A stretch of 64,000 nucleotides of DNA, from NCBI RefSeq assembly GCF_002024165.1, contig NZ_MWQN01000001.1:4381501-4445500 (forward strand), read 5' to 3'. A model generated the notes under the pieces. That model saw nothing but the letters and a program-made list of their open reading frames with translations, did not search any database and had not been told where the DNA came from. A program made the position numbers and the translations under genes. This stretch comes from Embleya scabrispora (GTDB taxonomy: Bacteria; Actinomycetota; Actinomycetes; Streptomycetales; Streptomycetaceae). Shown here piece by piece: positions 1 to 64,000 of the stretch; position 1 is the first letter of the stretch, and every line of letters begins with the position of its first letter.

Positions 1-2
1 TG

Positions 3-119
3 GTGGCCAGAGGCTTCCGCGACGAATGTGTCCTGACCCCGGAAATGCTGCTCCCGCATCCGGACGAGCCGAACTCCACCCCCGCGCCACCCTTGACCCT
101 CGCCGCCGAGTCCCCATGA
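3..119 (+). CDS. C-terminal fragment of an unidentified protein cut by the window edge
   Basis: An open frame enters from the left edge and ends at TGA 117-119, giving about 38 residues that end in a Pro/Ala/Thr-rich tail. The segment FRDECVLTPEMLLPHP looks protein-like, and the frame stops just before the convergent gene at 143-622. No family can be assigned from so short a tail, and it could be non-coding. Confidence 0.35.
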   Translation: MARGFRDECVLTPEMLLPHPDEPNSTPAPPLTLAAESP

Positions 120-142
120 CCGGAGCTTCCCGGACGCCCGAC

Positions 143-622
143 CTATGGGGTCGTTGAGCCCGGAGTTCCTTTGGGGAAGGGTTCGACTCCGACTATGCGG
201 CGGACTTTGGTGGGCTCGATCAGGATGATGACGCGTTGTTCGCCGGGGACTCGCCATTCGTAGTGGTCGGTGCCCAGGTAGGTGTGGGCCAGCTTGTCCA
301 TGTTTCGGTCTGCCTCTGGGCCCTGGATGAAGTGTGCGGCGTGGCCGCGGATTTGTACTCGGTCGTAGGGGTTCGCCGGGTCCGCCAGGGACAGGCAGAT
401 GCGGGGGTCGCGGCGTAGGTTTTGTTCCTTGATGCGGCCGATTGCGGTGTTGATCAGGGGCAGGTCGCCGTCGAGGCCCAGCCACATCGGGCTGACGTGG
501 GGGGATCCGTCCTTGTTGATCGTTGCCACGTACCAGATGTGTGGCGTTTCGATCATCCGGCGGGTCTCCGGGGGTAGTTCCACCATGAGGCGATTCCTGC
601 CCGGGGGTGGGTCTTCGGACAC
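143..622 (-). CDS. PPOX-class (split-barrel flavin/F420-type) oxidoreductase
   Basis: 159 residues with the pyridoxamine-5'-phosphate-oxidase-like split barrel. It opens with an N-terminal strand (HIWYVATINKDGSPHVSPMW), then has a WLGLDGDLPLINTA segment and an RDPRICLSLADP turn typical of actinobacterial F420/FMN-binding enzymes of this class. The substrate is unknown. The start is GTG at 622, placed directly after the TGA stop of the upstream TetR gene (TGA-GTG, no gap), so translation is probably coupled and the regulator may control this enzyme. An internal ATG (residue 13) is an alternative start. Family call is good, reaction unassigned. Confidence 0.8.
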   Translation of the reverse strand: MSEDPPPGRNRLMVELPPETRRMIETPHIWYVATINKDGSPHVSPMWLGLDGDLPLINTAIGRIKEQNLRRDPRICLSLADPANPYDRVQIRGHAAHFIQGPEADRNMDKLAHTYLGTDHYEWRVPGEQRVIILIEPTKVRRIVGVEPFPKGTPGSTTP

Positions 623-1261
623 TCAGCGGGGCCGGGTTCCGGTTGTAGTTCGGGCCAGGTGGAGGATGCCCTCTCGGATGCGGGCCGGGCCCAGTTCCGG
701 GAGTAGGGCCGTTGCGTGTTCGGCGGCCAGTGGGGCCAGTAGGGCGTGGGCCGTGTAGTCGGGGTCCGGGGTTTCCCGGGGGAGCAGGATCGCCACGTGG
801 CGGTGCCAGAACCTGTAGGCGCCGATTCGGTAGCGGGCGCCCGGGGTCGAGGTTTCCGACATGCGGATCAGGTCGAGGTGTTCCAGGAGGTAGTCGACGT
901 AGGCGTCGAGGAATGCCGTGAGGCGTTGCTCTGCCGGGGCGCCCGGGCCCAGTGGGGGCGGGCCGCCGAGGATGGCTTCCTGGAGCTTGCGTTCCCTTGC
1001 GTCCAGCAGGGCCGTGGCCAGCCCCGACTTGTCGCCGAAGCGGCGGAACAACGTGCCCTTGCCGACGCCGGCCGCCGTGGCGATCTGGTCCATCGAGACG
1101 GCTGCGACGCCGTGTTCGGCGAAGAGCCGCGCGGCGGCGTCCAGGATGGCGGCGCGGTTGCGGGCCGCGTCGGCGCGTTCCTTGGGGGGCGGGGTGCGGA
1201 GCAGGTCCAGGTCCACCGGGATTGCGGAAGCGGACTGTGGTCCGTTAATGTCCTCGGGCAT
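623..1261 (-). CDS. TetR/AcrR-family transcriptional regulator
   Basis: 212 residues. The N-terminal helix-turn-helix spans about residues 32-80 (RNRAAILDAAARLFAEHGV, then GVGKGTLFRRFGDKSGL), followed by a helical ligand-binding domain. The gene is co-directional with the PPOX oxidoreductase, whose start touches its stop, and divergent from the rhodanese gene. Two near-identical palindromes lie at or just upstream of the start (1231-1278), as expected for an autoregulated TetR protein. No good ribosome-binding site precedes ATG 1261. A GTG at 1216 is an alternative that would place both palindromes in the leader. Confidence 0.88.
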   Translation of the reverse strand: MPEDINGPQSASAIPVDLDLLRTPPPKERADAARNRAAILDAAARLFAEHGVAAVSMDQIATAAGVGKGTLFRRFGDKSGLATALLDARERKLQEAILGGPPPLGPGAPAEQRLTAFLDAYVDYLLEHLDLIRMSETSTPGARYRIGAYRFWHRHVAILLPRETPDPDYTAHALLAPLAAEHATALLPELGPARIREGILHLARTTTGTRPR

Positions 1262-1278
1262 AAGCGGACTCTAGTCCG
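1231..1278. promoter_or_regulatory. Pair of TetR-type operator palindromes
   Basis: CGGACTCTAGTCCG (1265-1278) has perfect 6-bp arms. CGGACTGTGGTCCG (1231-1244) is a second copy with 5-bp perfect arms, its centre 34 bp away. Both sit between or at the starts of the divergent TetR and rhodanese genes. The left copy lies within the first TetR codons if ATG 1261 is the start. Binding by this TetR protein is inferred from position and symmetry. Confidence 0.65.
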
Positions 1279-1305
1279 ATTCTCTGTGAGGTGGGAGGCA
1301 TCGCC

Positions 1306-1632
1306 ATGACCGCGCTCATCAGCCGGGACGAGCTGCGCGCCGAGATCGCCGGCGGCACCGTGATTCTTGTGGACGCGCTCGGTGGGGAGTACTGGGCCAA
1401 GCAGCATCTGCCGGGGGCCGTTGCCCTGGTTCGGGACGACGTGGACACCCTGGCGCCGACGTTGCTGCCCGATCGTGACGCCGCGATCGTCACCTACTGC
1501 TCGAACCCGGGCTGCCCGAACAGCGGCCAGGTGGCCGATCGGCTGACGCGCCTCGGGTACACGAACGTGCGCAAGTACGCCGAGGGCATCGAGGATTGGG
1601 TCGGCGCCGGGCTGCCCACCGAGTCCGCCTGA
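1306..1632 (+). CDS. Rhodanese-like sulfurtransferase domain protein
   Basis: 108 residues, a single rhodanese domain. The start ATG 1306 has GGGAGG seven bases upstream. Visible features are the LVDALGGEYWAKQHLPGA segment, which matches the family's CH2A/CH2B pattern, and an active-site loop CSNPGCPNSG near residues 65-75 that supplies the catalytic cysteine. The gene is divergent from the TetR regulator and the intergenic operator could repress both. It could act in persulfide transfer or redox/thiol detoxification. The partner is unknown. Confidence 0.85.
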   Translation: MTALISRDELRAEIAGGTVILVDALGGEYWAKQHLPGAVALVRDDVDTLAPTLLPDRDAAIVTYCSNPGCPNSGQVADRLTRLGYTNVRKYAEGIEDWVGAGLPTESA

Positions 1633-1637
1633 GTGTG

Positions 1638-1685
1638 CGAAGGGGGAGGGGTGAGGCCGAACGTGGCCTCGGCCCTCCCCCTTCG
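1638..1685. terminator. Bidirectional hairpin terminator
   Basis: Perfect 13-bp arms (CGAAGGGGGAGGG and its complement at 1673-1685) enclose a smaller GGCC hairpin. It lies between the convergent rhodanese gene and the secreted-protein gene and can serve both. Confidence 0.75.
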
Positions 1686-1697
1686 GGGCCAACCGGC

Positions 1698-2165
1698 CTA
1701 CTGCGGTGCATCCTTCAGGTCCGAGATTCGGCCGCCGTCGAGCGGGACCCGATACCAGACGTCGATGGTCGAGCCGTCGCCGAAGTGCTCGGTGACGATG
1801 ACCGTCGCGTGGCCGGCGCCGCTGCCCTCGTAGCGGACGTCGCGACTCTCGGGGGTGTTCTGGGCGCGGAAGACCGGGTCGGCCATGTTCTCCTCGGCCC
1901 AGTCGTCCAGGCGGGCGTTGAGTTCGGGGGTGAGGAATTCGTTGCGGACCTCGGTCGGGTCCATGTTCGGGTTGGTGCCGTTGATCGCGTCCAGGTACTG
2001 GTCGTAGAAGGCGGTCACCTTCTCCACGACGCCGATCTGCCGGGCCGCCTGATGGCTGCCCGGTGGCGAGGCCTCCGCGGCGAGTGCCGGGGCGGCGAGG
2101 CCGCCGGCGAGCAGGAGTCCCGCGGTCACCGCGACGACGGCGGTACGGCGAATGCCGGTGGTCAT
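1698..2165 (-). CDS. Small secreted protein of unknown function
   Basis: 155 residues from ATG 2165, which has GGAGGT four to five bases upstream. The N-terminus is a classical Sec signal: basic MTTGIRR, a hydrophobic core to about residue 25, and a cleavage site near ALAAEAS. The mature part contains a FYDQYLDAI...VRNEFLTPEL motif and a C-terminal beta region. It resembles NTF2-like or DUF3828-like secreted proteins, but I would not assign a function. It stands alone, with an inverted repeat just upstream. Confidence 0.75.
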   Translation of the reverse strand: MTTGIRRTAVVAVTAGLLLAGGLAAPALAAEASPPGSHQAARQIGVVEKVTAFYDQYLDAINGTNPNMDPTEVRNEFLTPELNARLDDWAEENMADPVFRAQNTPESRDVRYEGSGAGHATVIVTEHFGDGSTIDVWYRVPLDGGRISDLKDAPQ

Positions 2166-2199
2166 GTCGACCTCCACGTGCTTGGGGATGTGCCCTTGC

Positions 2200-2222
2200 A
2201 CCGGTTGAGACGTCCAACCGGT
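2200..2222. promoter_or_regulatory. Inverted repeat upstream of the secreted-protein gene
   Basis: ACCGGTTG - 7 nt - CAACCGGT, perfect 8-bp arms, 35-57 nt upstream of the start at 2165. It fits an operator or a 5'-leader hairpin. No regulator is tied to it. Confidence 0.45.
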
Positions 2223-2292
2223 GGGGCGGGTTGCAGGATTTTGCCCTGCTTTACCCTCCGGAGATCGATTCGTTTCCCTCGGCCCGCCGGGC

Positions 2293-2733
2293 TCAGCCGC
2301 CGTCGGGACTGCCCGCCAAGGCCTCTTCCGCCTCGTCCAGGACGGACTGCGGCAGGCGGGTGTACGAGAGCAACCGGCCGCCCGAGTCGCGGATCCGGGT
2401 CGCCACCTCGCGGGCCCAGATGTTCTCCACGAACAGCACCACGACCAGCGAATCCGGCGGCATCACCTGCCCGATCTGCTCGGCGTCCTCGGCGCCGGCC
2501 AGGCCCAGCAACTCGCGCGCGGCCAACTCGGCCGCCATGTCCCGCAGGCCCTCGAACTCGCTGACCTCGTGGCTGCTCACCACTCCCGCGATGTCCTTGA
2601 CCACGATCAGCGCGTCGATCAGCCGGACATCGCCGCGCTCCTCGACCGACTCGAACGCGTCGAGTACGGCGGAGGTCAGCCGCTGACCCGGAAAGCCCAA
2701 CACGATCGCGTCGACGGGTCCCAACTCGGCCAT
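2293..2733 (-). CDS. DUF6325-type conserved protein
   Basis: 146 residues from ATG 2733, preceded by GAGGAAGC. The pattern VDAIVLGFPG..., DALIVVKD, then a PPDSLVVVLFVENIWA strand and GGRLLSYTRLP resembles the short actinobacterial DUF6325 family as I remember it: an alternating alpha/beta protein without signal or membrane segment. Function is unknown in the family. It stands as a single gene, with 309 bp separating it from the kinase gene upstream of it on the same strand. Confidence 0.65.
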   Translation of the reverse strand: MAELGPVDAIVLGFPGQRLTSAVLDAFESVEERGDVRLIDALIVVKDIAGVVSSHEVSEFEGLRDMAAELAARELLGLAGAEDAEQIGQVMPPDSLVVVLFVENIWAREVATRIRDSGGRLLSYTRLPQSVLDEAEEALAGSPDGG

Positions 2734-3042
2734 GCTTCCTCGTCTCGGGCAGTAGGGGTGTGCGTCGCGGAACGCGGGGCACCCGATACGGAGCAGCCGA
2801 CGCGCACCACCTGCGGCCACCGGAAGCCGGGGACGGGAGGCGCGAGTCGGCGGCGGAACGGGCAAACCGGATACCGCAACCGGATTTCCCGTTCCCGCTG
2901 CGCGCCCATTCATGTGTCCGCGCGGATGCGCACGCGCGAGGGGATCCGCGCGAGGCGCATGGGGCGGGCGGGTGGCGCGTTCGTCCGCGCGAGTGCGCCG
3001 GCGGGCCATGTGCCGTCCCGACCCGCCCGTGTCCGGAAGGTG
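2734..3042. other. Gene-free stretch between DUF6325 and kinase genes
   Basis: 309 bp of GC-rich sequence upstream of the DUF6325 start and downstream of the kinase stop. It presumably carries the DUF6325 promoter, but no convincing -35/-10 pair, terminator or ORF with protein-like composition is visible. Confidence 0.4.
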
Positions 3043-5604
3043 CTACTGCTCGTATGCGATTACCGAGGCGTTCGGGTTGCCCTCGTTCGGGCGGAGCCAC
3101 TGGGCGATGTACACGTTGCCCCGTGCGGTCACCGGGCGGGACGAGACCGGGGACGGGAGGGAGGCCTTCCAGGCGACCCTGCCCGTCTTCGTGTGCAGGG
3201 CCAGCAGTTGGGCCGCGTCGTCGGTCGAGGCGTCCGGCTTGGCGGCGTCCATCGCGATGTAGACCTTGTCGCCCGCGACGACGGGGGCCTCCAGTGCGCC
3301 GTACGAGGGCATCTCGGCCGACCACCGCACCACGCCCGTAGCCGCCTCCAACGCGTAGACCTCGCCCTTGGACACCGACGTGGCCGGGGGGTTGGTGGGC
3401 GCCGGGCCGGCGGTCGTGGTCGCGCTCGGTGTCACGCCCGCCTGCGGCTTGGAGGGGTGACACGCGACGTAGACCACGTCGTCCACCCGGGTGATCTCGC
3501 TCGCGTTCCGGGCCTCCATCTCGAACTTCCACACCTGCGAGCCCGTGAGCGGGTCCACCGCCACCACTCCCGACTTGGCCTCGTCGGTGGCCCCGTCGTA
3601 GACCTGGAAGACGTGGTCGCCGGCCACGGTGAGCGAACGGGCTTGGCCGCCGTTGACCGAGATGGGCCCCCACAACACCGCCCCGGTGGCCGCGTCGAGC
3701 GCGTATCGCTGCCAGGTGAAGACGCCCCCGCTGGAACTGTCGGTCACCACCGTGATCACCCGGTCGCCGAGGATCACCGGATCGCGGCCCCACGGCCGGC
3801 TCTTGAACGGGACCTGCCACTTCGGCTTGCCGGACCGATCGAACGCGTGGACCGCCGACGGGTTGTAGGACGCCTTGGGCTGAGCGACCACGACCACCAT
3901 GCCGTTCGCGAACGTCGGCGTCCCCGGCATGCCCGTGTCCGCCGTCAGCCCCGCCCTCCACACCTCACGGTGCGTGGCCGCGTCGATCGCGACGATCGCC
4001 CCGGGCGCGCTGCTGTAGGAGTTCTCCTCGGCGACGCCCAGGTACAGCAGGCCCTGGTCCAGGGCGGCCGGCAGGTTCACCCAGCGGGCCTTGTACTCCA
4101 GGCTCCACCGCAGTTCGCCCTTGACCGGGTCGAAGGCCTGCACCGTGCACAGGGCCGGCTGGGATTGCTCCGCGACCGAGGTCGAGGGGTCCACCGTCCA
4201 GGAGACGACGAACAGGTGGTCCTTGGTCGCCAGCGGCGCGGACACCGAGTTGCCCGCGGTGGCCTTGCGCCAGACCTTCTGGCCGGATTCCGCGTCGATC
4301 GCGGTGACCTGACCCTTGCCGCCGCCCGCGCCGTCGGCGACGTGGAACACCAGATCGCCCTGCACACTCAGCGACGAACCGCCGCCGGTGCCCGCCGGAT
4401 ACGACCACACCCGCCTGCCCGGATCCGCGTCGTCGCCCATCAACAACCAGCCCGCACCGCCACCCACCGCGGCCACGGCCACCGCGCCGCCGCCGATCAG
4501 GAACGCCCGACGGGCCAACCCCCGCTTGTCGGGCGGAGGTTCCGGCACGCCGACGGTCGGCGGCAGGGCCGGTGGCGGCGGCGCGGCGGCCCGTTCGCCC
4601 GGCGCGTCGGACACCGCCACGGCGACCGTCGTCGGCGCCGCCGCGTCCGCGCCCGCCCCCAACGCGCGGGTGGGGGGTTCACCCGTCGAAGCGGTCACCG
4701 GATCCGGCAGCGCCGGATCGCCCAGGTGCCGCCGCTCCAACTCGGCCGCGAGCGCTGCCGGCAGCCACGAAGTGCCCAGCGACGGTTCGGAGTCGCCCAT
4801 GCAGCGGGCCAGGATCTCGGCCGGCGCCGGTCGCGCCTCGGGTTCCTTGTCCAGGCAGTGCCGAATCAAGTCCCGCAGCCCGTCCGGTACTTCCGCCAAC
4901 GCGGGTGCGTCGCGCAGCACCCGCATCATCATCTGCAGTTGCGCCACCGGCGGTTCCGCGTGGAACGGACCCCGCCCGGTGGCCGCGAAGACCAGCACCG
5001 AACCCAGCGAGAACACGTCGCTCTCCGGACCGAGGCGCCGCCCGCCCGCCTGTTCCGGCGACATGAACGACGGCGACCCGACCACCCGTCCGGTCCCGGT
5101 CAGCCCCTGGCCGCCCTCGTCCGCCGCCCGGGATATGCCGAAGTCGATCACCCGCAGCCGATCCCGGCCCAGGATCACGTTGGACGGCTTGAGGTCGCGA
5201 TGGATCAGGCCCGCGCGGTGGATCGCCATCAGCGCCTCGGCCAACTGCGCGCCCAGGATGCGCAACGCGCCCTCGGGCAGCGGGCCGTACGCCTTGATCG
5301 CCTCGGACAACGAGAGGCCGGTCAGGTATTCGGTGGCCAACCACGGCGGTTGCGCGTCCGGATCGGCCTCGGCGATCGGCGCGGTCCAGGCGCTGTCCAC
5401 CCGCCGCGCCAGGTCTATCTCGCGCCGGAACCGGTCCCGGAAACCGTGGTCCATCGCGAACTCCGGACGCACGGTCTTGACCGCCACCCGGACGCCGCTC
5501 GGGGACGTGCCGAGGAAGACCTCGCCCATCCCGCCCTCACCCAGCCGGCCGCGCAGCCGATACGGCCCCAGCCGCGTCGGATCCCCGTCGCGCAGTGCTT
5601 CCAT
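3043..5604 (-). CDS. Receptor-type Ser/Thr protein kinase with extracellular PQQ-type beta-propeller
   Basis: 853 residues from ATG 5604; an in-frame GTG 13 codons upstream is possible. The kinase domain (residues 14-270) is intact: GEGGMG glycine loop, AVK lysine (K43), HRDLKPSN (D137), DFG (154-156), MSPEQ. A Pro/Ala-rich linker (about 300-358) leads to one membrane span (about 366-389), then a propeller of PQQ-like repeats (about 395-853) that should lie outside the membrane. The architecture is a Hanks-type sensor kinase in which the propeller senses an envelope ligand and the kinase signals inside. The start agrees with the MEALR...DPTRLGPY opening usual for streptomycete kinases. Substrates are unknown. 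Confidence 0.92.
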   Translation of the reverse strand: MEALRDGDPTRLGPYRLRGRLGEGGMGEVFLGTSPSGVRVAVKTVRPEFAMDHGFRDRFRREIDLARRVDSAWTAPIAEADPDAQPPWLATEYLTGLSLSEAIKAYGPLPEGALRILGAQLAEALMAIHRAGLIHRDLKPSNVILGRDRLRVIDFGISRAADEGGQGLTGTGRVVGSPSFMSPEQAGGRRLGPESDVFSLGSVLVFAATGRGPFHAEPPVAQLQMMMRVLRDAPALAEVPDGLRDLIRHCLDKEPEARPAPAEILARCMGDSEPSLGTSWLPAALAAELERRHLGDPALPDPVTASTGEPPTRALGAGADAAAPTTVAVAVSDAPGERAAAPPPPALPPTVGVPEPPPDKRGLARRAFLIGGGAVAVAAVGGGAGWLLMGDDADPGRRVWSYPAGTGGGSSLSVQGDLVFHVADGAGGGKGQVTAIDAESGQKVWRKATAGNSVSAPLATKDHLFVVSWTVDPSTSVAEQSQPALCTVQAFDPVKGELRWSLEYKARWVNLPAALDQGLLYLGVAEENSYSSAPGAIVAIDAATHREVWRAGLTADTGMPGTPTFANGMVVVVAQPKASYNPSAVHAFDRSGKPKWQVPFKSRPWGRDPVILGDRVITVVTDSSSGGVFTWQRYALDAATGAVLWGPISVNGGQARSLTVAGDHVFQVYDGATDEAKSGVVAVDPLTGSQVWKFEMEARNASEITRVDDVVYVACHPSKPQAGVTPSATTTAGPAPTNPPATSVSKGEVYALEAATGVVRWSAEMPSYGALEAPVVAGDKVYIAMDAAKPDASTDDAAQLLALHTKTGRVAWKASLPSPVSSRPVTARGNVYIAQWLRPNEGNPNASVIAYEQ

Positions 5605-5667
5605 GACCACCGTGTCCCCGTTCCGGTCGTGTCGGCCGGCCACTTTAGCCGCCGGCCCCCACCGGAT

Positions 5668-6414
5668 TCAGCCGGTTCCCCCTCGGAAATATCGCTGCCA
5701 GGTCTGGGTCTGCCGAGTTTCCGGGTGATCCGGGCCCAAAACCCGGGCGAAGTCGGCGACCAGTGGGTCGTACAGGGCCAGCGCCTCGCCGCGGTGGCCG
5801 GCCAGGCCGCGGTTGACGGCGTGGCCTGCCCGGGCGACCAACGACTCCAGGCAGTCGGCGCCCAGGATCCGGATCGAGTCGATCGCGAGCGCGCCGTACA
5901 TCTCCGCGGCGCGGAGCGGAGCGCCGCACTCCCCGGTGAAACGGGCCAGGTAGCTGCGTGCGGTCAGCGTGCTCTCCGCCTCGGCGCCCAGCGCGCGGGT
6001 CATGTCCGCGACCAGCTGGGTGAACAACGTCGTCGCACGTGGCGCCTCCCCGCCCTCGCCGATGAACCGGGCGTGGCACAGCCGCATGTCGAGGGTGACC
6101 CAGTCGCCCGGGCCGAGCGCCTGGCCCGCCACCGGGATCAGCCCCGCCAACAACTGGGCGGCGCGCCGCGGGTCGCCGTCGATCCCGACGAAGTGCGCAT
6201 ATGCGCGGCGCACGTTGAGCGTGTCCCGATCGGTGCCGCCGAGCACCCGGGCGGCGACCTCGCCGAGTTGGTGGTAGAGCCGGACGGCCGCGGTGGGATC
6301 CTCGCGCATCCCCCATTCCCAGACGGCGCCGACCTGTTCGTTGATCCGGGCACGGGAGGGATACGGCTCTTCGAGCGGACGAGGGGGCCGCACGATGCGG
6401 AAAGGCGAATCCAT
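5668..6414 (-). CDS. TPR-type helical repeat protein
   Basis: 248 residues from ATG 6414, with GGAGGTG just upstream; a GTG two codons earlier is possible. The protein is a series of repeated helix pairs, each ending in a variant of ARVLGGTDRDTLNVRRAYA / RALGAEAESTLTARSYLA / RVLGPDHPETRQTQ. This is the kinesin-light-chain-like TPR pattern (LGxDHPxTLxxR) common in actinobacterial NB-ARC regulators, here without the NTPase. It is probably a protein-interaction module. It lies just upstream of the kinase gene on the same strand (63 bp gap), so co-expression is plausible. Confidence 0.75.
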   Translation of the reverse strand: MDSPFRIVRPPRPLEEPYPSRARINEQVGAVWEWGMREDPTAAVRLYHQLGEVAARVLGGTDRDTLNVRRAYAHFVGIDGDPRRAAQLLAGLIPVAGQALGPGDWVTLDMRLCHARFIGEGGEAPRATTLFTQLVADMTRALGAEAESTLTARSYLARFTGECGAPLRAAEMYGALAIDSIRILGADCLESLVARAGHAVNRGLAGHRGEALALYDPLVADFARVLGPDHPETRQTQTWQRYFRGGTG

Positions 6415-6781
6415 GCTCACCTCCGAAGATGTCGCATCCGAGTCTGCGACCTGCCCCCGGTCCTCCGGTAGAGGTATGTACCAGTGGACCGTTCGGGTTC
6501 ATTCGGTGGGCATATTCCGTTATTCGTACACCAGTTCGAGATATCGTGTTCGAGCGAGCCGGGTGCACTTTCGATGCGGTTCGCTCGGAATACGCGGATA
6601 AAGATCTCAAATGGCGTCAGAAGCCGCACCGAGTACGCCCGTTCGAGGTCGGTTGGATGATCTGTCCGTTTATAGGCGCGTCGTTCGACGCGCCGGACCC
6701 GGCACTCGCATACAGTTCGGTCGAGTGGAGGATGACGAGATAACCCGGACGGGGCCGGGACGACCGGACGCGGAGGTGCCC
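6415..6781. other. Divergent regulatory region, relatively AT-rich
   Basis: 367 bp between the TPR gene (leftward) and the SepF-like gene (rightward), noticeably richer in A/T than its surroundings. It should hold both promoters, but I cannot choose a clear promoter pair. An in-frame ATG at 6611 would extend the SepF-like protein by 57 residues but has no ribosome-binding site and encodes low-information sequence. Confidence 0.4.
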
Positions 6782-7312
6782 ATGGGCGCATTGCGCAAGG
6801 CCGGCTCGTGGCTCGGGATCGGTTCGGGGGACGTGGACGACGACCTTTACCGCACCGGCGCGGGTGCCTACGAGACCGGGACATACGACGCGGACGACGA
6901 CGACACGGGATCGCGCTGGGTCTACGACGACGAGCCCGAGGAGTCGCGTTCGCGCGCCCTGGAGGGCAGCGTGGTGCCGGCTTCGGAGGTGTTCGCCGCG
7001 CGCGCGGCCGCTTCGGAGACGCCGGCGCAGCCGGGCACCCGGATCGCCGTCGTGCACCCGAAGAGCTACCACGAGGCAAGGGCGATAGGCGAATACTTCC
7101 GGCAGGACATCCCGGTCGTGATCGATCTGACCGCGATGGACGAATCCGACGCCAAGCGCGTCGTCGACTTCGCGTCGGGGTTGACCTTCGGCCGCCGCGG
7201 TGCGATCGAGCGGCTGGCGAAGCGGGTCTTCCTGCTGATGCCGGCCGACGCGCGGCTGCTCACGGGCGACCCGACACAGCAGAACCACGACGGGTTCTTC
7301 AACCAGGCGTAG
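6782..7312 (+). CDS. SepF-like cell-division-associated protein
   Basis: 176 residues from ATG 6782, with GGAGGTG upstream. The N-terminus MGALRKAGSWLGIGSG resembles the membrane-targeting helix of SepF. An acidic, disordered linker (about 20-80) follows, then the SepF C-terminal domain (about 85-165) with IAVVHPKSYHEA, PVVIDLTAMDESDAKRVVDFASGLTFG and RVFLLMPAD. SepF tethers FtsZ to the membrane. No ftsZ, ylmD or ylmE flanks it, so this is more likely one of the extra SepF-like paralogues that streptomycetes carry than the dcw-cluster SepF. It ends in an unusual Gln/Asn-rich tail. Confidence 0.85.
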   Translation: MGALRKAGSWLGIGSGDVDDDLYRTGAGAYETGTYDADDDDTGSRWVYDDEPEESRSRALEGSVVPASEVFAARAAASETPAQPGTRIAVVHPKSYHEARAIGEYFRQDIPVVIDLTAMDESDAKRVVDFASGLTFGRRGAIERLAKRVFLLMPADARLLTGDPTQQNHDGFFNQA

Positions 7313-7505
7313 CCGGCGGGTTCGAGAGCGATCCCGGAGTCGGTACGGGAGCCCCGCCGGCGACAGGGGCCCGAGGCCGCGCGTGCGGCCGGGCGCGAGT
7401 GTGCCCGGAGGCGAGTCGCGGCTCCCGAGTCGCGGGGGACGCGTGAGTGAGTACGCGGGTGCGTGAGTGCGCCGGTGCGCGCGGGTACGCCGGTACGCGA
7501 GTATG

Positions 7506-7539
7506 CGAGGACCCGAGCCCCCGGCGGCTCGGGTCCTCG
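7506..7539. terminator. Bidirectional hairpin terminator
   Basis: Perfect 14-bp stem (CGAGGACCCGAGCC with its complement at 7526-7539) and a 6-nt loop between the convergent SepF-like and nucleotidyltransferase genes. It is preceded by a degenerate GTACGCGGGT/GTACGCCGGT-type repeat tract (about 7445-7505). Confidence 0.8.
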
Positions 7540-7544
7540 GTCGT

Positions 7545-8132
7545 TCAGGGATCCAGCCGGGCCAGGTCGGCGGGCGTGTCGATGTCGAACGGGTCGGCGA
7601 CGTCGGCGCACTCGATCAGCCGAACCCGATCCCGCTGCTCGGCGAGCAGCGCCCGGGCGCCGGCGTCCCCCTCGGCCCCGGCCGCCAACTCGGCCCACCA
7701 GGCGCGCCCGAACAGGACGGGATGGCCGCGCCGGCCCGCGTAGGCCGCCGCGATCAGGTCCTCGGGCGCGGCGTGTGCGGCGATCAACCGGGCCACCGCC
7801 GCCGCGCCCACGCCGGGCATGTCCACCAGGGTGACCACGACGGCATCGGCGTCGGCGGGCAGCGCGGCGACCCCGGCGGCGAGCGAGGAGCCCATCCCGC
7901 TCGCCCAGTCGTCATTGCGCACCACGACACAACCGGTCAAGTCGGCCTCGGCGAGCACCGCGTCGGCCTCCGCGCCGAGTACCACCACGACCCGGTCGCA
8001 GCCGCCGCGGCGCGACTCGGCGACCGCGAACTCCACCAGCGGCCGGCCCCGATGCACCAGTCGGGCCTTGGCCCGCCCCCCGAGCCGCCGCCCACCCCCG
8101 GCCGCCAACACCAACCCGACCACATCACCCAC
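7545..8132 (-). CDS. MobA/MocA-like nucleotidyltransferase
   Basis: 195 residues from GTG 8132, with a purine-rich GGAAAGGGG stretch upstream. Motifs are LAAGGGRRLGG near residue 8 (nucleotide-binding LAAGxGxRxG), a lysine in GRAKARL, and VDMPG (the metal-binding DxP) near residue 104. The length is right for molybdenum-cofactor nucleotidyltransferases such as MocA (CTP:molybdopterin) or MobA. No molybdoenzyme genes are nearby, so the exact nucleotide and acceptor are open. It is on the same strand as the cse-like operon, 95 bp beyond the sensor kinase stop. Confidence 0.82.
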   Translation of the reverse strand: MGDVVGLVLAAGGGRRLGGRAKARLVHRGRPLVEFAVAESRRGGCDRVVVVLGAEADAVLAEADLTGCVVVRNDDWASGMGSSLAAGVAALPADADAVVVTLVDMPGVGAAAVARLIAAHAAPEDLIAAAYAGRRGHPVLFGRAWWAELAAGAEGDAGARALLAEQRDRVRLIECADVADPFDIDTPADLARLDP

Positions 8133-8227
8133 CGGGCACCCCTTTCCTTCGTCGACCGCGCGGACCCGCATCGTCCGGGCGAACCGGCCGACCCGGACAA
8201 GGCCGGGCCGACCCGGCCGCCCGACAC

Positions 8228-9442
8228 TCACTCCACGGCCGACGCCCCCGAAGGCAGCGTGAGTTCGGCCATCGCACCGCCCGCCTCCGGATTGCTCAGC
8301 GTCAGCGACGCACCCAGCACCGCCGCCTGGCCCATCGCGATGGTCAGGCCCAGCCCGTGCCCACCGGCCGCCCGGTCGTCGGTGCCCTTCCGGAAGCGGC
8401 TGGGCCCCTCCCGCAGCAGTGTCGCCGGAAAACCCGGCCCCGCGTCCACGACCCGCAGTCGCGGCCCGTCCACCTCCACCACCACCGGCGCGAGCCCGTG
8501 CTTGGTCGCGTTGGTCAACAGGTTGGCCAGGATCCGCTCCAGCCGCCTGGGGTCGGTGACCACCACCTCGTCCCCGATCACCCGCAACTCGGCGGCGGGC
8601 GCGAGCGCGGCCACCCGCCGGGCGGCGAACGCGCCCAGCGGTACCTCGGTCAGGTCGGCCCGCTGGGTCGCGGTGTCCAGGCGGGCCACCTCCAGCACGT
8701 CCTCCACCAGCGAACGCAGCGCCCGGACCCGATCGCGGACCAACTCGCCCGGCCGATCCGCCGGCAACAGGTCGGCGGCGGCGCTCAGTCCGGTCAGCGG
8801 CGTGCGCAACTCGTGCGCGATGTCGGCGGTGACCCGGCGCTCCGCGTCGAGCCGGGCCTGCAACGCGTCGGCCATCGCGTCCACCGCCGTGGCCAACTCC
8901 GCCGCCTCGTCCCGACCGCTGCCGCCGATCGCCGCCCGTACCCGGATCGACCGCTCGCCCGCGGTGACCCGCCGAGCCGCGTCGGCGGCCCGCCGCAGCC
9001 GACGCGACAGCCGCGCCCCGATCAGCACGCCCGCCCCGGCCCCGCACACCACCACGCAGGCCGCGCCGATGACCAGCACCCGGTCGAGCGAGGCCAGGTC
9101 GCTGGTCCGGTCCCGATAACTGGAGCGCAGCGACAGGATGTGTCCGTCCACCCCGACCGCCGCCCAGATCCGGCCCTCGGACAACTCGGTGGCCCGGTCG
9201 CCGTCGCGCACCGCCTGGCGCAGTGCCGCCGGCACCCGCGGGTCGTCCAGTCGGCTGCCGAAGGTCGGCTGTCCGGTCCGGACGTACTCGCGCAGGGCCA
9301 GGTCGATCCGGTCGATCTGGAGTTTGCGCGCCTCGTCCGCCTGCTTGTAGGCGAAGGCGAAGTGCACGGTCAGGCTCAGCGCGACGGCGACCGCCACGCT
9401 GACCACCGTGACCACCGCCGAGATCCGCCAACGCAGACTCAC
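8228..9442 (-). CDS. cseC: Sensor histidine kinase, CseC-like (cell-envelope stress)
   Basis: 404 residues from GTG 9442, which overlaps the response-regulator stop by four bases (GTGA). Two membrane spans (about 6-30 and 138-160) flank an extracytoplasmic sensor of about 105 residues. HAMP, H-box ADIAHELRTPLTGL, N-box NLLTNATKHG and G-box GHGLGLTIAMGQA follow. The order lipoprotein-regulator-kinase and segments such as WAAVGVDGHILSL and FPATLLREGPSRFRKG agree with CseC of S. coelicolor as I remember it, which answers envelope stress with CseB. Family and role confident, orthology inferred. Confidence 0.85.
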   Translation of the reverse strand: MSLRWRISAVVTVVSVAVAVALSLTVHFAFAYKQADEARKLQIDRIDLALREYVRTGQPTFGSRLDDPRVPAALRQAVRDGDRATELSEGRIWAAVGVDGHILSLRSSYRDRTSDLASLDRVLVIGAACVVVCGAGAGVLIGARLSRRLRRAADAARRVTAGERSIRVRAAIGGSGRDEAAELATAVDAMADALQARLDAERRVTADIAHELRTPLTGLSAAADLLPADRPGELVRDRVRALRSLVEDVLEVARLDTATQRADLTEVPLGAFAARRVAALAPAAELRVIGDEVVVTDPRRLERILANLLTNATKHGLAPVVVEVDGPRLRVVDAGPGFPATLLREGPSRFRKGTDDRAAGGHGLGLTIAMGQAAVLGASLTLSNPEAGGAMAELTLPSGASAVE

Positions 9443-10128
9443 CCGACGGGCCCCGGACGCAGCTTGTAGCCGAAGCCGCGGACCGTCTCGATCCGGCCCG
9501 GGCCCACCTTGTTGCGCAGCCGCTGGACGTGCACGTCCACGACCCGGGTGTCGCCGCCCCAGGCGTACTCCCAGACCCCTTCGAGCAGGGTGTCCCGGCT
9601 CAGCACCGTGCCCGGCGACTCGGCGAAGCGCAGCAGCAGCTTCATCTCGGTCGGGGTCAGCGCGAGCAACTCGCCGGACCGGCGCACCTGCACGCCGTCC
9701 GGGTCGATCTCCAGGTCGCCGAAGCGCAGCGGGCCCGGCTCCTCGCCCGGACCGGCGGTGCGCTGCGCGCGGCGCAGCAGTGCCCGGATCCGGGCGAGCA
9801 GCACCACGGTGTCGAACGGCTTGGTCACGTAGTCGTCGGCACCCGCCTCCAGCCCGACCACGATGTCGATCGGGTCGTCGCGCGCGGACACCATGATCAC
9901 CGGGATCAGGCTCTCCGCCCGGATCCGCCGGCACAGGCTGATCCCGTTCATCAGCGGCAACATCACGTCGAGCAGCGCCACATCCGGCCGCTCGGCGCGA
10001 AACGCGGCGAGCCCGGCCTCGCCGTCGGCGGCGGTGCTCACCCGGAACCCGTCCCGTTCCAGGTTGAGTTGCGTCGCCTCGCGGATGACCTCGTCGTCCT
10101 CCACGACGAGCACGTGCGGTTTGCTCAC
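9439..10128 (-). CDS. cseB: OmpR-family response regulator, CseB-like
   Basis: 229 residues from GTG 10128, overlapping the lipoprotein stop as GTGA. The receiver has VVEDDEVIREATQL, phospho-acceptor Asp in LLDVMLP and KPFD. The C-terminal winged helix has LTPTEMKLLLRF, WGGDTRVVDVHVQRLRNK and TVRGFGYKL. The near-diagnostic GDTRVVDVHVQRLR segment and the gene order fit CseB, which in S. coelicolor activates the sigE promoter. Here sigE is not adjacent, so its target promoter must be elsewhere or different. Confidence 0.88.
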   Translation of the reverse strand: MSKPHVLVVEDDEVIREATQLNLERDGFRVSTAADGEAGLAAFRAERPDVALLDVMLPLMNGISLCRRIRAESLIPVIMVSARDDPIDIVVGLEAGADDYVTKPFDTVVLLARIRALLRRAQRTAGPGEEPGPLRFGDLEIDPDGVQVRRSGELLALTPTEMKLLLRFAESPGTVLSRDTLLEGVWEYAWGGDTRVVDVHVQRLRNKVGPGRIETVRGFGYKLRPGPVG

Positions 10129-10697
10129 GACACACCCTTTCCGATCTCGTTCTCGACGAACTGCGCGCCATCCCACCGCAATCCGACCCCGTGCTCGCCG
10201 AAGGGGCAGATCGCCGGCTCGTTGGCCCGGTACGCCGGCAGTTGGAGGACCAACATCTGCTTTCCGACCTCGATCCGACTCCCGGGCTCCTCCGAGGAGA
10301 ACACCCGCTCGGCGTGCCCGTCCTCGAAGAGCCGGTAGACGTACGCGGCGACGTCCCGGCGCATCGTGCAGGTCTCGGGTCCGCAGTGGAACACCGACAC
10401 CACCGCGATGGGCAGGGGTGTCCCGGGCACTCCCGGCGCGTTCAGGTATTGCGCGTTCACCGGGTAGGACGTGCCGCAGGACGGGGTGAGCACCGCCTTG
10501 ATCTTGACGCCGATCCCCGCGTCCTCCCGCAGCACCCGGACCGGATCGATGCTCAGGCCCGCCCCGGAGGGCGGCGGTGCGAGCGGGATCCCGACCGGCT
10601 CCGGCTTGCCCGCGACGCGCACACCGGAGTCCACCGCGCACCCCGTGATCAGGGCAAACAGCAACAGAATCAGTGGAAAGCCACGTTTCACCGACAT
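10125..10697 (-). CDS. cseA: Lipoprotein, CseA-like
   Basis: 190 residues with a lipoprotein signal (LLLFALITGC, lipidated Cys at residue 20). The mature part has four further Cys residues, in PSCGTSYPVN, FHCGPETC and AICPFGEHG, that could form disulfides. It is first in an operon with the CseB- and CseC-like genes, joined by a GTGA overlap. By position and by the VRVLREDAGIGVKIKAVL...YPVN pattern it corresponds to CseA, the lipoprotein that modulates CseBC signalling. Confidence 0.72.
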   Translation of the reverse strand: MSVKRGFPLILLLFALITGCAVDSGVRVAGKPEPVGIPLAPPPSGAGLSIDPVRVLREDAGIGVKIKAVLTPSCGTSYPVNAQYLNAPGVPGTPLPIAVVSVFHCGPETCTMRRDVAAYVYRLFEDGHAERVFSSEEPGSRIEVGKQMLVLQLPAYRANEPAICPFGEHGVGLRWDGAQFVENEIGKGVS

Positions 10698-10807
10698 CCG
10701 ACCGATCCTACCCGTCGAGGATTGTTACCCGATCTACGGACGACCGACGGACGGCCGCAACGACGACGCGATCAACCGGATGGGCGCCGCCGCATACCGT
10801 CCCTGAC

Positions 10808-11647
10808 ATGACCTTCGCCCACGATCCCGGCACTCCGGACAACCGTGACTCCGTCGGCCCGCTCGGACCCCTCGACACCCCCGAGAGCCGGCGCAACCGC
10901 ACCCTGCGGCGGAGTGCGTTTCTGGCCGTGCCGCTGCTCCTCGCGACGGCCGTGGCCGCCTTCGTCGCCGCCGACGCGGACCCGCTCACCCAAAAGTCGC
11001 CGCAGGCCGCCAAGGTCGCGCCGCCGACCGCGCAGATCGCCGCCAAGCCGATTCCCGCGCACGAGTCGGCGCCGACCAAGCCGCTGTACCGGGTCCCGAC
11101 GCAGGACAAGGTCGCCTTTCTGACCATCGACGACGGCGCGTACAAGGACCCGGAGATGATCCGGCTGCTGCGCGAAGCGGGCATCGAACCGACGTTGTTC
11201 CTGACCGACGAGTATGTGAAGCAGGACCCGGGCTTCTTTCGGAAACTGCGCGACGAGACGGGTGGGGTGATCGAGAACCACACCCTCGACCACCCCGACC
11301 TGAAGGGCAAGCCGTACGACGTGCAGAAGAACCAGATCTGCGCGACGTCCGACGACTACGCCCGTGAATTCGGCCGCCGGCCCGCGCTGTTGCGTCCGCC
11401 GTACGGAAACCACGACGAGAACACCATGCGGGCGGCGGGCGATTGCGGCATCGGGCACGTCGTGCACTGGAGCGCGGAAGTCCGCGACGGCGTCATGCGG
11501 TTCGCCGTCGGCGACAAACTCCGTCCGGGCGACATCGTGCTGATGCACTTCCGCAAGCAATTCCGGGCCGACATCCGGTCGTTCGTCGACGAGACCCGCG
11601 CGGCGGGCCTGACTCCGGCGCTGCTGGAGGACTACCTGGGACGGTAG
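10808..11647 (+). CDS. Membrane-anchored polysaccharide deacetylase (NodB-type)
   Basis: 279 residues from ATG 10808. An N-terminal arginine-rich segment precedes one membrane span (about 39-58), then the NodB domain (about 95-275): motif 1 TIDDGAY, motif 2 NHTLDHPDLKG (metal-binding HxxxH), motif 3 RPPYGNHD, and VLMHF near the end. All catalytic Asp/His ligands appear present. It probably deacetylates an N-acetylated cell-wall or surface polysaccharide outside the membrane. It is divergent from cseA (110-bp gap), so an envelope-stress link through CseB is conceivable. Confidence 0.88.
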   Translation: MTFAHDPGTPDNRDSVGPLGPLDTPESRRNRTLRRSAFLAVPLLLATAVAAFVAADADPLTQKSPQAAKVAPPTAQIAAKPIPAHESAPTKPLYRVPTQDKVAFLTIDDGAYKDPEMIRLLREAGIEPTLFLTDEYVKQDPGFFRKLRDETGGVIENHTLDHPDLKGKPYDVQKNQICATSDDYAREFGRRPALLRPPYGNHDENTMRAAGDCGIGHVVHWSAEVRDGVMRFAVGDKLRPGDIVLMHFRKQFRADIRSFVDETRAAGLTPALLEDYLGR

Positions 11648-11669
11648 TCGGCCGAGCGCCGACGCGGGT

Positions 11670-11695
11670 GCCCGGCTCGGGGCGTCGAGCCGGGC
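11670..11695 (+). terminator. Hairpin terminator of the deacetylase gene
   Basis: Perfect 10-bp stem GCCCGGCTCG / CGAGCCGGGC with a 6-nt loop, 22 bp after the stop at 11647. Confidence 0.65.
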
Positions 11696-11773
11696 CGGGG
11701 GCGGGTGCCGGGGGTGCCGGGGCGGGTGCCGGGTCGCCGGGCTCGATGGTGCTGGATGGTGCTCGATACATGC

Positions 11774-11808
11774 GAGAAGGACCCGCCGGAAACCGGTGGG
11801 TCCTTCTC
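11774..11808 (-). terminator. Hairpin terminator of tRNA-Lys copy 1
   Basis: Perfect 11-bp outer stem GAGAAGGACCC / GGGTCCTTCTC with an inner CCGG/CCGG pairing, 13 bp past the 3' end of the leftward tRNA. There is no U-tract, as is usual in this group. Confidence 0.75.
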
Positions 11809-11821
11809 GGTGTTGCCGCTG

Positions 11822-11895
11822 TGCGCCGCCAGGGACTCGAACCCCGGACCCGCTGATTAAGAGTCAGCTGCTCTAACCAACTGAGCTAGCGGCGC
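11822..11895 (-). tRNA. tRNA-Lys (anticodon CTT), copy 1
   Basis: A 74-nt cloverleaf on the minus strand. Acceptor GCGCCGC pairs with GCGGCGC plus discriminator A. The D-arm is GCTC..GGTTAGAGC, the anticodon stem GCTGA/TCAGC with loop CTCTTAA (anticodon CTT, codon AAG), and the T-arm has GGTTCGAGTCC. CCA is not encoded. A likely -10 (TAGTAT, at 11910-11915 read on minus) lies 14 bp upstream. It is identical over its full length to the copy at 47348-47421. Confidence 0.97.
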
Positions 11896-12038
11896 TTGCT
11901 GCGAGAGAAATACTACCCGATGTTCGGGGTCGCTCTCACCCGGGTTTGGCTCGGCCGCGGTCTCACCACCGGTGACGATCACGTTACGAGGACGGGTTCG
12001 CCCGGTGTCCTCCCTGGGTCGGTGCGGCCGGGTACCGT

Positions 12039-12064
12039 GCTGCTTGTACATCGGCTGCTTGTAC
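12039..12064. promoter_or_regulatory. 11-bp direct repeat upstream of the chaperone-like cassette
   Basis: GCTGCTTGTAC occurs twice (12039-12049 and 12054-12064), 15 bp apart start to start and 50-75 bp before the first gene of the cassette. Each copy contains TTGTAC, which may be a promoter element or activator site. No HspR-type (HAIR) inverted repeat was seen here. Confidence 0.45.
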
Positions 12065-12113
12065 GTCGTCACGACCGGCGCAGTCGGGTGGTCGTGTTCG
12101 CGGGGGAGACGCC

Positions 12114-13514
12114 ATGTCGGATGCCGGGGCGGTGCGGGCGTTCCGGATGGCCACGCATCGGGAGGGCGAGGTGGAGCCTCGACTCGTCGCGATGCGGGAC
12201 TTCCTGGCCAACGCCTCCGATGCCGAGGTGGTCCGCAACCGGGGACTGATCGAGAGCCAGATCCAGGCCGTGGCCACCCAGCAGCCGGAGACCGCCGCGC
12301 GCATGCTCGCCGACGTGCTCGGGCGCGACCCCCGGGGCCACTACGCCCGCGCGATCGACGCAGTGCTGCGCTGGTGGGTGGTTCAGCCCGGCAGCGACTT
12401 CGCGGAGACGTGGACCACGCTGGAGAAGGCGCTGGAGGCCGGACCGCGCCCGCTGGAGCGCGCGCTGCTCGACGTGCTCGGCGGCCTGGACCCGCGTGCG
12501 CCCGTCCGGCGCTGGCGGGTCGCCGCCACCACCCGGGTCCTGGACTGCCTGGAGGAGCGCTTCGAGCAGCCGGCCCGGCACCCCGACCACGACCTGTGGC
12601 GGCTGCTGCCCGTGGTCGCGCCGCCCGGGGCGCCGGGTACGCGGGCCGAATGGGTGTGCGTGATCGGCGACCGGGCCGCGGCGCGGGGTGCGGAGGCCGC
12701 GGCGCGCACCTGCTACCGGCTCGCCTTCGAACAGGGCTGTGCCGCCGCCGCGCCGCGCCTGGCCCACCGGCTGGCCGTGGAGGGGCATCGGGAGCTGACC
12801 GGCGGCGACCCGGAACGGGCGGTCCGGTATCTGTACGAGGCCGCGATGCTCGATCCGGACCACGCCGAGTATCGCGAACTGCACCGGGCCGCCGTCGCGG
12901 CACGGGACGGCGGCGCGGCGGCCGGCGTGCGGCCCGGGACGGCGGCGGCCCTGGTGGTCGCGGCGGCGGATCTGCTGGAGCGCGGCGACGACGCGGGCGC
13001 GGTGCGGCTGCTGCGGCGGGGGCTGCCGGGCGGCGGCGGGGCGTCGGGTCTCGGCGGGGTGTCGGGCGGTGGTGCCGCGACGGCCGGCGGTGCAGCGACG
13101 GTCGGCGCCGGCCCGGACGACGCCGGGCCCGAGCCGCACGTGGTCGAGGAGCCCTACGCCGACACCTGGCCCGCGCGGCTGCTGCTCGGCACGCTGGAGG
13201 GCGACGACTCGATGGTGGCCGGTGCCGCGCGCGACCTGCTCCGGCGCTACGGTGCGGGCTGGGTCCGCCGTACGCCCCTGGGCCCCGGCCTGGTGCTGCA
13301 CCGGGTCACCCGCGCCGACCCGGAACTGGCCGCCACGCTGCTCGAGTCGTCGCCGGCGGAACTGCGTGACGGACGACTCGGCCGGGCGGTCGCGACGGCC
13401 GCCGCATACCGAATACTGGCCTTGGGCGTACGGGACCTGGGAGCGGGACGGCCCGAGGCGGCCCGGGCCCGGGCGGACCTGGCCGAGCGGCTGCTCGCCG
13501 GCGACGAGGCGTGA
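12114..13514 (+). CDS. Chaperone cassette gene 1: large helical, TPR/Sel1-like protein
   Basis: 466 residues from ATG 12114, with GGGGGAG upstream. It is entirely helical in character, without signal or membrane segment. The middle (about 175-270) has Sel1/TPR-like pairs (AAARTCYRLAFEQGC, AVRYLYEAAMLDPDHAEY), then a Gly/Ala-rich linker (about 305-345) and another helical block. I do not recognise a named family. It is the first gene of a seven-gene run (to 21005) with gaps of 45 bp or less, so it is likely a scaffold or client-recognition subunit for the AAA+/Hsp70 proteins behind it. That role is inferred from context only. Confidence 0.75.
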   Translation: MSDAGAVRAFRMATHREGEVEPRLVAMRDFLANASDAEVVRNRGLIESQIQAVATQQPETAARMLADVLGRDPRGHYARAIDAVLRWWVVQPGSDFAETWTTLEKALEAGPRPLERALLDVLGGLDPRAPVRRWRVAATTRVLDCLEERFEQPARHPDHDLWRLLPVVAPPGAPGTRAEWVCVIGDRAAARGAEAAARTCYRLAFEQGCAAAAPRLAHRLAVEGHRELTGGDPERAVRYLYEAAMLDPDHAEYRELHRAAVAARDGGAAAGVRPGTAAALVVAAADLLERGDDAGAVRLLRRGLPGGGGASGLGGVSGGGAATAGGAATVGAGPDDAGPEPHVVEEPYADTWPARLLLGTLEGDDSMVAGAARDLLRRYGAGWVRRTPLGPGLVLHRVTRADPELAATLLESSPAELRDGRLGRAVATAAAYRILALGVRDLGAGRPEAARARADLAERLLAGDEA

Positions 13515-13559
13515 TCCGGCCCGGTGCGATCGAATCGGCGAGGCGGGGGAGAAGGCGAC

Positions 13560-15557
13560 GTGGAGACGGACATCCTGGGGGTGCCGGAGCAGGTGTTCGA
13601 CAGCGGGCTGCTGGTGGCCACCCGCCGGTTCGAGACCGCCTCGGCGGTGGCCCGCGAACTCGGCGCGCACACGGTCGAGGTCGCCCACACGCTGATCGCC
13701 CTGGCCCGGATCGACGGCGGGCGCGCCTGCGGCCTGTTCGCCCGCCAGGGCATCCCGCCGGACGTGCTCGCGGCCGGCCTGCTCGGCGGCGGCGGACCGG
13801 CCGCCGGGACGGCCGCCGGGGCGAGCGGCAACGGCCGGGGCGCGGGCGCGCTCGGCGGCCTGCCGGTCACCGCCGATTTGCGGGCCGGCTTCGCCGCCGC
13901 GGCGGACACCGGCTACGTCGACGAACGTGCGCTGCTCGCGGAGTTGTTGCCGCGCCTGGAGCCGGGCGCGGTGGACCTGCTCGTCGGCTACGGCCGGGTG
14001 GACCTCGACGCCTGGCGGGCCGAGGTGGCCGCGGCGCGCCCGGCGGCGGAGGTGTGCCGGGCCGACGGGTCGATCGACGAGGCCGCGTTCGCCCCGGGCG
14101 CCCGGCGGGTGCTGGCGATGATGGTCGCCGAGGCGAGCGGACTCGGCCGGCGGCAGTGCGGCATCGCGATGCTGCTGCACGCGCTGGCCACCACCCCGGG
14201 CGGACTCCTGGAGCAGGCCTTCCTGTTCCTGCGCCGGGACGTACGGGCGCTGCGCGAACAGACCATCGCGCTGACCGGCGCGCGGGTCCGCGGCCCGGCC
14301 GTCTCCGGCCCGATTCCCCCCGACGAGCCGCTGCGGCAGACCCTGCGCCGGGCGGCGACGTTCGCCGCGAGCGGCCCCGACCCGGACCCGGACACCGGCG
14401 CCCGGATCACCGAACGCGACCTGCTCGCCGCGCTCCTGGACACCCCCAGCGGCTTGGCGGCCGCGTTCTTCCGCGACATCGGCCTGGACCTGGAGCGGCT
14501 GCGCCGGTTCGCCGACACCTACTACCGCGAGCCCACCGAGCCCGAACCGGACCGGCCCGATACCCCGATGTCCCCCGAGGAGGCGGTCCGCCGGCTGCGC
14601 GCGGGACTGATCGGCCAGGAAAGCGTGGTCGAGCGGCTCGCCTTCCACGTCGAACTCATCAAACGTTCGCTCGCCCGCGGCTTCCGTCCGGACGACCGCC
14701 CGCGCGCGGCGCTGCTGCTGTGCGGCCCCAGCGGCTCCGGCAAGACGATGACCGCCCGGCTGCTCGCCGAGGTCGTCTACGGGTCCCAGGACGACGTCCT
14801 CGTCTTCGAGATGGGCCAGTTCAGCGCCCGCGAGTCGATCAACAACTTCATCGGCGCCCCGCCCGGCTACGTCGGCTTCGGCGAGGGCAAGCTCACCAAC
14901 GGCCTGCGCGACAATCCGCGCCGGGTGTTCCTGTTCGACGAGGTGGAGAAGGCCGACGCCCGGGTGCTCGACGCACTGCTCCGGCTGCTCGACGAGGGCC
15001 GGATCGGCGACCCGGCCGGCCCGGTACGCGAGGCGCACGACGCGGTGGTGATCCTGACCACCAACCTCGGCGCGATCCACTCCGCGGCCGAGGCCGTCGA
15101 GGACGACGTGGACAGCGTGGACAACCTGATCGGCTCGATCCTGGCCGAGGGCTCGACCGGGCACACCGCCGCGAGCGCCCGGCTGCGCCGCACGATGGAG
15201 GGGTTCTTCCGGCCCGAATTCCTCAACCGGGTGGACGAGGTGATCCTCTACTCGCCGTTCGGCCCCACCGAATTGCGCGGGATCGCGGAGAACGGCCTGA
15301 CCCGACTCGCCGCGCGGCTGCGCGACCAACTCGGCGTCGCGTTGACCTGGACCGACGAGGCCGCGGACCACATCGCCACCGTCGCCTGGCGCGGCCGGCC
15401 GGAGGAGGCGGCACGCGGCGTCAACCGCTGCGTCACCGCCGTGGTGCCGGGCGTGCTGCGCCTGCTCGACGAGGCCGACGCCGCCGGCCGGCCGATCGGC
15501 GCGGTCCGGGTGCGGGTGGTGGCCGGTGCGCTCGTGGTCGGGGGCGCCGATGACTGA
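13560..15557 (+). CDS. Chaperone cassette gene 2: ClpB/ClpA-like AAA+ ATPase with a single ring
   Basis: 665 residues from GTG 13560 (GGGGGAG eight bases upstream). The N-terminal 320 residues contain two or three Clp-N-like helical repeats (around 10-75, 175-240 and 285-320). One AAA+ module follows (about 345-660) of the ClpB second-ring type: Walker A GPSGSGKT (389-396), pore loop GAPPGYVGF (433-441), Walker B VFLFDEVEKA (456-465), sensor 1 ILTTN, arginine finger in FLNR, and a C-terminal small domain. The first AAA ring and coiled-coil M-domain of true ClpB are absent, as is a ClpP-binding IGF/L loop. It is probably an ATP-driven unfoldase/remodeller working with the downstream Hsp70 set. 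Confidence 0.88.
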   Translation: METDILGVPEQVFDSGLLVATRRFETASAVARELGAHTVEVAHTLIALARIDGGRACGLFARQGIPPDVLAAGLLGGGGPAAGTAAGASGNGRGAGALGGLPVTADLRAGFAAAADTGYVDERALLAELLPRLEPGAVDLLVGYGRVDLDAWRAEVAAARPAAEVCRADGSIDEAAFAPGARRVLAMMVAEASGLGRRQCGIAMLLHALATTPGGLLEQAFLFLRRDVRALREQTIALTGARVRGPAVSGPIPPDEPLRQTLRRAATFAASGPDPDPDTGARITERDLLAALLDTPSGLAAAFFRDIGLDLERLRRFADTYYREPTEPEPDRPDTPMSPEEAVRRLRAGLIGQESVVERLAFHVELIKRSLARGFRPDDRPRAALLLCGPSGSGKTMTARLLAEVVYGSQDDVLVFEMGQFSARESINNFIGAPPGYVGFGEGKLTNGLRDNPRRVFLFDEVEKADARVLDALLRLLDEGRIGDPAGPVREAHDAVVILTTNLGAIHSAAEAVEDDVDSVDNLIGSILAEGSTGHTAASARLRRTMEGFFRPEFLNRVDEVILYSPFGPTELRGIAENGLTRLAARLRDQLGVALTWTDEAADHIATVAWRGRPEEAARGVNRCVTAVVPGVLRLLDEADAAGRPIGAVRVRVVAGALVVGGADD

Positions 15558-16824
15558 CCGCGCACAATTGCGCGCGTTCGCCGCCCGGCTGCGCGAACAC
15601 GGCGCGGGCGACGGGCCGTTGGACGGCGAGGCGTACGCGAGCCTGGGCACCGGCGCCGACGCGCAGCCGTGGAGCGTGCGGGCCGAGGAGTTGTGGACCA
15701 CCGGCGGCGGCCCGTGGCGCACCCACCACCTCGCGGTCGCGCTGCACGCGCGCGCCTACGACCTGGAGTCGACCGGCGAGAGCGAGGCGGCCCACCCGTA
15801 CTGGAAACGGGCGTTGGCGCACTGGGCCGAGCTGTACCACGACAGCGCCTTTTGGGACCGGATGCACGAGCACCTGGAGGCGGTCGCCGGGAGCCCGGTG
15901 CCGGCGGCGACCGTCCAGGAGGTCCGCGAGCGGCTGCCGCGCGACCTGCTCGCCCCGCACCTGACCCTGGCCGCCGATCGGCGCCTGCGCGATCCGCTGT
16001 CCGCGCGCGCACACCTCGACCTGGTCCGCGAGTCCGGCTTCCCGCCGTCGGTGATCGCCAACGCCCGGGCCGACCTGGTCCGCGAGGCGCTGGCCGAGGC
16101 GTCGCGCGACGTCGAGGAGGGCCGCTACGACGACGTGGTCGAACTGCTCGCCTCCTGGCTCACGGTGGACCCCGGCAACGTGGAGGCGGCCCGGGCCCTG
16201 CTGTACGCGACCCGGCGCCACATCGAGATCGTGGTGGCCGCACCCGGGTGGGCGCACAGGATCGAGCCGCTGGTCGAGCGGGTGGCCCGGCTGGTGTTGC
16301 CCGCCTGGGACGAAGTGGGCACCCCCGCCGGTTCGTTCGCCGTCGAGCTGGCCCGGCACGAATACTGGCGCGGCATCGTGGTGCGCGAGTTGGAGTCCGG
16401 CCCGGCCACCGAACCCGCCGTACTGGAACAAGCCACGCTGCGCTCGGGCCGACACCTGCTGCGCGCCCTCGAACTCGACCGCGACCTGGCGCTCAAGAGC
16501 ATGTACCGCGATGTCGAGCAACTGGCCGCCGAGGAATGGGCGTTGGCCGCCACCGCCCGACAACGCCAGGGGCTGCCGGACGGACACGTGCGGGACGCGC
16601 TGCGCCGGGCGCTGGCGATGTCCGCGCCCGGGCCGTGGGGTCGGCTGTTCATGGCCCGCGTACTGATCAACCTGCACGCACCACAGCCGGAGGACCTGGC
16701 CACCGCCCGCCGGCTCGCCGACGAGGTGGCCGCCGACCCGGACGCGGACAAACCCGAGATCGTCAACGCGCTGCGCGGCGTCGTGTTGTCCCTGGCCACG
16801 GGGCACGGCCCCGCATGGAGTTGA
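15550..16824 (+). CDS. Chaperone cassette gene 3: helical repeat protein of unknown function
   Basis: 424 residues from ATG 15550, overlapping the AAA+ gene by eight bases. All-helical, with TPR-like segments such as YWKRALAHWAELYHDSAFWDRM and ARRLADEVAADPDAD and a WLTVDPGNVEAARALL repeat. No signal or membrane span. I recognise no named family. The W-R-x-L-A-H-W...FW pattern recalls TPR-like proteins that sit beside J-domain/Hsp70 genes in other bacteria, but that is memory, not a search. A second adaptor or scaffold role is inferred from the coupling. Confidence 0.72.
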   Translation: MTDRAQLRAFAARLREHGAGDGPLDGEAYASLGTGADAQPWSVRAEELWTTGGGPWRTHHLAVALHARAYDLESTGESEAAHPYWKRALAHWAELYHDSAFWDRMHEHLEAVAGSPVPAATVQEVRERLPRDLLAPHLTLAADRRLRDPLSARAHLDLVRESGFPPSVIANARADLVREALAEASRDVEEGRYDDVVELLASWLTVDPGNVEAARALLYATRRHIEIVVAAPGWAHRIEPLVERVARLVLPAWDEVGTPAGSFAVELARHEYWRGIVVRELESGPATEPAVLEQATLRSGRHLLRALELDRDLALKSMYRDVEQLAAEEWALAATARQRQGLPDGHVRDALRRALAMSAPGPWGRLFMARVLINLHAPQPEDLATARRLADEVAADPDADKPEIVNALRGVVLSLATGHGPAWS

Positions 16825-16830
16825 GTGCCG

Positions 16831-17292
16831 ATGGAACCCACCGCGAGCGAGGGCGCCCGGGAGAACCCCTGGGCCTGGCAGGCCGGCCGCAACCCCTACC
16901 GGGGCACCGCCTTCCAGATCCTGGACCTGGATCCGGACCTGACCGGCCGGGCGGCGATCAAGGCGCAGGTGCGCAAGCGCCGACAGCGGATCACCCGGAG
17001 CGCGGACCGCTTCCCGGTGCACGGCCGGGTGCTCGCACCGGCCGAGGTGAACGCGGCCGAGGAGGCGCTGAACGATCCCGCCGGGCGGCTGACGGCCGAA
17101 CTGCTCACCCACCGACCCGAGCGGCCCGGCCCCGATCCGGCCGAGTTGGCCGAGGAGTTCGCCGAGACCGACCCCCCGGAGTCGGCCGGGCCGACGCGGA
17201 TCGGGATCGACCGACGTGTGCTCGCGGGCCTGGTGCCGCCGCCCGCGCCACGCGAGTTCGTACCGTTGTGGACGGAAGAAGGGGCGCACTGA
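16831..17292 (+). CDS. Chaperone cassette gene 4: J-domain-like protein lacking HPD
   Basis: 153 residues from ATG 16831. GTG 16825, directly after the previous stop, is an alternative but is too near the GGAG. Residues about 25-95 follow the J-domain layout: AFQILDLDPDLTGRAAIKAQVRKRRQRI (read in two parts) as helices I-II, then a loop and AEVNAAEEALNDPAGRLTAE as helix III. The loop holds ADRFPVHG where HPD should be, so the Hsp70-stimulating tripeptide is missing. The C-terminal 55 residues are acidic, then Pro-rich. It lies between the two helical proteins and the GrpE-like gene. Family assignment is inference from fold pattern and context. Confidence 0.7.
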   Translation: MEPTASEGARENPWAWQAGRNPYRGTAFQILDLDPDLTGRAAIKAQVRKRRQRITRSADRFPVHGRVLAPAEVNAAEEALNDPAGRLTAELLTHRPERPGPDPAELAEEFAETDPPESAGPTRIGIDRRVLAGLVPPPAPREFVPLWTEEGAH

Positions 17293-18025
17293 TGGCAGCG
17301 ACACCCGAGCGGGGCCCCCTCGGGGCGGACCCGCCGGCGGATGCGGCGAGCCGGCCCGACCGGGGCGGCTCGCCCGCGCCCGCGTCGACCACATCGGCCG
17401 CGTCGCCCGGTTCCGCCGGGTCGGCCGATCCGGCCGCGTTCGCCGCGGACCCGATGGCGATCACCGAAAGCGAGCGCGCCGTGCCGGAACACGCGCTCGA
17501 CCCGCCGTTCGCGCTGGTCTACGACGTGGTGCGGCGAACCGCGCGCGAACGCGAGGCCGGGCGCGAGGAGATGCGCAAACGCCTGGAGTCCACCCACGAG
17601 CGGTACACCGGCCTGGCCGCGGACGCCGCGGTCGCGCTGCACGAGTTGCGCGGCTGCCTGGAGGGCGAGCCCGCGCCGGCCGTACTGGCCTCGATCGCCC
17701 GGCGGTTCGCGACGGCGCTCGATCGCGCGGGCGTACGCTTCGACGATCCCGTGGGCGAGGCGTACGCCGCGGTCGGCCGCCGGGTGGATGTCGCGCACGC
17801 CCCCGACAGCGGCGACGAGGCGGCGATGATCGTGGCCAGGACGCTGCGGCCCGGTGTGCTCCTCGACGACGGCGAGGTGATCCGCCGCGCACAGGTCGTG
17901 CTCGGCTTCGTACCCACCCCGGCCGAACGCGAGGCAGCCCCCGGGCGGACCGACGACCGGGACACCCCCGCGGCTCCGCGCCCCGAACCCTCGAACGACC
18001 CGAACTGCGAAGGCGGTAGCACCAG

Positions 18026-18029
<4 letters not shown>
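17292..18029 (+). CDS. Chaperone cassette gene 5: GrpE-like nucleotide-exchange factor
   Basis: 245 residues from ATG 17292, overlapping the previous stop by one base (TGATG). The first 60 residues are Pro/Ala/Ser-rich and disordered. A long helix (about 75-105, AREREAGREEMRKRLESTHERY) precedes a helical bundle and a short beta-wing (about 155-205: FDDPVGEAYAAVG, IVARTLRPGVLLDDGEVIRRAQVVLGF). The wing resembles the GrpE head segment HEAV...GYxLxGRVLRPAxVxV. It overlaps the Hsp70 gene by ATGA, which fits an exchange factor for that protein. Sequence is far from the housekeeping GrpE. Confidence 0.75.
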
Positions 18030-20593
<2,564 letters not shown>

Positions 20594-20594
20594 C

Positions 20595-21005
20595 ATGGCG
20601 TTCGCGATCACCTGCCCCCTGTGCCGCCGCCGGATCGCCGACCTGACCGGACGCTGCCCGGCCTGCGGCGGCGACCTCGGCGCGCTCGCCGGCCTCGTCG
20701 AACTGGCCGACCGCCACTTCAACGACGCGGTACGGGCGGCCCGAAGCGCCCGCTGGAACACCGCCGCCGAACACCTGGCGGTCACCCTCGCCCTCAACCC
20801 GGCCGACGCGGAGGCCCGCCAACTCCTCACCAAGGTCCGCTACCACCAGGACCCCAAAACCCTCCCGGACCGCCTGTGGCGCAAGGCCCGCGCCCACCTC
20901 CCCTACGGCGACCGCCTCCCCCGAACCCTCCCGAAGCAAGCCGCCCTGAACCACCTCCTGGAGGAGGCAACCCGCCGCTGGTCCACGATCCGAAAGCCGA
21001 CCTGA
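20595..21005 (+). CDS. Chaperone cassette gene 7: zinc-ribbon plus TPR-like small protein
   Basis: 136 residues from ATG 20595, one base after the Hsp70 stop. The N-terminus has CPLC (7-10) and CPAC (20-23), a four-cysteine zinc ribbon. Residues about 30-75 form TPR-like helices (AEHLAVTLALNPADAEARQLL), followed by a basic C-terminus. It could be the zinc-binding client or adaptor module that canonical DnaJ carries in the same chain as its J-domain, here split off. No enzymatic motif. It is last in the cassette, with a convergent gene at 21087. Confidence 0.78.
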   Translation: MAFAITCPLCRRRIADLTGRCPACGGDLGALAGLVELADRHFNDAVRAARSARWNTAAEHLAVTLALNPADAEARQLLTKVRYHQDPKTLPDRLWRKARAHLPYGDRLPRTLPKQAALNHLLEEATRRWSTIRKPT

Positions 21006-21086
21006 CCGACACCACACACGGATGACACGCCGACCGGGCAAAACCCCGGCCCGGCCGGCGTTCGAGGACGGCAAGCCGACCGCCGA

Positions 21087-21974
21087 TCAAGCCACCGGCT
21101 CGCCGGCGGGCCGGACCGCGAGGCTGCGCCGACCGTCCACCCCCACCGGGACGTCCCCGTCGATCGTCACCCGGTGCAACAACCGCCGGGCCCCGTCGAA
21201 GTCGGTGATCACCCGATGCTGCGTCGCCCGGTTGTCCCAGATCGCCACGTCACCCGCACGCCACCGCCATCGCACGGTGTTCTCGGGTCGAGTGACGTGC
21301 TTGTGCAACAGCGCGAGCAACGCCGCCGAGTCCTCGGCGTCGAAGCCCACCAGCCGCTGTGCGAACGCGCCGAGAACCAGCGTGCGTTCGCCCGTGACCG
21401 GGTGTATCCGCACCACCGGGTGCTCGGTCTCGTACACGGTCGATTCGAACAACTCCCGGTAGTCCTTCCGCGCCTGGCTGAGCCCATCCGTGTCCGAAGC
21501 CACGTAGTCGTACCGGTTGCTGTGCACCGCCCGCAGCGAATCGGCCAACGCCGCGAGTGGGGCGGGCAGTTGCGCATAGGCGCTCGCGGTATCGGCCCAC
21601 AACGTGTCCCCGCCCACGTCCGGCAGGCGTACCGCGCGCAGGATGGAGGCGAGCGGATAGGCGGGAACGAATGTGACATCGGTGTGCCAACGATCGGCGA
21701 CCACCCCGTGATCGTTGTCGATCGGCACGATCAACTCGCCCTCGGCGGACGCGGTCGGGTGCCCGATCGGATCGCCGAGCAGCCGGGCGAAGGCGAGTTG
21801 GCCCGCGTCGTCCAGGTGGTGCTGGTCGCGGAAGAAGATCACCCTGTGCCGGTGCAGTGCGTCCCGCACGGTGTCCACCGTGATCGGGTCCAGCTCGCCG
21901 CCCAGGCGAACCCCCTCGACCACGGCGCCGATTCGGGCGGCGACGGGTGATACGGAAACGGTGACAGCGGTCAT
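21087..21974 (-). CDS. TauD/TfdA-family alpha-ketoglutarate-dependent dioxygenase
   Basis: 295 residues from ATG 21974. An in-frame ATG 31 codons upstream lacks a ribosome-binding site. The Fe(II) ligands are visible as WHTDVTF (HxD) and a distal His in ATQHRV, with the alpha-ketoglutarate-binding Arg in LLHRVTIDG. Also typical are [10 protein letters not shown] near the N-terminus and [16 protein letters not shown]. Members hydroxylate sulfonates such as taurine or phenoxyacids, and the substrate cannot be read from the sequence. No ssu/tau transporter is adjacent. The gene converges on the chaperone cassette. Confidence 0.88.
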
Positions 21975-22345
21975 GAGTGTGGTGTCCCTTTCGGCCCTCG
22001 CATGAAGAAGAACGTCATCCGAAGCGGGCGCACGCGGGCACGGACCGCCGAAACCCCGCGCATTCACGAGACATGACGACCCATCAACGAAAACCGAAGC
22101 CGGCGCGCGCCCTACCGACAGCGCATACCGGGCGGAACGGGAAGATGCGCGATCCGATGCCGCCGCATCACCGACGCGACAACACGCCCGCCGGTCTCGC
22201 CGGCGCGCGCCATGATCGTGATCCCCACACCAAAATTCTCCGGGTGAACCTCGCGGGGGTCAACCTCGAGGACGCCCGTTCCCGTCCGGGTGACCAGCAG
22301 GCCACGGAAAGCGATCTCGGAATCCTACGACCTACCATGGGAAGT
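21975..22345. other. Divergent intergenic region (dioxygenase / Uma2)
   Basis: 371 bp between the two divergent genes. It contains an ATG-initiated 24-codon frame at 22002 ([10 protein letters not shown]...) with no ribosome-binding site, probably chance, and a TACGAC hexamer at 22326-22331 as a weak -10 candidate for the rightward gene. Nothing else is convincing. Confidence 0.35.
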
Positions 22346-22909
22346 ATGGACCGCGAGGAATTCGACCGACTGACCGCCATCGCCGAGAGCATGCACGCGC
22401 CGTCCAATTACAAGGTCGAGATCAGCGATGGCACGCTCGTGATGATGACCGGCCCATCCGGCATCCACGAGTTCATCGTGCGTCGCCTGCGCATGCGTAT
22501 CGAACAGGGGATCGCCGGGCGTCCCGAATGGGCCGGGATGGCGGTGCACGGTGGGATCGACGTGTTGGACGATACCAACCTGATAAGGCGCAACCCCGAC
22601 GTCTGCGTCTTCCCGGAAGACGATCTCATCACCATCGAGAACCACATTCCCGCCGCCGACCTGCGACTCGTCGTCGAGGTCGTGTCACGGTCGAACCCCG
22701 AGAACGACTGGGAGGCCAAGCTGCGCGACTATCCCCGCATGCGTATCCCGGTCTACGTGATCGTCGACCCGCGCCAGGGCACGATTGTGGTCAATTCCGA
22801 GCCCAAGAGTGGCAGGTACACGGCTCGCGCGGCCTACGCGTTCGGCCAGGACGTGCCGTTGCCCGGCTTCGGGTTCGTGCTGACGACGGCGGACTTCCCG
22901 ACCTACTGA
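22346..22909 (+). CDS. Uma2-family (DUF820) putative endonuclease
   Basis: 187 residues from ATG 22346 (GGGA just upstream); ATG 22337 is an alternative. The PD-(D/E)XK-like core is visible: RNPDVCVFPEDD, LVVEVVSRSNPENDWEAK (E and K), then YVIVDPRQGTIVV. The Uma2/DUF820 family is widespread in cyanobacteria and streptomycetes. It is predicted to be a restriction-like nuclease, and its biological role is unsettled. It is a single gene convergent with the BlaI-type regulator. Confidence 0.85.
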   Translation: MDREEFDRLTAIAESMHAPSNYKVEISDGTLVMMTGPSGIHEFIVRRLRMRIEQGIAGRPEWAGMAVHGGIDVLDDTNLIRRNPDVCVFPEDDLITIENHIPAADLRLVVEVVSRSNPENDWEAKLRDYPRMRIPVYVIVDPRQGTIVVNSEPKSGRYTARAAYAFGQDVPLPGFGFVLTTADFPTY

Positions 22910-22958
22910 AGGTCCGCCGCAGGTGCGGTCGGGCCGGTCGAGGAACCGGCGGGCGGGG

Positions 22959-23342
22959 TCAGGAGCCGCCCTCTTCGAGGAGTCGGCGCAGTAGTGCCTC
23001 GTCGTCGGTGGACAGGTCGGAGACGAATCGGGCGAGTACCGCCTGCCGGTCGCCCTCCTTGTCCAGCACCTGGCGCATCCGCCGCGCGGCGAGCCCGGCC
23101 TCGTCGTACACCGGCGCGTACACGTAGGACCGGCCCGACCTGGTGCGCTGGAGCACACCCTTGTCGTGCAGGCGGGACAGGATCGTCACCACCGTCGTGT
23201 ACGCCAGTTCGCCGGAGACCCGTGCCTGCACCGCGGCCGCGCCCATCGCCGTGGGCGACGTCCACAGCAGGGACAGGATCTCGGACTCCAACTCGCCGGG
23301 GCCACGTCGCGCGGGCGCTCCGCCTGCTCTGCTCTCGGTCAC
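22959..23342 (-). CDS. BlaI/MecI/CopY-family winged-helix repressor
   Basis: 127 residues from GTG 23342, with GGAGG six bases upstream. Features are ELESEILSLLW, the winged helix with YTTVVTILSRLHDKGVLQR, then SYVYAPVYDEAGLAARRM and a C-terminal dimerisation helix set. BlaI proteins are normally released from DNA by a BlaR1-type membrane protease. No M56 peptidase or beta-lactamase gene is adjacent, so this repressor is an orphan here or its partner lies elsewhere. It may regulate its own promoter or the neighbouring lipoprotein gene, whose 3' end lies 107 bp upstream. Confidence 0.88.
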   Translation of the reverse strand: MTESRAGGAPARRGPGELESEILSLLWTSPTAMGAAAVQARVSGELAYTTVVTILSRLHDKGVLQRTRSGRSYVYAPVYDEAGLAARRMRQVLDKEGDRQAVLARFVSDLSTDDEALLRRLLEEGGS

Positions 23343-23449
23343 TTCGGCCTCCGGTGAATGGGCACAACGCCCCGGAAGCCTAGTCGCGCGCCGAATACGG
23401 TCAACAGGGTCGCCGATTTCGGCCCGGCCGCCGGCACCGGGCGCGGACC

Positions 23450-24037
23450 TCACCCCAGGGGCAGCAGGTTTGCGCGGACGAACCCGGCGAGCCGGGACTG
23501 GTCCAGAATGCCCTTGTCGGCGCGCACGACCAGGGTCGGATGGCTGCGCGAGCGCGGATTGCCCAGGGTCACGATCGCGACCGGCTCGCGCCAACGCCGC
23601 ACCGAGTTGGTCGCCTCGTAGTACTCCTGGGTGAACAGCACCGCCTCGCCCAGCGGAGTCTGCACCGTCTGGGTCACCGCGCCGGGCGGGACGTCGGCCG
23701 CGGTGCGGTACAGGCCGTGCCACCCGTTGCCCGGGGCGCCGCCCGGCGCCTTGCAGGTCACCTCGTTGGACTCGATCGTGACGTCGTCGAGCGCGAGCAG
23801 CACCCGATCGCAGGGGGTGGTCACGGTCTGCGCGCCCGCGTCGGTGCCCCCGGCGGCGCGGACCTCGAAGGCGACCGTCCCGGTGTCCACCCTGGTCGCG
23901 TGCGCCCGAACCGGCGGCGCCTTCGTCGAGGGCGCCGACACCACGAACGGATCATCCCCGGACCCACCACACGCGGACACCCCCAGAATCACCCCGGCCG
24001 CGACCACCGCCCCCACACTCCACCGCCGCACCGCCAT
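23450..24037 (-). CDS. Lipoprotein of unknown function
   Basis: 195 residues from ATG 24037, with a purine-rich GAGGGGGCAGGG leader. Lipoprotein signal ends in GVSAC (Cys 23), followed by GGSGDD. The mature part has two more cysteines (TTPCDRVLLAL, EVTCKAPGG) spaced to form a disulfide, and beta-rich sequence to the end. No enzyme motif. It lies between the BlaI-type repressor and the divergent endonuclease V. Confidence 0.72.
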   Translation of the reverse strand: MAVRRWSVGAVVAAGVILGVSACGGSGDDPFVVSAPSTKAPPVRAHATRVDTGTVAFEVRAAGGTDAGAQTVTTPCDRVLLALDDVTIESNEVTCKAPGGAPGNGWHGLYRTAADVPPGAVTQTVQTPLGEAVLFTQEYYEATNSVRRWREPVAIVTLGNPRSRSHPTLVVRADKGILDQSRLAGFVRANLLPLG

Positions 24038-24151
24038 CGCCCTGCCCCCTCGTCGTCGAACGCACGCACCGCGCAGTCGTACGCACCCGCAGAGTGGACG
24101 CGGCAGCCCACCGACGGGTTCCACCCACGCAGCCGGCGGTACGTTCTCGGG

Positions 24152-24862
24152 ATGAGCACTTCTTCCGCGATCGCATCGGCCGAGGAGTGGCCGCGGACCG
24201 CCGCCGAGGCGCTGGCCGTGCAGGATCGGCTGCGCCCGACGGTGGACACGGTCGGGCCCGGGCCGCAGCCGGGCGAGGTGCGGCGGGTGGCCGGCCTCGA
24301 TGTGGCCTACGCCGAGGACTCGGACGAACTGGCCGCCGCCGTCGTGGTGTTGGACGCCCACACGCACGCCGTCCTGGAGCACTCGGTGGTGCACGGCGTG
24401 GCGACCTTCCCGTACGTCCCGGGCCTGTTCGCCTTCCGGGAGGTCCCGGCGCTGCTGGCCGCGCTCGAACGCCTCGACGCCGCACCCGACCTGCTGCTGT
24501 GCGACGGCCAGGGGCTGGCCCATCCGCGCCGCTTCGGGCTGGCCTGCCACCTCGGCGTGCTCACCGGTCTCCCGGCCATCGGGGTCGGCAAGACACAGTT
24601 CGTCGGGACGTACGAGCCACTCGGACCGGCCCGCGGCGAGGCCGCCGACCTGGTGGACGAGGGTGAAGTGGTCGGCCGCGCGCTGCGCACCCGCGACGCG
24701 GTCAAGCCGGTCTTCGTGTCGATCGGCCACGGCGTCGACCTGGACACGGCCTGCGCGCACGTACTGGCCCTGACCCCGCGCTACCGCCTCCCGGAGACCA
24801 CCCGCCAGGCCGACCAACTCTGCCGCCGGGCACTGAAGTCCCACCCCGCGGCCCGCTCCTGA
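24152..24862 (+). CDS. nfi: Endonuclease V (deoxyinosine 3' endonuclease)
   Basis: 236 residues from ATG 24152. Motifs: AGLDVAYAED (first metal-ligand Asp), PYVPGLFAFRE (family-typical wedge region YxPGxLxFRE), LLLCDGQGLAHPRRFGLA (DGxGxxHPRxxGxA with catalytic Asp) and PAIGVGKTQFVG. It repairs deaminated adenine (hypoxanthine) in DNA by nicking 3' of the lesion. Single gene, with strong terminators behind it. Confidence 0.93.
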   Translation: MSTSSAIASAEEWPRTAAEALAVQDRLRPTVDTVGPGPQPGEVRRVAGLDVAYAEDSDELAAAVVVLDAHTHAVLEHSVVHGVATFPYVPGLFAFREVPALLAALERLDAAPDLLLCDGQGLAHPRRFGLACHLGVLTGLPAIGVGKTQFVGTYEPLGPARGEAADLVDEGEVVGRALRTRDAVKPVFVSIGHGVDLDTACAHVLALTPRYRLPETTRQADQLCRRALKSHPAARS

Positions 24863-24912
24863 CCCCCGCCCCGCGAACGCGAAAGAGCCCCCGCCCCGCG
24901 AACGCGAAAGAG
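24863..24912. repeat. 25-bp tandem duplication at the nfi 3' end
   Basis: Two exact consecutive copies of a 25-nt unit (24863-24887, 24888-24912), each ending in GCGAAAGAG. The second copy supplies the first bases of the terminator stem, so the duplication copied the edge of the terminator. A third, diverging CCCCCGCACCG follows. Confidence 0.8.
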
Positions 24913-24950
24913 CCCCCGCACCGCCTGCGCAAGGCGGTGCGGGGGCTCTT
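24908..24950 (+). terminator. Very strong hairpin terminator
   Basis: A 19-bp perfect stem (24908-24926 with 24932-24950) and a 5-nt loop (GCGCA), 45 bp after the nfi stop. It can act for the convergent ABC gene as well. Confidence 0.9.
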
Positions 24951-24956
24951 CGGTCA

Positions 24957-24989
24957 CCGGCTCCCCAAGGGGGGAGGATGGGGAGCCGG
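24957..24989 (-). terminator. Hairpin terminator of the ABC permease gene
   Basis: Perfect 10-bp stem CCGGCTCCCC / GGGGAGCCGG with a 13-nt loop, 29 bp beyond the permease stop on the minus strand. Confidence 0.75.
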
Positions 24990-25018
24990 CTGCCTGTCGG
25001 GAGGGTCGCCCCTCCGGG

Positions 25019-27583
25019 TCAGTCCGTCGCGATGGCGCGCAGGACGTTCATCCGTGCCGCCCGGAAGGCCGGCATCACCGCGGCCAGCAGGCCGACGATC
25101 GCCGCGGCGATCACGATGCCGACGACCGTGCCCCACGGGACCTTGAGCACGTCCAGGCCCTGGTTGGCCAGCAGGCGCTGGGCGCCGATGCCCCACGCCA
25201 TGCCGAGCGCGAGCCCGACCAGGGCGCCGAACACCGCGATCACCATGGACTCCAGGCGGATCATCCGGCGGATCTGCCGACGCGAGGCGCCGATCGCCCG
25301 CATCAGACCGATCTCCCTGGTGCGCTCGACCACCGACAGCGCCAGCGTGTTGATCACACCCAGGATCGAGATGATGATCGCCAGGCCGAGCAGACCGTAG
25401 ATCAGGTACAGGAACGTGTCGATCTGCTTGCCGATCAGTTCCTTGTAGTCGCTCTGGTCACGCGCCTTGACCTGCGGGAAGGGTTCGAGCGCCGTCTTGA
25501 GCGCGGCGCCGACCTTCGTCGCGTCCTGACCATTGGCCGCGTTGATGCTGACGCTCTGGTACTGCACGTTCGGGACGAACTTCTTCATGATCGTGTTCGG
25601 GATCACGATCGTCTCGCCCATGCCGATGACGTCGTCGGACTTCTTGCGGATCGCGCCGACCTCGACCGTGGTCTTCTGCCCGTTCGGGAAGGCGAGCTCG
25701 ATCTTGCCGCCCAGGCTCAGGTGGTGGTCCTTGGCGAAGTCCTCGCCGATCGCCGCCTTGCCCGCCGACATGGCCGCGTCGCCGCTGCCCTGGAGATAGG
25801 TGGTCTTGATCGTGCCGTCGATGCCCGGGTCCGAGCCGAGGACGAAGTCCTTCTTGGACTTGCCGTCCGCGGTGATGACCGCGTTGGACAGGGTCGAGGC
25901 GACCACCTCGCCGACGCCGGGGGTCTTGCGGGCGGCGTCGACGATGTTCTCGGGGAAGGTCCCGGTGAGCGACTGGACGGTGTAGTCGGAGCCCAGCGAC
26001 TTGTCGATCTGCTTGTCGAAGGAGGCCGACATCGACGAGGCCGCGACCGCCATACCGCTGACGAGGGCCACACCGATCATGATCGCCGACGCGGTGGCGC
26101 CGGTACGCCGCGGGTTGCGCAGCGCGTTCTCCCGGCTGAGCCGGCCCATCGAGCCGAACAGCTTCGGGTACCAGGCGGCCAGCGCCGGGACCACGGTGCG
26201 AGCCAGGAGCGGTGCCAGCACGATGAAGCCGAGCAGCGTGAACAGCACGCCCAGGCCCACGAATCCGCCACCCTGGCCACCGCTGGAGGAGGTGGCTCCG
26301 GCGACCAGCGCGAGTGCGCCCAGACCGAACAGGACCGCGCCGATCACCGAGCGGGTCTTGATCGACTTCTGCGGCGGCGCGCCGGCCTCGCGCAGGGCCG
26401 CCATCGGGGCGACCTTGCCCGCGCGGCGGGCCGGAACGTACGCGGCGATCACGGTGACGATCACGCCGACCAGGTAGGCCACGATCGGGGTGGCGGTCTT
26501 GATCACCAGGGACGTGCCCTTGAGGTTGATCCCGACCGCGCTGATCAGCGCCTTCAGGCCGACGGCCAGACCGAGGCCCGCCGCCAGGCCGAGCGTGGAG
26601 CCGACCACGCCGAGCAGGACCGCCTCCAGGAGCACCGAGCGGTTCACGTCCGCCCGACTCGCCCCGATCGCCCGCATCAGTCCCAGTTCACGGGTGCGCT
26701 GGGCGACCAGCATGGAGAAGGTGTTGAAGATCAGGAAGACGCCGACGAGGACGGCGACACCGGCGAAGCCGAGCATCGCGTACTTCATCACGTTCAGGAA
26801 GCCGCCGAGCTCGTCGTTGGATTCCTTGGCCGTCTCCGCGGCCGTCTTGACCTCGAAGTTCTTCGGGTCGTTGAGAAGCTGCTCCACCCGCAGCTTGAGG
26901 TCCTTGTCGGCGACTCCGCCGGCGGCGTCGACCGATACCGAGGTGACCGCGTTCGGGTCGCCGAGCAGTCGCTGCGAGGCGATGGCGTCGTCGAACGAGA
27001 GCAGCGCGGCGCCGGGGTTGGTGGCGGTGAAGGTCAGGATGCCGCTGACCTTGAACGTGAACTCGCCGTTCGCCCCGATCGCCCGAAGCTGGTCACCGAT
27101 CTTGACGTGCTTCTTCTTCGCCGTGTCGGCGTCGATCAGCGCCTCGCCCGGACCCTTGGGGGCGGCACCACTGGTGATCTTGACCGGCGTGCGGTCGGTC
27201 TCGAACCAGTTGGTGACGATGGTCGGAGCACCGCTGGACGGTCCCACCGACTTGTTGTTCTTGTCGACGATCGTGAACGACTCCAGGCTGATGCTGCCGT
27301 GAGCGTCCTTGACGCCGTCGACCTTCTTGATCTTGTCGATCAGCGACCGCTGGACGACGGGCGTCTCACCGGTGAGCGCGAGGTCTTCCTTGCTGAACTC
27401 GGACTTGGGCTTGACCGAGACGTCCGACGCGGTGGACTTGAACAGCTCGTCGAAGGTCTTGGTGATCGTGTCGGTGAAGACCAGGGTGCCGGAGACGAAC
27501 GCGACCGACAGCAGGACTGCCAGGGCGGACAGCACCATTCGGCCCTTGTGGGCCAGGAAGCTGCGGAACGTGGCTTTCAACAT
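25019..27583 (-). CDS. ABC transporter permease, FtsX/MacB type (duplicated permease)
   Basis: 854 residues with two tandem FtsX-like permease halves. Each half has an N-terminal span (about 15-37 and near 490-510), a large extracytoplasmic domain, then three C-terminal spans containing the family signature LGLMRAIGASRADVNRSVLLEA and IGLMRAIGASRRQIRRMIRLES. MacB-type exporters use mechanotransmission rather than a transmembrane channel. It follows the ATPase gene by 24 bp on the same strand. Substrate unknown, with lipoproteins, peptides or antibiotics typical. Confidence 0.93.
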   Translation of the reverse strand: MLKATFRSFLAHKGRMVLSALAVLLSVAFVSGTLVFTDTITKTFDELFKSTASDVSVKPKSEFSKEDLALTGETPVVQRSLIDKIKKVDGVKDAHGSISLESFTIVDKNNKSVGPSSGAPTIVTNWFETDRTPVKITSGAAPKGPGEALIDADTAKKKHVKIGDQLRAIGANGEFTFKVSGILTFTATNPGAALLSFDDAIASQRLLGDPNAVTSVSVDAAGGVADKDLKLRVEQLLNDPKNFEVKTAAETAKESNDELGGFLNVMKYAMLGFAGVAVLVGVFLIFNTFSMLVAQRTRELGLMRAIGASRADVNRSVLLEAVLLGVVGSTLGLAAGLGLAVGLKALISAVGINLKGTSLVIKTATPIVAYLVGVIVTVIAAYVPARRAGKVAPMAALREAGAPPQKSIKTRSVIGAVLFGLGALALVAGATSSSGGQGGGFVGLGVLFTLLGFIVLAPLLARTVVPALAAWYPKLFGSMGRLSRENALRNPRRTGATASAIMIGVALVSGMAVAASSMSASFDKQIDKSLGSDYTVQSLTGTFPENIVDAARKTPGVGEVVASTLSNAVITADGKSKKDFVLGSDPGIDGTIKTTYLQGSGDAAMSAGKAAIGEDFAKDHHLSLGGKIELAFPNGQKTTVEVGAIRKKSDDVIGMGETIVIPNTIMKKFVPNVQYQSVSINAANGQDATKVGAALKTALEPFPQVKARDQSDYKELIGKQIDTFLYLIYGLLGLAIIISILGVINTLALSVVERTREIGLMRAIGASRRQIRRMIRLESMVIAVFGALVGLALGMAWGIGAQRLLANQGLDVLKVPWGTVVGIVIAAAIVGLLAAVMPAFRAARMNVLRAIATD

Positions 27584-27607
27584 GGTGGGGGACTCTCTCC
27601 GCCTGTT

Positions 27608-28387
27608 TCAGCTGGTCCGGGCACCGTCGAAGCGCTTCATGCGCTCCAACACGGCGTCGGACGTGGGACGCAGCATCTCGTCGACGATTCGACCGTCTGC
27701 CAGGAACAGGACCCGGTCCGCGTAGGACGCCGCGTTGGGGTCGTGGGTGACCATCACGATGGTCTGACCGAGTTCGTTGACGCTGCGCCGCAGGAAGCCC
27801 AGCACCTCGGCGCCCGAGCGCGAGTCCAGGTTGCCGGTCGGCTCGTCACCGAAGATGATCTCGGGCCGGCTGGCCAGCGCCCGGGCGCAGGCGACACGCT
27901 GCTGCTGACCGCCGGAGAGCTCGGTCGGACGGTGCTTGAGCCGGTCGCGCAGGCCGACGGTCTCGATCACGTTGTCCAGCCAGGCCCGGTCGGGCTTGCG
28001 GCCGGCGATGTCCATCGGCAGCGTGATGTTCTCCAGCGCGGTCAGCGTCGGAAGCAGGTTGAACGCCTGGAAGATGAAGCCGATGTTGTCGCGGCGGAGC
28101 TTGGTGAGCGCCTTGTCCTTCAGACTCGTGATCTCCGTGTCGCCGATCCAGCTCTTGCCGCTGGTCGCGGTGTCGAGGCCGGCGAGGCAGTGCATCAGGG
28201 TCGACTTGCCGGAGCCCGAGGGGCCCATGATCGCGGTGAACTGGCCGCGACCGATCTGGACGTCCACACTGTCGAGAGCGACGACTCGGGTCTCGCCTTC
28301 GCCGTACGCCTTGGTGAGCTGCTGCGCGCGGGCGGCGATGGTGCCCCTGGAGTCCGCGTCGGTCATGGCAGCCGTGGCCGTGGTCAC
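27608..28387 (-). CDS. ABC transporter ATP-binding protein (LolD/MacB type)
   Basis: 259 residues from GTG 28387, chosen for the GGGGGA eight bases upstream; ATG 28402 is an alternative. Walker A GPSGSGKST, signature LSGGQQQR, Walker B IIFGDEPTGNLDS, H-loop VTHD, plus the FIFQAFNLLPTLTALENITLPM segment diagnostic of the MacB/LolD/FtsE class. It forms a transporter with the downstream permease gene. Confidence 0.93.
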   Translation of the reverse strand: MTTATAAMTDADSRGTIAARAQQLTKAYGEGETRVVALDSVDVQIGRGQFTAIMGPSGSGKSTLMHCLAGLDTATSGKSWIGDTEITSLKDKALTKLRRDNIGFIFQAFNLLPTLTALENITLPMDIAGRKPDRAWLDNVIETVGLRDRLKHRPTELSGGQQQRVACARALASRPEIIFGDEPTGNLDSRSGAEVLGFLRRSVNELGQTIVMVTHDPNAASYADRVLFLADGRIVDEMLRPTSDAVLERMKRFDGARTS

Positions 28388-28697
28388 GAGTCTGTCCCCC
28401 ATGTTGAGGTGAAGGGTGGCGCGCTCCGCTCTTGCAGTGCACTCGATCACCGTAGGGGGGAAGCGGTCGCGGCGAATCCTCTCCAAGGACAGACCCGCTC
28501 GTCCTACGCAGGGAGGACCCGGGGTACGCCAAGCGACCCTTGCCCCTAGGGGAGGCCCGTACCGGTGGGGTAGTCACCGAAGGTGTGTACGCGCGTGATC
28601 ACGTTGCGTTGATTCTCGTGGTGCCAACGATCCCCATGCGGCACGGAGTTCCCCAAATGTCCCATCTCTCGCCACGCGCGCTTGAAGAAGGGGGGTG
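28388..28697. other. Promoter region of the ABC transporter operon
   Basis: 310 bp between the ATPase start (leftward) and the WYL regulator stop. Sequence is GC-mixed with a few poly-G/C runs (TAGGGGGGAAG, CCCCTAGGGGAGG). The CCCCTAGGGG at 28543-28552 is a perfect 10-bp palindrome. No promoter can be named with confidence. Confidence 0.4.
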
Positions 28698-29690
28698 TCA
28701 ACCTTTGGGGGGACCCGTGGGTACGCCGTGGCGCGTGGCGATGCTCGCGCCCGCGGCGGCCACCGCCCGGCGCAGACTCGGCGGCGAGACCGCCTCCATC
28801 TCGACGCCCAGCATCACGAGTTGGCCGGCGGCGACCTCCTCGGACTCGGCCCACAGGCGCAGCTCGCGCCACCCCTGCGGGTCGGGCGGCCCGGCCGTCG
28901 CGAGCGCGTCCGCGGCGACGACCGGGCCGAACACCCGGGGCAGCTGCGCCGCGCCGAACGGCGACACCCGGATCACGCAGGCGAACCGCATCAGCGAGCG
29001 GGCGAAGTCGTCGTTGTGGTGCGTCCACCACGTGCCCAGATCGAAGTCGTCGGGTCGCTCGAAGCGTTCCGGCCGGGTGCTCGCGGCCACCACGCGCGAG
29101 ACCCGATAGCTGCGGATGTCGACGCGATGCCGGGCGACCAGGTACCAGACGCCGGCCTTGAGCACCAGGCCGAGCGGGTCGAGCCGGCGGGTCGCCTCGC
29201 GGTCGCGGCGGGCGTAGCGCACGTCGATCCTGTGGCCGGTCCACACCGCGCCCGCGATCTCGGTCAGGTGCGGGACGTCCTCGTCCCGGGCGAACCACCC
29301 CGGCGCGTCCAGGTGGAACCGCCGCCGCACCCGGCTCGCCCGGGTGCGCAGGTCGGCGGGCAGGGTGGCCATCACCTTGGTCTGGGCCGCCACCAGGACC
29401 GTGTCCAGGCCCAGCGCGTCGGCGGCGTGCGGCGCGCCGGACAGGAACAGCGCGGCGGCCTCGTCGCCGGTGAGCCCGTCCAGCCGGGTCCGCCAGCCCT
29501 TCACCAGCCGGATCCCGCCGTGCGGACCGGTCTCGGTCCACAGCGGCACGCCGGACGACTGGAGAGCGGCGACGTCGCGGTACACGGTGCGTACCGACAC
29601 CTCCAGCTCGGCGGCCAGCTCGGCGGCGGTCGCCCCGCCGGGTCGGTTCTGCAGGTGCAGCAGCAGTGCCACCAGTCGACCGGATCGCAT
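28698..29690 (-). CDS. WYL-domain transcriptional regulator (YafY/DeoR-like HTH)
   Basis: 330 residues. The N-terminal winged helix is visible (RLVALLLHLQNRPG, AELAAELEVSVRTVYRDVAAL, 1-60), then a WYL domain (about 140-220: DPLGLVLKAGVWYLVARHR, IRSYRVSRV) and a WCX-type C-terminus. WYL regulators bind nucleotide or DNA-derived ligands, and many streptomycete members control a divergent small enzyme gene. Here the divergent PPOX-family gene begins 55-65 bp away across a 23-bp inverted repeat, the likely operator. Confidence 0.9.
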   Translation of the reverse strand: MRSGRLVALLLHLQNRPGGATAAELAAELEVSVRTVYRDVAALQSSGVPLWTETGPHGGIRLVKGWRTRLDGLTGDEAAALFLSGAPHAADALGLDTVLVAAQTKVMATLPADLRTRASRVRRRFHLDAPGWFARDEDVPHLTEIAGAVWTGHRIDVRYARRDREATRRLDPLGLVLKAGVWYLVARHRVDIRSYRVSRVVAASTRPERFERPDDFDLGTWWTHHNDDFARSLMRFACVIRVSPFGAAQLPRVFGPVVAADALATAGPPDPQGWRELRLWAESEEVAAGQLVMLGVEMEAVSPPSLRRAVAAAGASIATRHGVPTGPPKG

Positions 29691-29710
29691 GACTCGAAAC
29701 TAACCCGGAA

Positions 29711-29733
29711 TCCCTGCCAACGGTTGTCAGGGA
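29711..29733. promoter_or_regulatory. Probable operator of the WYL regulator
   Basis: Inverted repeat TCCCTGCCAAC - G - GTTGTCAGGGA, 10 of 11 arm positions paired, centred at 29722 between the divergent WYL regulator (start 29690) and the PPOX-family gene. Its position overlaps where both promoters must lie. Confidence 0.65.
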
Positions 29734-29754
29734 TGGGTCGCCATCATGGGTGTC

Positions 29755-30252
29755 ATGACGAGTTGGGCGGAGTTCGAGAAGGCCGAACCGGAGTTCGCGG
29801 CGACGGTGCGCGAGCGGTTCGGGATGTACAAACACCACGTGCTGGGCACGCTGCGTCGGGACGGCTCGCCGCGGTTGACCGGTCTGGAGGCCGACTTCCG
29901 GTTCGAGCAGATGTGGCTGGGCATGATGCCGGATTCGCTCAAGGCGCGCGACCTGCTGCGCGACCCGAGGTTCTCGCTGTTCGCCAACCCGGGGGAGGGG
30001 GCCGAGATGACGCACGGCGACGTCCGGGTGAGCGGGCGCGCGATCGAGGAGGTCGACGAGGCGCTCAAGGAGCGATACGTCGCGGAGACCAACGCGCCCA
30101 CCCCGTTCCACCTGTTCCGGGTCGAACTGGGCGAGGTGAGCGCGGTCGGGCTCGAGGGGCAGGAGATCGTGGTCCGGAACTGGCGGCCGGGCGCGCCGGT
30201 GCGGGCGATCCGGCGGGGCAACGACGCGGAGTCGGCGCGCGCGGAGGGGTGA
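29755..30252 (+). CDS. Pyridoxamine 5'-phosphate oxidase-like (split-barrel) protein
   Basis: 165 residues from ATG 29755 (family-typical MTSWAEFE start); ATG 29746 is an alternative. The split-barrel core is visible: HHVLGTLRRDGSPRLTGLEA, MWLGMMPDSLKARDLLRDPRFSLFANP, and a C-terminal VGLEGQEIVVRNW strand. Members bind FMN, F420 or heme, and substrates are mostly unknown. Probably controlled by the divergent WYL regulator. It is unrelated in neighbourhood to the PPOX gene at 143-622. Confidence 0.82.
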   Translation: MTSWAEFEKAEPEFAATVRERFGMYKHHVLGTLRRDGSPRLTGLEADFRFEQMWLGMMPDSLKARDLLRDPRFSLFANPGEGAEMTHGDVRVSGRAIEEVDEALKERYVAETNAPTPFHLFRVELGEVSAVGLEGQEIVVRNWRPGAPVRAIRRGNDAESARAEG

Positions 30253-30260
30253 GCGGTGCG

Positions 30261-30285
30261 CCCCGGCCGCGCGCGCCGGCCGGGG
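30261..30285. terminator. Bidirectional hairpin terminator
   Basis: CCCCGGCCG / CGGCCGGGG, 9-bp perfect stem with 7-nt loop, between the convergent PPOX-like and ABC-F genes and abutting the ABC-F stop at 30286. Confidence 0.7.
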
Positions 30286-31953
30286 CTACTCCACCGGCGC
30301 GTCCTCCGCGGTCTCGGCGTCGCCCTGCGGGGCGGGGACGGCGAAGCCCTCGCCGCGGCGCAGGGTCAGCTCCCGGGTGATCCCGATCCCGTCCAGGAAC
30401 GGGCGGTCGTGGCTGACCACGACCAGTGCGCCCCGATAGGCGTTCAGGGCCTGTTCGAGTTGGCGCACCGACGCCAGGTCCAGGTTGTTCGTCGGCTCGT
30501 CGAGGATCAGCAGGTGCGGCGGCGGGTCGGCGGACAGCAGGGCGGCCAGGACGGCGCGGAATCGTTCGCCGCCGGAGAGCGTGCCGACCCGCTGCTCGGG
30601 GCGGTTGCCCCGGAACAGGAAGCGGGCCAGCCGGCCGCGCAGTTCCGCGTCGGTCGCCTCGGGCGCGAAGCGGCGCACGTTGGCCAGGACGGTGGCGTCG
30701 TCGTCGAGGATGTCCAGCCGCTGGGGCAGGTGGCGCACCCCTTCGACGTTGATCCGGACGGTGCCCTCGGCCGGTTGCTCCGCGCCGGTGAGCAGGCGGA
30801 GCAGGGTGGTCTTGCCCGAACCGTTGTCGCCGACCAGGGCGATGCGTTCCGGGCCGCGCACGATCAGGTCCACGCCGTGCGGGCCGTAGAGCGCGTCCGC
30901 CGTGTTCAGGCCCTCGACGGTGAGCACCGTGCGGCCGGCCGGCACCTCGGTCTCGGGCAGTTCGATCCGGATCTCCTTGTCCTCCCGGACCGCGTCCCTG
31001 GCCTCGGACAATCGGCTTTTGGCGTCGTCGAGGCGGCCCTCGTGAGTGCCCCTGAGCTTGCCGGCGGAGACCTCGGCGCCGCGTTTGAGGTTGCCGGCCA
31101 CGATCTTGGGGAGGCCGCCCTCCAATTGGGCCTTGCGGCCGGTGCGCTGTCGGCGGGCCAGCCGGATCTGGGCCTCGGCCAACTCGCGCTTCTGCTTGCG
31201 CACGTCGGTCTGGGCGACCCGGACCAGCCGCTCGGCGGTCTCCCGCTCCTGCTCCAGGATGTCGAGGTAGGAGCTGAGGTTGCCGCTGTGGGTACGCGCC
31301 CGGTCCGGCAACAACTCGACGATCCGGTCGACCAGATCGAGCAGCACCCGGTCGTGGCTGACCGCGACGAGCACCCCCGGGTACCGGCTCACCGCGTCGT
31401 ACAGCCGCTCGCGCGCGGACGCGTCGAGGTTGTTGGTCGGCTCGTCCAGGAGCAGGATCTCCGGCCGGCGCAGCAGCAGCGCGGCCAGCCCGAGCAGCAC
31501 CGACTCGCCGCCGGACAGGGTGCCGACGGTGCGGTCGAGGTCGACGTGCGGCAGGCCGAGCCGGTCGAGTTGGGCCCGCGCGCGTTCCTCGACGTCCCAG
31601 TCGTCGCCGATGGTGTCGAAGTGCCGGACGTCGGCGTCGCCGGCCTCGATCGCGTGCAGCGCGGCCCGCGTGTCGGCGATGCCGAGCACGTCGTCCACGC
31701 GCCGGTCGGCGTCCAGCGGGAGGTGTTGCGGCAGGTAGCCGAGGTCGCCGGCGAGGCCGATCGTCCCGGCGGTGGGGCGCAGTTCGCCCGCGATCAGCTT
31801 GAGCAGGGTGGATTTGCCCGCGCCGTTGACGCCGACCAGGCCGGTGCGCCCGCCGCCGATGGACAGATCCAGGTCGGTGCAGACGGGGGTGCCGTCGGGC
31901 CAGGCGAAGGACAGGGCGGAGCAGACGATCGCGGGTGCGGTCGGAATGGACAT
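30286..31953 (-). CDS. ABC-F family ATPase
   Basis: 555 residues from ATG 31953, with GGGAGA upstream. It has two ABC domains and no membrane spans. Domain 1: VGVNGAGKST, LSGGESVLLGLA, LLLDEPTNNLD. Domain 2: VGDNGSGKTT, LSGGERFRAVLA, LILDEPTNNLD. A basic, coiled linker (about 225-320) joins them. ABC-F proteins act on the ribosome, some protecting it from antibiotics and others as translation factors. The short linker and isolated setting do not decide which. The in-frame sequence upstream of the start is Arg-rich and unlikely to be translated as part of it. Confidence 0.93.
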   Translation of the reverse strand: MSIPTAPAIVCSALSFAWPDGTPVCTDLDLSIGGGRTGLVGVNGAGKSTLLKLIAGELRPTAGTIGLAGDLGYLPQHLPLDADRRVDDVLGIADTRAALHAIEAGDADVRHFDTIGDDWDVEERARAQLDRLGLPHVDLDRTVGTLSGGESVLLGLAALLLRRPEILLLDEPTNNLDASARERLYDAVSRYPGVLVAVSHDRVLLDLVDRIVELLPDRARTHSGNLSSYLDILEQERETAERLVRVAQTDVRKQKRELAEAQIRLARRQRTGRKAQLEGGLPKIVAGNLKRGAEVSAGKLRGTHEGRLDDAKSRLSEARDAVREDKEIRIELPETEVPAGRTVLTVEGLNTADALYGPHGVDLIVRGPERIALVGDNGSGKTTLLRLLTGAEQPAEGTVRINVEGVRHLPQRLDILDDDATVLANVRRFAPEATDAELRGRLARFLFRGNRPEQRVGTLSGGERFRAVLAALLSADPPPHLLILDEPTNNLDLASVRQLEQALNAYRGALVVVSHDRPFLDGIGITRELTLRRGEGFAVPAPQGDAETAEDAPVE

Positions 31954-32210
31954 GCGGATTCTCCCGGGACGCGGTGATGTACGGATCGCGTGGGACACCG
32001 CGCGGCGGGATCGGGAAGCACCGGGAACGAGAGGGTCGACAAACGAGAGTCGACGAAAAAGTCGTCCGGGACGGCCACACCGAGGTCGAGAACGCGACCG
32101 CGAGCACAGCAGGCTCGAGCGGCGCGATGTCCTGACCTCAGATGCGCAACGGACCATCCAGACGGACGACAATGTGGCCCGCCCAGGCTACCTCGGGTAC
32201 GTCGTGGACC
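31954..32210 (-). promoter_or_regulatory. Leader/promoter region of the ABC-F gene
   Basis: 257 bp holding repeated GTCGAC blocks (32036-32041, 32050-32055) and a small hairpin GACGA..TCGTC around 32053-32067. ABC-F resistance genes are often controlled by attenuation in a long 5' leader, so this is a possible leader. No clear leader peptide with its own ribosome-binding site was found. Confidence 0.35.
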
Positions 32211-32951
32211 TCAAACGGTTTCGTCGGCTCTCGGCTCGCGCCGCTCCCGCAGGTCGAAGCGGTAGGCGACGGCGGCGGTGCCGATCAGCAGGGCGAGCGG
32301 CGCGGCGAACGCGATCAGCACGTGCACGCGCAGGACGAGGATCGCGCCGGTGAACGCGCCCAGTGCCATCGCGAGCGCGGAGAGCAACCGGCGGCCCGCC
32401 CGGGATCCGGTGCCGCCGAGTCGGCGGATGTCGGCGGCCAGGCCGGTCAGCGTCTGGGACAACACGGTGGTGGTCAGGTCCGGGACGGCCAGTCGGCGGG
32501 CCACCGCGTTCTGCAGGCCCATGGCCAGGCCGAGCAGCAGGATCAGGGTGTACCGCTCGCCGGTGCCCAGGCCGTGCGCCGAGGCGGCGACGATCAGGGC
32601 CGCGGCGAGCAGGGCGGCCTGTACCGAGGCGCCGACCCACAGCAGGCGTACGCGGCGCGCGCCGAAGACCACGCCCAGTCGGCCGCCGCCGGCCGCGCCG
32701 ACCAGGAACGCGCCGAGCGCGGCGAGCGAGGCGGTCACCGACAGGCCGGGGGCGCCGGCCAGCGCGAAACCGGTGAAGACCACGTTGCCGGTCATGTTCG
32801 CGACGAACACCCGGCCCAGTTCGAGATAGCTGAGCGCGTCCACCAGGCCGGTGACCACGGTGAGCACGATCAGCAGCGGCGGCAGCGGGGCGTGCGGGTC
32901 GTCGTGCGGCGGCAGCAGCGTGTGTTTGGCGTCTCGAAGCGTCTCGCGCAT
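32211..32951 (-). CDS. DUF1275 (YoaK-type) membrane protein
   Basis: 246 residues from ATG 32951, with GGAGGGGAC upstream. Six to seven predicted membrane spans start at about residue 24. Family pattern: VTGLVDALSYLELGRVFVANMTGNVVFTGF near the start, GLAMGLQNAVARRLAVPDLTTTVLSQTLTGL in the middle. Function in the family is unknown. It is followed on the same strand by the ABC-F gene, 257 bp away. Confidence 0.9.
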   Translation of the reverse strand: MRETLRDAKHTLLPPHDDPHAPLPPLLIVLTVVTGLVDALSYLELGRVFVANMTGNVVFTGFALAGAPGLSVTASLAALGAFLVGAAGGGRLGVVFGARRVRLLWVGASVQAALLAAALIVAASAHGLGTGERYTLILLLGLAMGLQNAVARRLAVPDLTTTVLSQTLTGLAADIRRLGGTGSRAGRRLLSALAMALGAFTGAILVLRVHVLIAFAAPLALLIGTAAVAYRFDLRERREPRADETV

Positions 32952-33252
32952 CGATGTCCCCTCCGGGGTCGGCCGGTTCTCGGTCCGGGTCCGGCGAGCG
33001 GACCCCGGGCGGCCGCGCGGGCGCGCCCCGTGCCGAGGCGAACCACCGGCTCGGGGCTATCCATTGCCGGTGGCGGACCCGCGACACCCTCGGCGGCCCG
33101 TGCGGCCGCTCACACCGCGGCCGAGTGGCCGTACCCGTTCATCCCATGGGGTGGTGCCGGCCGGCCGTCCGGTGGGGTGGGTCGATGAATCGGCCGGCGG
33201 CCGATCTAGCCTGCTGTCGAGTTCCCTATATTTCCAATCATTTGGGGCATTC
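32952..33252. other. Divergent intergenic region (DUF1275 / deacetylase-like)
   Basis: 301 bp between divergent genes. The right part turns AT-rich near 33220-33245 (CCCTATATTTCC), the best place for a -10 of the rightward gene, but no matching -35 is evident. Confidence 0.4.
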
Positions 33253-34542
33253 GTGCGATCATCCCGCACCATGGCCGTCATCGTGCTCGTCGTAGCGGTG
33301 TTCGCCGCCATCGGCTTCGTCGTCTTCGCCCGCGTCCACGGGAGCGATCCCGAACAAAAGGCCGCCGCGCCCGCGAAACCTCCCCAGGGGCCGGCCGCAC
33401 AGGCCCCGGTGACGCTGATCGGCGACGGCTCGACCTCGAACACCGGCGAGCAGCCGAACCGGCCCAGGCCGGAGAAGCTGGCCCCGGGTGCGACCCCGCC
33501 GCAATTCGTGGTCTTCTCCTGGGACGGCGCCGGCGAGGACGACAAGAAGTTGTTCTCCCGCTTTCGCCAGGTGGCCAAGGAGAGCAACGCCAGGATGACG
33601 CTGTTCCTGTCCGGGGTGTACGTGCTGCCCGAGGCCAAAAAGGCCAGGTACCAGCCGCCGCACAAGCCGATCGGCGCCTCCGACATCGGCTACCTCGACG
33701 ACGCCCACCTGCGGATGACGCTGGAGCAGCTCGGCGCCGCGTGGCAGGAGGGCCACGAGATCGGCACCCACTTCAACGGACACTTCTGCGGACCCACCGG
33801 TGGCGGTTCGTGGTCGGCCGAGGACTGGCGCGCCGAGACGGAGCAGTCCCGTTCGTTCGTGAAGACTTGGAAGAGCAACACCGGTTGGACCGACATGCCG
33901 GCGCTGCCGTTCGACTACGACAAGGAACTCATCGGCGGTCGGGCGCCGTGCCTGGAGGGACAGAAGGCGCTGCTCGCGGCGGCGCCCTCGCTCGGCTTCC
34001 GCTACGACGCGAGTTCGCCCGGCGGGCGGCAGGTGTGGCCGGACAAGGTGAACGGGGTGTGGGACCTGCCGCTCCAGCAGATCCCGCTGCCGGGGCGCAA
34101 GTTCGAGGTCCTGTCGATGGACTACAACGTGATGTTCAACCAGTCGCGCACGGTCAAGGGCGACCCGGCGAAGTTCGGCGAGTGGGAGGACCAGGCGTAC
34201 GCGAGCTACATGGCGGGCTTCGACCGCGCGTACACCGGCAACCGGGCGCCGCTGCTGATCGGCAACCACTTCGAGGGCTGGAACGGCGGCATCTACATGA
34301 AGGCCGTCGAACGCGCGATGCGCACGGCCTGCACCCGCCCCGAGACCAGGTGTGTCAGCTTCCACGACCTGGTGGACTGGCTCGACGCGCAGGATCCGGC
34401 GGTGCTGGCGAAGCTGCGCACGTACGACGTCGGCGCCAAGCCGGACTGGGCGGCGCTCGGGGCGCCCGCGGCCCCCGCGGCTCCGGCCGCGCCGGGTGCG
34501 CCCGACGCGCGACAGGCCGCGGTGGTGCGCGACCGCTACTGA
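33253..34542 (+). CDS. Membrane-anchored polysaccharide deacetylase-like protein
   Basis: 429 residues from GTG 33253 (GGGG five bases upstream); ATG 33271 is an alternative. A basic N-terminus and one membrane span (about 7-27) anchor it outside. After a Pro/Ala-rich linker comes a diverged NodB-like fold: FVVFSWDGAGEDD (motif 1, Asp), EIGTHFNGHFCG (motif 2, HxxxH), later GNRAPLLIGNHFEGW and RCVSFHDLVDWL. It ends in an Ala/Pro repeat tail. Length and the inserted FCG loop differ from simple NodB enzymes. Substrate is likely an extracellular glycan. Confidence 0.78.
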   Translation: MRSSRTMAVIVLVVAVFAAIGFVVFARVHGSDPEQKAAAPAKPPQGPAAQAPVTLIGDGSTSNTGEQPNRPRPEKLAPGATPPQFVVFSWDGAGEDDKKLFSRFRQVAKESNARMTLFLSGVYVLPEAKKARYQPPHKPIGASDIGYLDDAHLRMTLEQLGAAWQEGHEIGTHFNGHFCGPTGGGSWSAEDWRAETEQSRSFVKTWKSNTGWTDMPALPFDYDKELIGGRAPCLEGQKALLAAAPSLGFRYDASSPGGRQVWPDKVNGVWDLPLQQIPLPGRKFEVLSMDYNVMFNQSRTVKGDPAKFGEWEDQAYASYMAGFDRAYTGNRAPLLIGNHFEGWNGGIYMKAVERAMRTACTRPETRCVSFHDLVDWLDAQDPAVLAKLRTYDVGAKPDWAALGAPAAPAAPAAPGAPDARQAAVVRDRY

Positions 34543-34563
34543 CGACCGACCGACCGACCGACC

Positions 34564-34606
34564 GCCGACCGCCGGCCGGGCCCGGGCGCCGCCCCGCCCG
34601 GTCGGC
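34564..34606. terminator. GC-rich terminator between convergent genes, preceded by CGAC repeats
   Basis: Outer stem GCCGACC / GGTCGGC with further internal G/C pairing, between the deacetylase-like stop (34542) and the SoxR stop (34608). Just after the deacetylase stop the tetranucleotide CGAC repeats about five times (34544-34563). Confidence 0.55.
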
Positions 34607-34607
34607 G

Positions 34608-35084
34608 TCAGCCGTGGGGGTGGCGCCGGTCCTCGCGCAGCAGTTCCGGCAGCGTCACCGCGCCGGAGCCGTAGCGGGCGGCCTGGTCGTCGGGGTTGGA
34701 GATCCGGCAGCGCTTCATCGACAGGCACCCGCAGCCGATGCACTGCTCCAGACCGTCACGCAGCCGTACCAAAGCCTCGATCTCCTCCTCCAGACGACCG
34801 CGCCAGGCCCGGCTGATCTTGGCCCAGTCGGCGGGGGTGGGCGTGCGGCCCTCCGGGAGATTGCTCAGCGCCGACCGGATCTCCTCCAGGGACAGGCCGA
34901 TGTTCTGCGCCGCGCGGATGAAGGCCAGCCGGCGCAGGATGTGCCGCTCGTACCGGCGCTGCCCGCCCGTCGTGCGGCTCGCGGTGATCAGGCCCTCGGC
35001 CTCGTAGTAGCGCAGCGCGGATGCCGCGAATCCGCTGCGCGCGGTCATCTGCCCGACCGTCAACAGGTCCGTTCCGGTGAGCAC
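34608..35084 (-). CDS. soxR: SoxR, redox-sensing MerR-family activator
   Basis: 158 residues from GTG 35084, with GGAGA upstream. MerR DNA-binding domain (LTVGQMTARSGFAASALRYYEAEGLI), dimerisation helix, and the [2Fe-2S] cysteine cluster C-x2-C-x-C-x5-C seen as CIGCGCLSMKRC. In streptomycetes SoxR answers redox-active metabolites and activates a small set of oxidoreductase genes rather than soxS. A SoxR-box-like palindrome lies in the promoter of the divergent SDR gene. Confidence 0.95.
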   Translation of the reverse strand: MLTGTDLLTVGQMTARSGFAASALRYYEAEGLITASRTTGGQRRYERHILRRLAFIRAAQNIGLSLEEIRSALSNLPEGRTPTPADWAKISRAWRGRLEEEIEALVRLRDGLEQCIGCGCLSMKRCRISNPDDQAARYGSGAVTLPELLREDRRHPHG

Positions 35085-35135
35085 ACCGTCTCCAAGTTCT
35101 CGTCCGAAGTCTCGTGCGATGCGCTTCCCGGTCGC

Positions 35136-35166
35136 TTGACCTGAAGTGCACTTGAACTTGCAGTGT
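35136..35166 (+). promoter_or_regulatory. SoxR-type promoter with operator in a 19-bp spacer
   Basis: -35 TTGACC (35136-35141), 19-bp spacer, weak -10 CAGTGT (35161-35166). The spacer carries the imperfect palindrome CCTGAAGTG-CACTTGAAC, close to the known SoxR box CCTCAAGTTAACTTGAGG. A long 19-bp spacer with an internal palindrome is the hallmark of MerR-family activated promoters. It points at the SDR-QueA operon. Confidence 0.75.
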
Positions 35167-35217
35167 AGAGGGGCAGCCCATCACCGGGTGGGGTGTGGAA
35201 TTCCCCTGGAGAACACC

Positions 35218-35925
35218 ATGCCTGTCGCACTCGTCACCGGCGCTTCGCGCGGCCTCGGCCTGGCCCTGGCCCGCGCGCTCGCCATCCGCTCCTGGACGCT
35301 GATCCTGGACGCCCGCGGCGCCGCCGACCTGGATCGGGCCGCCCGCGAACTCCGCGCTCTGGGCGACGCCGACGTGATCGCCGTCGCCGGCGACGTGACC
35401 GATCCCGCACACCGTCGCGAACTGCGCGACCTGATCCGCGAGTCCGGTCGCCTCGACCTGCTCGTCAACAACGCGAGCGTGCTCGGGCCGAGTCCGCTGC
35501 CGCCGCTCGCCGCCCATCCCCCGGCCGATCTGGTCCGGGTGTACGAGGTGAACGTGTTCGCGCCGCTGGCGCTGACCCGACTCGCCCTGCCCTTCCTGCT
35601 CGCCGGCGACCGCGGCGCGGTGGTGAACATCAGCTCGGACGCCGCCGTCAACGCCTATCCCGGCTGGGGCGGCTACGGCTCGGCCAAGGCCGCCCTCGAC
35701 CACGTCGGCGCGACGCTGGCCGCCGAGAACCCGGACCTGGACGTGTACGCGTTCGACCCCGGGGACATGAACACCGACCTGCATCGACAGGCGTTCCCCG
35801 GCGAGGACGTCTCGGATCGCCCCAACCCCGAAACCGTGGTGCCGGCCCTGCTGCGGCTGTACGACGAGCGTCCCGCGAGCGGGCGGTACACCGTCGCCGA
35901 GTTCGCCCCGGCGGTGATCTCGTGA
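35218..35925 (+). CDS. Short-chain dehydrogenase/reductase (probable SoxR target)
   Basis: 235 residues from ATG 35218 (GGAG seven bases upstream). Rossmann motif TGASRGLG (residues 8-15), NNAS, catalytic Ser in VNISSDAA and YGSAK (Tyr/Lys), then DPGDMNTDL. NAD(P)-dependent, substrate unknown. It is transcribed from the SoxR-type promoter, so it may reduce quinone- or carbonyl-type redox metabolites. Its stop overlaps the next gene's start (GTGA). Confidence 0.9.
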   Translation: MPVALVTGASRGLGLALARALAIRSWTLILDARGAADLDRAARELRALGDADVIAVAGDVTDPAHRRELRDLIRESGRLDLLVNNASVLGPSPLPPLAAHPPADLVRVYEVNVFAPLALTRLALPFLLAGDRGAVVNISSDAAVNAYPGWGGYGSAKAALDHVGATLAAENPDLDVYAFDPGDMNTDLHRQAFPGEDVSDRPNPETVVPALLRLYDERPASGRYTVAEFAPAVIS

Positions 35926-36938
35926 CCACCGCGACGGTGCACGAGGCGACCGAACCCGCCGAGGCCCGGGGACTCGCGCGGGACGGGGTCCGGCTGCTCG
36001 TACACGCGGGGGAGCGGGTCGAGCACACCGTCTTCCGCGACCTCGGACGGCACCTGGGAGCCGGCGACCTGCTCGTGGTGAACACCTCCGCGACGCTGCC
36101 CGCCGCGGTGGACGGCTACCGCGCCGACGGCTCGCCGGTCACCGCCCACTTCGCCACTCGGCTCGACGAGGAGACCTGGATCCTCGAACTGCGGCACACC
36201 GACGGCACGCCCGGGCCGGTGGCCGGGGTGCGCCGATTCGAGGCGGTGCGCTTCCCCGGCACCGGGTGCGGCATGGCGCTGCTCCTGGACCCGTATCCGC
36301 ACGAGCACACCCCCCAGCGGTTGTGGAAGGCCCGGATCACCGTGCCGCACGCCCGGGTCGAAACCTTCCTGGCCGACCGCGGCCGACCGATCAGTTACGC
36401 CCACGTGCGCGAGCGCTGGCCGCTGACGGCGTATCAGACCATCTTCGCCCGGGACGAGGGCAGCGCCGAGATGCCCAGCGCCGGGCGGCCGTTCACCCAC
36501 GAGTTGGTGGTCGACCTGATCACCCGCGGGGTCACCGTCGCGCCGATCGTGCTGCACACCGGGGTGTCCTCCCAGGAGGTCGGCGAGCCGCCGCTGCGCG
36601 AGTGGTTCGCCGTCCCGGAGAGCACCGCGCACCAGGTGCGCCGCGCCCGCCGGGTGATCGCGGTGGGCACCACGGTGACCCGGGCCCTGGAGTCGGCGGT
36701 GGGCCCCGACGGCGAGATCGCGGCCGCGAGCGGCTGGACCGACCTGATGCTCGGCCCGGACCGGCCGGCCCGGGTGGTCGACGGCGTGATCAGCGGTCTG
36801 CACGCGCCCGAGGCCACCCATCTGCTGCTCCTGGAGGCGGTGGTGGGCCGGGCAGCGGTGCGCAGGGCCTACGACGCGGCGCTGGCCGAGGAGTACCTGT
36901 GGCACGAGTTCGGGGACAGTTCGCTGCTGCTGCCCTGA
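35922..36938 (+). CDS. queA: QueA-like S-adenosylmethionine:tRNA ribosyltransferase-isomerase
   Basis: 338 residues from GTG 35922, overlapping the SDR stop by four bases. Family pattern: LGAGDLLVVNTSATLPA, later ISYAHVRERWPLTAYQTIFARDEGSAEMPSAGRPFT (read as separate short motifs), VAPIVLHTGVSS and RVIAVGTTVTRALES, close to QueA's ERYQTVYA / GSVAAPTAGLHF / ITLHVGxGTF / AVGTTxxRxLE. The GLHF motif has become GRPF. QueA makes epoxyqueuosine in tRNA, but no other queuosine genes are here and it is coupled to an SDR under SoxR control, so the real substrate may differ. Confidence 0.78.
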   Translation: MTTATVHEATEPAEARGLARDGVRLLVHAGERVEHTVFRDLGRHLGAGDLLVVNTSATLPAAVDGYRADGSPVTAHFATRLDEETWILELRHTDGTPGPVAGVRRFEAVRFPGTGCGMALLLDPYPHEHTPQRLWKARITVPHARVETFLADRGRPISYAHVRERWPLTAYQTIFARDEGSAEMPSAGRPFTHELVVDLITRGVTVAPIVLHTGVSSQEVGEPPLREWFAVPESTAHQVRRARRVIAVGTTVTRALESAVGPDGEIAAASGWTDLMLGPDRPARVVDGVISGLHAPEATHLLLLEAVVGRAAVRRAYDAALAEEYLWHEFGDSSLLLP

Positions 36939-36945
36939 GCCGCGC

Positions 36946-36972
36946 GGCGGCCCGGAGCCGCCCCGGGCCGCC
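36946..36972. terminator. Bidirectional hairpin terminator
   Basis: GGCGGCCCGG / CCGGGCCGCC, 10-bp perfect stem with 7-nt loop, between the convergent QueA-like and DUF6629-type genes. Confidence 0.7.
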
Positions 36973-36975
36973 GGC

Positions 36976-37671
36976 TCAGCGCACCAGCTCGGACACGGGC
37001 CCGGGCGACGAGCCCGCGCTCCCCGGTGGGGCGGGGCGCCGGGAGCGTACCCACCACAACACGATCACGCTCGCCGCGGCCGCGACCGCGCACCACGTGG
37101 ACGCGAACGCGTGGAACCACAGGCGCATGGTGATCGCCGCACCTACGGCGCAGACCAGGCCCAAAAACCGCAACAGTCGGTCCCGGGCCAACAACAACGA
37201 GCCGAGGGTCGCGACCAGATAGCCGGCGATCACCCACGGCGCGCCGGGGATGCCCACCGAGTAGCGCACGGTGTTCCCGCAGATCTCGGCGTCGACCGGG
37301 CGCGAGACGAGCGCGTGCCCGAGGGCGCCCGCGACCACCAGGCCGAGCACGATGAAGAACGTCGCCCGGACCCGCTCCCGACCCCGGGCGAGCGGCCACT
37401 GGGCGGCCAGCACCGCGAGCGGGACGAAGGCGGGCAACAGCGGAAAGGCGATCACCGCCCAGGCCTCGCGCGCGATCTCGGCGGTACCCGCCGACACGTC
37501 ACCCGTCTCGCCCTGCCACACCACCGCCTCGACGAGCTGATGGGCGCCCAGGATGACCGGCAGCAGCGCCATCGGCAGATCGTTGATCCGTCGCACGGAG
37601 GCGACGCTCGCTATGCCGACCGCCGTGATGGCACTGCCCATCACCAGATCCGCACCGGCGCTCCAACACAC
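36976..37671 (-). CDS. DUF6629-type integral membrane protein
   Basis: 231 residues from GTG 37671, with GAGGC upstream. The opening MCWSAGADLVMG and the motif ALLPVILGAHQLVEAVVW are characteristic of this actinobacterial family as I recall it. Six to seven membrane spans, short loops. Function unknown. Confidence 0.75.
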   Translation of the reverse strand: MCWSAGADLVMGSAITAVGIASVASVRRINDLPMALLPVILGAHQLVEAVVWQGETGDVSAGTAEIAREAWAVIAFPLLPAFVPLAVLAAQWPLARGRERVRATFFIVLGLVVAGALGHALVSRPVDAEICGNTVRYSVGIPGAPWVIAGYLVATLGSLLLARDRLLRFLGLVCAVGAAITMRLWFHAFASTWCAVAAAASVIVLWWVRSRRPAPPGSAGSSPGPVSELVR

Positions 37672-37853
37672 GGCTGCCTCGATTCACCGGGAGGGGTGGG
37701 GTGGTCCCGTGGCAGGCGTACCCATGGTTGGTGTGTTCAACAGTTCATACGCTCATTCGGCCCCGGGAATCCACGTGGGATGGGTCACGCCCAGGTGTAG
37801 GGCACACGTACCGCCGACCGCCGGCGCGGTTGGCGCGGGCGCGACCGGGACGA

Positions 37854-37887
37854 GTGTGGCCGGACCCGGCCCCGGGTCCGGCCACAC
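37854..37887 (-). terminator. Strong hairpin terminator of L,D-transpeptidase gene 1
   Basis: 16-bp perfect stem (37854-37869 with 37872-37887), 7 bp beyond the stop at 37894 on the minus strand. Confidence 0.88.
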
Positions 37888-37893
37888 CGCACG

Positions 37894-39078
37894 TCAGTTG
37901 CCGGCCGTCCACTGCTCCCAGGTCAGGTTCCACGCGCCGTAGCCGTTGTCGGCCGCCACCGGCTTCTCGTCGTTGCCCTTGACCTGCACGATGTCCCCGC
38001 GGATCGAACGCTCGTACATCCACTTGGCGTTCTCCAGCGTCATCGAGACGCAGCCGTGGCTGGTGTTGGCGTTGCCGAACGGGTTGACCGTGGTCCACGT
38101 GTTGGCGTGCAGGAACGTGCCCGACTCGGTGATCCGCATCGCGTACGGCACGGCCTTTTGGTCGTACTCGTTGCCCAGGCCCACGGTCTGCGAGTTCATG
38201 TCGAGCGTGGGGTAACGCTCCTCCATCACCATGATCCCGTTCCACGTCGTGTACTTGGGGTCCTCGCCCGCGGTGATCGGGATCGTCTTGACCACCTGGT
38301 CGTTCTCGGAGACGGTCATCGTGTGCGCGTTGGCGTCCACCACGGCGATGCGCTTGGTGTCCGCGATCTTGAAGCCGAAGCTCTTGAACTGCTTGGACAT
38401 CACCCCGCCGCCGAGGTCCACGCCGCGCAGGTTGAGGTCCACCTTCACCTGGGTGCCGGTCGGCCAGTACTCCTTCGGCCGCCAGTCCACCCGCGAGTTG
38501 CCGAACCAGTGCCAGGCGCCCTCGACGGCGGGCGTGGCGGTGACCTTGATCGCCTCCTGCACCGCCTTGCGGTTCTTCACCGGCTGGTCGAAGGTGATCG
38601 ACACCGGCTGGCCCACGCCGACCGTGGCGTCCGCGTCCGGCATGAAGGTGGCGGTGGCCGCCTGCGTCGGATTGAGCACGGTGAACGCCGCGTTGGCGGT
38701 GGTCGGCTTGTTCTCCGCGTTGGTGGCGGTGGCGGTGACCGTGTACTTGCCGCCGTACATGAACGGCACCTTCGGCTTCCAGGAGTCGCCGCTCAGCGCG
38801 CCGTCGACCGTCTCGCCGCTCGCGTTGGTCACCTTGACCTCGGACACCTTGCCGCCGCCGACCGCGATCTTGACCGGTGCGCCCGGATCGACACCGGTGG
38901 CCTTGTCCACGGGGGTCAGGGTGACCACGGCGGGCTCGGCCGGGGCGGACCGGTTCTCGCCCGCCGCCTTCGCCGGGTCGGCCGACTTCTTCGCGTCGTC
39001 CTTGGAACAGGCTCCGGTCAACAACAAGGTCGCCGCGACGAACGCGGCGACCCCGACACGCTGGGTGATACCGGTCAT
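37894..39078 (-). CDS. Lipoprotein L,D-transpeptidase (LdtMt2-type), copy 1
   Basis: 394 residues. Lipoprotein signal LLLTGAC (Cys 24), Lys/Ala-rich linker, two Ig-like domains (about 50-240, with AWHWFGNSRVDWRPKEYW) and a YkuD catalytic domain (about 245-375) with FLHANTW and SHGCVSM (catalytic Cys 343). The tail YGAWNLTWEQW is typical of mycobacterial/streptomycete Ldts. It forms 3-3 peptidoglycan cross-links outside the membrane and gives beta-lactam-insensitive cross-linking. A tandem paralogue follows upstream. Confidence 0.94.
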   Translation of the reverse strand: MTGITQRVGVAAFVAATLLLTGACSKDDAKKSADPAKAAGENRSAPAEPAVVTLTPVDKATGVDPGAPVKIAVGGGKVSEVKVTNASGETVDGALSGDSWKPKVPFMYGGKYTVTATATNAENKPTTANAAFTVLNPTQAATATFMPDADATVGVGQPVSITFDQPVKNRKAVQEAIKVTATPAVEGAWHWFGNSRVDWRPKEYWPTGTQVKVDLNLRGVDLGGGVMSKQFKSFGFKIADTKRIAVVDANAHTMTVSENDQVVKTIPITAGEDPKYTTWNGIMVMEERYPTLDMNSQTVGLGNEYDQKAVPYAMRITESGTFLHANTWTTVNPFGNANTSHGCVSMTLENAKWMYERSIRGDIVQVKGNDEKPVAADNGYGAWNLTWEQWTAGN

Positions 39079-39102
39079 GAAAAGGGCCCCCCGGGCTCAG
39101 CC

Positions 39103-39132
39103 GTCCGATCAGGTGGATTCACCTGATCGGAC
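39103..39132 (-). terminator. Hairpin between the two L,D-transpeptidase genes
   Basis: GTCCGATCAGGTG / CACCTGATCGGAC, 13-bp perfect stem with 4-nt loop (GATT), followed on the minus strand by a CCCTTTTC tract. It lies 92 bp after the stop of gene 2 and 25 bp before gene 1, so it could terminate gene 2 or act as an operator or leader hairpin for gene 1. Confidence 0.7.
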
Positions 39133-39223
39133 GCCGCCGGGCGCGTGGCCGTTGCATGAGAGGACCTGTGATCGAGGTCTCAATCGTCGTCGGGCGCGTC
39201 CCGCCCGGGGGGTGCTCCCCGGG

Positions 39224-40480
39224 TCACTCCTTGGTCGCGCTGCCGGCCAACCACTGGGACCAGCTCAGGTTCCACGCGCCGTAGCCGTTGTCGGGCGCGA
39301 CCGCGCGCTCCTTGGAGTTGACCACCTTGACCACGTCGCCGCGATCGGCGTGGTCGTAGAACCACTTGGCGTCCTCGGGCGTCATGCTCACGCAGCCGTG
39401 GCTGGTGTTGGCCCGGCCGAACGGCGGATTGGCCTTGTCGTACCAGTAGTTGCCGTGCACGAAGGTGCCCGAGGTGGTGATCCGGACGGCCCACGGGACG
39501 TCCGCGATGTCGTACTCCTTGCCCAGACCCACGGTCGCCGAGTTCATCCGGGTCTTCTCGTACTTCTCCATCACCACCATCACGCCGCCCCAGGTGTCGT
39601 ACTTGGGGGACTCGCCGGTGGTGACCTTGGTGGTCCTGACCACCTTGCCATTCTCGGTGGTGGTCATCGTCTTGCTCGCCACGTCGACGGTGGAGATCCG
39701 CGCCACGCTGCCGATCGCGAAGTTGAAGCTCTTGTACTGCTTGGAGCCCGCGCCACCGCCGAGATCGGCGCCGCGCAGGTTGAGGTCGACCTTCACCTTG
39801 GTGCCGGCCTTCCAATAATCCTTGGGCCGCCACTCCACCCGGGTGTTGCCGAACCAGTGCCACGCGCCGGACACCGCGGGCGACGCGGTGACCTTCATCG
39901 CCTTCTCCGCCTCGGCCTTGTTGGTGATCGGCCGGTCGAAGCGCACCGAGACGGGCTGACCGACGCCGACCGTCCCACCGTCGGGGAAGATCGAGGCCGT
40001 CACCTCCTTGCCCAGCGTCTGGGTGGTGAACCTGGTGGAGATGGTGGTCGGCTGGTTGTCCGCGTTGGTGGCGGTGGTGCTCACCGTGTACTGGCCGCCG
40101 GGGGTGAACGGGACCTTCGGCTTCCAGGACTTGCCGTCGGGCGACAGGGTGCCGTCGACCTGTTCGCCCCTCGCGTTGGTCACCTTGACCGCGGAGACCT
40201 TGCCGCCCTCGATCGCGAAGGTCAGCGGATCGGCGAGGTCGACGCCGGTGGCGCCGTCCTCGGGCGTCATGGTCACCTGCGGCGCTGCCCCCTTGGCCGG
40301 CTCGGGGGGTTGACCGGACTCGGTGCCCGGGGTGCCGCCGGACGCGCCGGGCGTGACCTTGGACTCGCTGCCCGCGTTGCTCGTCTTGTCGCCCTTGTCG
40401 TCGCCGCCCAGTAGCCCGCAGGCCCCCGTGAACAGGATCGCGCCGGCGATCAGAACGGCCGGAACGGTGCGCCGTCGCAT
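39224..40480 (-). CDS. Lipoprotein L,D-transpeptidase (LdtMt2-type), copy 2
   Basis: 418 residues from ATG 40480; GTG 40495 is an in-frame alternative. Lipobox LFTGAC, Gly/Asp/Lys linker, two Ig-like domains (with AWHWFGNTRVEWRPKDYW) and a YkuD domain with FVHGNYW and SHGCVSM. Ends YGAWNLSWSQW. Domain order and motifs match copy 1 throughout, so the two arose by tandem duplication. They keep separate promoters, with a hairpin between them. Confidence 0.93.
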   Translation of the reverse strand: MRRRTVPAVLIAGAILFTGACGLLGGDDKGDKTSNAGSESKVTPGASGGTPGTESGQPPEPAKGAAPQVTMTPEDGATGVDLADPLTFAIEGGKVSAVKVTNARGEQVDGTLSPDGKSWKPKVPFTPGGQYTVSTTATNADNQPTTISTRFTTQTLGKEVTASIFPDGGTVGVGQPVSVRFDRPITNKAEAEKAMKVTASPAVSGAWHWFGNTRVEWRPKDYWKAGTKVKVDLNLRGADLGGGAGSKQYKSFNFAIGSVARISTVDVASKTMTTTENGKVVRTTKVTTGESPKYDTWGGVMVVMEKYEKTRMNSATVGLGKEYDIADVPWAVRITTSGTFVHGNYWYDKANPPFGRANTSHGCVSMTPEDAKWFYDHADRGDVVKVVNSKERAVAPDNGYGAWNLSWSQWLAGSATKE

Positions 40481-40495
40481 CGCTTTACCTGCCAC

Positions 40496-41240
40496 GTTTC
40501 GGGATTCCCTTCACAACGGGTCGAAAGACGGAGGCCGCGCGATGCGAGTCTCCGCATCATTGACTCCCGGAGGGGGTCTCAGGTTGCTCTCTTCGGGATG
40601 TGATGTACGTCTCGTTTTGGTGGGCGGGTCCTGGCTCCGGCGGTCCGCGTGCCCGGTGGTGGTCGTCGCCGGCGAAGGCGGTGCGTCGGTTGTGCGGCGG
40701 ATTGCGGGGCCGACGAGTCGGCGGATCGACCGGGTCGGGGGCTTGCGTCGACCGTGCGGCCGGCGCGGTCGGCGCGAAGGCCGCGTTCGGTGTACTTGCG
40801 CGGGCGTGGCGGAGTGGGTATAGGCGTCGCGCCGCGCTCCACTCCTCTGCGTCTCCCCTATATACCGGCGGAGTTCGAGGTCGGCCGCGGGCACTCGCGG
40901 GTCGTGCGCGGGCCGGTCGCGTGACCCATTCTCGGTTTCTCCGACGTGAGACTGGTCACCGCCGCGGCGGCTTCGCGCGGTGTCGCGGCCCGTCGGGAGC
41001 GGGTGTGCGGGGCTCGGCGGGTGCGGGTGCCAAATCCGGTCGGACGTGGCCGGATTCGCTCTCGGCGGGGGTTTGCGCCGGTTCGATCGGCCGTCGGAGA
41101 GATGGGTAACTCACGGACATATCAGTCCAGTTGACGACACGTCAGGCTACGCCTGCGTCCGGAAGGTCGGTGTTGGGCACGTCCGGATCCGGCCCGGTAG
41201 GCTCACGCCCGACCAGCCCCCGGCAACGAGGATCCGCTTG
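40496..41240. other. Long gene-free divergent region between the transpeptidase and the conservon
   Basis: 745 bp without a credible gene. It contains GATGCG/CGCATC arms around 40541-40558 (upstream of the transpeptidase), an AT-rich TATATA near 40858-40864 suited to a leftward -10, and TGACG-ACA-CGTCA at 41132-41144 about 100 bp before cvnA. A short tRNA-like stretch near 40805-40830 does not fold as a tRNA. The length suggests regulatory content for both neighbours. Confidence 0.45.
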
Positions 41241-42815
41241 ATGTCAGCAGTAGACATGCCCCCTCGCGCCCGGTCCGAACGACCCCCGATGGGGCGGCCA
41301 CTGCTCGCCTTCGCGGTCGTGTCGATCTGTACCGCAGGCGCGGTCGTGTGGGCGGTGTCGGCCGTCGGCTCGAAGCATCGCACCACCGTCGCGGTGGGCG
41401 GCGTGGCGGTCGCGCTGGCGTTGGCCATCGCGGTCGCGGCCACCCTCTACGCGATCGGCACCGCAGAACTGTTGCGCGCCAGGGTCGCCACGTTGGAGGG
41501 TGACGCGGCCCGCTGGAACGACGCCAACCGGGACCGGATGTCCGCGTTCCAGGCCGAGGCGACCCGGGTCGCCGACCAGACGTTGCCCGCCCTGGTGGCA
41601 CTGCTGCGCGACGGCGCGTCGGTGGAGACCGCCCTGGCCGGTGTACCCACGCCGCAACACGAGGCGCTGGAGCGGATGTTGACCACCGTGGCCCGCGAGG
41701 TGGGCCAGGGCGAACGGATGCGTGCCGCCGCGATGTCGGCGTGCGCGAACGCTGCCGGCCGGGTGCAGGCGTTGTCCACCAGCATGCTCGCCGACCTGCG
41801 CGAGATGGAGAACCGGCACGGCGAGGAGGTCTTCGGAGACCTGCTCCGGCTCGACCACAGCACCGCTCAGGCGGGCCGGCTCGCGGACAGCATCGCGGTG
41901 CTCACCGGCGCGCGTTCGGGGCGGCGCTGGACCAAGCCGATCGTGATGGAGAGCATCCTGCGCGGCGCGGTCGGCCGGATCAGTGCCTACCAGCGGGTGC
42001 GGGTGCACTCCACCAGCGAGGCGGCGGTGGCCGGCTACGCGGCCGAGGGCGTGATGCACGCGCTGGCCGAACTGATGGACAACGCGACCAAGTTCTCGCC
42101 GCCCTCCGAGCAGGTGCACGTCTATGTCGAGGACGTGCCGGCGGGCGTCGTGGTCACGGTGGAGGACGGCGGCCTGGTGATGGGCGAGTTCGCCCTGCGG
42201 CGGGCGGAACAGGCGGTCTCGGCGGAGGCGTTGGACCTGACCACGCTCTCCGGGACGCGTCTGGGGCTGGCCGTGGTGGGTTGTCTGGCCCGCAAGCACG
42301 GGCTGACCGTGTCCTTCCGGCCGTCCTCGCGCGGCGGTACCGGCGTCGTGGTGATGATTCCGCGGCAGTTGGTCGGCGAGATCCGGCCCGAGCCGCGCAA
42401 GCGGGCCGCGCCCGAGGTGCGTTCGGGGCGGGCGCATCCCGTGGAGGCGGCGCCGGTGGCCCGCGCGATCACGGAGGCTCCCGCGGCACCCGCGACTCCT
42501 GCGGCACCTGTGGCACCGGCGGTACCCACGGCACCCGCGACTCCCTCGGCGCCCTCGGTGTTCGAGCCGGTGGCCGGGCAGGGGACCGAGCCGGCGCCCG
42601 CACCCACGCTGTCCCCACTGGCCAAGCGCCGCCCCGGACAGACCCTGGCCGCCGCGACCAGGGCGGCCGAGCGGGCCGAGTCGCGCTCGGACGCCGGTTC
42701 CCGCGAGACCAAACCGCGCCCCGCGCCCGGGGCCCGCTTCGGCGCGTTCCGCCAGGCGGTACAGGGCGAACGACCGGGTCGGGACGTGACGGCGTCCCCC
42801 GACGACAAGTCCTGA
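41241..42815 (+). CDS. cvnA: Conservon protein CvnA: membrane histidine-kinase-like sensor
   Basis: 524 residues from ATG 41241, with GAGGA upstream. Two membrane spans (about 21-41 and 51-72) with almost no outside loop. A helical dimerisation region contains EVFGDLLRLDHSTAQAGRLADSIAVLTG (read as short motifs; the conserved DLLRLDH). The ATPase-like domain has LAELMDNATKFSPP (N-box) and a GTRLGLAVVGCLARKHG G-box. The C-terminus is a Pro/Ala-rich tail. CvnA proteins usually lack standard phosphorelay behaviour. First of five coupled cvn genes. Confidence 0.93.
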   Translation: MSAVDMPPRARSERPPMGRPLLAFAVVSICTAGAVVWAVSAVGSKHRTTVAVGGVAVALALAIAVAATLYAIGTAELLRARVATLEGDAARWNDANRDRMSAFQAEATRVADQTLPALVALLRDGASVETALAGVPTPQHEALERMLTTVAREVGQGERMRAAAMSACANAAGRVQALSTSMLADLREMENRHGEEVFGDLLRLDHSTAQAGRLADSIAVLTGARSGRRWTKPIVMESILRGAVGRISAYQRVRVHSTSEAAVAGYAAEGVMHALAELMDNATKFSPPSEQVHVYVEDVPAGVVVTVEDGGLVMGEFALRRAEQAVSAEALDLTTLSGTRLGLAVVGCLARKHGLTVSFRPSSRGGTGVVVMIPRQLVGEIRPEPRKRAAPEVRSGRAHPVEAAPVARAITEAPAAPATPAAPVAPAVPTAPATPSAPSVFEPVAGQGTEPAPAPTLSPLAKRRPGQTLAAATRAAERAESRSDAGSRETKPRPAPGARFGAFRQAVQGERPGRDVTASPDDKS

Positions 42816-42895
42816 TCGCCCCTTCGCCGGGTGGTACGCAACGAGAGAACGGAGGCGGGGGCGGGCATCCGAGCGATGTCCACCCCGGAAGCCCT

Positions 42896-43360
42896 ATGAG
42901 CGCAACAGCACACGGCACCGAAGCGCAGCGGATCGACCCGCAACGGCGCTCCGAGCGCGATCTCGACTGGCTCCTGGAGAGCCTGATCGAGCGCACCCCG
43001 GGCACGCGGCACTCGCTGGTGTTGTCCAAGGACGGCTTGAAGCTGTGCCGTACCGGCGGGCTCACGATCGACCAGGCCGACCAACTCGCCGCCATAGCGT
43101 CCGGCATCCAGAGCCTGTCGCACGGCGCGTCGATCGAGTTCGGCGACGGCAGCGGCGGCGTGCGCCAGTCGATGACCGAGTTCCACGGCGGCATCCTGTT
43201 CATCGTCGAGGCCGGCGAGGGCGCCCACCTCGCGGTGATCGCGGACGACGACGCGGACGCCGGCGTGGTGGGCCACAACATGAACGAGTTGGTCGAGCAG
43301 ATCGGCGAGTATCTGAGCACACCGGCTCGGAACTTCGACGAAGGCGGCCGATCGGCATGA
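42896..43360 (+). CDS. cvnB: Conservon protein CvnB: roadblock/LC7 domain
   Basis: 154 residues from ATG 42896 (GGAAG upstream). Roadblock fold: LDWLLESLIERTPGTRHSLVLSKDGL, then ADQLAAIASGIQSLSHGAS and LFIVEAGEGAHLAVIADDDADAGVVG. Roadblock proteins regulate MglA-type small GTPases. In conservons CvnB pairs with CvnD. Stop overlaps the cvnC start by ATGA. Confidence 0.94.
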   Translation: MSATAHGTEAQRIDPQRRSERDLDWLLESLIERTPGTRHSLVLSKDGLKLCRTGGLTIDQADQLAAIASGIQSLSHGASIEFGDGSGGVRQSMTEFHGGILFIVEAGEGAHLAVIADDDADAGVVGHNMNELVEQIGEYLSTPARNFDEGGRSA

Positions 43361-43716
43361 TCCGGCGGCCAGTCGACAGCGGCGATCCGGACCGGCTGTA
43401 CACGGTCACCAACGGTCGAACGCGCGCCGACGAGGACGCGTTCGACCTGGTCACCCTGATCGTCAGCGAGTGCGAACCCACGCCGGGCATGCAGTCCGAG
43501 CACGTGCGGATCCTGCGGATGTGCGATCGACCGACCGCCGTGGTGGAGATCGCCGCCGAACTGGGCCTGCCCGTGGGCGTGGTGAAGATCCTGCTCTGCG
43601 ACCTGCTCGACACGGGGCGAATCACCGCGCGGCACCCGCGCCTGTCCCCGCGCCGGGCGCAACTACCCGATACCGAGATCCTGAAGCAGGTGCTCGTTGG
43701 ACTCCACAACCTCTGA
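43357..43716 (+). CDS. cvnC: Conservon protein CvnC (DUF742)
   Basis: 119 residues, ATG 43357 overlapping the cvnB stop. DUF742 motifs: RLYTVTNGRT near the start, a winged-helix-like core PTAVVEIAAELGLPVGVVKILLCDLLDTG, and a C-terminal TEILKQVLVGLHNL. It is probably the regulatory partner linking CvnA/B to the GTPase. The end of the gene overlaps cvnD by 20 bases. Confidence 0.94.
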   Translation: MIRRPVDSGDPDRLYTVTNGRTRADEDAFDLVTLIVSECEPTPGMQSEHVRILRMCDRPTAVVEIAAELGLPVGVVKILLCDLLDTGRITARHPRLSPRRAQLPDTEILKQVLVGLHNL

Positions 43717-44320
43717 GCTCGCCGCGTCCGCGCCGGCCGTGCGTACCCCCCTGGCGAGCACCGCGAGCGACGGGCTCAAGATCGCCATCGTGGGCGGGTT
43801 CGGCGTCGGCAAGACGACGATGGTGCGCTCGGTGAGCGAGATACGTCCGCTCAACACCGAGGAGACGATGACCCGGGCGGGTGTGGGCATCGACGACGCA
43901 CGCGGCGCGGACGGCAAGACCACCACCACGGTCGCCTTCGACTTCGGTCGGATCTCGCTCAACGACGAGATGGTGCTGTACCTGTTCGGCGCCCCCGGGC
44001 AGGAGCGCTTCTGGTTCCTGTGGGACCGGCTGTTCTCGGGCACGCTCGGCGCGGTCGTGCTGGTCGACCCCAGGCGGCTCGAGGACTCGTGGTACGCGAT
44101 CGACCGGCTGGAGCACCACGGCATGCCGTTCGTCCTGGCCCGCAACAACTTCGGGCCGCCCGAGCACACGCTGGAGGAGGTGCGCGACGCGCTGTCCCTG
44201 CCGCCGGAGATCCCGATGGTCGACTGCGACGCGCGCAGCCGGGAGTCCAGCAAGGCCGTGCTGATCGCGCTGGTGAACCACCTCTACACGTTGTCCTTCG
44301 CCCGGGAGCACGCCCTGTGA
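43697..44320 (+). CDS. cvnD: Conservon protein CvnD: small GTPase
   Basis: 207 residues from the rare start TTG 43697, inside the end of cvnC, with AGGTG just before it. P-loop GGFGVGKTT (residues 33-41), switch region FGAPGQERFWF (G3, with the usual Asp of DxxG absent), and RNNFG where the G4 NKxD should be. The missing G3 Asp and G4 motif are a family trait of conservon GTPases. Stop overlaps cvnE by GTGA. Confidence 0.94.
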   Translation: MDSTTSELAASAPAVRTPLASTASDGLKIAIVGGFGVGKTTMVRSVSEIRPLNTEETMTRAGVGIDDARGADGKTTTTVAFDFGRISLNDEMVLYLFGAPGQERFWFLWDRLFSGTLGAVVLVDPRRLEDSWYAIDRLEHHGMPFVLARNNFGPPEHTLEEVRDALSLPPEIPMVDCDARSRESSKAVLIALVNHLYTLSFAREHAL

Positions 44321-45615
44321 CCACGCCTTCGGACCTCAACGACCCGAACGCCCCGGCTCCGCCGCAGGGTTGCCCCGCGCACGCGGGCGGCGGGCCGGCC
44401 CTCGACCCCTCGCACGAGGGCGCCGCGCGGTTGTCCGGCCCGGGGTTGTGGCAGGACCCGCACGGGATGTATCGCAAACTACGCCAGGAGTACGGCTCGG
44501 TGGCGCCGATCCTGCTCGACGGCGACATCCCCGCGTGGTTCGTGCTCGGCTACCGCGAGGTGCACCACGTCACGGCGAACGACCAGATGTTCGCCCGCGA
44601 CTCGCGGCGCTGGCACGCGTGGGACCGGATCCCGCCGGACTGGCCGCTGATGCCGTTCGTCGGCTATCAGCCGTCGGTGATGTTCACCGAAGGGCCCGAG
44701 CACCGGCGCCGGGCCGGGGCGATCAGCGACGCGCTCGCGGCGGTGGACCAGTTCGAACTGCGCGCCCAGGCCGAGCGGATCGCGGACCGGCTGGTCGACG
44801 ACTTCGCCGGGGTGGGCGAGGCCGAGTTGATGGCGGACTACGCGCACCGGCTGCCCTCGCTGGTGGTGGCCCGGCTGTTCGGGCTGCCCGAGGAGGAGAC
44901 TCCGGATCTGGTCCGGGACCTGGCCGGCTCGTTGGACGGCGGCGAGGGCGCGGTGGAGGCGTACCTGCGGGTGCGGGACACGATGGCCCGACTGTTGCGG
45001 CGCAAGCGCGAACGCCCCGGCGCCGACGTGCCGTCGCGGTTGCTGGTGCACCCGGCCGAGTTGGCCGAGGAGGAACTGATCCAGGACATGCTCGTGGTGA
45101 TGGCCGCCGCCCAGCAGCCCACCGCGAACTGGATCGGCAACACGCTGCGGCTGATGCTGACCGACGACCGGTTCGCGCTGACCCTGTCCGGCGGCCGGCG
45201 CAGCGTCGGACAGGCGCTGAACGAGGTGTTGTGGGAGGACACCCCGACGCAGAACTTCATCGGCCGCTGGGCGGTGCGCTCGACGGTGCTCGGAGGGCAG
45301 AAGATCAAGGCCGGCGACCTGCTGGTGCTCGGGCTGTCCGCGGCCAACACCGACCCGCAGGTGCGGCCCGACTCGCACGCCGGCGCGGCGGGGAACAGCG
45401 CGCACATGTCGTTCAGCCACGGCGAGCACCGCTGCCCGTACCCGGCGCCCGAGTTGGCCGAGGTGATCGCCCGGGCGGCGATCGAGGTGCTGCTCGACCG
45501 GCTGCCCGACGTCCACCTGTCGGTGCCCACCCGGGAGCTGGTCTGGCGCGACTCGGTGTGGATGCGCGGTCTGGAGAACCTTCCGGTCGAGTTCACCCCG
45601 GCGTACGTGGGGTGA
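44317..45615 (+). CDS. cvnE: Conservon protein CvnE: cytochrome P450
   Basis: 432 residues from GTG 44317. Heme-ligand loop FSHGEHRCPY (FxxGxxxC). The I-helix reads AAAQQPTANW, without the acid-alcohol (E/D-T) pair that normally delivers protons for oxygen activation, and the ExxR helix reads NEVLWEDTP, where the expected E-x-x-R is not evident. These features recur in conservon P450s and suggest a sensor or unusual catalysis. Coupled to cvnD. Confidence 0.92.
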   Translation: MTTPSDLNDPNAPAPPQGCPAHAGGGPALDPSHEGAARLSGPGLWQDPHGMYRKLRQEYGSVAPILLDGDIPAWFVLGYREVHHVTANDQMFARDSRRWHAWDRIPPDWPLMPFVGYQPSVMFTEGPEHRRRAGAISDALAAVDQFELRAQAERIADRLVDDFAGVGEAELMADYAHRLPSLVVARLFGLPEEETPDLVRDLAGSLDGGEGAVEAYLRVRDTMARLLRRKRERPGADVPSRLLVHPAELAEEELIQDMLVVMAAAQQPTANWIGNTLRLMLTDDRFALTLSGGRRSVGQALNEVLWEDTPTQNFIGRWAVRSTVLGGQKIKAGDLLVLGLSAANTDPQVRPDSHAGAAGNSAHMSFSHGEHRCPYPAPELAEVIARAAIEVLLDRLPDVHLSVPTRELVWRDSVWMRGLENLPVEFTPAYVG

Positions 45616-45629
45616 TCCCGGGTCGGCGC

Positions 45630-45654
45630 GGGGACGGGCGGGTGACCCGTCCCC
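45630..45654. terminator. Bidirectional hairpin terminator
   Basis: GGGGACGGG / CCCGTCCCC, 9-bp perfect stem with 7-nt loop, between the convergent cvnE and P450 genes. Confidence 0.75.
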
Positions 45655-45702
45655 GAGGGGCTTGCGTGAGGCTCGGACCTATGGGACGCGGGACGGCGCG
45701 GC

Positions 45703-46917
45703 TCAGGCCGTGGGGGTGAAGGTGACCGGCAGCGCGACCGGGCCGCGGGTGAACACGCCCCTCTCGGTGGGTGCGAAGCCCGGCGCGAAGGCCAGGTCGG
45801 GCATCGCGTCCAGGAGTTGGTTGGTGCCCACCTCGACCTCGGCCACCGCGAGCAGCGCGCCGACGCAGAAGTGCCGGCCGAGCGCGAAGGACAGGTGGTC
45901 GGCCGCCGCGGAGAACGCCGTCCTGGCGGTCAGGTCCTCGCGGAAGATGTCGAACCGGTCGGGGTGCGCGTAGCGCCGGTCGTCCCGGTTCGCCGCGCCG
46001 ATCAGGCAGGTGAGCGTGCTGCCCGCGGGCACCACTCCACCGGTGAGTTCGACGTCCTCGGCGGGTTGGCGCATGATCATGTGCACCGGCGGCGAGTAGC
46101 GCAGCGTCTCGGCGAACGCCCGCGGGATCAGTGAGCGGTCCGCGCGCACCGCGGCGAGTTGGTCGGGGTGTTCGAGCAGGTTCTTGAACAGGCTCGCGAT
46201 CGCCTTGTCCGTCGTCTCGCCGCCGGCGGCGAGCAGCAGGCTGCAGAACGCCTTGATGTCCTCGTCGCTCATTCGGGTGCCGTCGATCTCCGCCCGGCAC
46301 AGCGTGGACAGCAGATCGTCTCCGGGATTCGCCCGCCGCTCGGCGATCAGCGGCAGCATGTACGCGGCGAACTCGTCCCGGGTGCGCAGCCCGGCGGCGG
46401 CCACACCGGGGTCCTGGCTCAGATTGCCCAGGAACGCGATGACCGAGGTGTACCAGCCCTGGAACCGCTCGTGGTCGGCCTGGTCCAGGCCGAGCATGTC
46501 GGCGATCACGTTGACCGGGAAGCGCTGCGCGAACTCCGGTACCAGGTCCACCGATCCGCGCGCGCGGAAGGTGTCCACCAGTTGTCGGGCGTTGCGCTCG
46601 ATCACCGGCATGAACGTTTCCTGAAGCGTGTTTCCGCGAAACGCGGGCGCCACCAGCGCGCGCCGCACCGCGTGTTCGCGCCCGCTCATCTGCAGGATGG
46701 TGCGCCCGTGCACTGGCTCCAACTGCCAGTCGTAGTTGTCGGTGGTGAACACCGGCTCCTTGAAAGCCCGTTCGAGGTCCGCGTAGCGCGAGATGATCCA
46801 ACTCTGCATGCCTTCGTGCCACAGCAGCGGGTGTTCGTCCCGCATGCTCCGGTAGAGGGGATACGGATCGGCCGCGAACTCGGGCGAAAGTATGTCGGGC
46901 ACATCCAGAGCGGTCAT
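45703..46917 (-). CDS. Cytochrome P450 (class I, soluble)
   Basis: 404 residues from ATG 46917 (AAGGGG about nine bases upstream). All canonical motifs: I-helix LLAAGGETTDKA (acid-alcohol pair ET), ExxR in AETLRYSPP, PERF-region HPDRFDIFR, and heme loop FALGRHFCVGALLA. It is a normal catalytic bacterial P450, in contrast to the conservon P450 it faces. No ferredoxin gene is adjacent. Substrate unknown. Confidence 0.95.
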   Translation of the reverse strand: MTALDVPDILSPEFAADPYPLYRSMRDEHPLLWHEGMQSWIISRYADLERAFKEPVFTTDNYDWQLEPVHGRTILQMSGREHAVRRALVAPAFRGNTLQETFMPVIERNARQLVDTFRARGSVDLVPEFAQRFPVNVIADMLGLDQADHERFQGWYTSVIAFLGNLSQDPGVAAAGLRTRDEFAAYMLPLIAERRANPGDDLLSTLCRAEIDGTRMSDEDIKAFCSLLLAAGGETTDKAIASLFKNLLEHPDQLAAVRADRSLIPRAFAETLRYSPPVHMIMRQPAEDVELTGGVVPAGSTLTCLIGAANRDDRRYAHPDRFDIFREDLTARTAFSAAADHLSFALGRHFCVGALLAVAEVEVGTNQLLDAMPDLAFAPGFAPTERGVFTRGPVALPVTFTPTA

Positions 46918-47299
46918 CGAATCGAAACCCCTTGTCCCGCAACGCGATCGAAGATCATCCGGCAACCACTCCAGGCTATGGAGCCAACCACCTCGGGGTC
47001 TACCCCGGCCGCGGGGCCGACCTCGGCCTCCCTTCCAGGGCCGGCGCGTAGCGCGCACCGCGCAGCGCGGTCGACATGGTGGGCACCGCACGAGAGGCGG
47101 CCCAGGCCGAGGTCGTCGCCGAAGAGCGCTGGGGCGAACCGAGATGCGGCCCGCGCCCAGCGCCCGACCGAGCGGGCCACCAGGCCCGGCCCGATCGGAG
47201 CGGTTCGCCGGCCAACGACGCACGGGCCGCACGTTCGAGATCTCCGGCCGTGCCACCCGAACCGCCGGCTCCGCGCCGCCGAACGGGCAAAACGACGAA
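46918..47299. other. Gene-free region upstream of the P450 gene
   Basis: 382 bp between the P450 start (leftward) and the tRNA terminator. GC-rich with no protein-like frame and no repeat of note. It presumably holds the P450 promoter. Confidence 0.4.
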
Positions 47300-47325
47300 G
47301 GCGTTCTCGATAAATCGAGAACGCC
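47300..47325 (-). terminator. Hairpin terminator of tRNA-Lys copy 2
   Basis: GGCGTTCTCGA / TCGAGAACGCC, 11-bp perfect stem with loop TAAA, 22 bp beyond the tRNA 3' end, followed on the minus strand by CGTCGTTTTGC with a short T-run. Confidence 0.88.
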
Positions 47326-47347
47326 CAAGTCGAGGGTGTTTCTGCGG

Positions 47348-47421
47348 TGCGCCGCCAGGGACTCGAACCCCGGACCCGCTGATTAAGAGTCAGCTGCTCT
47401 AACCAACTGAGCTAGCGGCGC
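47348..47421 (-). tRNA. tRNA-Lys (anticodon CTT), copy 2
   Basis: Identical base for base to the tRNA-Lys at 11822-11895 (74 nt, anticodon CTT, no encoded CCA). The shared sequence continues only a few bases on either side (CGCTTGC on the 5' side), so the copies are independent loci with different terminators. Confidence 0.97.
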
Positions 47422-47677
47422 TTGCGTTGCGTGGGAAACATTAGCAGGGGTCGGCGGTGATCGAAAATCGACACCCGGGGACCTGGCTCGATCGGGTCCG
47501 GGGGCGCGCGGGGAGCGTATCGAGGGCGCGCAAGGTCCCTCGAAGGACTTCTTTGAGGACACGGGGAGGACGCCGCTTTCCGGACATCGGCAAAGAGGTC
47601 CCCCGGCCCCTCTCACGGCGGGTACCGTCGGCATCACAGCCTGCACAGCACACCGCACGCGTGAACCGGGAGGGCCG

Positions 47678-49587
47678 ATGGCCATGCGGCAGGGGGCCGG
47701 TCCTTCGTCCGGGAATGTCCGGCTCAAGGCCCTGCGGCACTCGCATGGCTGGGTTTCCCAGCAACAATTGGCCGACGCGTTCGAGAAGAAGGCGCTCGAA
47801 TGCGGTCTCCGCCTCGGGGTGAGCGTGCGGCAGGTGCGCCGGTGGGAAAGCGCCGAGCCGCCCTGGCCGACCCCCGATTATCAGCAGGTCCTACAGGCTT
47901 TGTTCGAGCGACCGCTGACCGATCTCGGGTTCACCCCGCCGTGGCAGGCGGAGCTGACGGCGGAGTACGGCGAGGGTTATGCCGAGGGGTTCACCGAGGG
48001 CTACCCCGAGCCGCAGCCCGCGCTCGAGCAACCGGCGCCGCCGCCGAGTCTTCCCGCGCCCGCCCGCGAAGCCGGGTGGGCGCCGGAGCTTCCGGAGCCG
48101 ACCGCCTACGGCGAGGCCCGGGTACGCCGACAACCACCGCCGCCGGGCAGCAGCCCGCTCGGGGGGGCGATGGCGCTGCCCGCCCGCACCGCACCCCCGT
48201 CGCCCGGCCGCACCGCGCCGCCGGCCGCCCCGGGCCGGACGCCGCCCCCACCCGGCCGGCACGTGCCGCCGCCGCGATCCGGCCCGGTGCCGCCGCCGGG
48301 GCCCGTACCGCCGCCCGGCATCACGCCCCCGCCCGGCCCGGTGCCCCGCCCGGCCTCGCGTCCGTGCCGGCCCAGGCGCCGCCGTTCGAGGACGGCCCCA
48401 CCGTGGTCGACGGCCGGCGGCTGGAGGGCGATCGGCCCCGTGACCTGCCGGTTCGGCCACCGCTACGGGTGATCGGCTCCCCCTCCGCCCCTGTCGAGGC
48501 GCCGTCCCGGTCCCTGGAGATCGCCACCCCCGCCGTGCTGCGCCAGCTCCTGCGCGACACCCCCGACCCGGGCCCGCTGGCCGTGCCGATGCACTCGCGG
48601 GCCGGCCGGCTGACCGTGGTCGGCGCCGACCAGTACGCGATGCTCACCCGGACCTACCGGCAGATGTACTGGGTCGCCCCCGCCGCCATCGCCTACCCCT
48701 CGGTGATCACCCACGTGCGCCTGGGCACCCAACTGCTCGCCGCCCCCGGCCCGGCCCGGGCCCGGCGGATCCTGGGCGCCTCGCTCGCCGAGACCGCGAT
48801 GCTGGCCGGCCGGATGGCCTTCTTCGACCTGGACCGCCCGCACGACGCGCAGGACCACTACCTGGTCGCCTACCGGGCCGCCAACGAGGCGGCCGACACC
48901 CTGCTCGCCGCCGCCGTACTCGCGCACACCGCCTTCATCCCCGCCTTCGACGCCGCTCCCACGGCCGCGGCGGACATCCTCGACTTCGCCCGCAAGACGG
49001 CTACGCGCGATGCGCCGACGGTGATGCGCGCCTGGTTCGACGCGGTGCAGTCCGAGTTCGAGTCGTTGCGCGGCACTCCCGAGCGCGGGCTGCACCTGCT
49101 CGACCGGGCCGAGGACCTGCTGTGCCACCCCGACAACACCCCCACCCCGCCGTGGCTCGACTTCTTCGACGCCTCCCGGCTGTGGGGTTTCCGCGGCAGG
49201 GCCGAACTCACCGCACGCCGGATGGACCAGGCCCAGAGCTCGCTCAACGACGCGCTGCAGAACCTGCCGCCCAACGGCGACAAGCAGCGCGCGGTGATGT
49301 ACGCCGACCTCGCCGAGGCGGCCTTCCAGGCGGGCGAGGTGGACGAGGCGTGCGGCCGGCTGTTCCAGTCCATCGACATGTTGCGGGTGCACTGGTACTC
49401 GATGGGCATGGACCGGGTCCGGGACACCCGCAAGCAACTGGAGCCGTACAAGAATTCGGTCGCGGTGCGGCAATTGGACGAGGCGCTGGCGTCCTTCTCC
49501 GAACTCGCGCCCACCGACGAGACCGGCTTCGTGGCCCTGCCCTCGGCCGAGGATCAGCGTGCCGATCGGCGTGACGACCGGCGCTGA
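47678..49587 (+). pseudogene. XRE-TPR regulator with an apparent one-base frameshift
   Basis: The gene starts at ATG 47678 (GGGAGGG upstream; ATG 47684 possible). The first frame gives a helix-turn-helix (LKALRHSHGWVSQQQLADAF ... VSVRQVRRWESAEPPWP, about 15-70) and a Pro/Gly-rich linker, then runs into a stop at 48472. The reading frame of a C-terminal TPR domain (about 48480-49587: ALLPELAEAAF-like helices, KQRAVMYADLAEAAFQAGEVDEAC) is one base off. Adding one C to the C-run at 48344-48347 restores VPPPGLASVPAQAPP and a protein of about 636 residues, as in related streptomycete regulators. It is either a true mutation, a slippage site, or a sequencing error. Confidence 0.8.
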
Positions 49588-49661
49588 GTTCCGCCTGTCG
49601 GTCACATGGTCCACACTGACCCGGGACCGGACGGTTCGACGACGAAAGCCGTACACGAGAC

Positions 49662-50837
49662 ATGCGCACGACGGGTACGACCGGCGCGATCGCCGGCAGG
49701 CTGGAGCAGTTGCGCGGCGAACTGCCCACCCGCAATCACAACGCCCGCACGGTGGCCGCCCTCGCGGCCAACCCGGGCTGCGCCCGCCGCGGCGTGTTGG
49801 ACGCGGCCGGCATCGAGAAGACCGTACTGGCCGAACGCCTCGGCTTCCCCGCCCGCTACGGTCGCTCCCCGTTCGCCATCGGGCGCGGCAACGTGTTCGA
49901 GGCCCGGGTCAAGGCCGACGACGGGCGGGAGTTGCGCCGCCTCCTCGCCGAGGTTCTGGGCGCCGACCCCGACGACGGCGCGCTGCTCGACGTGGACGGT
50001 GCCATGGGCTCCGCCGGCCCCACCGGGCCCACCACCTCCACCGACCGACCCGGCCGACCCGGCCGCGAGGAGCGGGTCGCCCGCACCCGCGAGGCGCTGC
50101 TGCGCGCGGCGAGCGGCGATCCGGACGCCTGCGCGATCCTGGACCACCCGCTGCTTCCGCTCGACGTGGCCGGCCGGCGCGCCTACCTGGAACCCGACGC
50201 GATGGCCTGCCGGGTGGCCGGCCGACTGCACGTGGTGGAGATCAAGTCCTTCGCGATCATCGACGGCTCCGCCGACCCGGGCAAGCTGGCCTCCGCCACC
50301 CGACAGGCCGCGGTATACGTACACGCGCTGCGCGGGCTCGCCGAGGAACTGGGCCTCGACCCCGAGTCGGTGTCCACCGACATCGTGCTGGTGTGCGCCC
50401 AGGACTTCGCCAACCGCCCGATCGCCGTGGTGCTCGACGTACGCCGCGAACTGGCCACCACCCGGCGGCGGTTGGCCCGACTGTCCGGGGTCGAGGAACT
50501 GTTCGCCGAACTCCCGGAGGGGCTGACGTTCGACGTCGCCGAGGAGCGGGTCGGTGCGGCCGTCGCCCGGGTGCCCGCCGCCTACCTGCCCGACTGCCTG
50601 TCCGCCTGCGAACTCGCGCTGTTCTGCCGGAACGAGGCCCGCGGCTGCGGCACCGGCGGCGGCGTGGGCACGCTGGGTACCTCGGTGCGCGGCGCGCTCG
50701 GCGGGATCGACGACATCGGCACCGCCCTCGCACTCGCCGACGGCACCCGCGCGCCCGAGCCCGGCCAGGAGGACGTGGCCCGGCTGCTCCGCCGCGCCCA
50801 GGCGCTGCGGCACGAGGCGCTGGGCGGTGTCGGGTGA
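49662..50837 (+). CDS. RecB/Cas4-like PD-(D/E)XK nuclease with cysteine cluster
   Basis: 391 residues from ATG 49662. Nuclease core: IGRGNVFEARV (Glu 79, as in RecB motif I), LEPDAMA (Asp 179), VVEIKSF (E193, K195) and a QAAVYVHALR helix. Cysteines at 40, 312, 316, 322 and 329 (CLSACELALFCRNEARGC) have the one-plus-three layout of Cas4/AddB Fe-S cluster nucleases. It probably is a DNA exonuclease with a structural Fe-S cluster. It is the first of three coupled genes (GTGA overlaps), with a helicase as the third. There is no CRISPR nearby. Confidence 0.83.
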   Translation: MRTTGTTGAIAGRLEQLRGELPTRNHNARTVAALAANPGCARRGVLDAAGIEKTVLAERLGFPARYGRSPFAIGRGNVFEARVKADDGRELRRLLAEVLGADPDDGALLDVDGAMGSAGPTGPTTSTDRPGRPGREERVARTREALLRAASGDPDACAILDHPLLPLDVAGRRAYLEPDAMACRVAGRLHVVEIKSFAIIDGSADPGKLASATRQAAVYVHALRGLAEELGLDPESVSTDIVLVCAQDFANRPIAVVLDVRRELATTRRRLARLSGVEELFAELPEGLTFDVAEERVGAAVARVPAAYLPDCLSACELALFCRNEARGCGTGGGVGTLGTSVRGALGGIDDIGTALALADGTRAPEPGQEDVARLLRRAQALRHEALGGVG

Positions 50838-52378
50838 GCACGATCGCCGCGCTCGGCCGGCTGCGCGCCGCCGCGACCGGCTACGCGCAGCCGGCGGCGA
50901 CGGTGCGCCACCGGCACCTGTCCGCGCGTCCTGTGGTGCTGGTGCCGTATGTGCTCGCGGGCGAGGCGTTCGCGCCGCTGGCCGCGCTGGTCGGCACGGA
51001 CCGCCGGCGGCCGCACCTGCTCGCCGTACCGCAACCGCGCGACCGCGACCGCCGGTTCGCGCACGCGGCCGAGTTGGCGGGGCAACTCCTGCCCCACCTG
51101 GGCGCGTTCGCCGCCGAGACGGAGACGATCGAGCGCCGGGGCGACGACCCGTACGAGCGCAGCCTGGACGCGCCGCAGGTGCTGGTGCCCACCGCGGGCG
51201 GCATCGAGTATCTGCGCCTGCTCGGTCGCTCCACCCGGTTCCGGCGCACCGACGGCGAGTTCGCGGTACCGGCCGAGGTTCCGCTGCTCGGGCGGTGGAG
51301 CACCTGGCTGGCGGATCGGGCGAGTGTGCCCGGATCGAGCGTGCTGCTCGCGATGACCGACCTGCTCACCCAGGCGTGGGCGACCGGGCAGAGCGCGATG
51401 GAGGACGGCGACCTGGCCTCGCTGTTGGCCTGGATCGACCCGCCCGCCGGTCGGCGCGGGGACGAGGCGGCGCGAGAGGCGGAGGGTGGTCCGACGGCGG
51501 GCCCGGCGACCGATCCGGCGTTCGACGAACGACTCGTGCCGCTGATCGCCGCGTTCGACGAGGCGGTGGCCGCCGAGCGGGAGGCGGACGGGGACGGCGC
51601 CGTCAGCGAGCGCGAGCGGCGGGCCGAGCAGGCGATCCGGGACGCGCTGGCCGCCGAGTTGATGCCCACCTGGGATCGTATGTGGCGCGGCGTGGACCTG
51701 CTCGCCGCCCTGCCGGCGGGTGCCTCGGTGGCCGGGCGCTGGGAGGCGGACCGGGCCTCGTACAGCTTCTTCGCCGCCGACCTGGCCGACCCCGAGTCGC
51801 GCCCGCAGCCCAGGGTGCCCGGCGCGATCTCGGCCGCCGCGCAACTCGCGGGCCGGGAACGGGCCCAGGCCCGCCTCGACGCCGAACAGGTGCGCGACGA
51901 CCCGCTGTTGATGGCCGCCGTGCGGCTGGCCGGCGAGGCCTTCCGGGGCGAACTGATCGCGGTGGACGCGGAGCGCATGGCCACCGAACCGGGCAAGAAG
52001 ACCGCCCGTCCCCGGCCGCTGCTCGTCTTTCGCACCGAGGACGAGCCGCTGTTCGGGCCCGGTACCGAACTCGCCTGCGTGGAGCGCCCCGACGCGAAGG
52101 CCCGGGTGTTGGCGGGCGAACCCGGCCGGATGGAGCTGGAGCTGTTCGGTGGGATGGGTGGCGGCAAGGCGCCCAAGCCGGGCAGCGTGCCCGAGCGGGG
52201 CGAGGTGTTGTGCTGGACCTCGCTGATCGCCGAGTTCCGGCGCAGCCCCGACTGGCCCGCCGTCGAGGACACGCCCTGGACGCACGGCGGCCCGCCGCCC
52301 GAGCCGGGGACGGAGCCCGGCGCGCAGACCGGGCCCGATCCCGAGCCGGACGACGACGCGTTGGAGGAGTGGTCGTGA
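50834..52378 (+). CDS. Unknown protein between nuclease and helicase
   Basis: 514 residues from GTG 50834, overlapping the nuclease stop as GTGA. No signal, membrane span or catalytic motif. The N-terminus is beta-rich (VVLVPYVLAGEAFAPLAALVG, LLAVPQPRDRDRRF), the middle is helical (AFDEAVAAEREAD... AIRDALAAELMPTWDRMWRGVDLL), and the C-terminus has LLVFRTEDEPLFGPGTELACVERPDAKARV and an acidic tail. It is coupled on both sides, so it is likely a structural or recognition subunit of the complex. I do not recognise its family. Confidence 0.8.
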   Translation: MSTIAALGRLRAAATGYAQPAATVRHRHLSARPVVLVPYVLAGEAFAPLAALVGTDRRRPHLLAVPQPRDRDRRFAHAAELAGQLLPHLGAFAAETETIERRGDDPYERSLDAPQVLVPTAGGIEYLRLLGRSTRFRRTDGEFAVPAEVPLLGRWSTWLADRASVPGSSVLLAMTDLLTQAWATGQSAMEDGDLASLLAWIDPPAGRRGDEAAREAEGGPTAGPATDPAFDERLVPLIAAFDEAVAAEREADGDGAVSERERRAEQAIRDALAAELMPTWDRMWRGVDLLAALPAGASVAGRWEADRASYSFFAADLADPESRPQPRVPGAISAAAQLAGRERAQARLDAEQVRDDPLLMAAVRLAGEAFRGELIAVDAERMATEPGKKTARPRPLLVFRTEDEPLFGPGTELACVERPDAKARVLAGEPGRMELELFGGMGGGKAPKPGSVPERGEVLCWTSLIAEFRRSPDWPAVEDTPWTHGGPPPEPGTEPGAQTGPDPEPDDDALEEWS

Positions 52379-53718
52379 CGACCGCGCACACTCGCGCCCC
52401 GCAGGGCGACCCGGCCGCGCTCGCCGCCGCCGCGACCGCCGCGGTGCTCGCCGACCTCGGCTCGGGGGCACACCGCGGTGTCGTGGTCGACTCGCCGCCC
52501 GGCGCGGGCAAGTCCACCCTGGTGGTGCGTGCCGCCGGCGAACTGGCCGCGTCCGGCGAGCGGTTGATGATCGTCGCGCAGACCAACAACCAGGTCGACG
52601 ACCTGCTGATCCGGCTCGCCGAGGAGCATCCGCAGCTGCCGGTGGGGCGGTTGTCCGCCACCGGCTACCGGCTGCCGCCCGCCCTGGTGGGCACCTCGGT
52701 GTCGAACGCGGAGAAGGCGGAGGCACTGGACGCCTGCGCGGTGGTGGTGGCCACCGCCGCCAAGTGGGCGCTGGTCCAGGACCGGCGCTGGCCCTGGGCG
52801 ATCGTGGACGAGGCGTACCAGATGCGCTCCGACGCGCTGCTCCTGGTGGCGCGACTGTTCGACCGGGCGCTGTTCGTGGGCGATCCCGGTCAGCTCGATC
52901 CGTTCGCCACCGTGGACACCTCGCGCTGGCACAGCCTGAGCTACGACCCCTCGCAGAGCGCGGTGGTGGTGCTCCGCCGGCACAACCCGGACCTGCCGGT
53001 GCACCGGCTGCCGGTGTCCTGGCGGCTGCCCGCGAGCGCGGCGCCGCTGGTGTCGGACGCGTTCTATCCGTTCACCCCGTTCCGCTCCGGGACCGGCCCC
53101 GGCGAGCGCTCGCTGCGCTTCGAGGCGGCGCGGGAGCACGACGCGTACGACACGGTGGTCGACGTCGCGGCCGGATCCGGGTGGGGCCTGCTGGAGTTGC
53201 CCGCGCGGTTCACCGGGGCGGCCGACGAGGAGGCCGTACGGGCGGTGGCCACGCTGGCGGCGCGGCTGCTCGCGCGCGACGGGACGGCGGTCGGCGAGCG
53301 TACCCCCGCCGGGGTGCCGCTGGACGCGTCCCGGATCGCGATCGGGGTCAGCCACCGCGAGCAGCGGGCGCGAGTCGAGTCGGCGCTGCGCGATCTCGGT
53401 GCGACGGAGATCGTGGTGGACACCGCGAACCGGCTCCAGGGCCGCGAGTTCGACGTGACCGTGGTGCTGCATCCGCTGTCCGGGCGGCGCGACGCGACCG
53501 AGTTCCACCTGGAGACGGGCCGGTTGTGCGTACTGGCCTCCCGGCATCGGCACGCGTGCCTGGTGGTGGCCCGGGCGGGCATCCCCGAACTGCTCGACGC
53601 GCATCCGACCGCGAACCCGGTCCACCTCGGCGTGCCGGTGTCGTTCCCGGACGGTTGGGAGGCGAACCAGGCGGTGCTTGCCGAACTCGGCAGGCATCGG
53701 GTGCCGCTGACGCCCTGA
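52375..53718 (+). CDS. Superfamily 1 (UPF1/DNA2-like) helicase
   Basis: 447 residues from GTG 52375, GTGA overlap with the previous gene. Walker A SPPGAGKST (40-48), motif Ia AQTNNQVDDL, motif II IVDEAYQ (DEAx), motif III VGDPGQLDPF, motif IV SWRLP, motif V TANRLQGREFDVTVV, and motif VI SRHRHACLVV. It is compact, without large insertions. With the Cas4/RecB-like nuclease two genes away, it makes a helicase-nuclease pair comparable in logic to AddAB/DNA2, but not a known named set. Confidence 0.87.
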   Translation: MTTAHTRAPQGDPAALAAAATAAVLADLGSGAHRGVVVDSPPGAGKSTLVVRAAGELAASGERLMIVAQTNNQVDDLLIRLAEEHPQLPVGRLSATGYRLPPALVGTSVSNAEKAEALDACAVVVATAAKWALVQDRRWPWAIVDEAYQMRSDALLLVARLFDRALFVGDPGQLDPFATVDTSRWHSLSYDPSQSAVVVLRRHNPDLPVHRLPVSWRLPASAAPLVSDAFYPFTPFRSGTGPGERSLRFEAAREHDAYDTVVDVAAGSGWGLLELPARFTGAADEEAVRAVATLAARLLARDGTAVGERTPAGVPLDASRIAIGVSHREQRARVESALRDLGATEIVVDTANRLQGREFDVTVVLHPLSGRRDATEFHLETGRLCVLASRHRHACLVVARAGIPELLDAHPTANPVHLGVPVSFPDGWEANQAVLAELGRHRVPLTP

Positions 53719-53766
53719 ACGCGGGTACGGTCCCCGCGACATGCGCGTCCGTGTCGTCCGCGCGGA

Positions 53767-53791
53767 CGCCGGCCGCCCCCTCCGGCCGGCG
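53767..53791. terminator. Bidirectional hairpin terminator
   Basis: CGCCGGCCG / CGGCCGGCG, 9-bp perfect stem with 7-nt loop, between the convergent helicase gene and the small gene at 53806. Confidence 0.7.
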
Positions 53792-53805
53792 GTCCCGACG
53801 GTCCG

Positions 53806-54141
53806 CTACTCGCCCCGCTCCAGCAGCAGTCGTCGGCCGTGCTCGATCATCTTCGCCGTGTATTCCTCGCCCCACCCCGCGCGCGCCGCGACCTGAGCCG
53901 TCGTCAGATGGTCGAACCGATTCGGGTCCGCCATCCGCGCCGCGGCCATCGCCTGATAGTCCACCGCCCGGTCGGCCGCCGCCCGGAACGCCTCGGCCAG
54001 GTCGGTCGAGCGGGTCAGCACCTCCTGGGGATCGGTCAGATCGTCCAGGTCGAAGAAGCGTTCGTCGGGCGGCTCGGGGACCGAGGGCTCGAACAACAGC
54101 GGCACAGGCCGCATGCGGGGCTGGCGCGACTCGGACGGCAT
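53806..54141 (-). CDS. Small conserved helical protein, function unknown
   Basis: 111 residues from ATG 54141, with GGAAGGAA upstream. The N-terminal 35 residues are basic and Pro-rich, then an acidic DERFFDLDDLTDPQEVL patch and helices ending in TAQVAARAGWGEEYTAKMIEHGRRLLLERGE, which has a helix-turn-helix-like look. No family recognised. Single gene. Confidence 0.6.
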   Translation of the reverse strand: MPSESRQPRMRPVPLLFEPSVPEPPDERFFDLDDLTDPQEVLTRSTDLAEAFRAAADRAVDYQAMAAARMADPNRFDHLTTAQVAARAGWGEEYTAKMIEHGRRLLLERGE

Positions 54142-54573
54142 GCGCGGGTTCCTTCCGACAGGGCAGACGTGCTGACGACGAAAACGGACGGGGGGAGCAA
54201 CGGGAATCGACCGATCCGAGATGGTCGGCAAGATCCCGTGCCCTTGCCATTGTCGCCAACCGCGCGCCATCCGAAAGACCCTTGCCCGAAAGAGGGACGC
54301 CTGTCCGGGCGGCGCCCGGATAAACCCCGAATCGGGCGGGCCCGGGACCCGGTTTCGGGGGTTTGGCCGGGGGGTCGGGTCCGGCCGGTGTGGGGCTTCG
54401 GATCGGCCCCGGGGCGACTTCGGACCCGCCTCGATGCGGGCCGACGCACGGACGCGCCCCCCGGCCGAGGGGCCGAGGGGCGCGTCGCGTCTTGCCGATA
54501 CCGGTCGGGTCGAGCAGGTATTGGGGGAGCCGCTCGTGATGTCAGGTCTCCGACCGGTACGTTCCGGGCGACC
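54142..54573. other. Gene-free region with a strong hairpin
   Basis: 432 bp between two leftward genes. Mostly featureless GC-rich sequence. It contains the terminator at 54451-54486 for the upstream gene and should contain the promoter for the gene at 53806-54141. No ORF is convincing. Confidence 0.45.
54451..54486 (-). terminator. Hairpin terminator of the primase-like small gene
   Basis: GACGCGCCCC / GGGGCGCGTC, 10-bp outer stem with inner CGGCC/GGCCG pairing around a GAGG loop, 88 bp after the stop at 54574. Confidence 0.7.
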
Positions 54574-55023
54574 TCAGATCGCCTGCTGGTGGCGCTCGGC
54601 GAGGGCGCGGGCGGCCTCGGCGATCGCCGCGCGCACGTGCCGCAGCGTGGTCAGGCGGTTGTCGGACGTGGGCGGCACCAGCCAGACCAGCGGGCCGTCG
54701 TTCTGCTCCGGCGGCGGTGGGAAGGTGATCCACGCGCCGCGGCCGTGGTGGCGCGGGCCGAGCCGGCGCTCGCGCGGGCGCATCGGCATCACGGCGGTCG
54801 GCGGTACGAGGAATCCGATCCGGCGGTAGCGGCGGTCGAAGATGACCGGTCCGACCGGCACGCGGTGTGCGTGCAGCGTGTCCAGGGCCGCCCGACCGAG
54901 CCGGTCCTCCACCTCGATCACGTCGAACGTCTCGCCGGCGGCGACCAGGCGAGGTGCGTACGGGTTCCGAAGCGCGTCCTGCGGCAGCGCTGCCAGCGTC
55001 GTCCGGTTCACGTCGGCGTCCAT
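54574..55023 (-). CDS. Small conserved protein resembling primase-polymerase N-terminal domains
   Basis: 149 residues from ATG 55023. Pattern FDVIEVEDRLGRAALDTLHAHRVPVGPVI..IGFLVPP..HGRGAWITFPPPPEQNDGPLVWLVPP resembles streptomycete proteins annotated as bifunctional primase/polymerase N-terminal domains, judging by the DVIEV..G..L..R..PVGPV and HGRGxWIxxPP elements. The catalytic acidic residues of real primases are not evident. Treat the function as unknown. A related setting is common near XRE-TPR genes, as here. Confidence 0.6.
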   Translation of the reverse strand: MDADVNRTTLAALPQDALRNPYAPRLVAAGETFDVIEVEDRLGRAALDTLHAHRVPVGPVIFDRRYRRIGFLVPPTAVMPMRPRERRLGPRHHGRGAWITFPPPPEQNDGPLVWLVPPTSDNRLTTLRHVRAAIAEAARALAERHQQAI

Positions 55024-55368
55024 CGGTGAGGCGGTCCTCTCGTTTCGTCGTGGAAACGGAATCGTCCTCGGGGGCCGGAGCGGTCCTCGAAGCGTCCTCT
55101 GTGTCCTGCACGTGCCAGATGCGTCCGAGTTGTGCGTCGTCCGCCCTGCCCTTAGATGCAACCAGGCCGGCACACGGTGTGACGAGGCCCGCGGTGGGAC
55201 TCCTGCAGGACGTGCTGAGGACTCTTGCCGCCCTAACGGGCTAGAGGCATGACGCCGCAGGTGGGGCGGGGTCACGATCGAGATCCAGCACGGATCGTAC
55301 GGGCCCGGTGTAGTACGTGAGCGGGTCCTCCCAGTCATGTCCGTCAACCGACGCGTATGGAGGACGCG
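55024..55368. other. Divergent region before the Tat-TPR gene
   Basis: 345 bp between divergent genes. TAGTAC at 55312-55317 with CGGATC-type sequence upstream may be a -10 for the rightward gene. Otherwise nothing recognised. Confidence 0.4.
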
Positions 55369-56385
55369 GTGCAACGACGTACCTTTCTGGCCGGCGCCGC
55401 CGTCGCCGGCCTCACGGCGAAGTCATCCGCCGCGTACGCCTCCTCGGCTCGGGCACCCGCCCTCCCCGATCCCGCCGCCTATGTCGCCACCACCGCCCGC
55501 CTGCGGTCCCGCTACTGGATCGAGGAACCCGGGCGGTTGCTCCCGGTGGTGGCCGAACACGCCCGTCACGGTGCCCGACTGTTGGCCGAGGGGCCCGAGG
55601 GGGCGCACTGTTCCGCGATCGCGGAGACCGCGCTGCTCGCGTCCCGGATCGCCTTCTTCGACCTGAGCCTGCGCGGGCCGCACGTGCGGCGCTGGCAGGA
55701 CCTCGCGCTGGAGGCGGCGGACCGGGGCCGGGACGGCTCGCTGGCCGCGGCCGTGCTCGGGCACATGGCCTTCGCCCCGGCCTGGACCGGGCGCGGCACC
55801 GAGGCCCGCGACACGCTGGCCGCGGCGCGCGAGCGCACCACGGGCGGCGACGCGGGCCCGACCCTGCGGGCCTGGCTGGACGCGGTCGCGGCGGAGGCGG
55901 AGGTGCGGCTGGGTACGCCCGACGCGGCCTTTCCGCTGCTGGACCGGGCCGCCGACACGTTCGTGCCGCCGGACACGCCCGGGTCGTGGACGGCGGACGG
56001 CCCACCCGCCTGGCTGGACTGGTTCTCGGCGGCCCGCCTGGAGGGTTTCCGGGGCGCCGCGGAGGTGGCCGCCGGCCGATCGGCGGAGGCGCGGGCGACG
56101 CTGGAGCGGACCCTGGCGGGGCTGCCGGCGCACAGCCACAAGCAGCGCGCGATGACGCTGGCCGAACTGGCCGCGACGGCGGTGGGCGCCCGGGAGCCGC
56201 AGGACGCGTGTCGGCTGCTGGAGGAGGCGCTCGACCTGGTCGGCGTCCAGGGGTACGCGACGGCGGTGGACCGGGTCCGCACGGTGCGGGCGTCGCTGGC
56301 ACCGTGGTCCCGCGAGGCGTTCGTGCGGGACGTCGACGACCGCTTGCGCACGGGCGGCGGGGCGCCGCCGGAGGAGGCGGTCTGA
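55369..56385 (+). CDS. TPR protein with twin-arginine leader, paralogue of the XRE-TPR C-terminus
   Basis: 338 residues from GTG 55369, chosen because GGAGG sits six bases upstream; ATG 55357 is in frame. The N-terminus VQRRTFLAGAAVAGLTAKSSAAYA is a Tat-type signal (RRTFL). The rest is TPR helices. WLDWFSAARLEGFRGAAEVAAG and HKQRAMTLAELAATAVGA align well with WLDFFDASRLWGFRGRAELTAR and KQRAVMYADLAEAAF of the gene at 47678-49587, so they share ancestry, here without the DNA-binding domain. Whether the leader is really exported is open, since some cytoplasmic relatives keep an RR-F-L remnant. Confidence 0.78.
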   Translation: MQRRTFLAGAAVAGLTAKSSAAYASSARAPALPDPAAYVATTARLRSRYWIEEPGRLLPVVAEHARHGARLLAEGPEGAHCSAIAETALLASRIAFFDLSLRGPHVRRWQDLALEAADRGRDGSLAAAVLGHMAFAPAWTGRGTEARDTLAAARERTTGGDAGPTLRAWLDAVAAEAEVRLGTPDAAFPLLDRAADTFVPPDTPGSWTADGPPAWLDWFSAARLEGFRGAAEVAAGRSAEARATLERTLAGLPAHSHKQRAMTLAELAATAVGAREPQDACRLLEEALDLVGVQGYATAVDRVRTVRASLAPWSREAFVRDVDDRLRTGGGAPPEEAV

Positions 56386-56392
56386 GGCGGCC

Positions 56393-56424
56393 CCCGGCCA
56401 GGTGGTCGCGAGCACCTGGCCGGG
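56393..56424 (+). terminator. Hairpin terminator of the Tat-TPR gene
   Basis: CCCGGCCAGGTG / CACCTGGCCGGG, 12-bp perfect stem with an 8-nt loop, 7 bp after the stop, followed by CCGTTT. Confidence 0.85.
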
Positions 56425-56622
56425 CCGTTTGCCGCCGAGCGTCGGCCGGGCTGATCCGGCTTCGAGCGCCGGCCGGGCCGGAGGGTTGCCCGGTCGGCGC
56501 TTCGTGCGGTGGTTGAGTGCTTTCGGCCTCGATCACGGTGGGCCCGGGGTCGGAAGCGTCGTCCCCGGGGCGTGCGGGCGCGCCGACGTGGTGGAACCTC
56601 GCCGGCCGCCCCCGTGCTTCGG

Positions 56623-57288
56623 CTACCGGCCCGTCGTGCCGTTGATTCGGGCTATGGCGGCCGGTAGTTCGTCGAGGGTTTGCAGGCGCAAGTCGGTCAC
56701 CGCCATCAGTTCCGGGTCGTCGGCCACCAGGTAACCCCAGGGGCCTCGGCGGATGTGGGCCGTGCGCAGGCCCGCCCGGTGGGCCGGGCGGACGTCGTTG
56801 TCGAGGCGGTCGCCGACGTACAGGATCTCCTCGGCCGGGCACGGGCACTCGGCCACCAGGCGGTCGAAGAAGGCCGGCTCCGGCTTGCTGATGCCCCAGT
56901 CGTCGGAGGTGGCGAGCAGGTCCACGCCCAGGTCCAGGTCACGCAGGATGATGCCCGCGTGCACCGTCTGGTTGCCCACCACGCCCAGCCACAATCGCTG
57001 GTCGCGCAGCGCCTTGAGGCAGGGGCGGGTGTCGTTGTACAGGTCTTCCTCGCCGAACCACTCGGGAAAGCCCGCCTCGGCGCGCGCGGCCCGCTCGACG
57101 GTCAGGTCGAAGCCGGGCCGAAAGCGCTGGAACACCTCGCGATAGTCGAGGCCCTGCGCGATCACCGCCCCGAAGGTGGCCGCGAAGGTGTGTCGGGGCA
57201 CCCCGAGCCAGTCGGCCCACGTGCCGTACTCGCGCGTTTCGTCGACCAGGGTCTCGCCCACGTCGAACACCACGGCGCTGATCCGCAT
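56623..57288 (-). CDS. HAD-superfamily hydrolase
   Basis: 221 residues from ATG 57288 (GGGAGC upstream). Motif I VVFDVGETLVDE (nucleophile Asp 9; the usual second Asp is Gly), motif II VVGNQ, motif III lysine in SKPEPAFFDRL, motif IV VGDRLDNDV. Cap domain between I and II. The DxGxT variant is seen in phosphatase-like and haloacid-type HADs, so the reaction is uncertain. Single gene. Confidence 0.87.
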   Translation of the reverse strand: MRISAVVFDVGETLVDETREYGTWADWLGVPRHTFAATFGAVIAQGLDYREVFQRFRPGFDLTVERAARAEAGFPEWFGEEDLYNDTRPCLKALRDQRLWLGVVGNQTVHAGIILRDLDLGVDLLATSDDWGISKPEPAFFDRLVAECPCPAEEILYVGDRLDNDVRPAHRAGLRTAHIRRGPWGYLVADDPELMAVTDLRLQTLDELPAAIARINGTTGR

Positions 57289-57574
57289 TACCGCTCCCGC
57301 TGTCGTCGCCTGTCGGCCCCGTGTCCTGTGCCCGTGCGTCGAACCCCTTCGTCCGCCAGGCGAGAGATGGGCCTGTCAGGCCGAGCCCGATCGGATTCGT
57401 CCGCCGTTGTGGCGACTTGTCCGATCGGCGTGCGCCCGATGGCGGAATCCTTGCCGCGTGCTCGGGCGTGGGGCCATCCAGAAGGTACCGCCTGCCCGCA
57501 GGGCCGGCGTCGTTCCGAAGTCGGATCCGGTCGGTCTCGACCGAAATCGTTTTGTCCGTTACCCGACGGGGGCG

Positions 57575-58387
57575 TCAGGCGGTGTCTTTGTGGCCGGAAT
57601 CGATCGCCGCGACAGCGGAATCCGACCCGGCCCGGCGCATCGCCACCCCACCTCGCAACCCGTCGAGTCCACGCACCACCCACGGCGACGCCAGCGCGCC
57701 CAGACCCATCACCGCCAGGCCCGCGACCACGTCGGCGAGGTAGTGGTTCCCGGTGCCGAGCACCACCACGATCACGAACAGCGGATAGGCCGGCGCCAGT
57801 CCGCGCACCACCCGGCCGCGCCCGTGCCGCCACACCTGCCACCCGCACCACGCCGCCCAGCCCACGTGCAGCGACGGCATCGCCGCGTACTCGTTGGTCA
57901 TGTGCTCCATCCCGCGCGGCGCACTGGCCCCACCACCCCACCAGCCCCAGGACGCGAAGTGCGCCATGGTGTCGGTGAAGCCCGCGACCATCCGGGGCGG
58001 CGCGGTCGGGAAGAGCATGAAACCGGCCAGCGAGACCACCGTCGCGACGGCCAGCGTGGTGCGCGCGCCCCGATAGCGCTCGGGGCGTCGGCGCCACAAC
58101 CAGAACAGCACCAGCGGCGTCACCACGTAGTGCAGCGTCGCGTACGCGTAGTCGCAGACCACGCCGATCAACACGTGGTTCGAGACGACCCGGTTGAGCA
58201 CGCGCTCGGGGTCCAGGTGGCTCAGCGCCTCCACGTGCAGTATTCGCTCGGCGTTGCGCATCGCGGCGTCGGCGTCGCCGCGGACCACGAGCCGGCTCAG
58301 CGAGTACGCCTCGTACAGCACCACGATCAGCAGCAACTCGGTCCACCAGCGCGGACGCAGGCGGACCCCGGCGGGGGTCGACGACAT
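57575..58387 (-). CDS. PAP2-family membrane enzyme (inositol phosphotransferase/phosphatase type)
   Basis: 270 residues from ATG 58387. Five to six membrane spans. PAP2 motifs: PTAPPRM loop, MPSLHVGWA (PSxH) and GNHYLADVVAG (GxHYxxD). The arrangement matches streptomycete Aur1/Ipt1-like PAP2 proteins that act on lipid phosphates or transfer phospho-head groups at the membrane. The C-terminal 30 residues are a soluble tail. Divergent from the APH-like gene. Confidence 0.88.
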   Translation of the reverse strand: MSSTPAGVRLRPRWWTELLLIVVLYEAYSLSRLVVRGDADAAMRNAERILHVEALSHLDPERVLNRVVSNHVLIGVVCDYAYATLHYVVTPLVLFWLWRRRPERYRGARTTLAVATVVSLAGFMLFPTAPPRMVAGFTDTMAHFASWGWWGGGASAPRGMEHMTNEYAAMPSLHVGWAAWCGWQVWRHGRGRVVRGLAPAYPLFVIVVVLGTGNHYLADVVAGLAVMGLGALASPWVVRGLDGLRGGVAMRRAGSDSAVAAIDSGHKDTA

Positions 58388-58533
58388 CCATCCAGTCTGC
58401 AACACGCTCCGGTGCGCCACGGCATCGCGTCCGAACGATCCCGGCCGGCGGTCGCGAAGGGGGGCCGAGGACCGCGGTGTCGCGGCCCCGGGGCCGCCCT
58501 GTCGCGGGCCGTACCGGCGCTCGCGACCATTGA

Positions 58534-58566
58534 TGACACGTGTCACACATGATAGAACGTGTTTCA
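58534..58566. promoter_or_regulatory. Palindrome and KstR-type operator match upstream of the APH-like gene
   Basis: TGACACGTGTCA (58534-58545) is a perfect 12-bp palindrome. TAGAACGTGTTTCA (58553-58566) fits the KstR consensus TnnAACnnGTTnnA at every fixed position. Both are about 105-135 bp before the start at 58670, in the divergent promoter region. KstR is a TetR-family repressor of sterol/fatty-acid genes in mycobacteria and rhodococci. Whether a KstR-like protein acts here is inference. Confidence 0.55.
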
Positions 58567-58669
58567 CTTTTCTGCCGGGTGGACGCTGCCCGCAGGGCGG
58601 GGACCGGGCGTCGGCAGGGACGTCCGGCACCGCCGGTCGCAGCTCGCGACGTGGATACCGGAGGTTGTC

Positions 58670-59806
58670 GTGGCCGACTCCGACGAGGTCACCCGTCCGC
58701 AGACCAGCACGCGGGACCTGGCGACGGTGCACGATCAACTGCTGGTCTGGCTGGCGGGCCGACTGCCCGAGGGCGCCGAGCCGGAGATCTCCGAGCTGCG
58801 CGCCCCGTCGGGCAACGGGATGTCGAGCGAGACGCTGCTGTTCGACGCGACGTGGACCGCGGACGGCGAGCGCCGCACCGAACGCTGCGTGGTGCGGATG
58901 CGGCCGGCGATGGACGCCAAGCCGGTCTTCCCGAGCTACGACATGGACAAGCAGTTCGCGGTGATGACGCTGGTCGCCGAGCGCTGCTCGATCCCGGTGC
59001 CCGCGTTGTTGTGGAACGAGCCGGACGAGGGGCCGCTGGGCGCCCCCTTCTTCGTGATGCGCCGGGCCGAGGGCGCCGCGCCGCCCGACGTGATGCCGTA
59101 CACGATCGACGGCTGGATGCTCGCGGCCACGCCCGAGCAGCGCCGCAGGCTCCAGGAGGAGTCGGTGGCCGTGGTGGCCGCGATCCACGGGATCGAGACC
59201 ACGCCCGAGGAGATCGCGTTCCTCCAGTACGACGGCGCCGGCGAGACCGCGCTGCGCCGGCACCTGGACGACCTGCGCGCGTTCTACGAGTGGGGCATCG
59301 AGGGGCAGCGGGTGCCGCTCCTGGATCGGGCGTTCGAGTGGCTGGAGGACAACTTCCCCGCCGAGGTCGGCCCGGACGTGATCAGCTGGGGCGACGCCCG
59401 CATCGGCAACATCCTGTACGTGGACTTCACGCCGACCGCGGTCCTGGACTGGGAGATGGCCGCGGTCGGTCCGCGCGAACTGGACCTGGCCTGGATGATC
59501 TTCATCCACGCGTTCTTCCAGGACATCGCCACCCGCTACGGCCTCCCCGGCCTGCCCGACTTCATGCGCACCGAGGACGTGTGCGCGCAGTACGAGAAGC
59601 TGACCGGCCACACGCCGCGTGACATGCGCTACTTCGAGATGTACGCGGCGGTGCGGCACGGCGCGGTGATGGCCCGCATCGCGCACCGCCAGTGGCACTT
59701 CGGCGAGCGCGAGCAGCCGGCCGACCTCGACGAGACGGTGCTGCACCGGGGGTTGATCGAGGCGATGCTGGCCGGCACGTACTGGGAGCGCGCGCAGGAG
59801 AACTGA
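58670..59806 (+). CDS. APH-like phosphotransferase family protein (ACAD10/FadE-associated type)
   Basis: 378 residues from GTG 58670, with GGAGG five bases upstream. APH/choline-kinase fold: N-lobe with APSGNGMSSETLLFDATW and VVRMRP (Lys replaced by Arg in the VAIK position), hinge FFVMRRAEG, catalytic loop ISWGDARIGNIL (HxDxxxxN with His replaced by Trp) and metal-binding VLDWEMAAVGP. This subgroup accompanies acyl-CoA dehydrogenase genes in mycobacteria and is thought to phosphorylate hydroxyacyl-type substrates, not antibiotics. It does not support an aminoglycoside-resistance call. Confidence 0.87.
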   Translation: MADSDEVTRPQTSTRDLATVHDQLLVWLAGRLPEGAEPEISELRAPSGNGMSSETLLFDATWTADGERRTERCVVRMRPAMDAKPVFPSYDMDKQFAVMTLVAERCSIPVPALLWNEPDEGPLGAPFFVMRRAEGAAPPDVMPYTIDGWMLAATPEQRRRLQEESVAVVAAIHGIETTPEEIAFLQYDGAGETALRRHLDDLRAFYEWGIEGQRVPLLDRAFEWLEDNFPAEVGPDVISWGDARIGNILYVDFTPTAVLDWEMAAVGPRELDLAWMIFIHAFFQDIATRYGLPGLPDFMRTEDVCAQYEKLTGHTPRDMRYFEMYAAVRHGAVMARIAHRQWHFGEREQPADLDETVLHRGLIEAMLAGTYWERAQEN

Positions 59807-60050
59807 CGCCCCGTCACCACTACCCGCGCGCCGGTCCCGCGGCGGGCGCCCTCCCCGGGCTCGGCGGGTGTGCGCTCGGACAAGATCCCGAGGGGTTAGG
59901 CTGGACTCTTCACCATCATCCGAGACGGGCACATCTGACCCGTGCGGGTGATCGTGTGTGACGGGCGACATCACGCGGACACCGTCCGTGTTGTTGTCGG
60001 TAGCATGAATTCCCGGGGGCGACTCCGGGGGTAGCTGCCGGAGGTGCCGC

Positions 60051-62321
60051 ATGACGATCGGGGGACTCGACCCGCCGGCCGGGGCCGGTGTGCCCAAGGG
60101 TGCGCCGCGAGCCGAGGGTGACGTTCCGAGCCGGAGCATGTCCGACCGCGTCGGACGACTGTCCCGCCGGCCTGTCCAACAACCCATCCAACGACTGGGT
60201 CTGGCCGCGGTCACGTTCCTCACCGGAAGCCGTCGACGCACGCCGGACGCGGTCGAACCGCTGCTCCAGGTGCATCGTGTGCACCACCCGAAGGCCGATG
60301 TGACGGCCATTCAAGAGGCGTACGCGGTTGCCGAGTTGTCCCATCGCGGGCAGATGCGCAAGAGCGGCGAGCCGTACATCACGCACCCCCTCGCGGTGGC
60401 CACGATCCTGGCCGAGTTGGGTGCCGACACCACCACGCTGGTGGCCGCGCTGCTGCACGACACGGTCGAGGACACCGACCTGACCCTCGAAGAGGTGCGC
60501 GCGGCGTTCGGCGACGACGTCACACACCTGGTCGACGGGGTGACCAAGCTGGAGCGGGTCGACCTGGGCGACCGGGCCGAGGCCGAGACGATGCGCAAGA
60601 TCATCGTGGCCACCGGTCGGGACCTGCGGGTGACCGTGATCAAGCTGGCCGACCGGCTGCACAACATGCGCACGATCCGATATCGCCGCCGGGCCAGCCA
60701 GATCCGCACCGCCGAGGCCACGCAGGAGGTGTTCATCCCGCTCGCCGAGCGGTTGGGCATCCACGTGCTCAAGTCGGAGCTGGAGGACATCGTCTTCGCC
60801 ACGCTCCGACCCGAGGAGCACGCCGCCACGGCGCGCACGGTCAGCGCCAGTCAGGCGGTCACCGACGAGGCCGTGTCGAAACTGTGTACGACGGTCAAAC
60901 GCGCGCTGCGCGAGGCCGGGATCGAGGCGGAGGTATCGCCGCGCGCGCGGCACCACGTATCCGTGCGCCGCGTACAAAAGCGGCGCGGACGCGAGGACCT
61001 GAGCCCGTTCGACCTCTCCCGGCTGATGATCGTGGTCGACGCCGACACCGACTGTTACGGCGCGCTCGGCGTACTGCACACCTGCTGGTCGCCGATCGCG
61101 GGCGAGTTCAAGGACTACATCGCAACCCCCAAGTTCAACCTGTACCAATCGCTGCACACCGCGATCACGCTGCCCGAGGGCGACAAGGTCGAGGTACTGA
61201 TCCGCACCCGTCGCATGCATCGCCTGGCCGAGTTCGGCGTCGTGGCGCACACCGGGAAAGCGGAGGCCGGGCCCGACGCCCCCGAGCAACTCGCCTGGCT
61301 GCACCGGTTGCTCGCCTGGCAGGGCGGCATCCCCGACGCACACGTCTTCTGGAGCTCGCTGACCGCCGACCTGTCGGCGGACCGCGAGCTCCTGGTCTTC
61401 ACCCCCGGGGGACGTCCGCTCACCCTGCCGGCGGGCTCCACGTGCGTGGACGCGGCCTACGCGATCGACGAGCAGACCGGCCACCGATGTATCGGCGCGC
61501 AGATCAACGGCCGCCTGGTGGCGCTGAGTTCGGTCCTGGCGGACGGCGAGACGGTGTCCATCATCACCGCCCCGCCCGGCGCGGCGGCACCGTCGAAGGA
61601 ATGGCTCTCGTTCGTCCGCAGCCCGCTGGCCCGGGTGGCGATCGAAGCCTGGCTGGCCAAGTATCCGAACGGCATCGAGGGCCGGATGGATCCGCTGCTC
61701 GCCCCGCCGCTGGGCAACCTGGCCGCCGCGGGCGAGGCCGCGCCGACCCTCCCGGCGAGCCGTCCCGAGCCGGCCGCCGCGCCCGACGAGGCCGCCGCCC
61801 AGGCCCCGGCCCGGACCCGACGCGCCCCCTCCGACCCCGGCGAGGCCGCGGTCAGCGTGCCGGGCTCGCCCGGAGCGCCGGTCCGCCTGGCCCGCTGCTG
61901 CACCCCGGTGCCGCCGGACGAGTTGGCGGGCTTCGTGATCCGCGGCGGCACGGTCGCGGTACACCGGGCCGACTGCACCAACGTCCAGCAGATGCGCCGC
62001 GCCGGCCGCGACGTGGTCGCCGCGTCCTGGCTGCCGCACCAGGCCGACCAGGGCTACCGGGTCACCCTGCAACTGGAGGCCCTGGACCGCCCCCGCCTCC
62101 TCGCCGACGTCACCGCCGCGATCGACGCGGAGGGCGCCGACATCACCTCGGCCTCGATCGCGCCGCCGCAGCAGATGCGCGTCCGACAGACCTACACGAT
62201 CCGCCTGGCCGACCTGGCCACCCTCCCGAAGCTGCTTCGGGCCCTGCGCCGGGTGCAGGGCGTATACGACGTCTACCGGGCGAGGCCGCGCGTACACCCG
62301 AGGGTGGCGGACCGACCCTAG
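60051..62321 (+). CDS. RSH (RelA/SpoT homologue) with intact hydrolase and degenerate synthetase motifs
   Basis: 756 residues from ATG 60051 (GGAGGTGCCGC just upstream). HD hydrolase domain: SHRGQMRKSGEPYITHP, LLHDTVEDT (H136, D137), KLADRLHNMRT, all present. The synthetase domain (about 290-400) keeps FKDYIATPKFNLYQSLHT and EVLIRT, but the G-loop RxKxxxSIxxK reads RARHHVSVRRV and the following DLVGIR reads DLSRLM. TGS domain about 447-505, Zn-finger/RIS (RCCTPVPPDEL), ACT domain at the end. It is likely a (p)ppGpp hydrolase or regulator rather than the main RelA. Confidence 0.9.
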   Translation: MTIGGLDPPAGAGVPKGAPRAEGDVPSRSMSDRVGRLSRRPVQQPIQRLGLAAVTFLTGSRRRTPDAVEPLLQVHRVHHPKADVTAIQEAYAVAELSHRGQMRKSGEPYITHPLAVATILAELGADTTTLVAALLHDTVEDTDLTLEEVRAAFGDDVTHLVDGVTKLERVDLGDRAEAETMRKIIVATGRDLRVTVIKLADRLHNMRTIRYRRRASQIRTAEATQEVFIPLAERLGIHVLKSELEDIVFATLRPEEHAATARTVSASQAVTDEAVSKLCTTVKRALREAGIEAEVSPRARHHVSVRRVQKRRGREDLSPFDLSRLMIVVDADTDCYGALGVLHTCWSPIAGEFKDYIATPKFNLYQSLHTAITLPEGDKVEVLIRTRRMHRLAEFGVVAHTGKAEAGPDAPEQLAWLHRLLAWQGGIPDAHVFWSSLTADLSADRELLVFTPGGRPLTLPAGSTCVDAAYAIDEQTGHRCIGAQINGRLVALSSVLADGETVSIITAPPGAAAPSKEWLSFVRSPLARVAIEAWLAKYPNGIEGRMDPLLAPPLGNLAAAGEAAPTLPASRPEPAAAPDEAAAQAPARTRRAPSDPGEAAVSVPGSPGAPVRLARCCTPVPPDELAGFVIRGGTVAVHRADCTNVQQMRRAGRDVVAASWLPHQADQGYRVTLQLEALDRPRLLADVTAAIDAEGADITSASIAPPQQMRVRQTYTIRLADLATLPKLLRALRRVQGVYDVYRARPRVHPRVADRP

Positions 62322-62330
62322 GGTCGGTCC
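62309..62330. terminator. Perfect 22-bp palindrome forming both stop codons and a bidirectional terminator
   Basis: Arms GGACCGACCC and GGGTCGGTCC around a central TA. The RSH gene ends GAC CGA CCC TAG across it, and the MarR gene on the other strand ends in the same codons, so the two genes overlap by four bases (62318-62321) and both proteins end in DRP. The palindrome must also form the terminator hairpin in either transcript. Confidence 0.85.
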
Positions 62331-62821
62331 GATCCGCTCGACCGGCCCTGGCTCGGCCGGGTCCGATCGGGCTCGACGCCGACCTCCGCCACGTCGCCGC
62401 GCAGGACGTCGTTGAAGCGGGCCAAGTGGTCCGCGAGCGCGCCCAGTTCCTCCTTGGGCCAGGAGGCGAACCGTTCCGCCATCACCGCGAGGCTGCGCCT
62501 GCGCGCGTCGGCGAGCCGCAACCGGCCGGCTTCGGTGACGGTGATCAGGTGCGATCGGCGATTGGTCGGGTCGGTGGTCCGGGCGATCAGCAGGGCCTCC
62601 TCCAGGGAGGTCAACTGCCGACTGATCGTGGTCTTGTCCAGGCTCAGCAGGCAGGCGAGTTCCTTGCCGGTCGAGGTGCCGCGCTCCTCCAAAAGGGCGA
62701 GCAGGTGAAACTCCGCCTGGGTGATCCCCGCGGCCTGGAGCGGAGGAGCCATCAACAGCCGAATCAACCGGGTGGCGGCACCGACCTCACGGACCACTCG
62801 CCGCTCAACGCTGTCCGACAT
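62318..62821 (-). CDS. MarR-family transcriptional regulator
   Basis: 167 residues from ATG 62821, with GAGGAGC eight bases upstream; ATG 62836 is an alternative. Winged helix: GITQAEFHLLALLEERGTSTGKELACLLSLDKTTISRQLTSLEEALL (as short motifs), wing TTDPTNRRSHLITVTEAGR. MarR proteins usually repress resistance or catabolic genes and respond to small aromatic ligands. No target gene is evident nearby, except possibly itself. Its 3' end overlaps the RSH gene within a shared palindrome. Confidence 0.9.
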   Translation of the reverse strand: MSDSVERRVVREVGAATRLIRLLMAPPLQAAGITQAEFHLLALLEERGTSTGKELACLLSLDKTTISRQLTSLEEALLIARTTDPTNRRSHLITVTEAGRLRLADARRRSLAVMAERFASWPKEELGALADHLARFNDVLRGDVAEVGVEPDRTRPSQGRSSGSDRP

Positions 62822-62876
62822 CGCCTTGCTCCTCATCACCGCGCACCCTGAATGTGCGCCAAGCGTGCCGGAAACG

Positions 62877-62891
62877 GTTGCAAAACACAAC
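62877..62891. promoter_or_regulatory. Possible MarR operator
   Basis: GTTG - 7 nt - CAAC at 62877-62891, in an AT-richer patch (GTTGCAAAACACAAC) 56 bp upstream of the MarR start, where its own promoter should be. The short arms make this a weak call. Confidence 0.4.
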
Positions 62892-62901
62892 AAGCTGCGC
62901 C

Positions 62902-63450
62902 GGGTGGGGGATGGGGGTATGGGGCGGGGGCGCGGGGAGTCGGGTGGGGGGCGGGGCGGGTGCCGGGGCGTGGGGTGGGTGAGGCGTGGTGCGTGGGTCG
63001 TGGGGTGGGTGAGATGGGGTGGCGGGGTTGTGAGGTGAGCGGGGTCGGGGTTGGGGGTGGGTGAGGCGCGGTGCCGGGGGCGTGGGGTGGGTGAGATGGG
63101 GTGCGGGGGTTGTGGGGTGGGTGGGGCGCGGTGCCGGGGCGTGGGGTGGGTGAGATGAGGTGCCGGGATTGCGGAGTGGGTGAGAGGCGTGGTGCGTGGG
63201 TGGTGGGGGGCAAGGAGGGGTGCTGGGGCTGCGAGGTGAGCGGGGTCGGCGCGGGGGGCGTGAGGTGGGCAAGTGGGGCGCTGGAGCTGCGGGGTGAGCG
63301 GGGGCGTGGGGTGAGTGAGGTGGTGGGCGTGGGGAGGCCACGCGCGGTGCCGGAGTCCGCCGCGAGCGGGTGGGTGGGCGTGGTCGCGGCTGCGGGAGCG
63401 AAGGGGTGGGCCGGGGTCGCGGGGTGAGGAGCGGGCTGGGCTGGAGTTGT
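62902..63450. repeat. G-rich degenerate minisatellite with quadruplex potential
   Basis: About 550 bp of plus-strand sequence that is G/T-rich and C-poor. The core CGTGGGGTGGGTGAG recurs at 62969, 62999, 63081 and 63140, and GCGCGGTGCCGGGG at 63067 and 63127. Four runs of three to five G within 62902-62924 could form a G-quadruplex. Open frames across it on the minus strand are Pro/His/Thr-rich products of the repeat, not genes. Confidence 0.8.
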
Positions 63451-63610
63451 GACGAGAGCGAAGGGGTGGGCCGGGGTCGCGGCGGGAGCGGGTGGGTGGG
63501 CGCGGTCGCGACGGGAGCAGGACGGCAGGCACAGTCGCGGCGGGAGGGCAGGGGTGGGCCGGAGTCGTGGCGGCGGCGGTGGCTTTTTGTTGGGCGCTTC
63601 GCGCCGGCTC

Positions 63611-63669
63611 GCGGGGCACCGCTTTTCTGCTCCCCCGCTTCGCTCCTCCGCAGAAAAGCGGCACCCCGC
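63611..63669. repeat. Inverted repeat, 20-bp arms
   Basis: Arms 63611-63630 and 63650-63669, 18 of 20 positions paired, containing CGCTTTTCTGC / GCAGAAAAGCG, around a 19-nt loop. No gene runs into it with certainty, so it is either a remnant terminator or part of a larger structured element together with the repeat at 63727-63983. Confidence 0.75.
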
Positions 63670-63726
63670 TTGCGGCTGTGCGCCCCTCCGCTTCGCTCCG
63701 GGTCGCCCAGCCTGAAAAAACAAGCG

Positions 63727-63983
63727 GCGGCTCCGCCGCTCTCCGCGCTTCGCGCGTCGATCACCATCTCGACCAGGGTCGTGGGCGCTGACGCGCCGAC
63801 GGGATGCACCAACGACTCGGGTCACCGGGCAAGGCCCACATCGCGACGGTGACCAGGCGGGGTGGGACCCGCGTCATCCCGCGAGCCTGGCCTCCCCACC
63901 TCTCACCCCCGTGGCGCGTCAGCGCCCACGACCCGGGCCGCCCACGCGATCGACGCGCGCAGCGCGGAGAGCGGCGGAGCCGC
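63727..63983. repeat. Long inverted repeat, 71-bp arms, truncated near the window end
   Basis: Left arm 63727-63797 and right arm 63913-63983. The outer 36 bp pair at 35 positions, the inner 22 bp pair perfectly, and a 13-bp block between them differs in sequence but not in length. The central 115 bp carries no gene. Such balanced arms suggest a fold-back repeat or non-autonomous mobile element rather than a terminator. Confidence 0.82.
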
Positions 63984-64000
63984 GGTGTTGTGGGTCGGAT

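What the first reader, a model, noticed from the sequence alone, without database searches (positions are those of the whole stretch)
12114..21005. Seven-gene diverged chaperone/disaggregase cassette with no named counterpart
Seen: seven genes on one strand with gaps of 45 bp or less and mostly overlapping stops and starts. They encode a TPR-like protein, a ClpB-type AAA+ ATPase, a second helical protein, a J-like protein, a GrpE-like protein, an 855-residue Hsp70 and a zinc-ribbon protein. Known: DnaK, DnaJ, GrpE and ClpB cooperate in disaggregation but are usually encoded in separate housekeeping loci. Inferred: this is a self-contained second machine for a special client or condition (phage defence, secretion, developmental or metabolic-complex remodelling). 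I know no named system with this composition.
Basis: partly seen in the sequence, partly recalled or inferred. Interest (0 to 1): 0.88.

Follow-up and report, generated by a model that had tools for sequence, protein, structure and literature searches.

The report
Self-contained rewired Hsp70–AAA+ chaperone operon
Seven neighbouring genes in a soil actinobacterium, found in the same order in distant relatives, appear to encode a second protein-remodelling machine built from altered chaperone parts in which the usual contact motifs between the parts are missing; what it acts on is unknown.

Summary
In detail: seven co-directional genes (12114-21005), gaps of 45 bp or less, three of six junctions overlapping. 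It is additional to the housekeeping dnaK-grpE-dnaJ-clpB locus, 1.2 Mb away. It is not a plain copy of that machine: ATPase motifs are kept, but 12 of 12 J-like proteins examined lack HPD, 5 of 5 Hsp70s have Glu for the HPD-contact Arg and no VLLL linker after the NBD, and the ClpB-like ATPase has one ring and no M-domain. A J-like, GrpE-like, Hsp70, zinc-ribbon core recurs without AAA+ in three other genomes of the family. Best reading: a dedicated, rewired Hsp70/AAA+ remodelling machine, probably at the membrane in three relatives; client unknown. Weak points: J and GrpE identity rest on bridging homologues, and an Hsp70 peptide-binding domain could not be shown for this cassette type. Phage defence is not supported.

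The parts
12114..13514 (+). Gene A: helical scaffold-like protein, 466 aa; homologues in L058, L059 and L064 (674-706 aa) carry 4, 4 and 3 hydrophobic segments near the N terminus, the three Embleya copies tested none
   Evidence: no significant Pfam hit in the window; L064 homologue TPR_2 0.0011, below cut-off
13560..15557 (+). Gene B: ClpB-like AAA+ ATPase, 665 aa: two Clp_N stretches then one D2-type AAA domain; no D1, no M-domain; Walker A/B kept, GYVG pore loop
   Evidence: Pfam AAA_2 8.8e-34, Clp_N 6.7e-11 (14); NCBIfam ClpB profile matched at 562-821 of 853 only; alignment of five
15550..16824 (+). Gene C: second helical protein, 424 aa; a homologous stretch is fused behind a J-like domain in L023
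   Evidence: profile E 3.4e-9; best of 300 shuffled sequences 0.14; TPR_19 0.039, below cut-off
16831..17292 (+). Gene D: degenerate J-like protein without HPD, 153 aa
   Evidence: no Pfam hit
17292..18029 (+). Gene E: GrpE-like protein, 245 aa
   Evidence: not hit by Pfam GrpE itself
18026..20593 (+). Gene F: Hsp70, 855 aa: NBD (1-378), about 100 residues of inserted beta-rich sequence (about 379-482), a further beta-rich stretch in the place of the SBD-beta (about 483-585, identity not shown), helical C-terminal domain (592-840)
   Evidence: SBD-beta controls negative
20595..21005 (+). Gene G: zinc-ribbon-like protein (CPLC...CPAC) with a helical tail, 136 aa
   Evidence: AAA-type versus type II 98.1% probability

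Best explanation
The seven genes are one operon for a dedicated Hsp70/AAA+ protein-remodelling machine, separate from the cell's general DnaK-ClpB disaggregase. Proposed working: gene A (with hydrophobic, probably membrane-spanning segments in three relatives) and gene C are helical scaffolds; C holds the J-like adaptor D, as in a natural J-C fusion; D, lacking HPD, positions the Hsp70 (F) on its client instead of triggering hydrolysis in the usual way; E resets F as a GrpE-type exchange factor; G is a zinc-ribbon adaptor; F hands the client to B, a single D2-type ring with Clp N-domains that threads it through its pore. Shown: the gene block, its conservation, the domain make-up, the kept ATPase motifs, the missing canonical motifs. 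Inferred: complex formation, client binding, threading, membrane site. Client unknown.
For: All seven genes in one order in four genera; the Murinocardiopsis+MAG pair appears in 7 of 7 gene trees; purifying selection within Embleya. ATPase motifs kept in F and B. J-like to type II J-like 95.5%; joint profile of nine to J domains, best 1.4e-4; L036 Pfam DnaJ 0.0026, below cut-off. GrpE-like to type II 84.6%; type II over the Pfam GrpE cut-off. C-D type fusion in L023. Hydrophobic segments in gene A of L058, L059, L064. Housekeeping DnaJ of the same genome has HPD, so the loss is not genome-wide. Foldseek aligns the Hsp70 model over 600-730 columns to DnaK structures, but TMq is 0.37 and model pLDDT 66.5.
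Against: No expression, interaction or activity data. The AAA-type Hsp70 tail is not recognisable as SBD-beta: a profile of five finds no Hsp70 in the PDB; hhalign to DnaK tails 4.4%, outside the expected register, and to type II tails 1.1%, in the expected register but reached by 1 of 40 shuffles; the 3.8e-7 match of the mixed profile is thus carried by its three type II rows. AAA-type J profile: no J domain in the PDB, hhalign to canonical J 0.6%. AAA-type plus L024 GrpE profile: unrelated chains. GrpE model failed. The pore tyrosine is leucine in G851. No hydrophobic segment in gene A of the three Embleya copies tested. No HAIR or CIRCE operator in the window. Rare: 1 of 245 other class genomes at E 1e-60.
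Confidence: 0.45

Rival explanations
1. The Hsp70-like and AAA+ proteins act as nucleotide switches or an assembly platform for one membrane complex or signalling route, without unfolding clients.
For: Missing coupling motifs; no demonstrable peptide-binding domain in F; hydrophobic segments in gene A of three relatives; pore tyrosine lost in G851.
Against: Walker A/B kept in 5 of 5 aligned AAA proteins and the pore tyrosine in 4 of 5 (84).
Confidence: 0.24
2. An ordinary second DnaK-DnaJ-GrpE-ClpB disaggregase that works by the textbook cycle.
For: Same kinds of protein; NBD, Clp_N and D2-type ring kept.
Against: No HPD in 12 of 12 J-like proteins examined; Arg to Glu at the HPD-contact position and no VLLL linker in 5 of 5; no D1 or M-domain, the Hsp70 dock of ClpB (PMC8129007 passages); scores far below the DnaK and ClpB equivalog cut-offs.
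Confidence: 0.11
3. A conflict or phage-defence module in which chaperones hold or release an effector.
For: Published theme: Hsp70, GrpE and DnaJ- or TPR-bearing proteins beside GAP1-N2 GTPases, mostly actinobacteria and firmicutes (PMC7159879 passages). The AAA stretch matches PADLOC PDC-M37B (3.7e-24) and DolB (1.3e-11). A kinase-TPR-WD40 gene lies just upstream in G851.
Against: No GTPase, FNIII, nuclease or toxin among the seven by Pfam and NCBIfam; neighbours were not searched systematically. Shared flanks in Embleya. No plasmid or phage record at 80% coverage for the queries run.
Confidence: 0.13
4. A decaying duplicate of housekeeping chaperone genes.
For: Degenerate J and GrpE sequences.
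Against: dN/dS 0.15-0.28 in all seven genes within Embleya; no broken frame seen in the members read; block kept across two orders.
Confidence: 0.03

Closest known systems
DnaK-DnaJ-GrpE-ClpB bichaperone (housekeeping copy at G000:C1 3.17-3.18 Mb)
   Same: Same kinds of protein; in this genome also clustered
   Different: No HPD, no VLLL linker, no D1/M-domain, three extra proteins; cassette Hsp70s form their own clade, 100/100 (83)
GAP1-N2 GTPase-centric conflict systems, Hsp70/GrpE theme (PMC7159879)
   Same: Hsp70 and GrpE encoded beside DnaJ- or TPR-bearing proteins (passages)
   Different: No GTPase or FNIII among the seven; the passages do not mention a ClpB-like ring
HscC with DjlB/DjlC and HscA-HscB (PMC8215388, passages and part 1 of section 12)
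   Same: Specialised Hsp70 with its own J proteins
   Different: Those are J-stimulated, lack the GrpE signature and are shorter than DnaK; here a GrpE-like gene is present, HPD is gone and the Hsp70 has 855 aa
ClpG/ClpK disaggregase (PMC8129007, passages)
   Same: Hsp100 with an extra N-domain and a reduced M-domain role
   Different: ClpG has two AAA domains; gene B has one
Type II cassettes of the same family (L025, L035, L036; found here)
   Same: J-like, GrpE-like, Hsp70 and zinc ribbon in the same order
   Different: A TPR protein of 1398-1510 aa in place of A-B-C; cysteine-rich, zinc-ribbon-like insert in the Hsp70 (by eye); HPD-contact Arg kept; SBD-beta clear, 96.7% to DnaK

Membership tests
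DnaK-type Hsp70 (gene F) | Nucleotide-binding domain with ATPase motifs | tested here: met
   Pfam HSP70 3.9e-68 over 4-376 (14); motifs aligned
DnaK-type Hsp70 (gene F) | Hydrophobic linker VLLLD after the NBD | tested here: not met
   5 of 5 AAA-type Hsp70s lack VLLL there; about 100 residues inserted
DnaK-type Hsp70 (gene F) | SBD-beta peptide-binding domain | tested here: inconclusive
   Mixed profile of seven (three type II) 3.8e-7 (53); AAA-type rows alone: no Hsp70 (115), hhalign 4.4% to DnaK and 1.1% to type II; AF2 below pLDDT 50 there
DnaK-type Hsp70 (gene F) | DnaK equivalog score | tested here: not met
   257.7 against 648 and 247.6 against 822.55 bits
J-domain protein (gene D) | HPD motif | tested here: not met
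   0 of 12 J-like proteins examined, four of them close Embleya copies
J-domain protein (gene D) | J-domain sequence or fold | tested here: inconclusive
   Joint profile of nine 1.4e-4; AAA-type five alone no hit; no Pfam hit for window, L058, L064; L036 0.0026, below cut-off; hhalign to type II 95.5%, to canonical J 0.6% though the score exceeds 60 of 60 shuffles
GrpE (gene E) | Pfam GrpE match above cut-off | tested here: not met
   No hit for the window protein or L021, L058, L059, L064; type II L025, L035, L036 pass
GrpE (gene E) | Profile relation; long helix plus beta domain | tested here: inconclusive
   hhalign to type II 84.6%, to two canonical GrpE 40.1%, 0 of 60 shuffles each; AF2 shows a long helix, rest failed; joint profile of eight has GrpE second at 0.54 (42)
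ClpB (gene B) | Two AAA domains | tested here: not met
   One AAA domain (14); ClpB profile matched at 562-821 of 853 only
ClpB (gene B) | M-domain | tested here: not met
   ClpB profile before 562 unmatched
ClpB (gene B) | Clp N-domain and aromatic pore loop | tested here: met
   Clp_N 6.7e-11 (14); GYVG in 4 of 5 aligned, GLVG in G851 (84)
GAP1-N2 GTPase conflict system | GAP1-N2 GTPase with FNIII protein | tested here: not met
   None among the seven by Pfam and NCBIfam; neighbours not searched systematically
Known anti-phage system (PADLOC) | Hits covering system proteins | tested here: not met
   AAA-stretch matches on gene B, CARF 0.012 on gene D, PDC-M61B 0.064 on gene F only
Any chaperone machine | Biochemical activity | not testable with these tools
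   needs protein work

The most novel reading that the evidence does not exclude
A complete Hsp70-AAA+ remodelling machine in which the known couplings (J-domain HPD to Hsp70, interdomain linker, ClpB M-domain) have all been replaced by other contacts, made by helical scaffolds, an HPD-less J-like adaptor and a domain inserted into the Hsp70, and which acts on one dedicated client at the membrane.
Probability: 0.32. Interest if true: 0.85.

Novelty: new variant of a known kind. Interest (0 to 1): 0.6.

Why it matters
Hsp70 function is held to need HPD contact and the hydrophobic linker, and ClpB cooperation to need the M-domain. A conserved natural operon that keeps the ATPase parts and drops all three would let one test directly whether an Hsp70 and a Clp-type ring can be coupled in another way, and could add a further kind of dedicated bacterial Hsp70 system beside HscA and HscC.

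Tried and rejected
Ordinary paralogue: set low on coupling motifs. Five AAA+ loci of the phylum scan with frames of 654-682 aa (L049-L053; other such rows not opened) look like ClpB-type genes with a D1 motif at the front, by eye, and have no Hsp70 match in the stretch fetched. Of 2102 plasmid records matching gene B, I opened two; neither carries the cassette. A relation of genes A or C to the giant TPR proteins: weak pairwise matches (gene C about 1e-4) were not confirmed by profiles of five; not claimed. Kinase association: seen in G851, L023 and beside L035, not noticed by eye beside L058 or L059, no control run; not claimed. Heat-shock operators: none. The sigma-70 scan found none, uninformative at this GC. 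The Hsp70 insert has no clear PDB relative and only a weak Pfam hint (0.043). Gene C against the PDB gave nothing useful; gene A was not tried there; PHROGs gave nothing for A, C, D, E, G.

Prevalence of type II cassettes was not obtained: the search failed three times.

Caveats of counts: the 14 further Hsp70 loci (L023-L036; 13 from other genera, one, L033, the own second dnaK) were picked by me for long or odd frames, so '3 of 14 type II' is no rate. The HPD count takes the 12 J-like rows I chose: 7 AAA-type, 3 type II, L023 (first 126 residues) and L030; L024 was left out because the gene in that place is not recognisably J-like, and a J-like 346-aa neighbour in L026 was not counted. The GTDB scan used two peptide patterns only and would miss members lacking both. 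In the tree rows L033 and L034 are stop-to-stop frames with non-coding residues at the front.
Full report
Observation. The window lies at 4381501-4445500 of contig C1 of a 10.96 Mb genome. Seven genes run on the + strand from 12114 to 21005; gaps are 45, -8, 6, -1, -4 and 1 bp. Pfam sees two of them clearly: gene B (AAA_2 8.8e-34, Clp_N 6.7e-11) and gene F (HSP70 3.9e-68 over residues 4-376); the other five have no match above cut-off in the window itself.

Conservation. Among 41 genomes searched with the Hsp70, the four of the window's genus (own included) carry full-length homologues of 88-100% identity. In two of the three others all seven genes are there in order; in the third the contig starts inside gene C, leaving five. 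The Hsp70 tail (475 residues) was found in 1 of 396 phylum genomes, the own one; the first 337 residues of gene B gave the own genome plus two weak partial hits in 293 order genomes. A scan of the named GTDB collection with gene B, by two peptide patterns, returned four loci: E. hyalina, E. scabrispora, Murinocardiopsis flavida (51%) and an actinomycete MAG (51%). The last two hold all seven genes in order (the J-like gene of the MAG was missed by my gene caller and read). Of 246 class genomes searched with the Murinocardiopsis Hsp70 at E 1e-60, two match, the own and G851 of another family, the latter again with all seven genes (the zinc ribbon read by eye, one N in it). Of 35 genomes of the order of G851 only G851 has it. 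Identities to the window for the three non-Embleya members: Hsp70 54-59%, AAA 52-55, J-like 51-57, GrpE-like 41-43, zinc ribbon 40-52, gene A 31-36, gene C 33-37; the Murinocardiopsis-MAG pair appears in 7 of 7 gene trees. Embleya is in Kitasatosporales, Murinocardiopsis in Streptosporangiales. Within Embleya all seven genes are under purifying selection (dN/dS 0.15-0.28). No plasmid record covers 80% of gene B or F and no phage record 80% of gene F.

Independence from housekeeping. In the same genome dnaK, grpE, dnaJ (with HPD), an hspR-like gene and clpB lie within 9.7 kb at C1 3.170-3.180 Mb (dnaJ and hspR named by eye). The cassette is 1.2 Mb away. So the statement that these genes are usually in separate loci does not hold here, but the cassette is additional. 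In an NBD tree of 17 rows the five cassette Hsp70s form a clade with 100/100 support on a long stem.

A wider family. Of 14 further Hsp70 loci that I picked, three (L025, L035, L036) have the order giant TPR protein, J-like, GrpE-like, Hsp70 of 845-854 aa, zinc ribbon, without an AAA+ match; two more (L023, L024) are looser variants. I call the three type II. Zinc ribbon, J-like and GrpE-like proteins of both types are related by profile comparison (98.1%, 95.5%, 84.6%; 0 of 60 column shuffles reach any of these). In L023 a J-like domain and a stretch homologous to gene C are one protein (3.4e-9; best of 300 shuffled sequences 0.14), which suggests that C and D work together.

Identity of the parts, for and against. 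J-like: a joint profile of nine finds J domains in the PDB (best 1.4e-4) and L036 scores 0.0026 with Pfam DnaJ, below cut-off. The five AAA-type sequences alone find nothing and hhalign to two canonical J domains gives 0.6%, though the score exceeds all 60 shuffles. GrpE-like: L025, L035 and L036 pass the Pfam GrpE cut-off; the window protein and four relatives do not, a profile of the AAA-type plus L024 finds unrelated chains, and a joint profile of eight has GrpE second at 0.54. hhalign to two canonical GrpE gives 40.1%, E 3e-4 over 118 columns. The AF2 model has a long helix but mean pLDDT 48.6. I regard both as probable diverged members, not as shown. Hsp70 tail: in type II it is a clear SBD-beta (96.7% to DnaK tails). 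For the AAA-type I could not show it: the mixed profile of seven tails hits SBD structures at 3.8e-7, but five AAA-type tails alone find no Hsp70, and hhalign gives 4.4% to DnaK and 1.1% to type II, the latter in the expected register but matched by 1 of 40 shuffles. The AF2 model (mean pLDDT 66.5) is below 50 in most of that stretch; Foldseek aligns the whole chain to DnaK structures at TMq 0.37.

Missing couplings. PMC8215388 (passages and part 1 of section 12 read) states that replacements in HPD abolished J stimulation in every system tested, that the Asp of HPD bonds to DnaK Arg167, and that the linker raises the ATPase rate. PMC8129007 (passages) states that Hsp70 docks on the ClpB M-domain. 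Here HPD is absent in 12 of 12 J-like proteins examined; the residue aligned with Arg167 is Glu in 5 of 5 AAA-type Hsp70s and no VLLL follows the NBD, about 100 residues being inserted (DnaK numbering by alignment and recall). Type II Hsp70s keep the Arg, so the loss is not uniform. Gene B has no D1 and no M-domain and no LGF/IGF-type ClpP loop that I could see (motif recalled). ATPase motifs are kept in F and B; the pore tyrosine is kept in 4 of 5.

Where it acts. By simple hydropathy gene A has four hydrophobic segments in Murinocardiopsis and the MAG, three in G851 and none in the three Embleya copies tested; the giant TPR proteins L035 and L036 have one at the N terminus, L025 none. A membrane site in several members is an inference.

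Mechanism and verdict. The best-supported account is a dedicated, rewired Hsp70/AAA+ remodelling machine (0.45). Rivals: a switch or assembly platform without unfolding (0.24), a conflict module (0.13), a textbook disaggregase (0.11), decay (0.03). I found no such named system in eight searches of open-licence PMC papers (17, 36, 37, 85, 86, 87, 106, 107; listings only, except the papers named here). The nearest theme is the Hsp70/GrpE class of GAP1-N2 systems in PMC7159879 (passages). PMC13152386 on Embleya (passages) holds none of the words Hsp70, dnaK, GrpE or ClpB. I rate it a new variant of a known kind.

Noticed in passing
window 11821-11895: A tRNA-Lys(CTT) gene lies just upstream of the cassette on the other strand in the window, L056 and L057, none in L058, L059 or L064 (81): a possible insertion site in Embleya.
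   Followed up: partly
window 16263-16357: ARAGORN calls a tRNA-Asn inside gene C; inside gene C of L057 it calls a tRNA-Ser. Likely false positives.
   Followed up: partly
window 41289-46917: Histidine-kinase-like protein (HATPase_c) followed by two small proteins, a GTP-binding-like protein and two P450-like genes, the last on the other strand (by eye); looks like a conservon (recalled name).
   Followed up: no
window 48469-53718: Four co-directional genes, three without a Pfam match at 1e-4 and one AAA_11-type helicase-like protein; unexplained operon.
   Followed up: no
L064:570-4328: A Ser/Thr kinase with TPR and WD40 repeats, 1252 aa, 220 bp upstream of gene A in G851.
   Followed up: partly
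L032:9106-18966: In G014 a 586-aa Hsp70-like protein lies beside proteins of 248, 580 and 1821 aa, near a DUF262-like gene (by eye); perhaps another Hsp70-linked system.
   Followed up: no
L060:7476-9338: Plasmid operon in Moellerella wisconsensis: AAA, PIN, unknown, AAA with similarity to gene B residues 186-601 (28%), 4Fe-4S protein.
   Followed up: no
L030:8316-10749 and L026:7499-10265: J-like proteins beside non-cassette Hsp70s in G027 (648 aa; HPD absent) and G012 (565 aa; seen by eye), hinting that such pairs are more widespread.
   Followed up: partly
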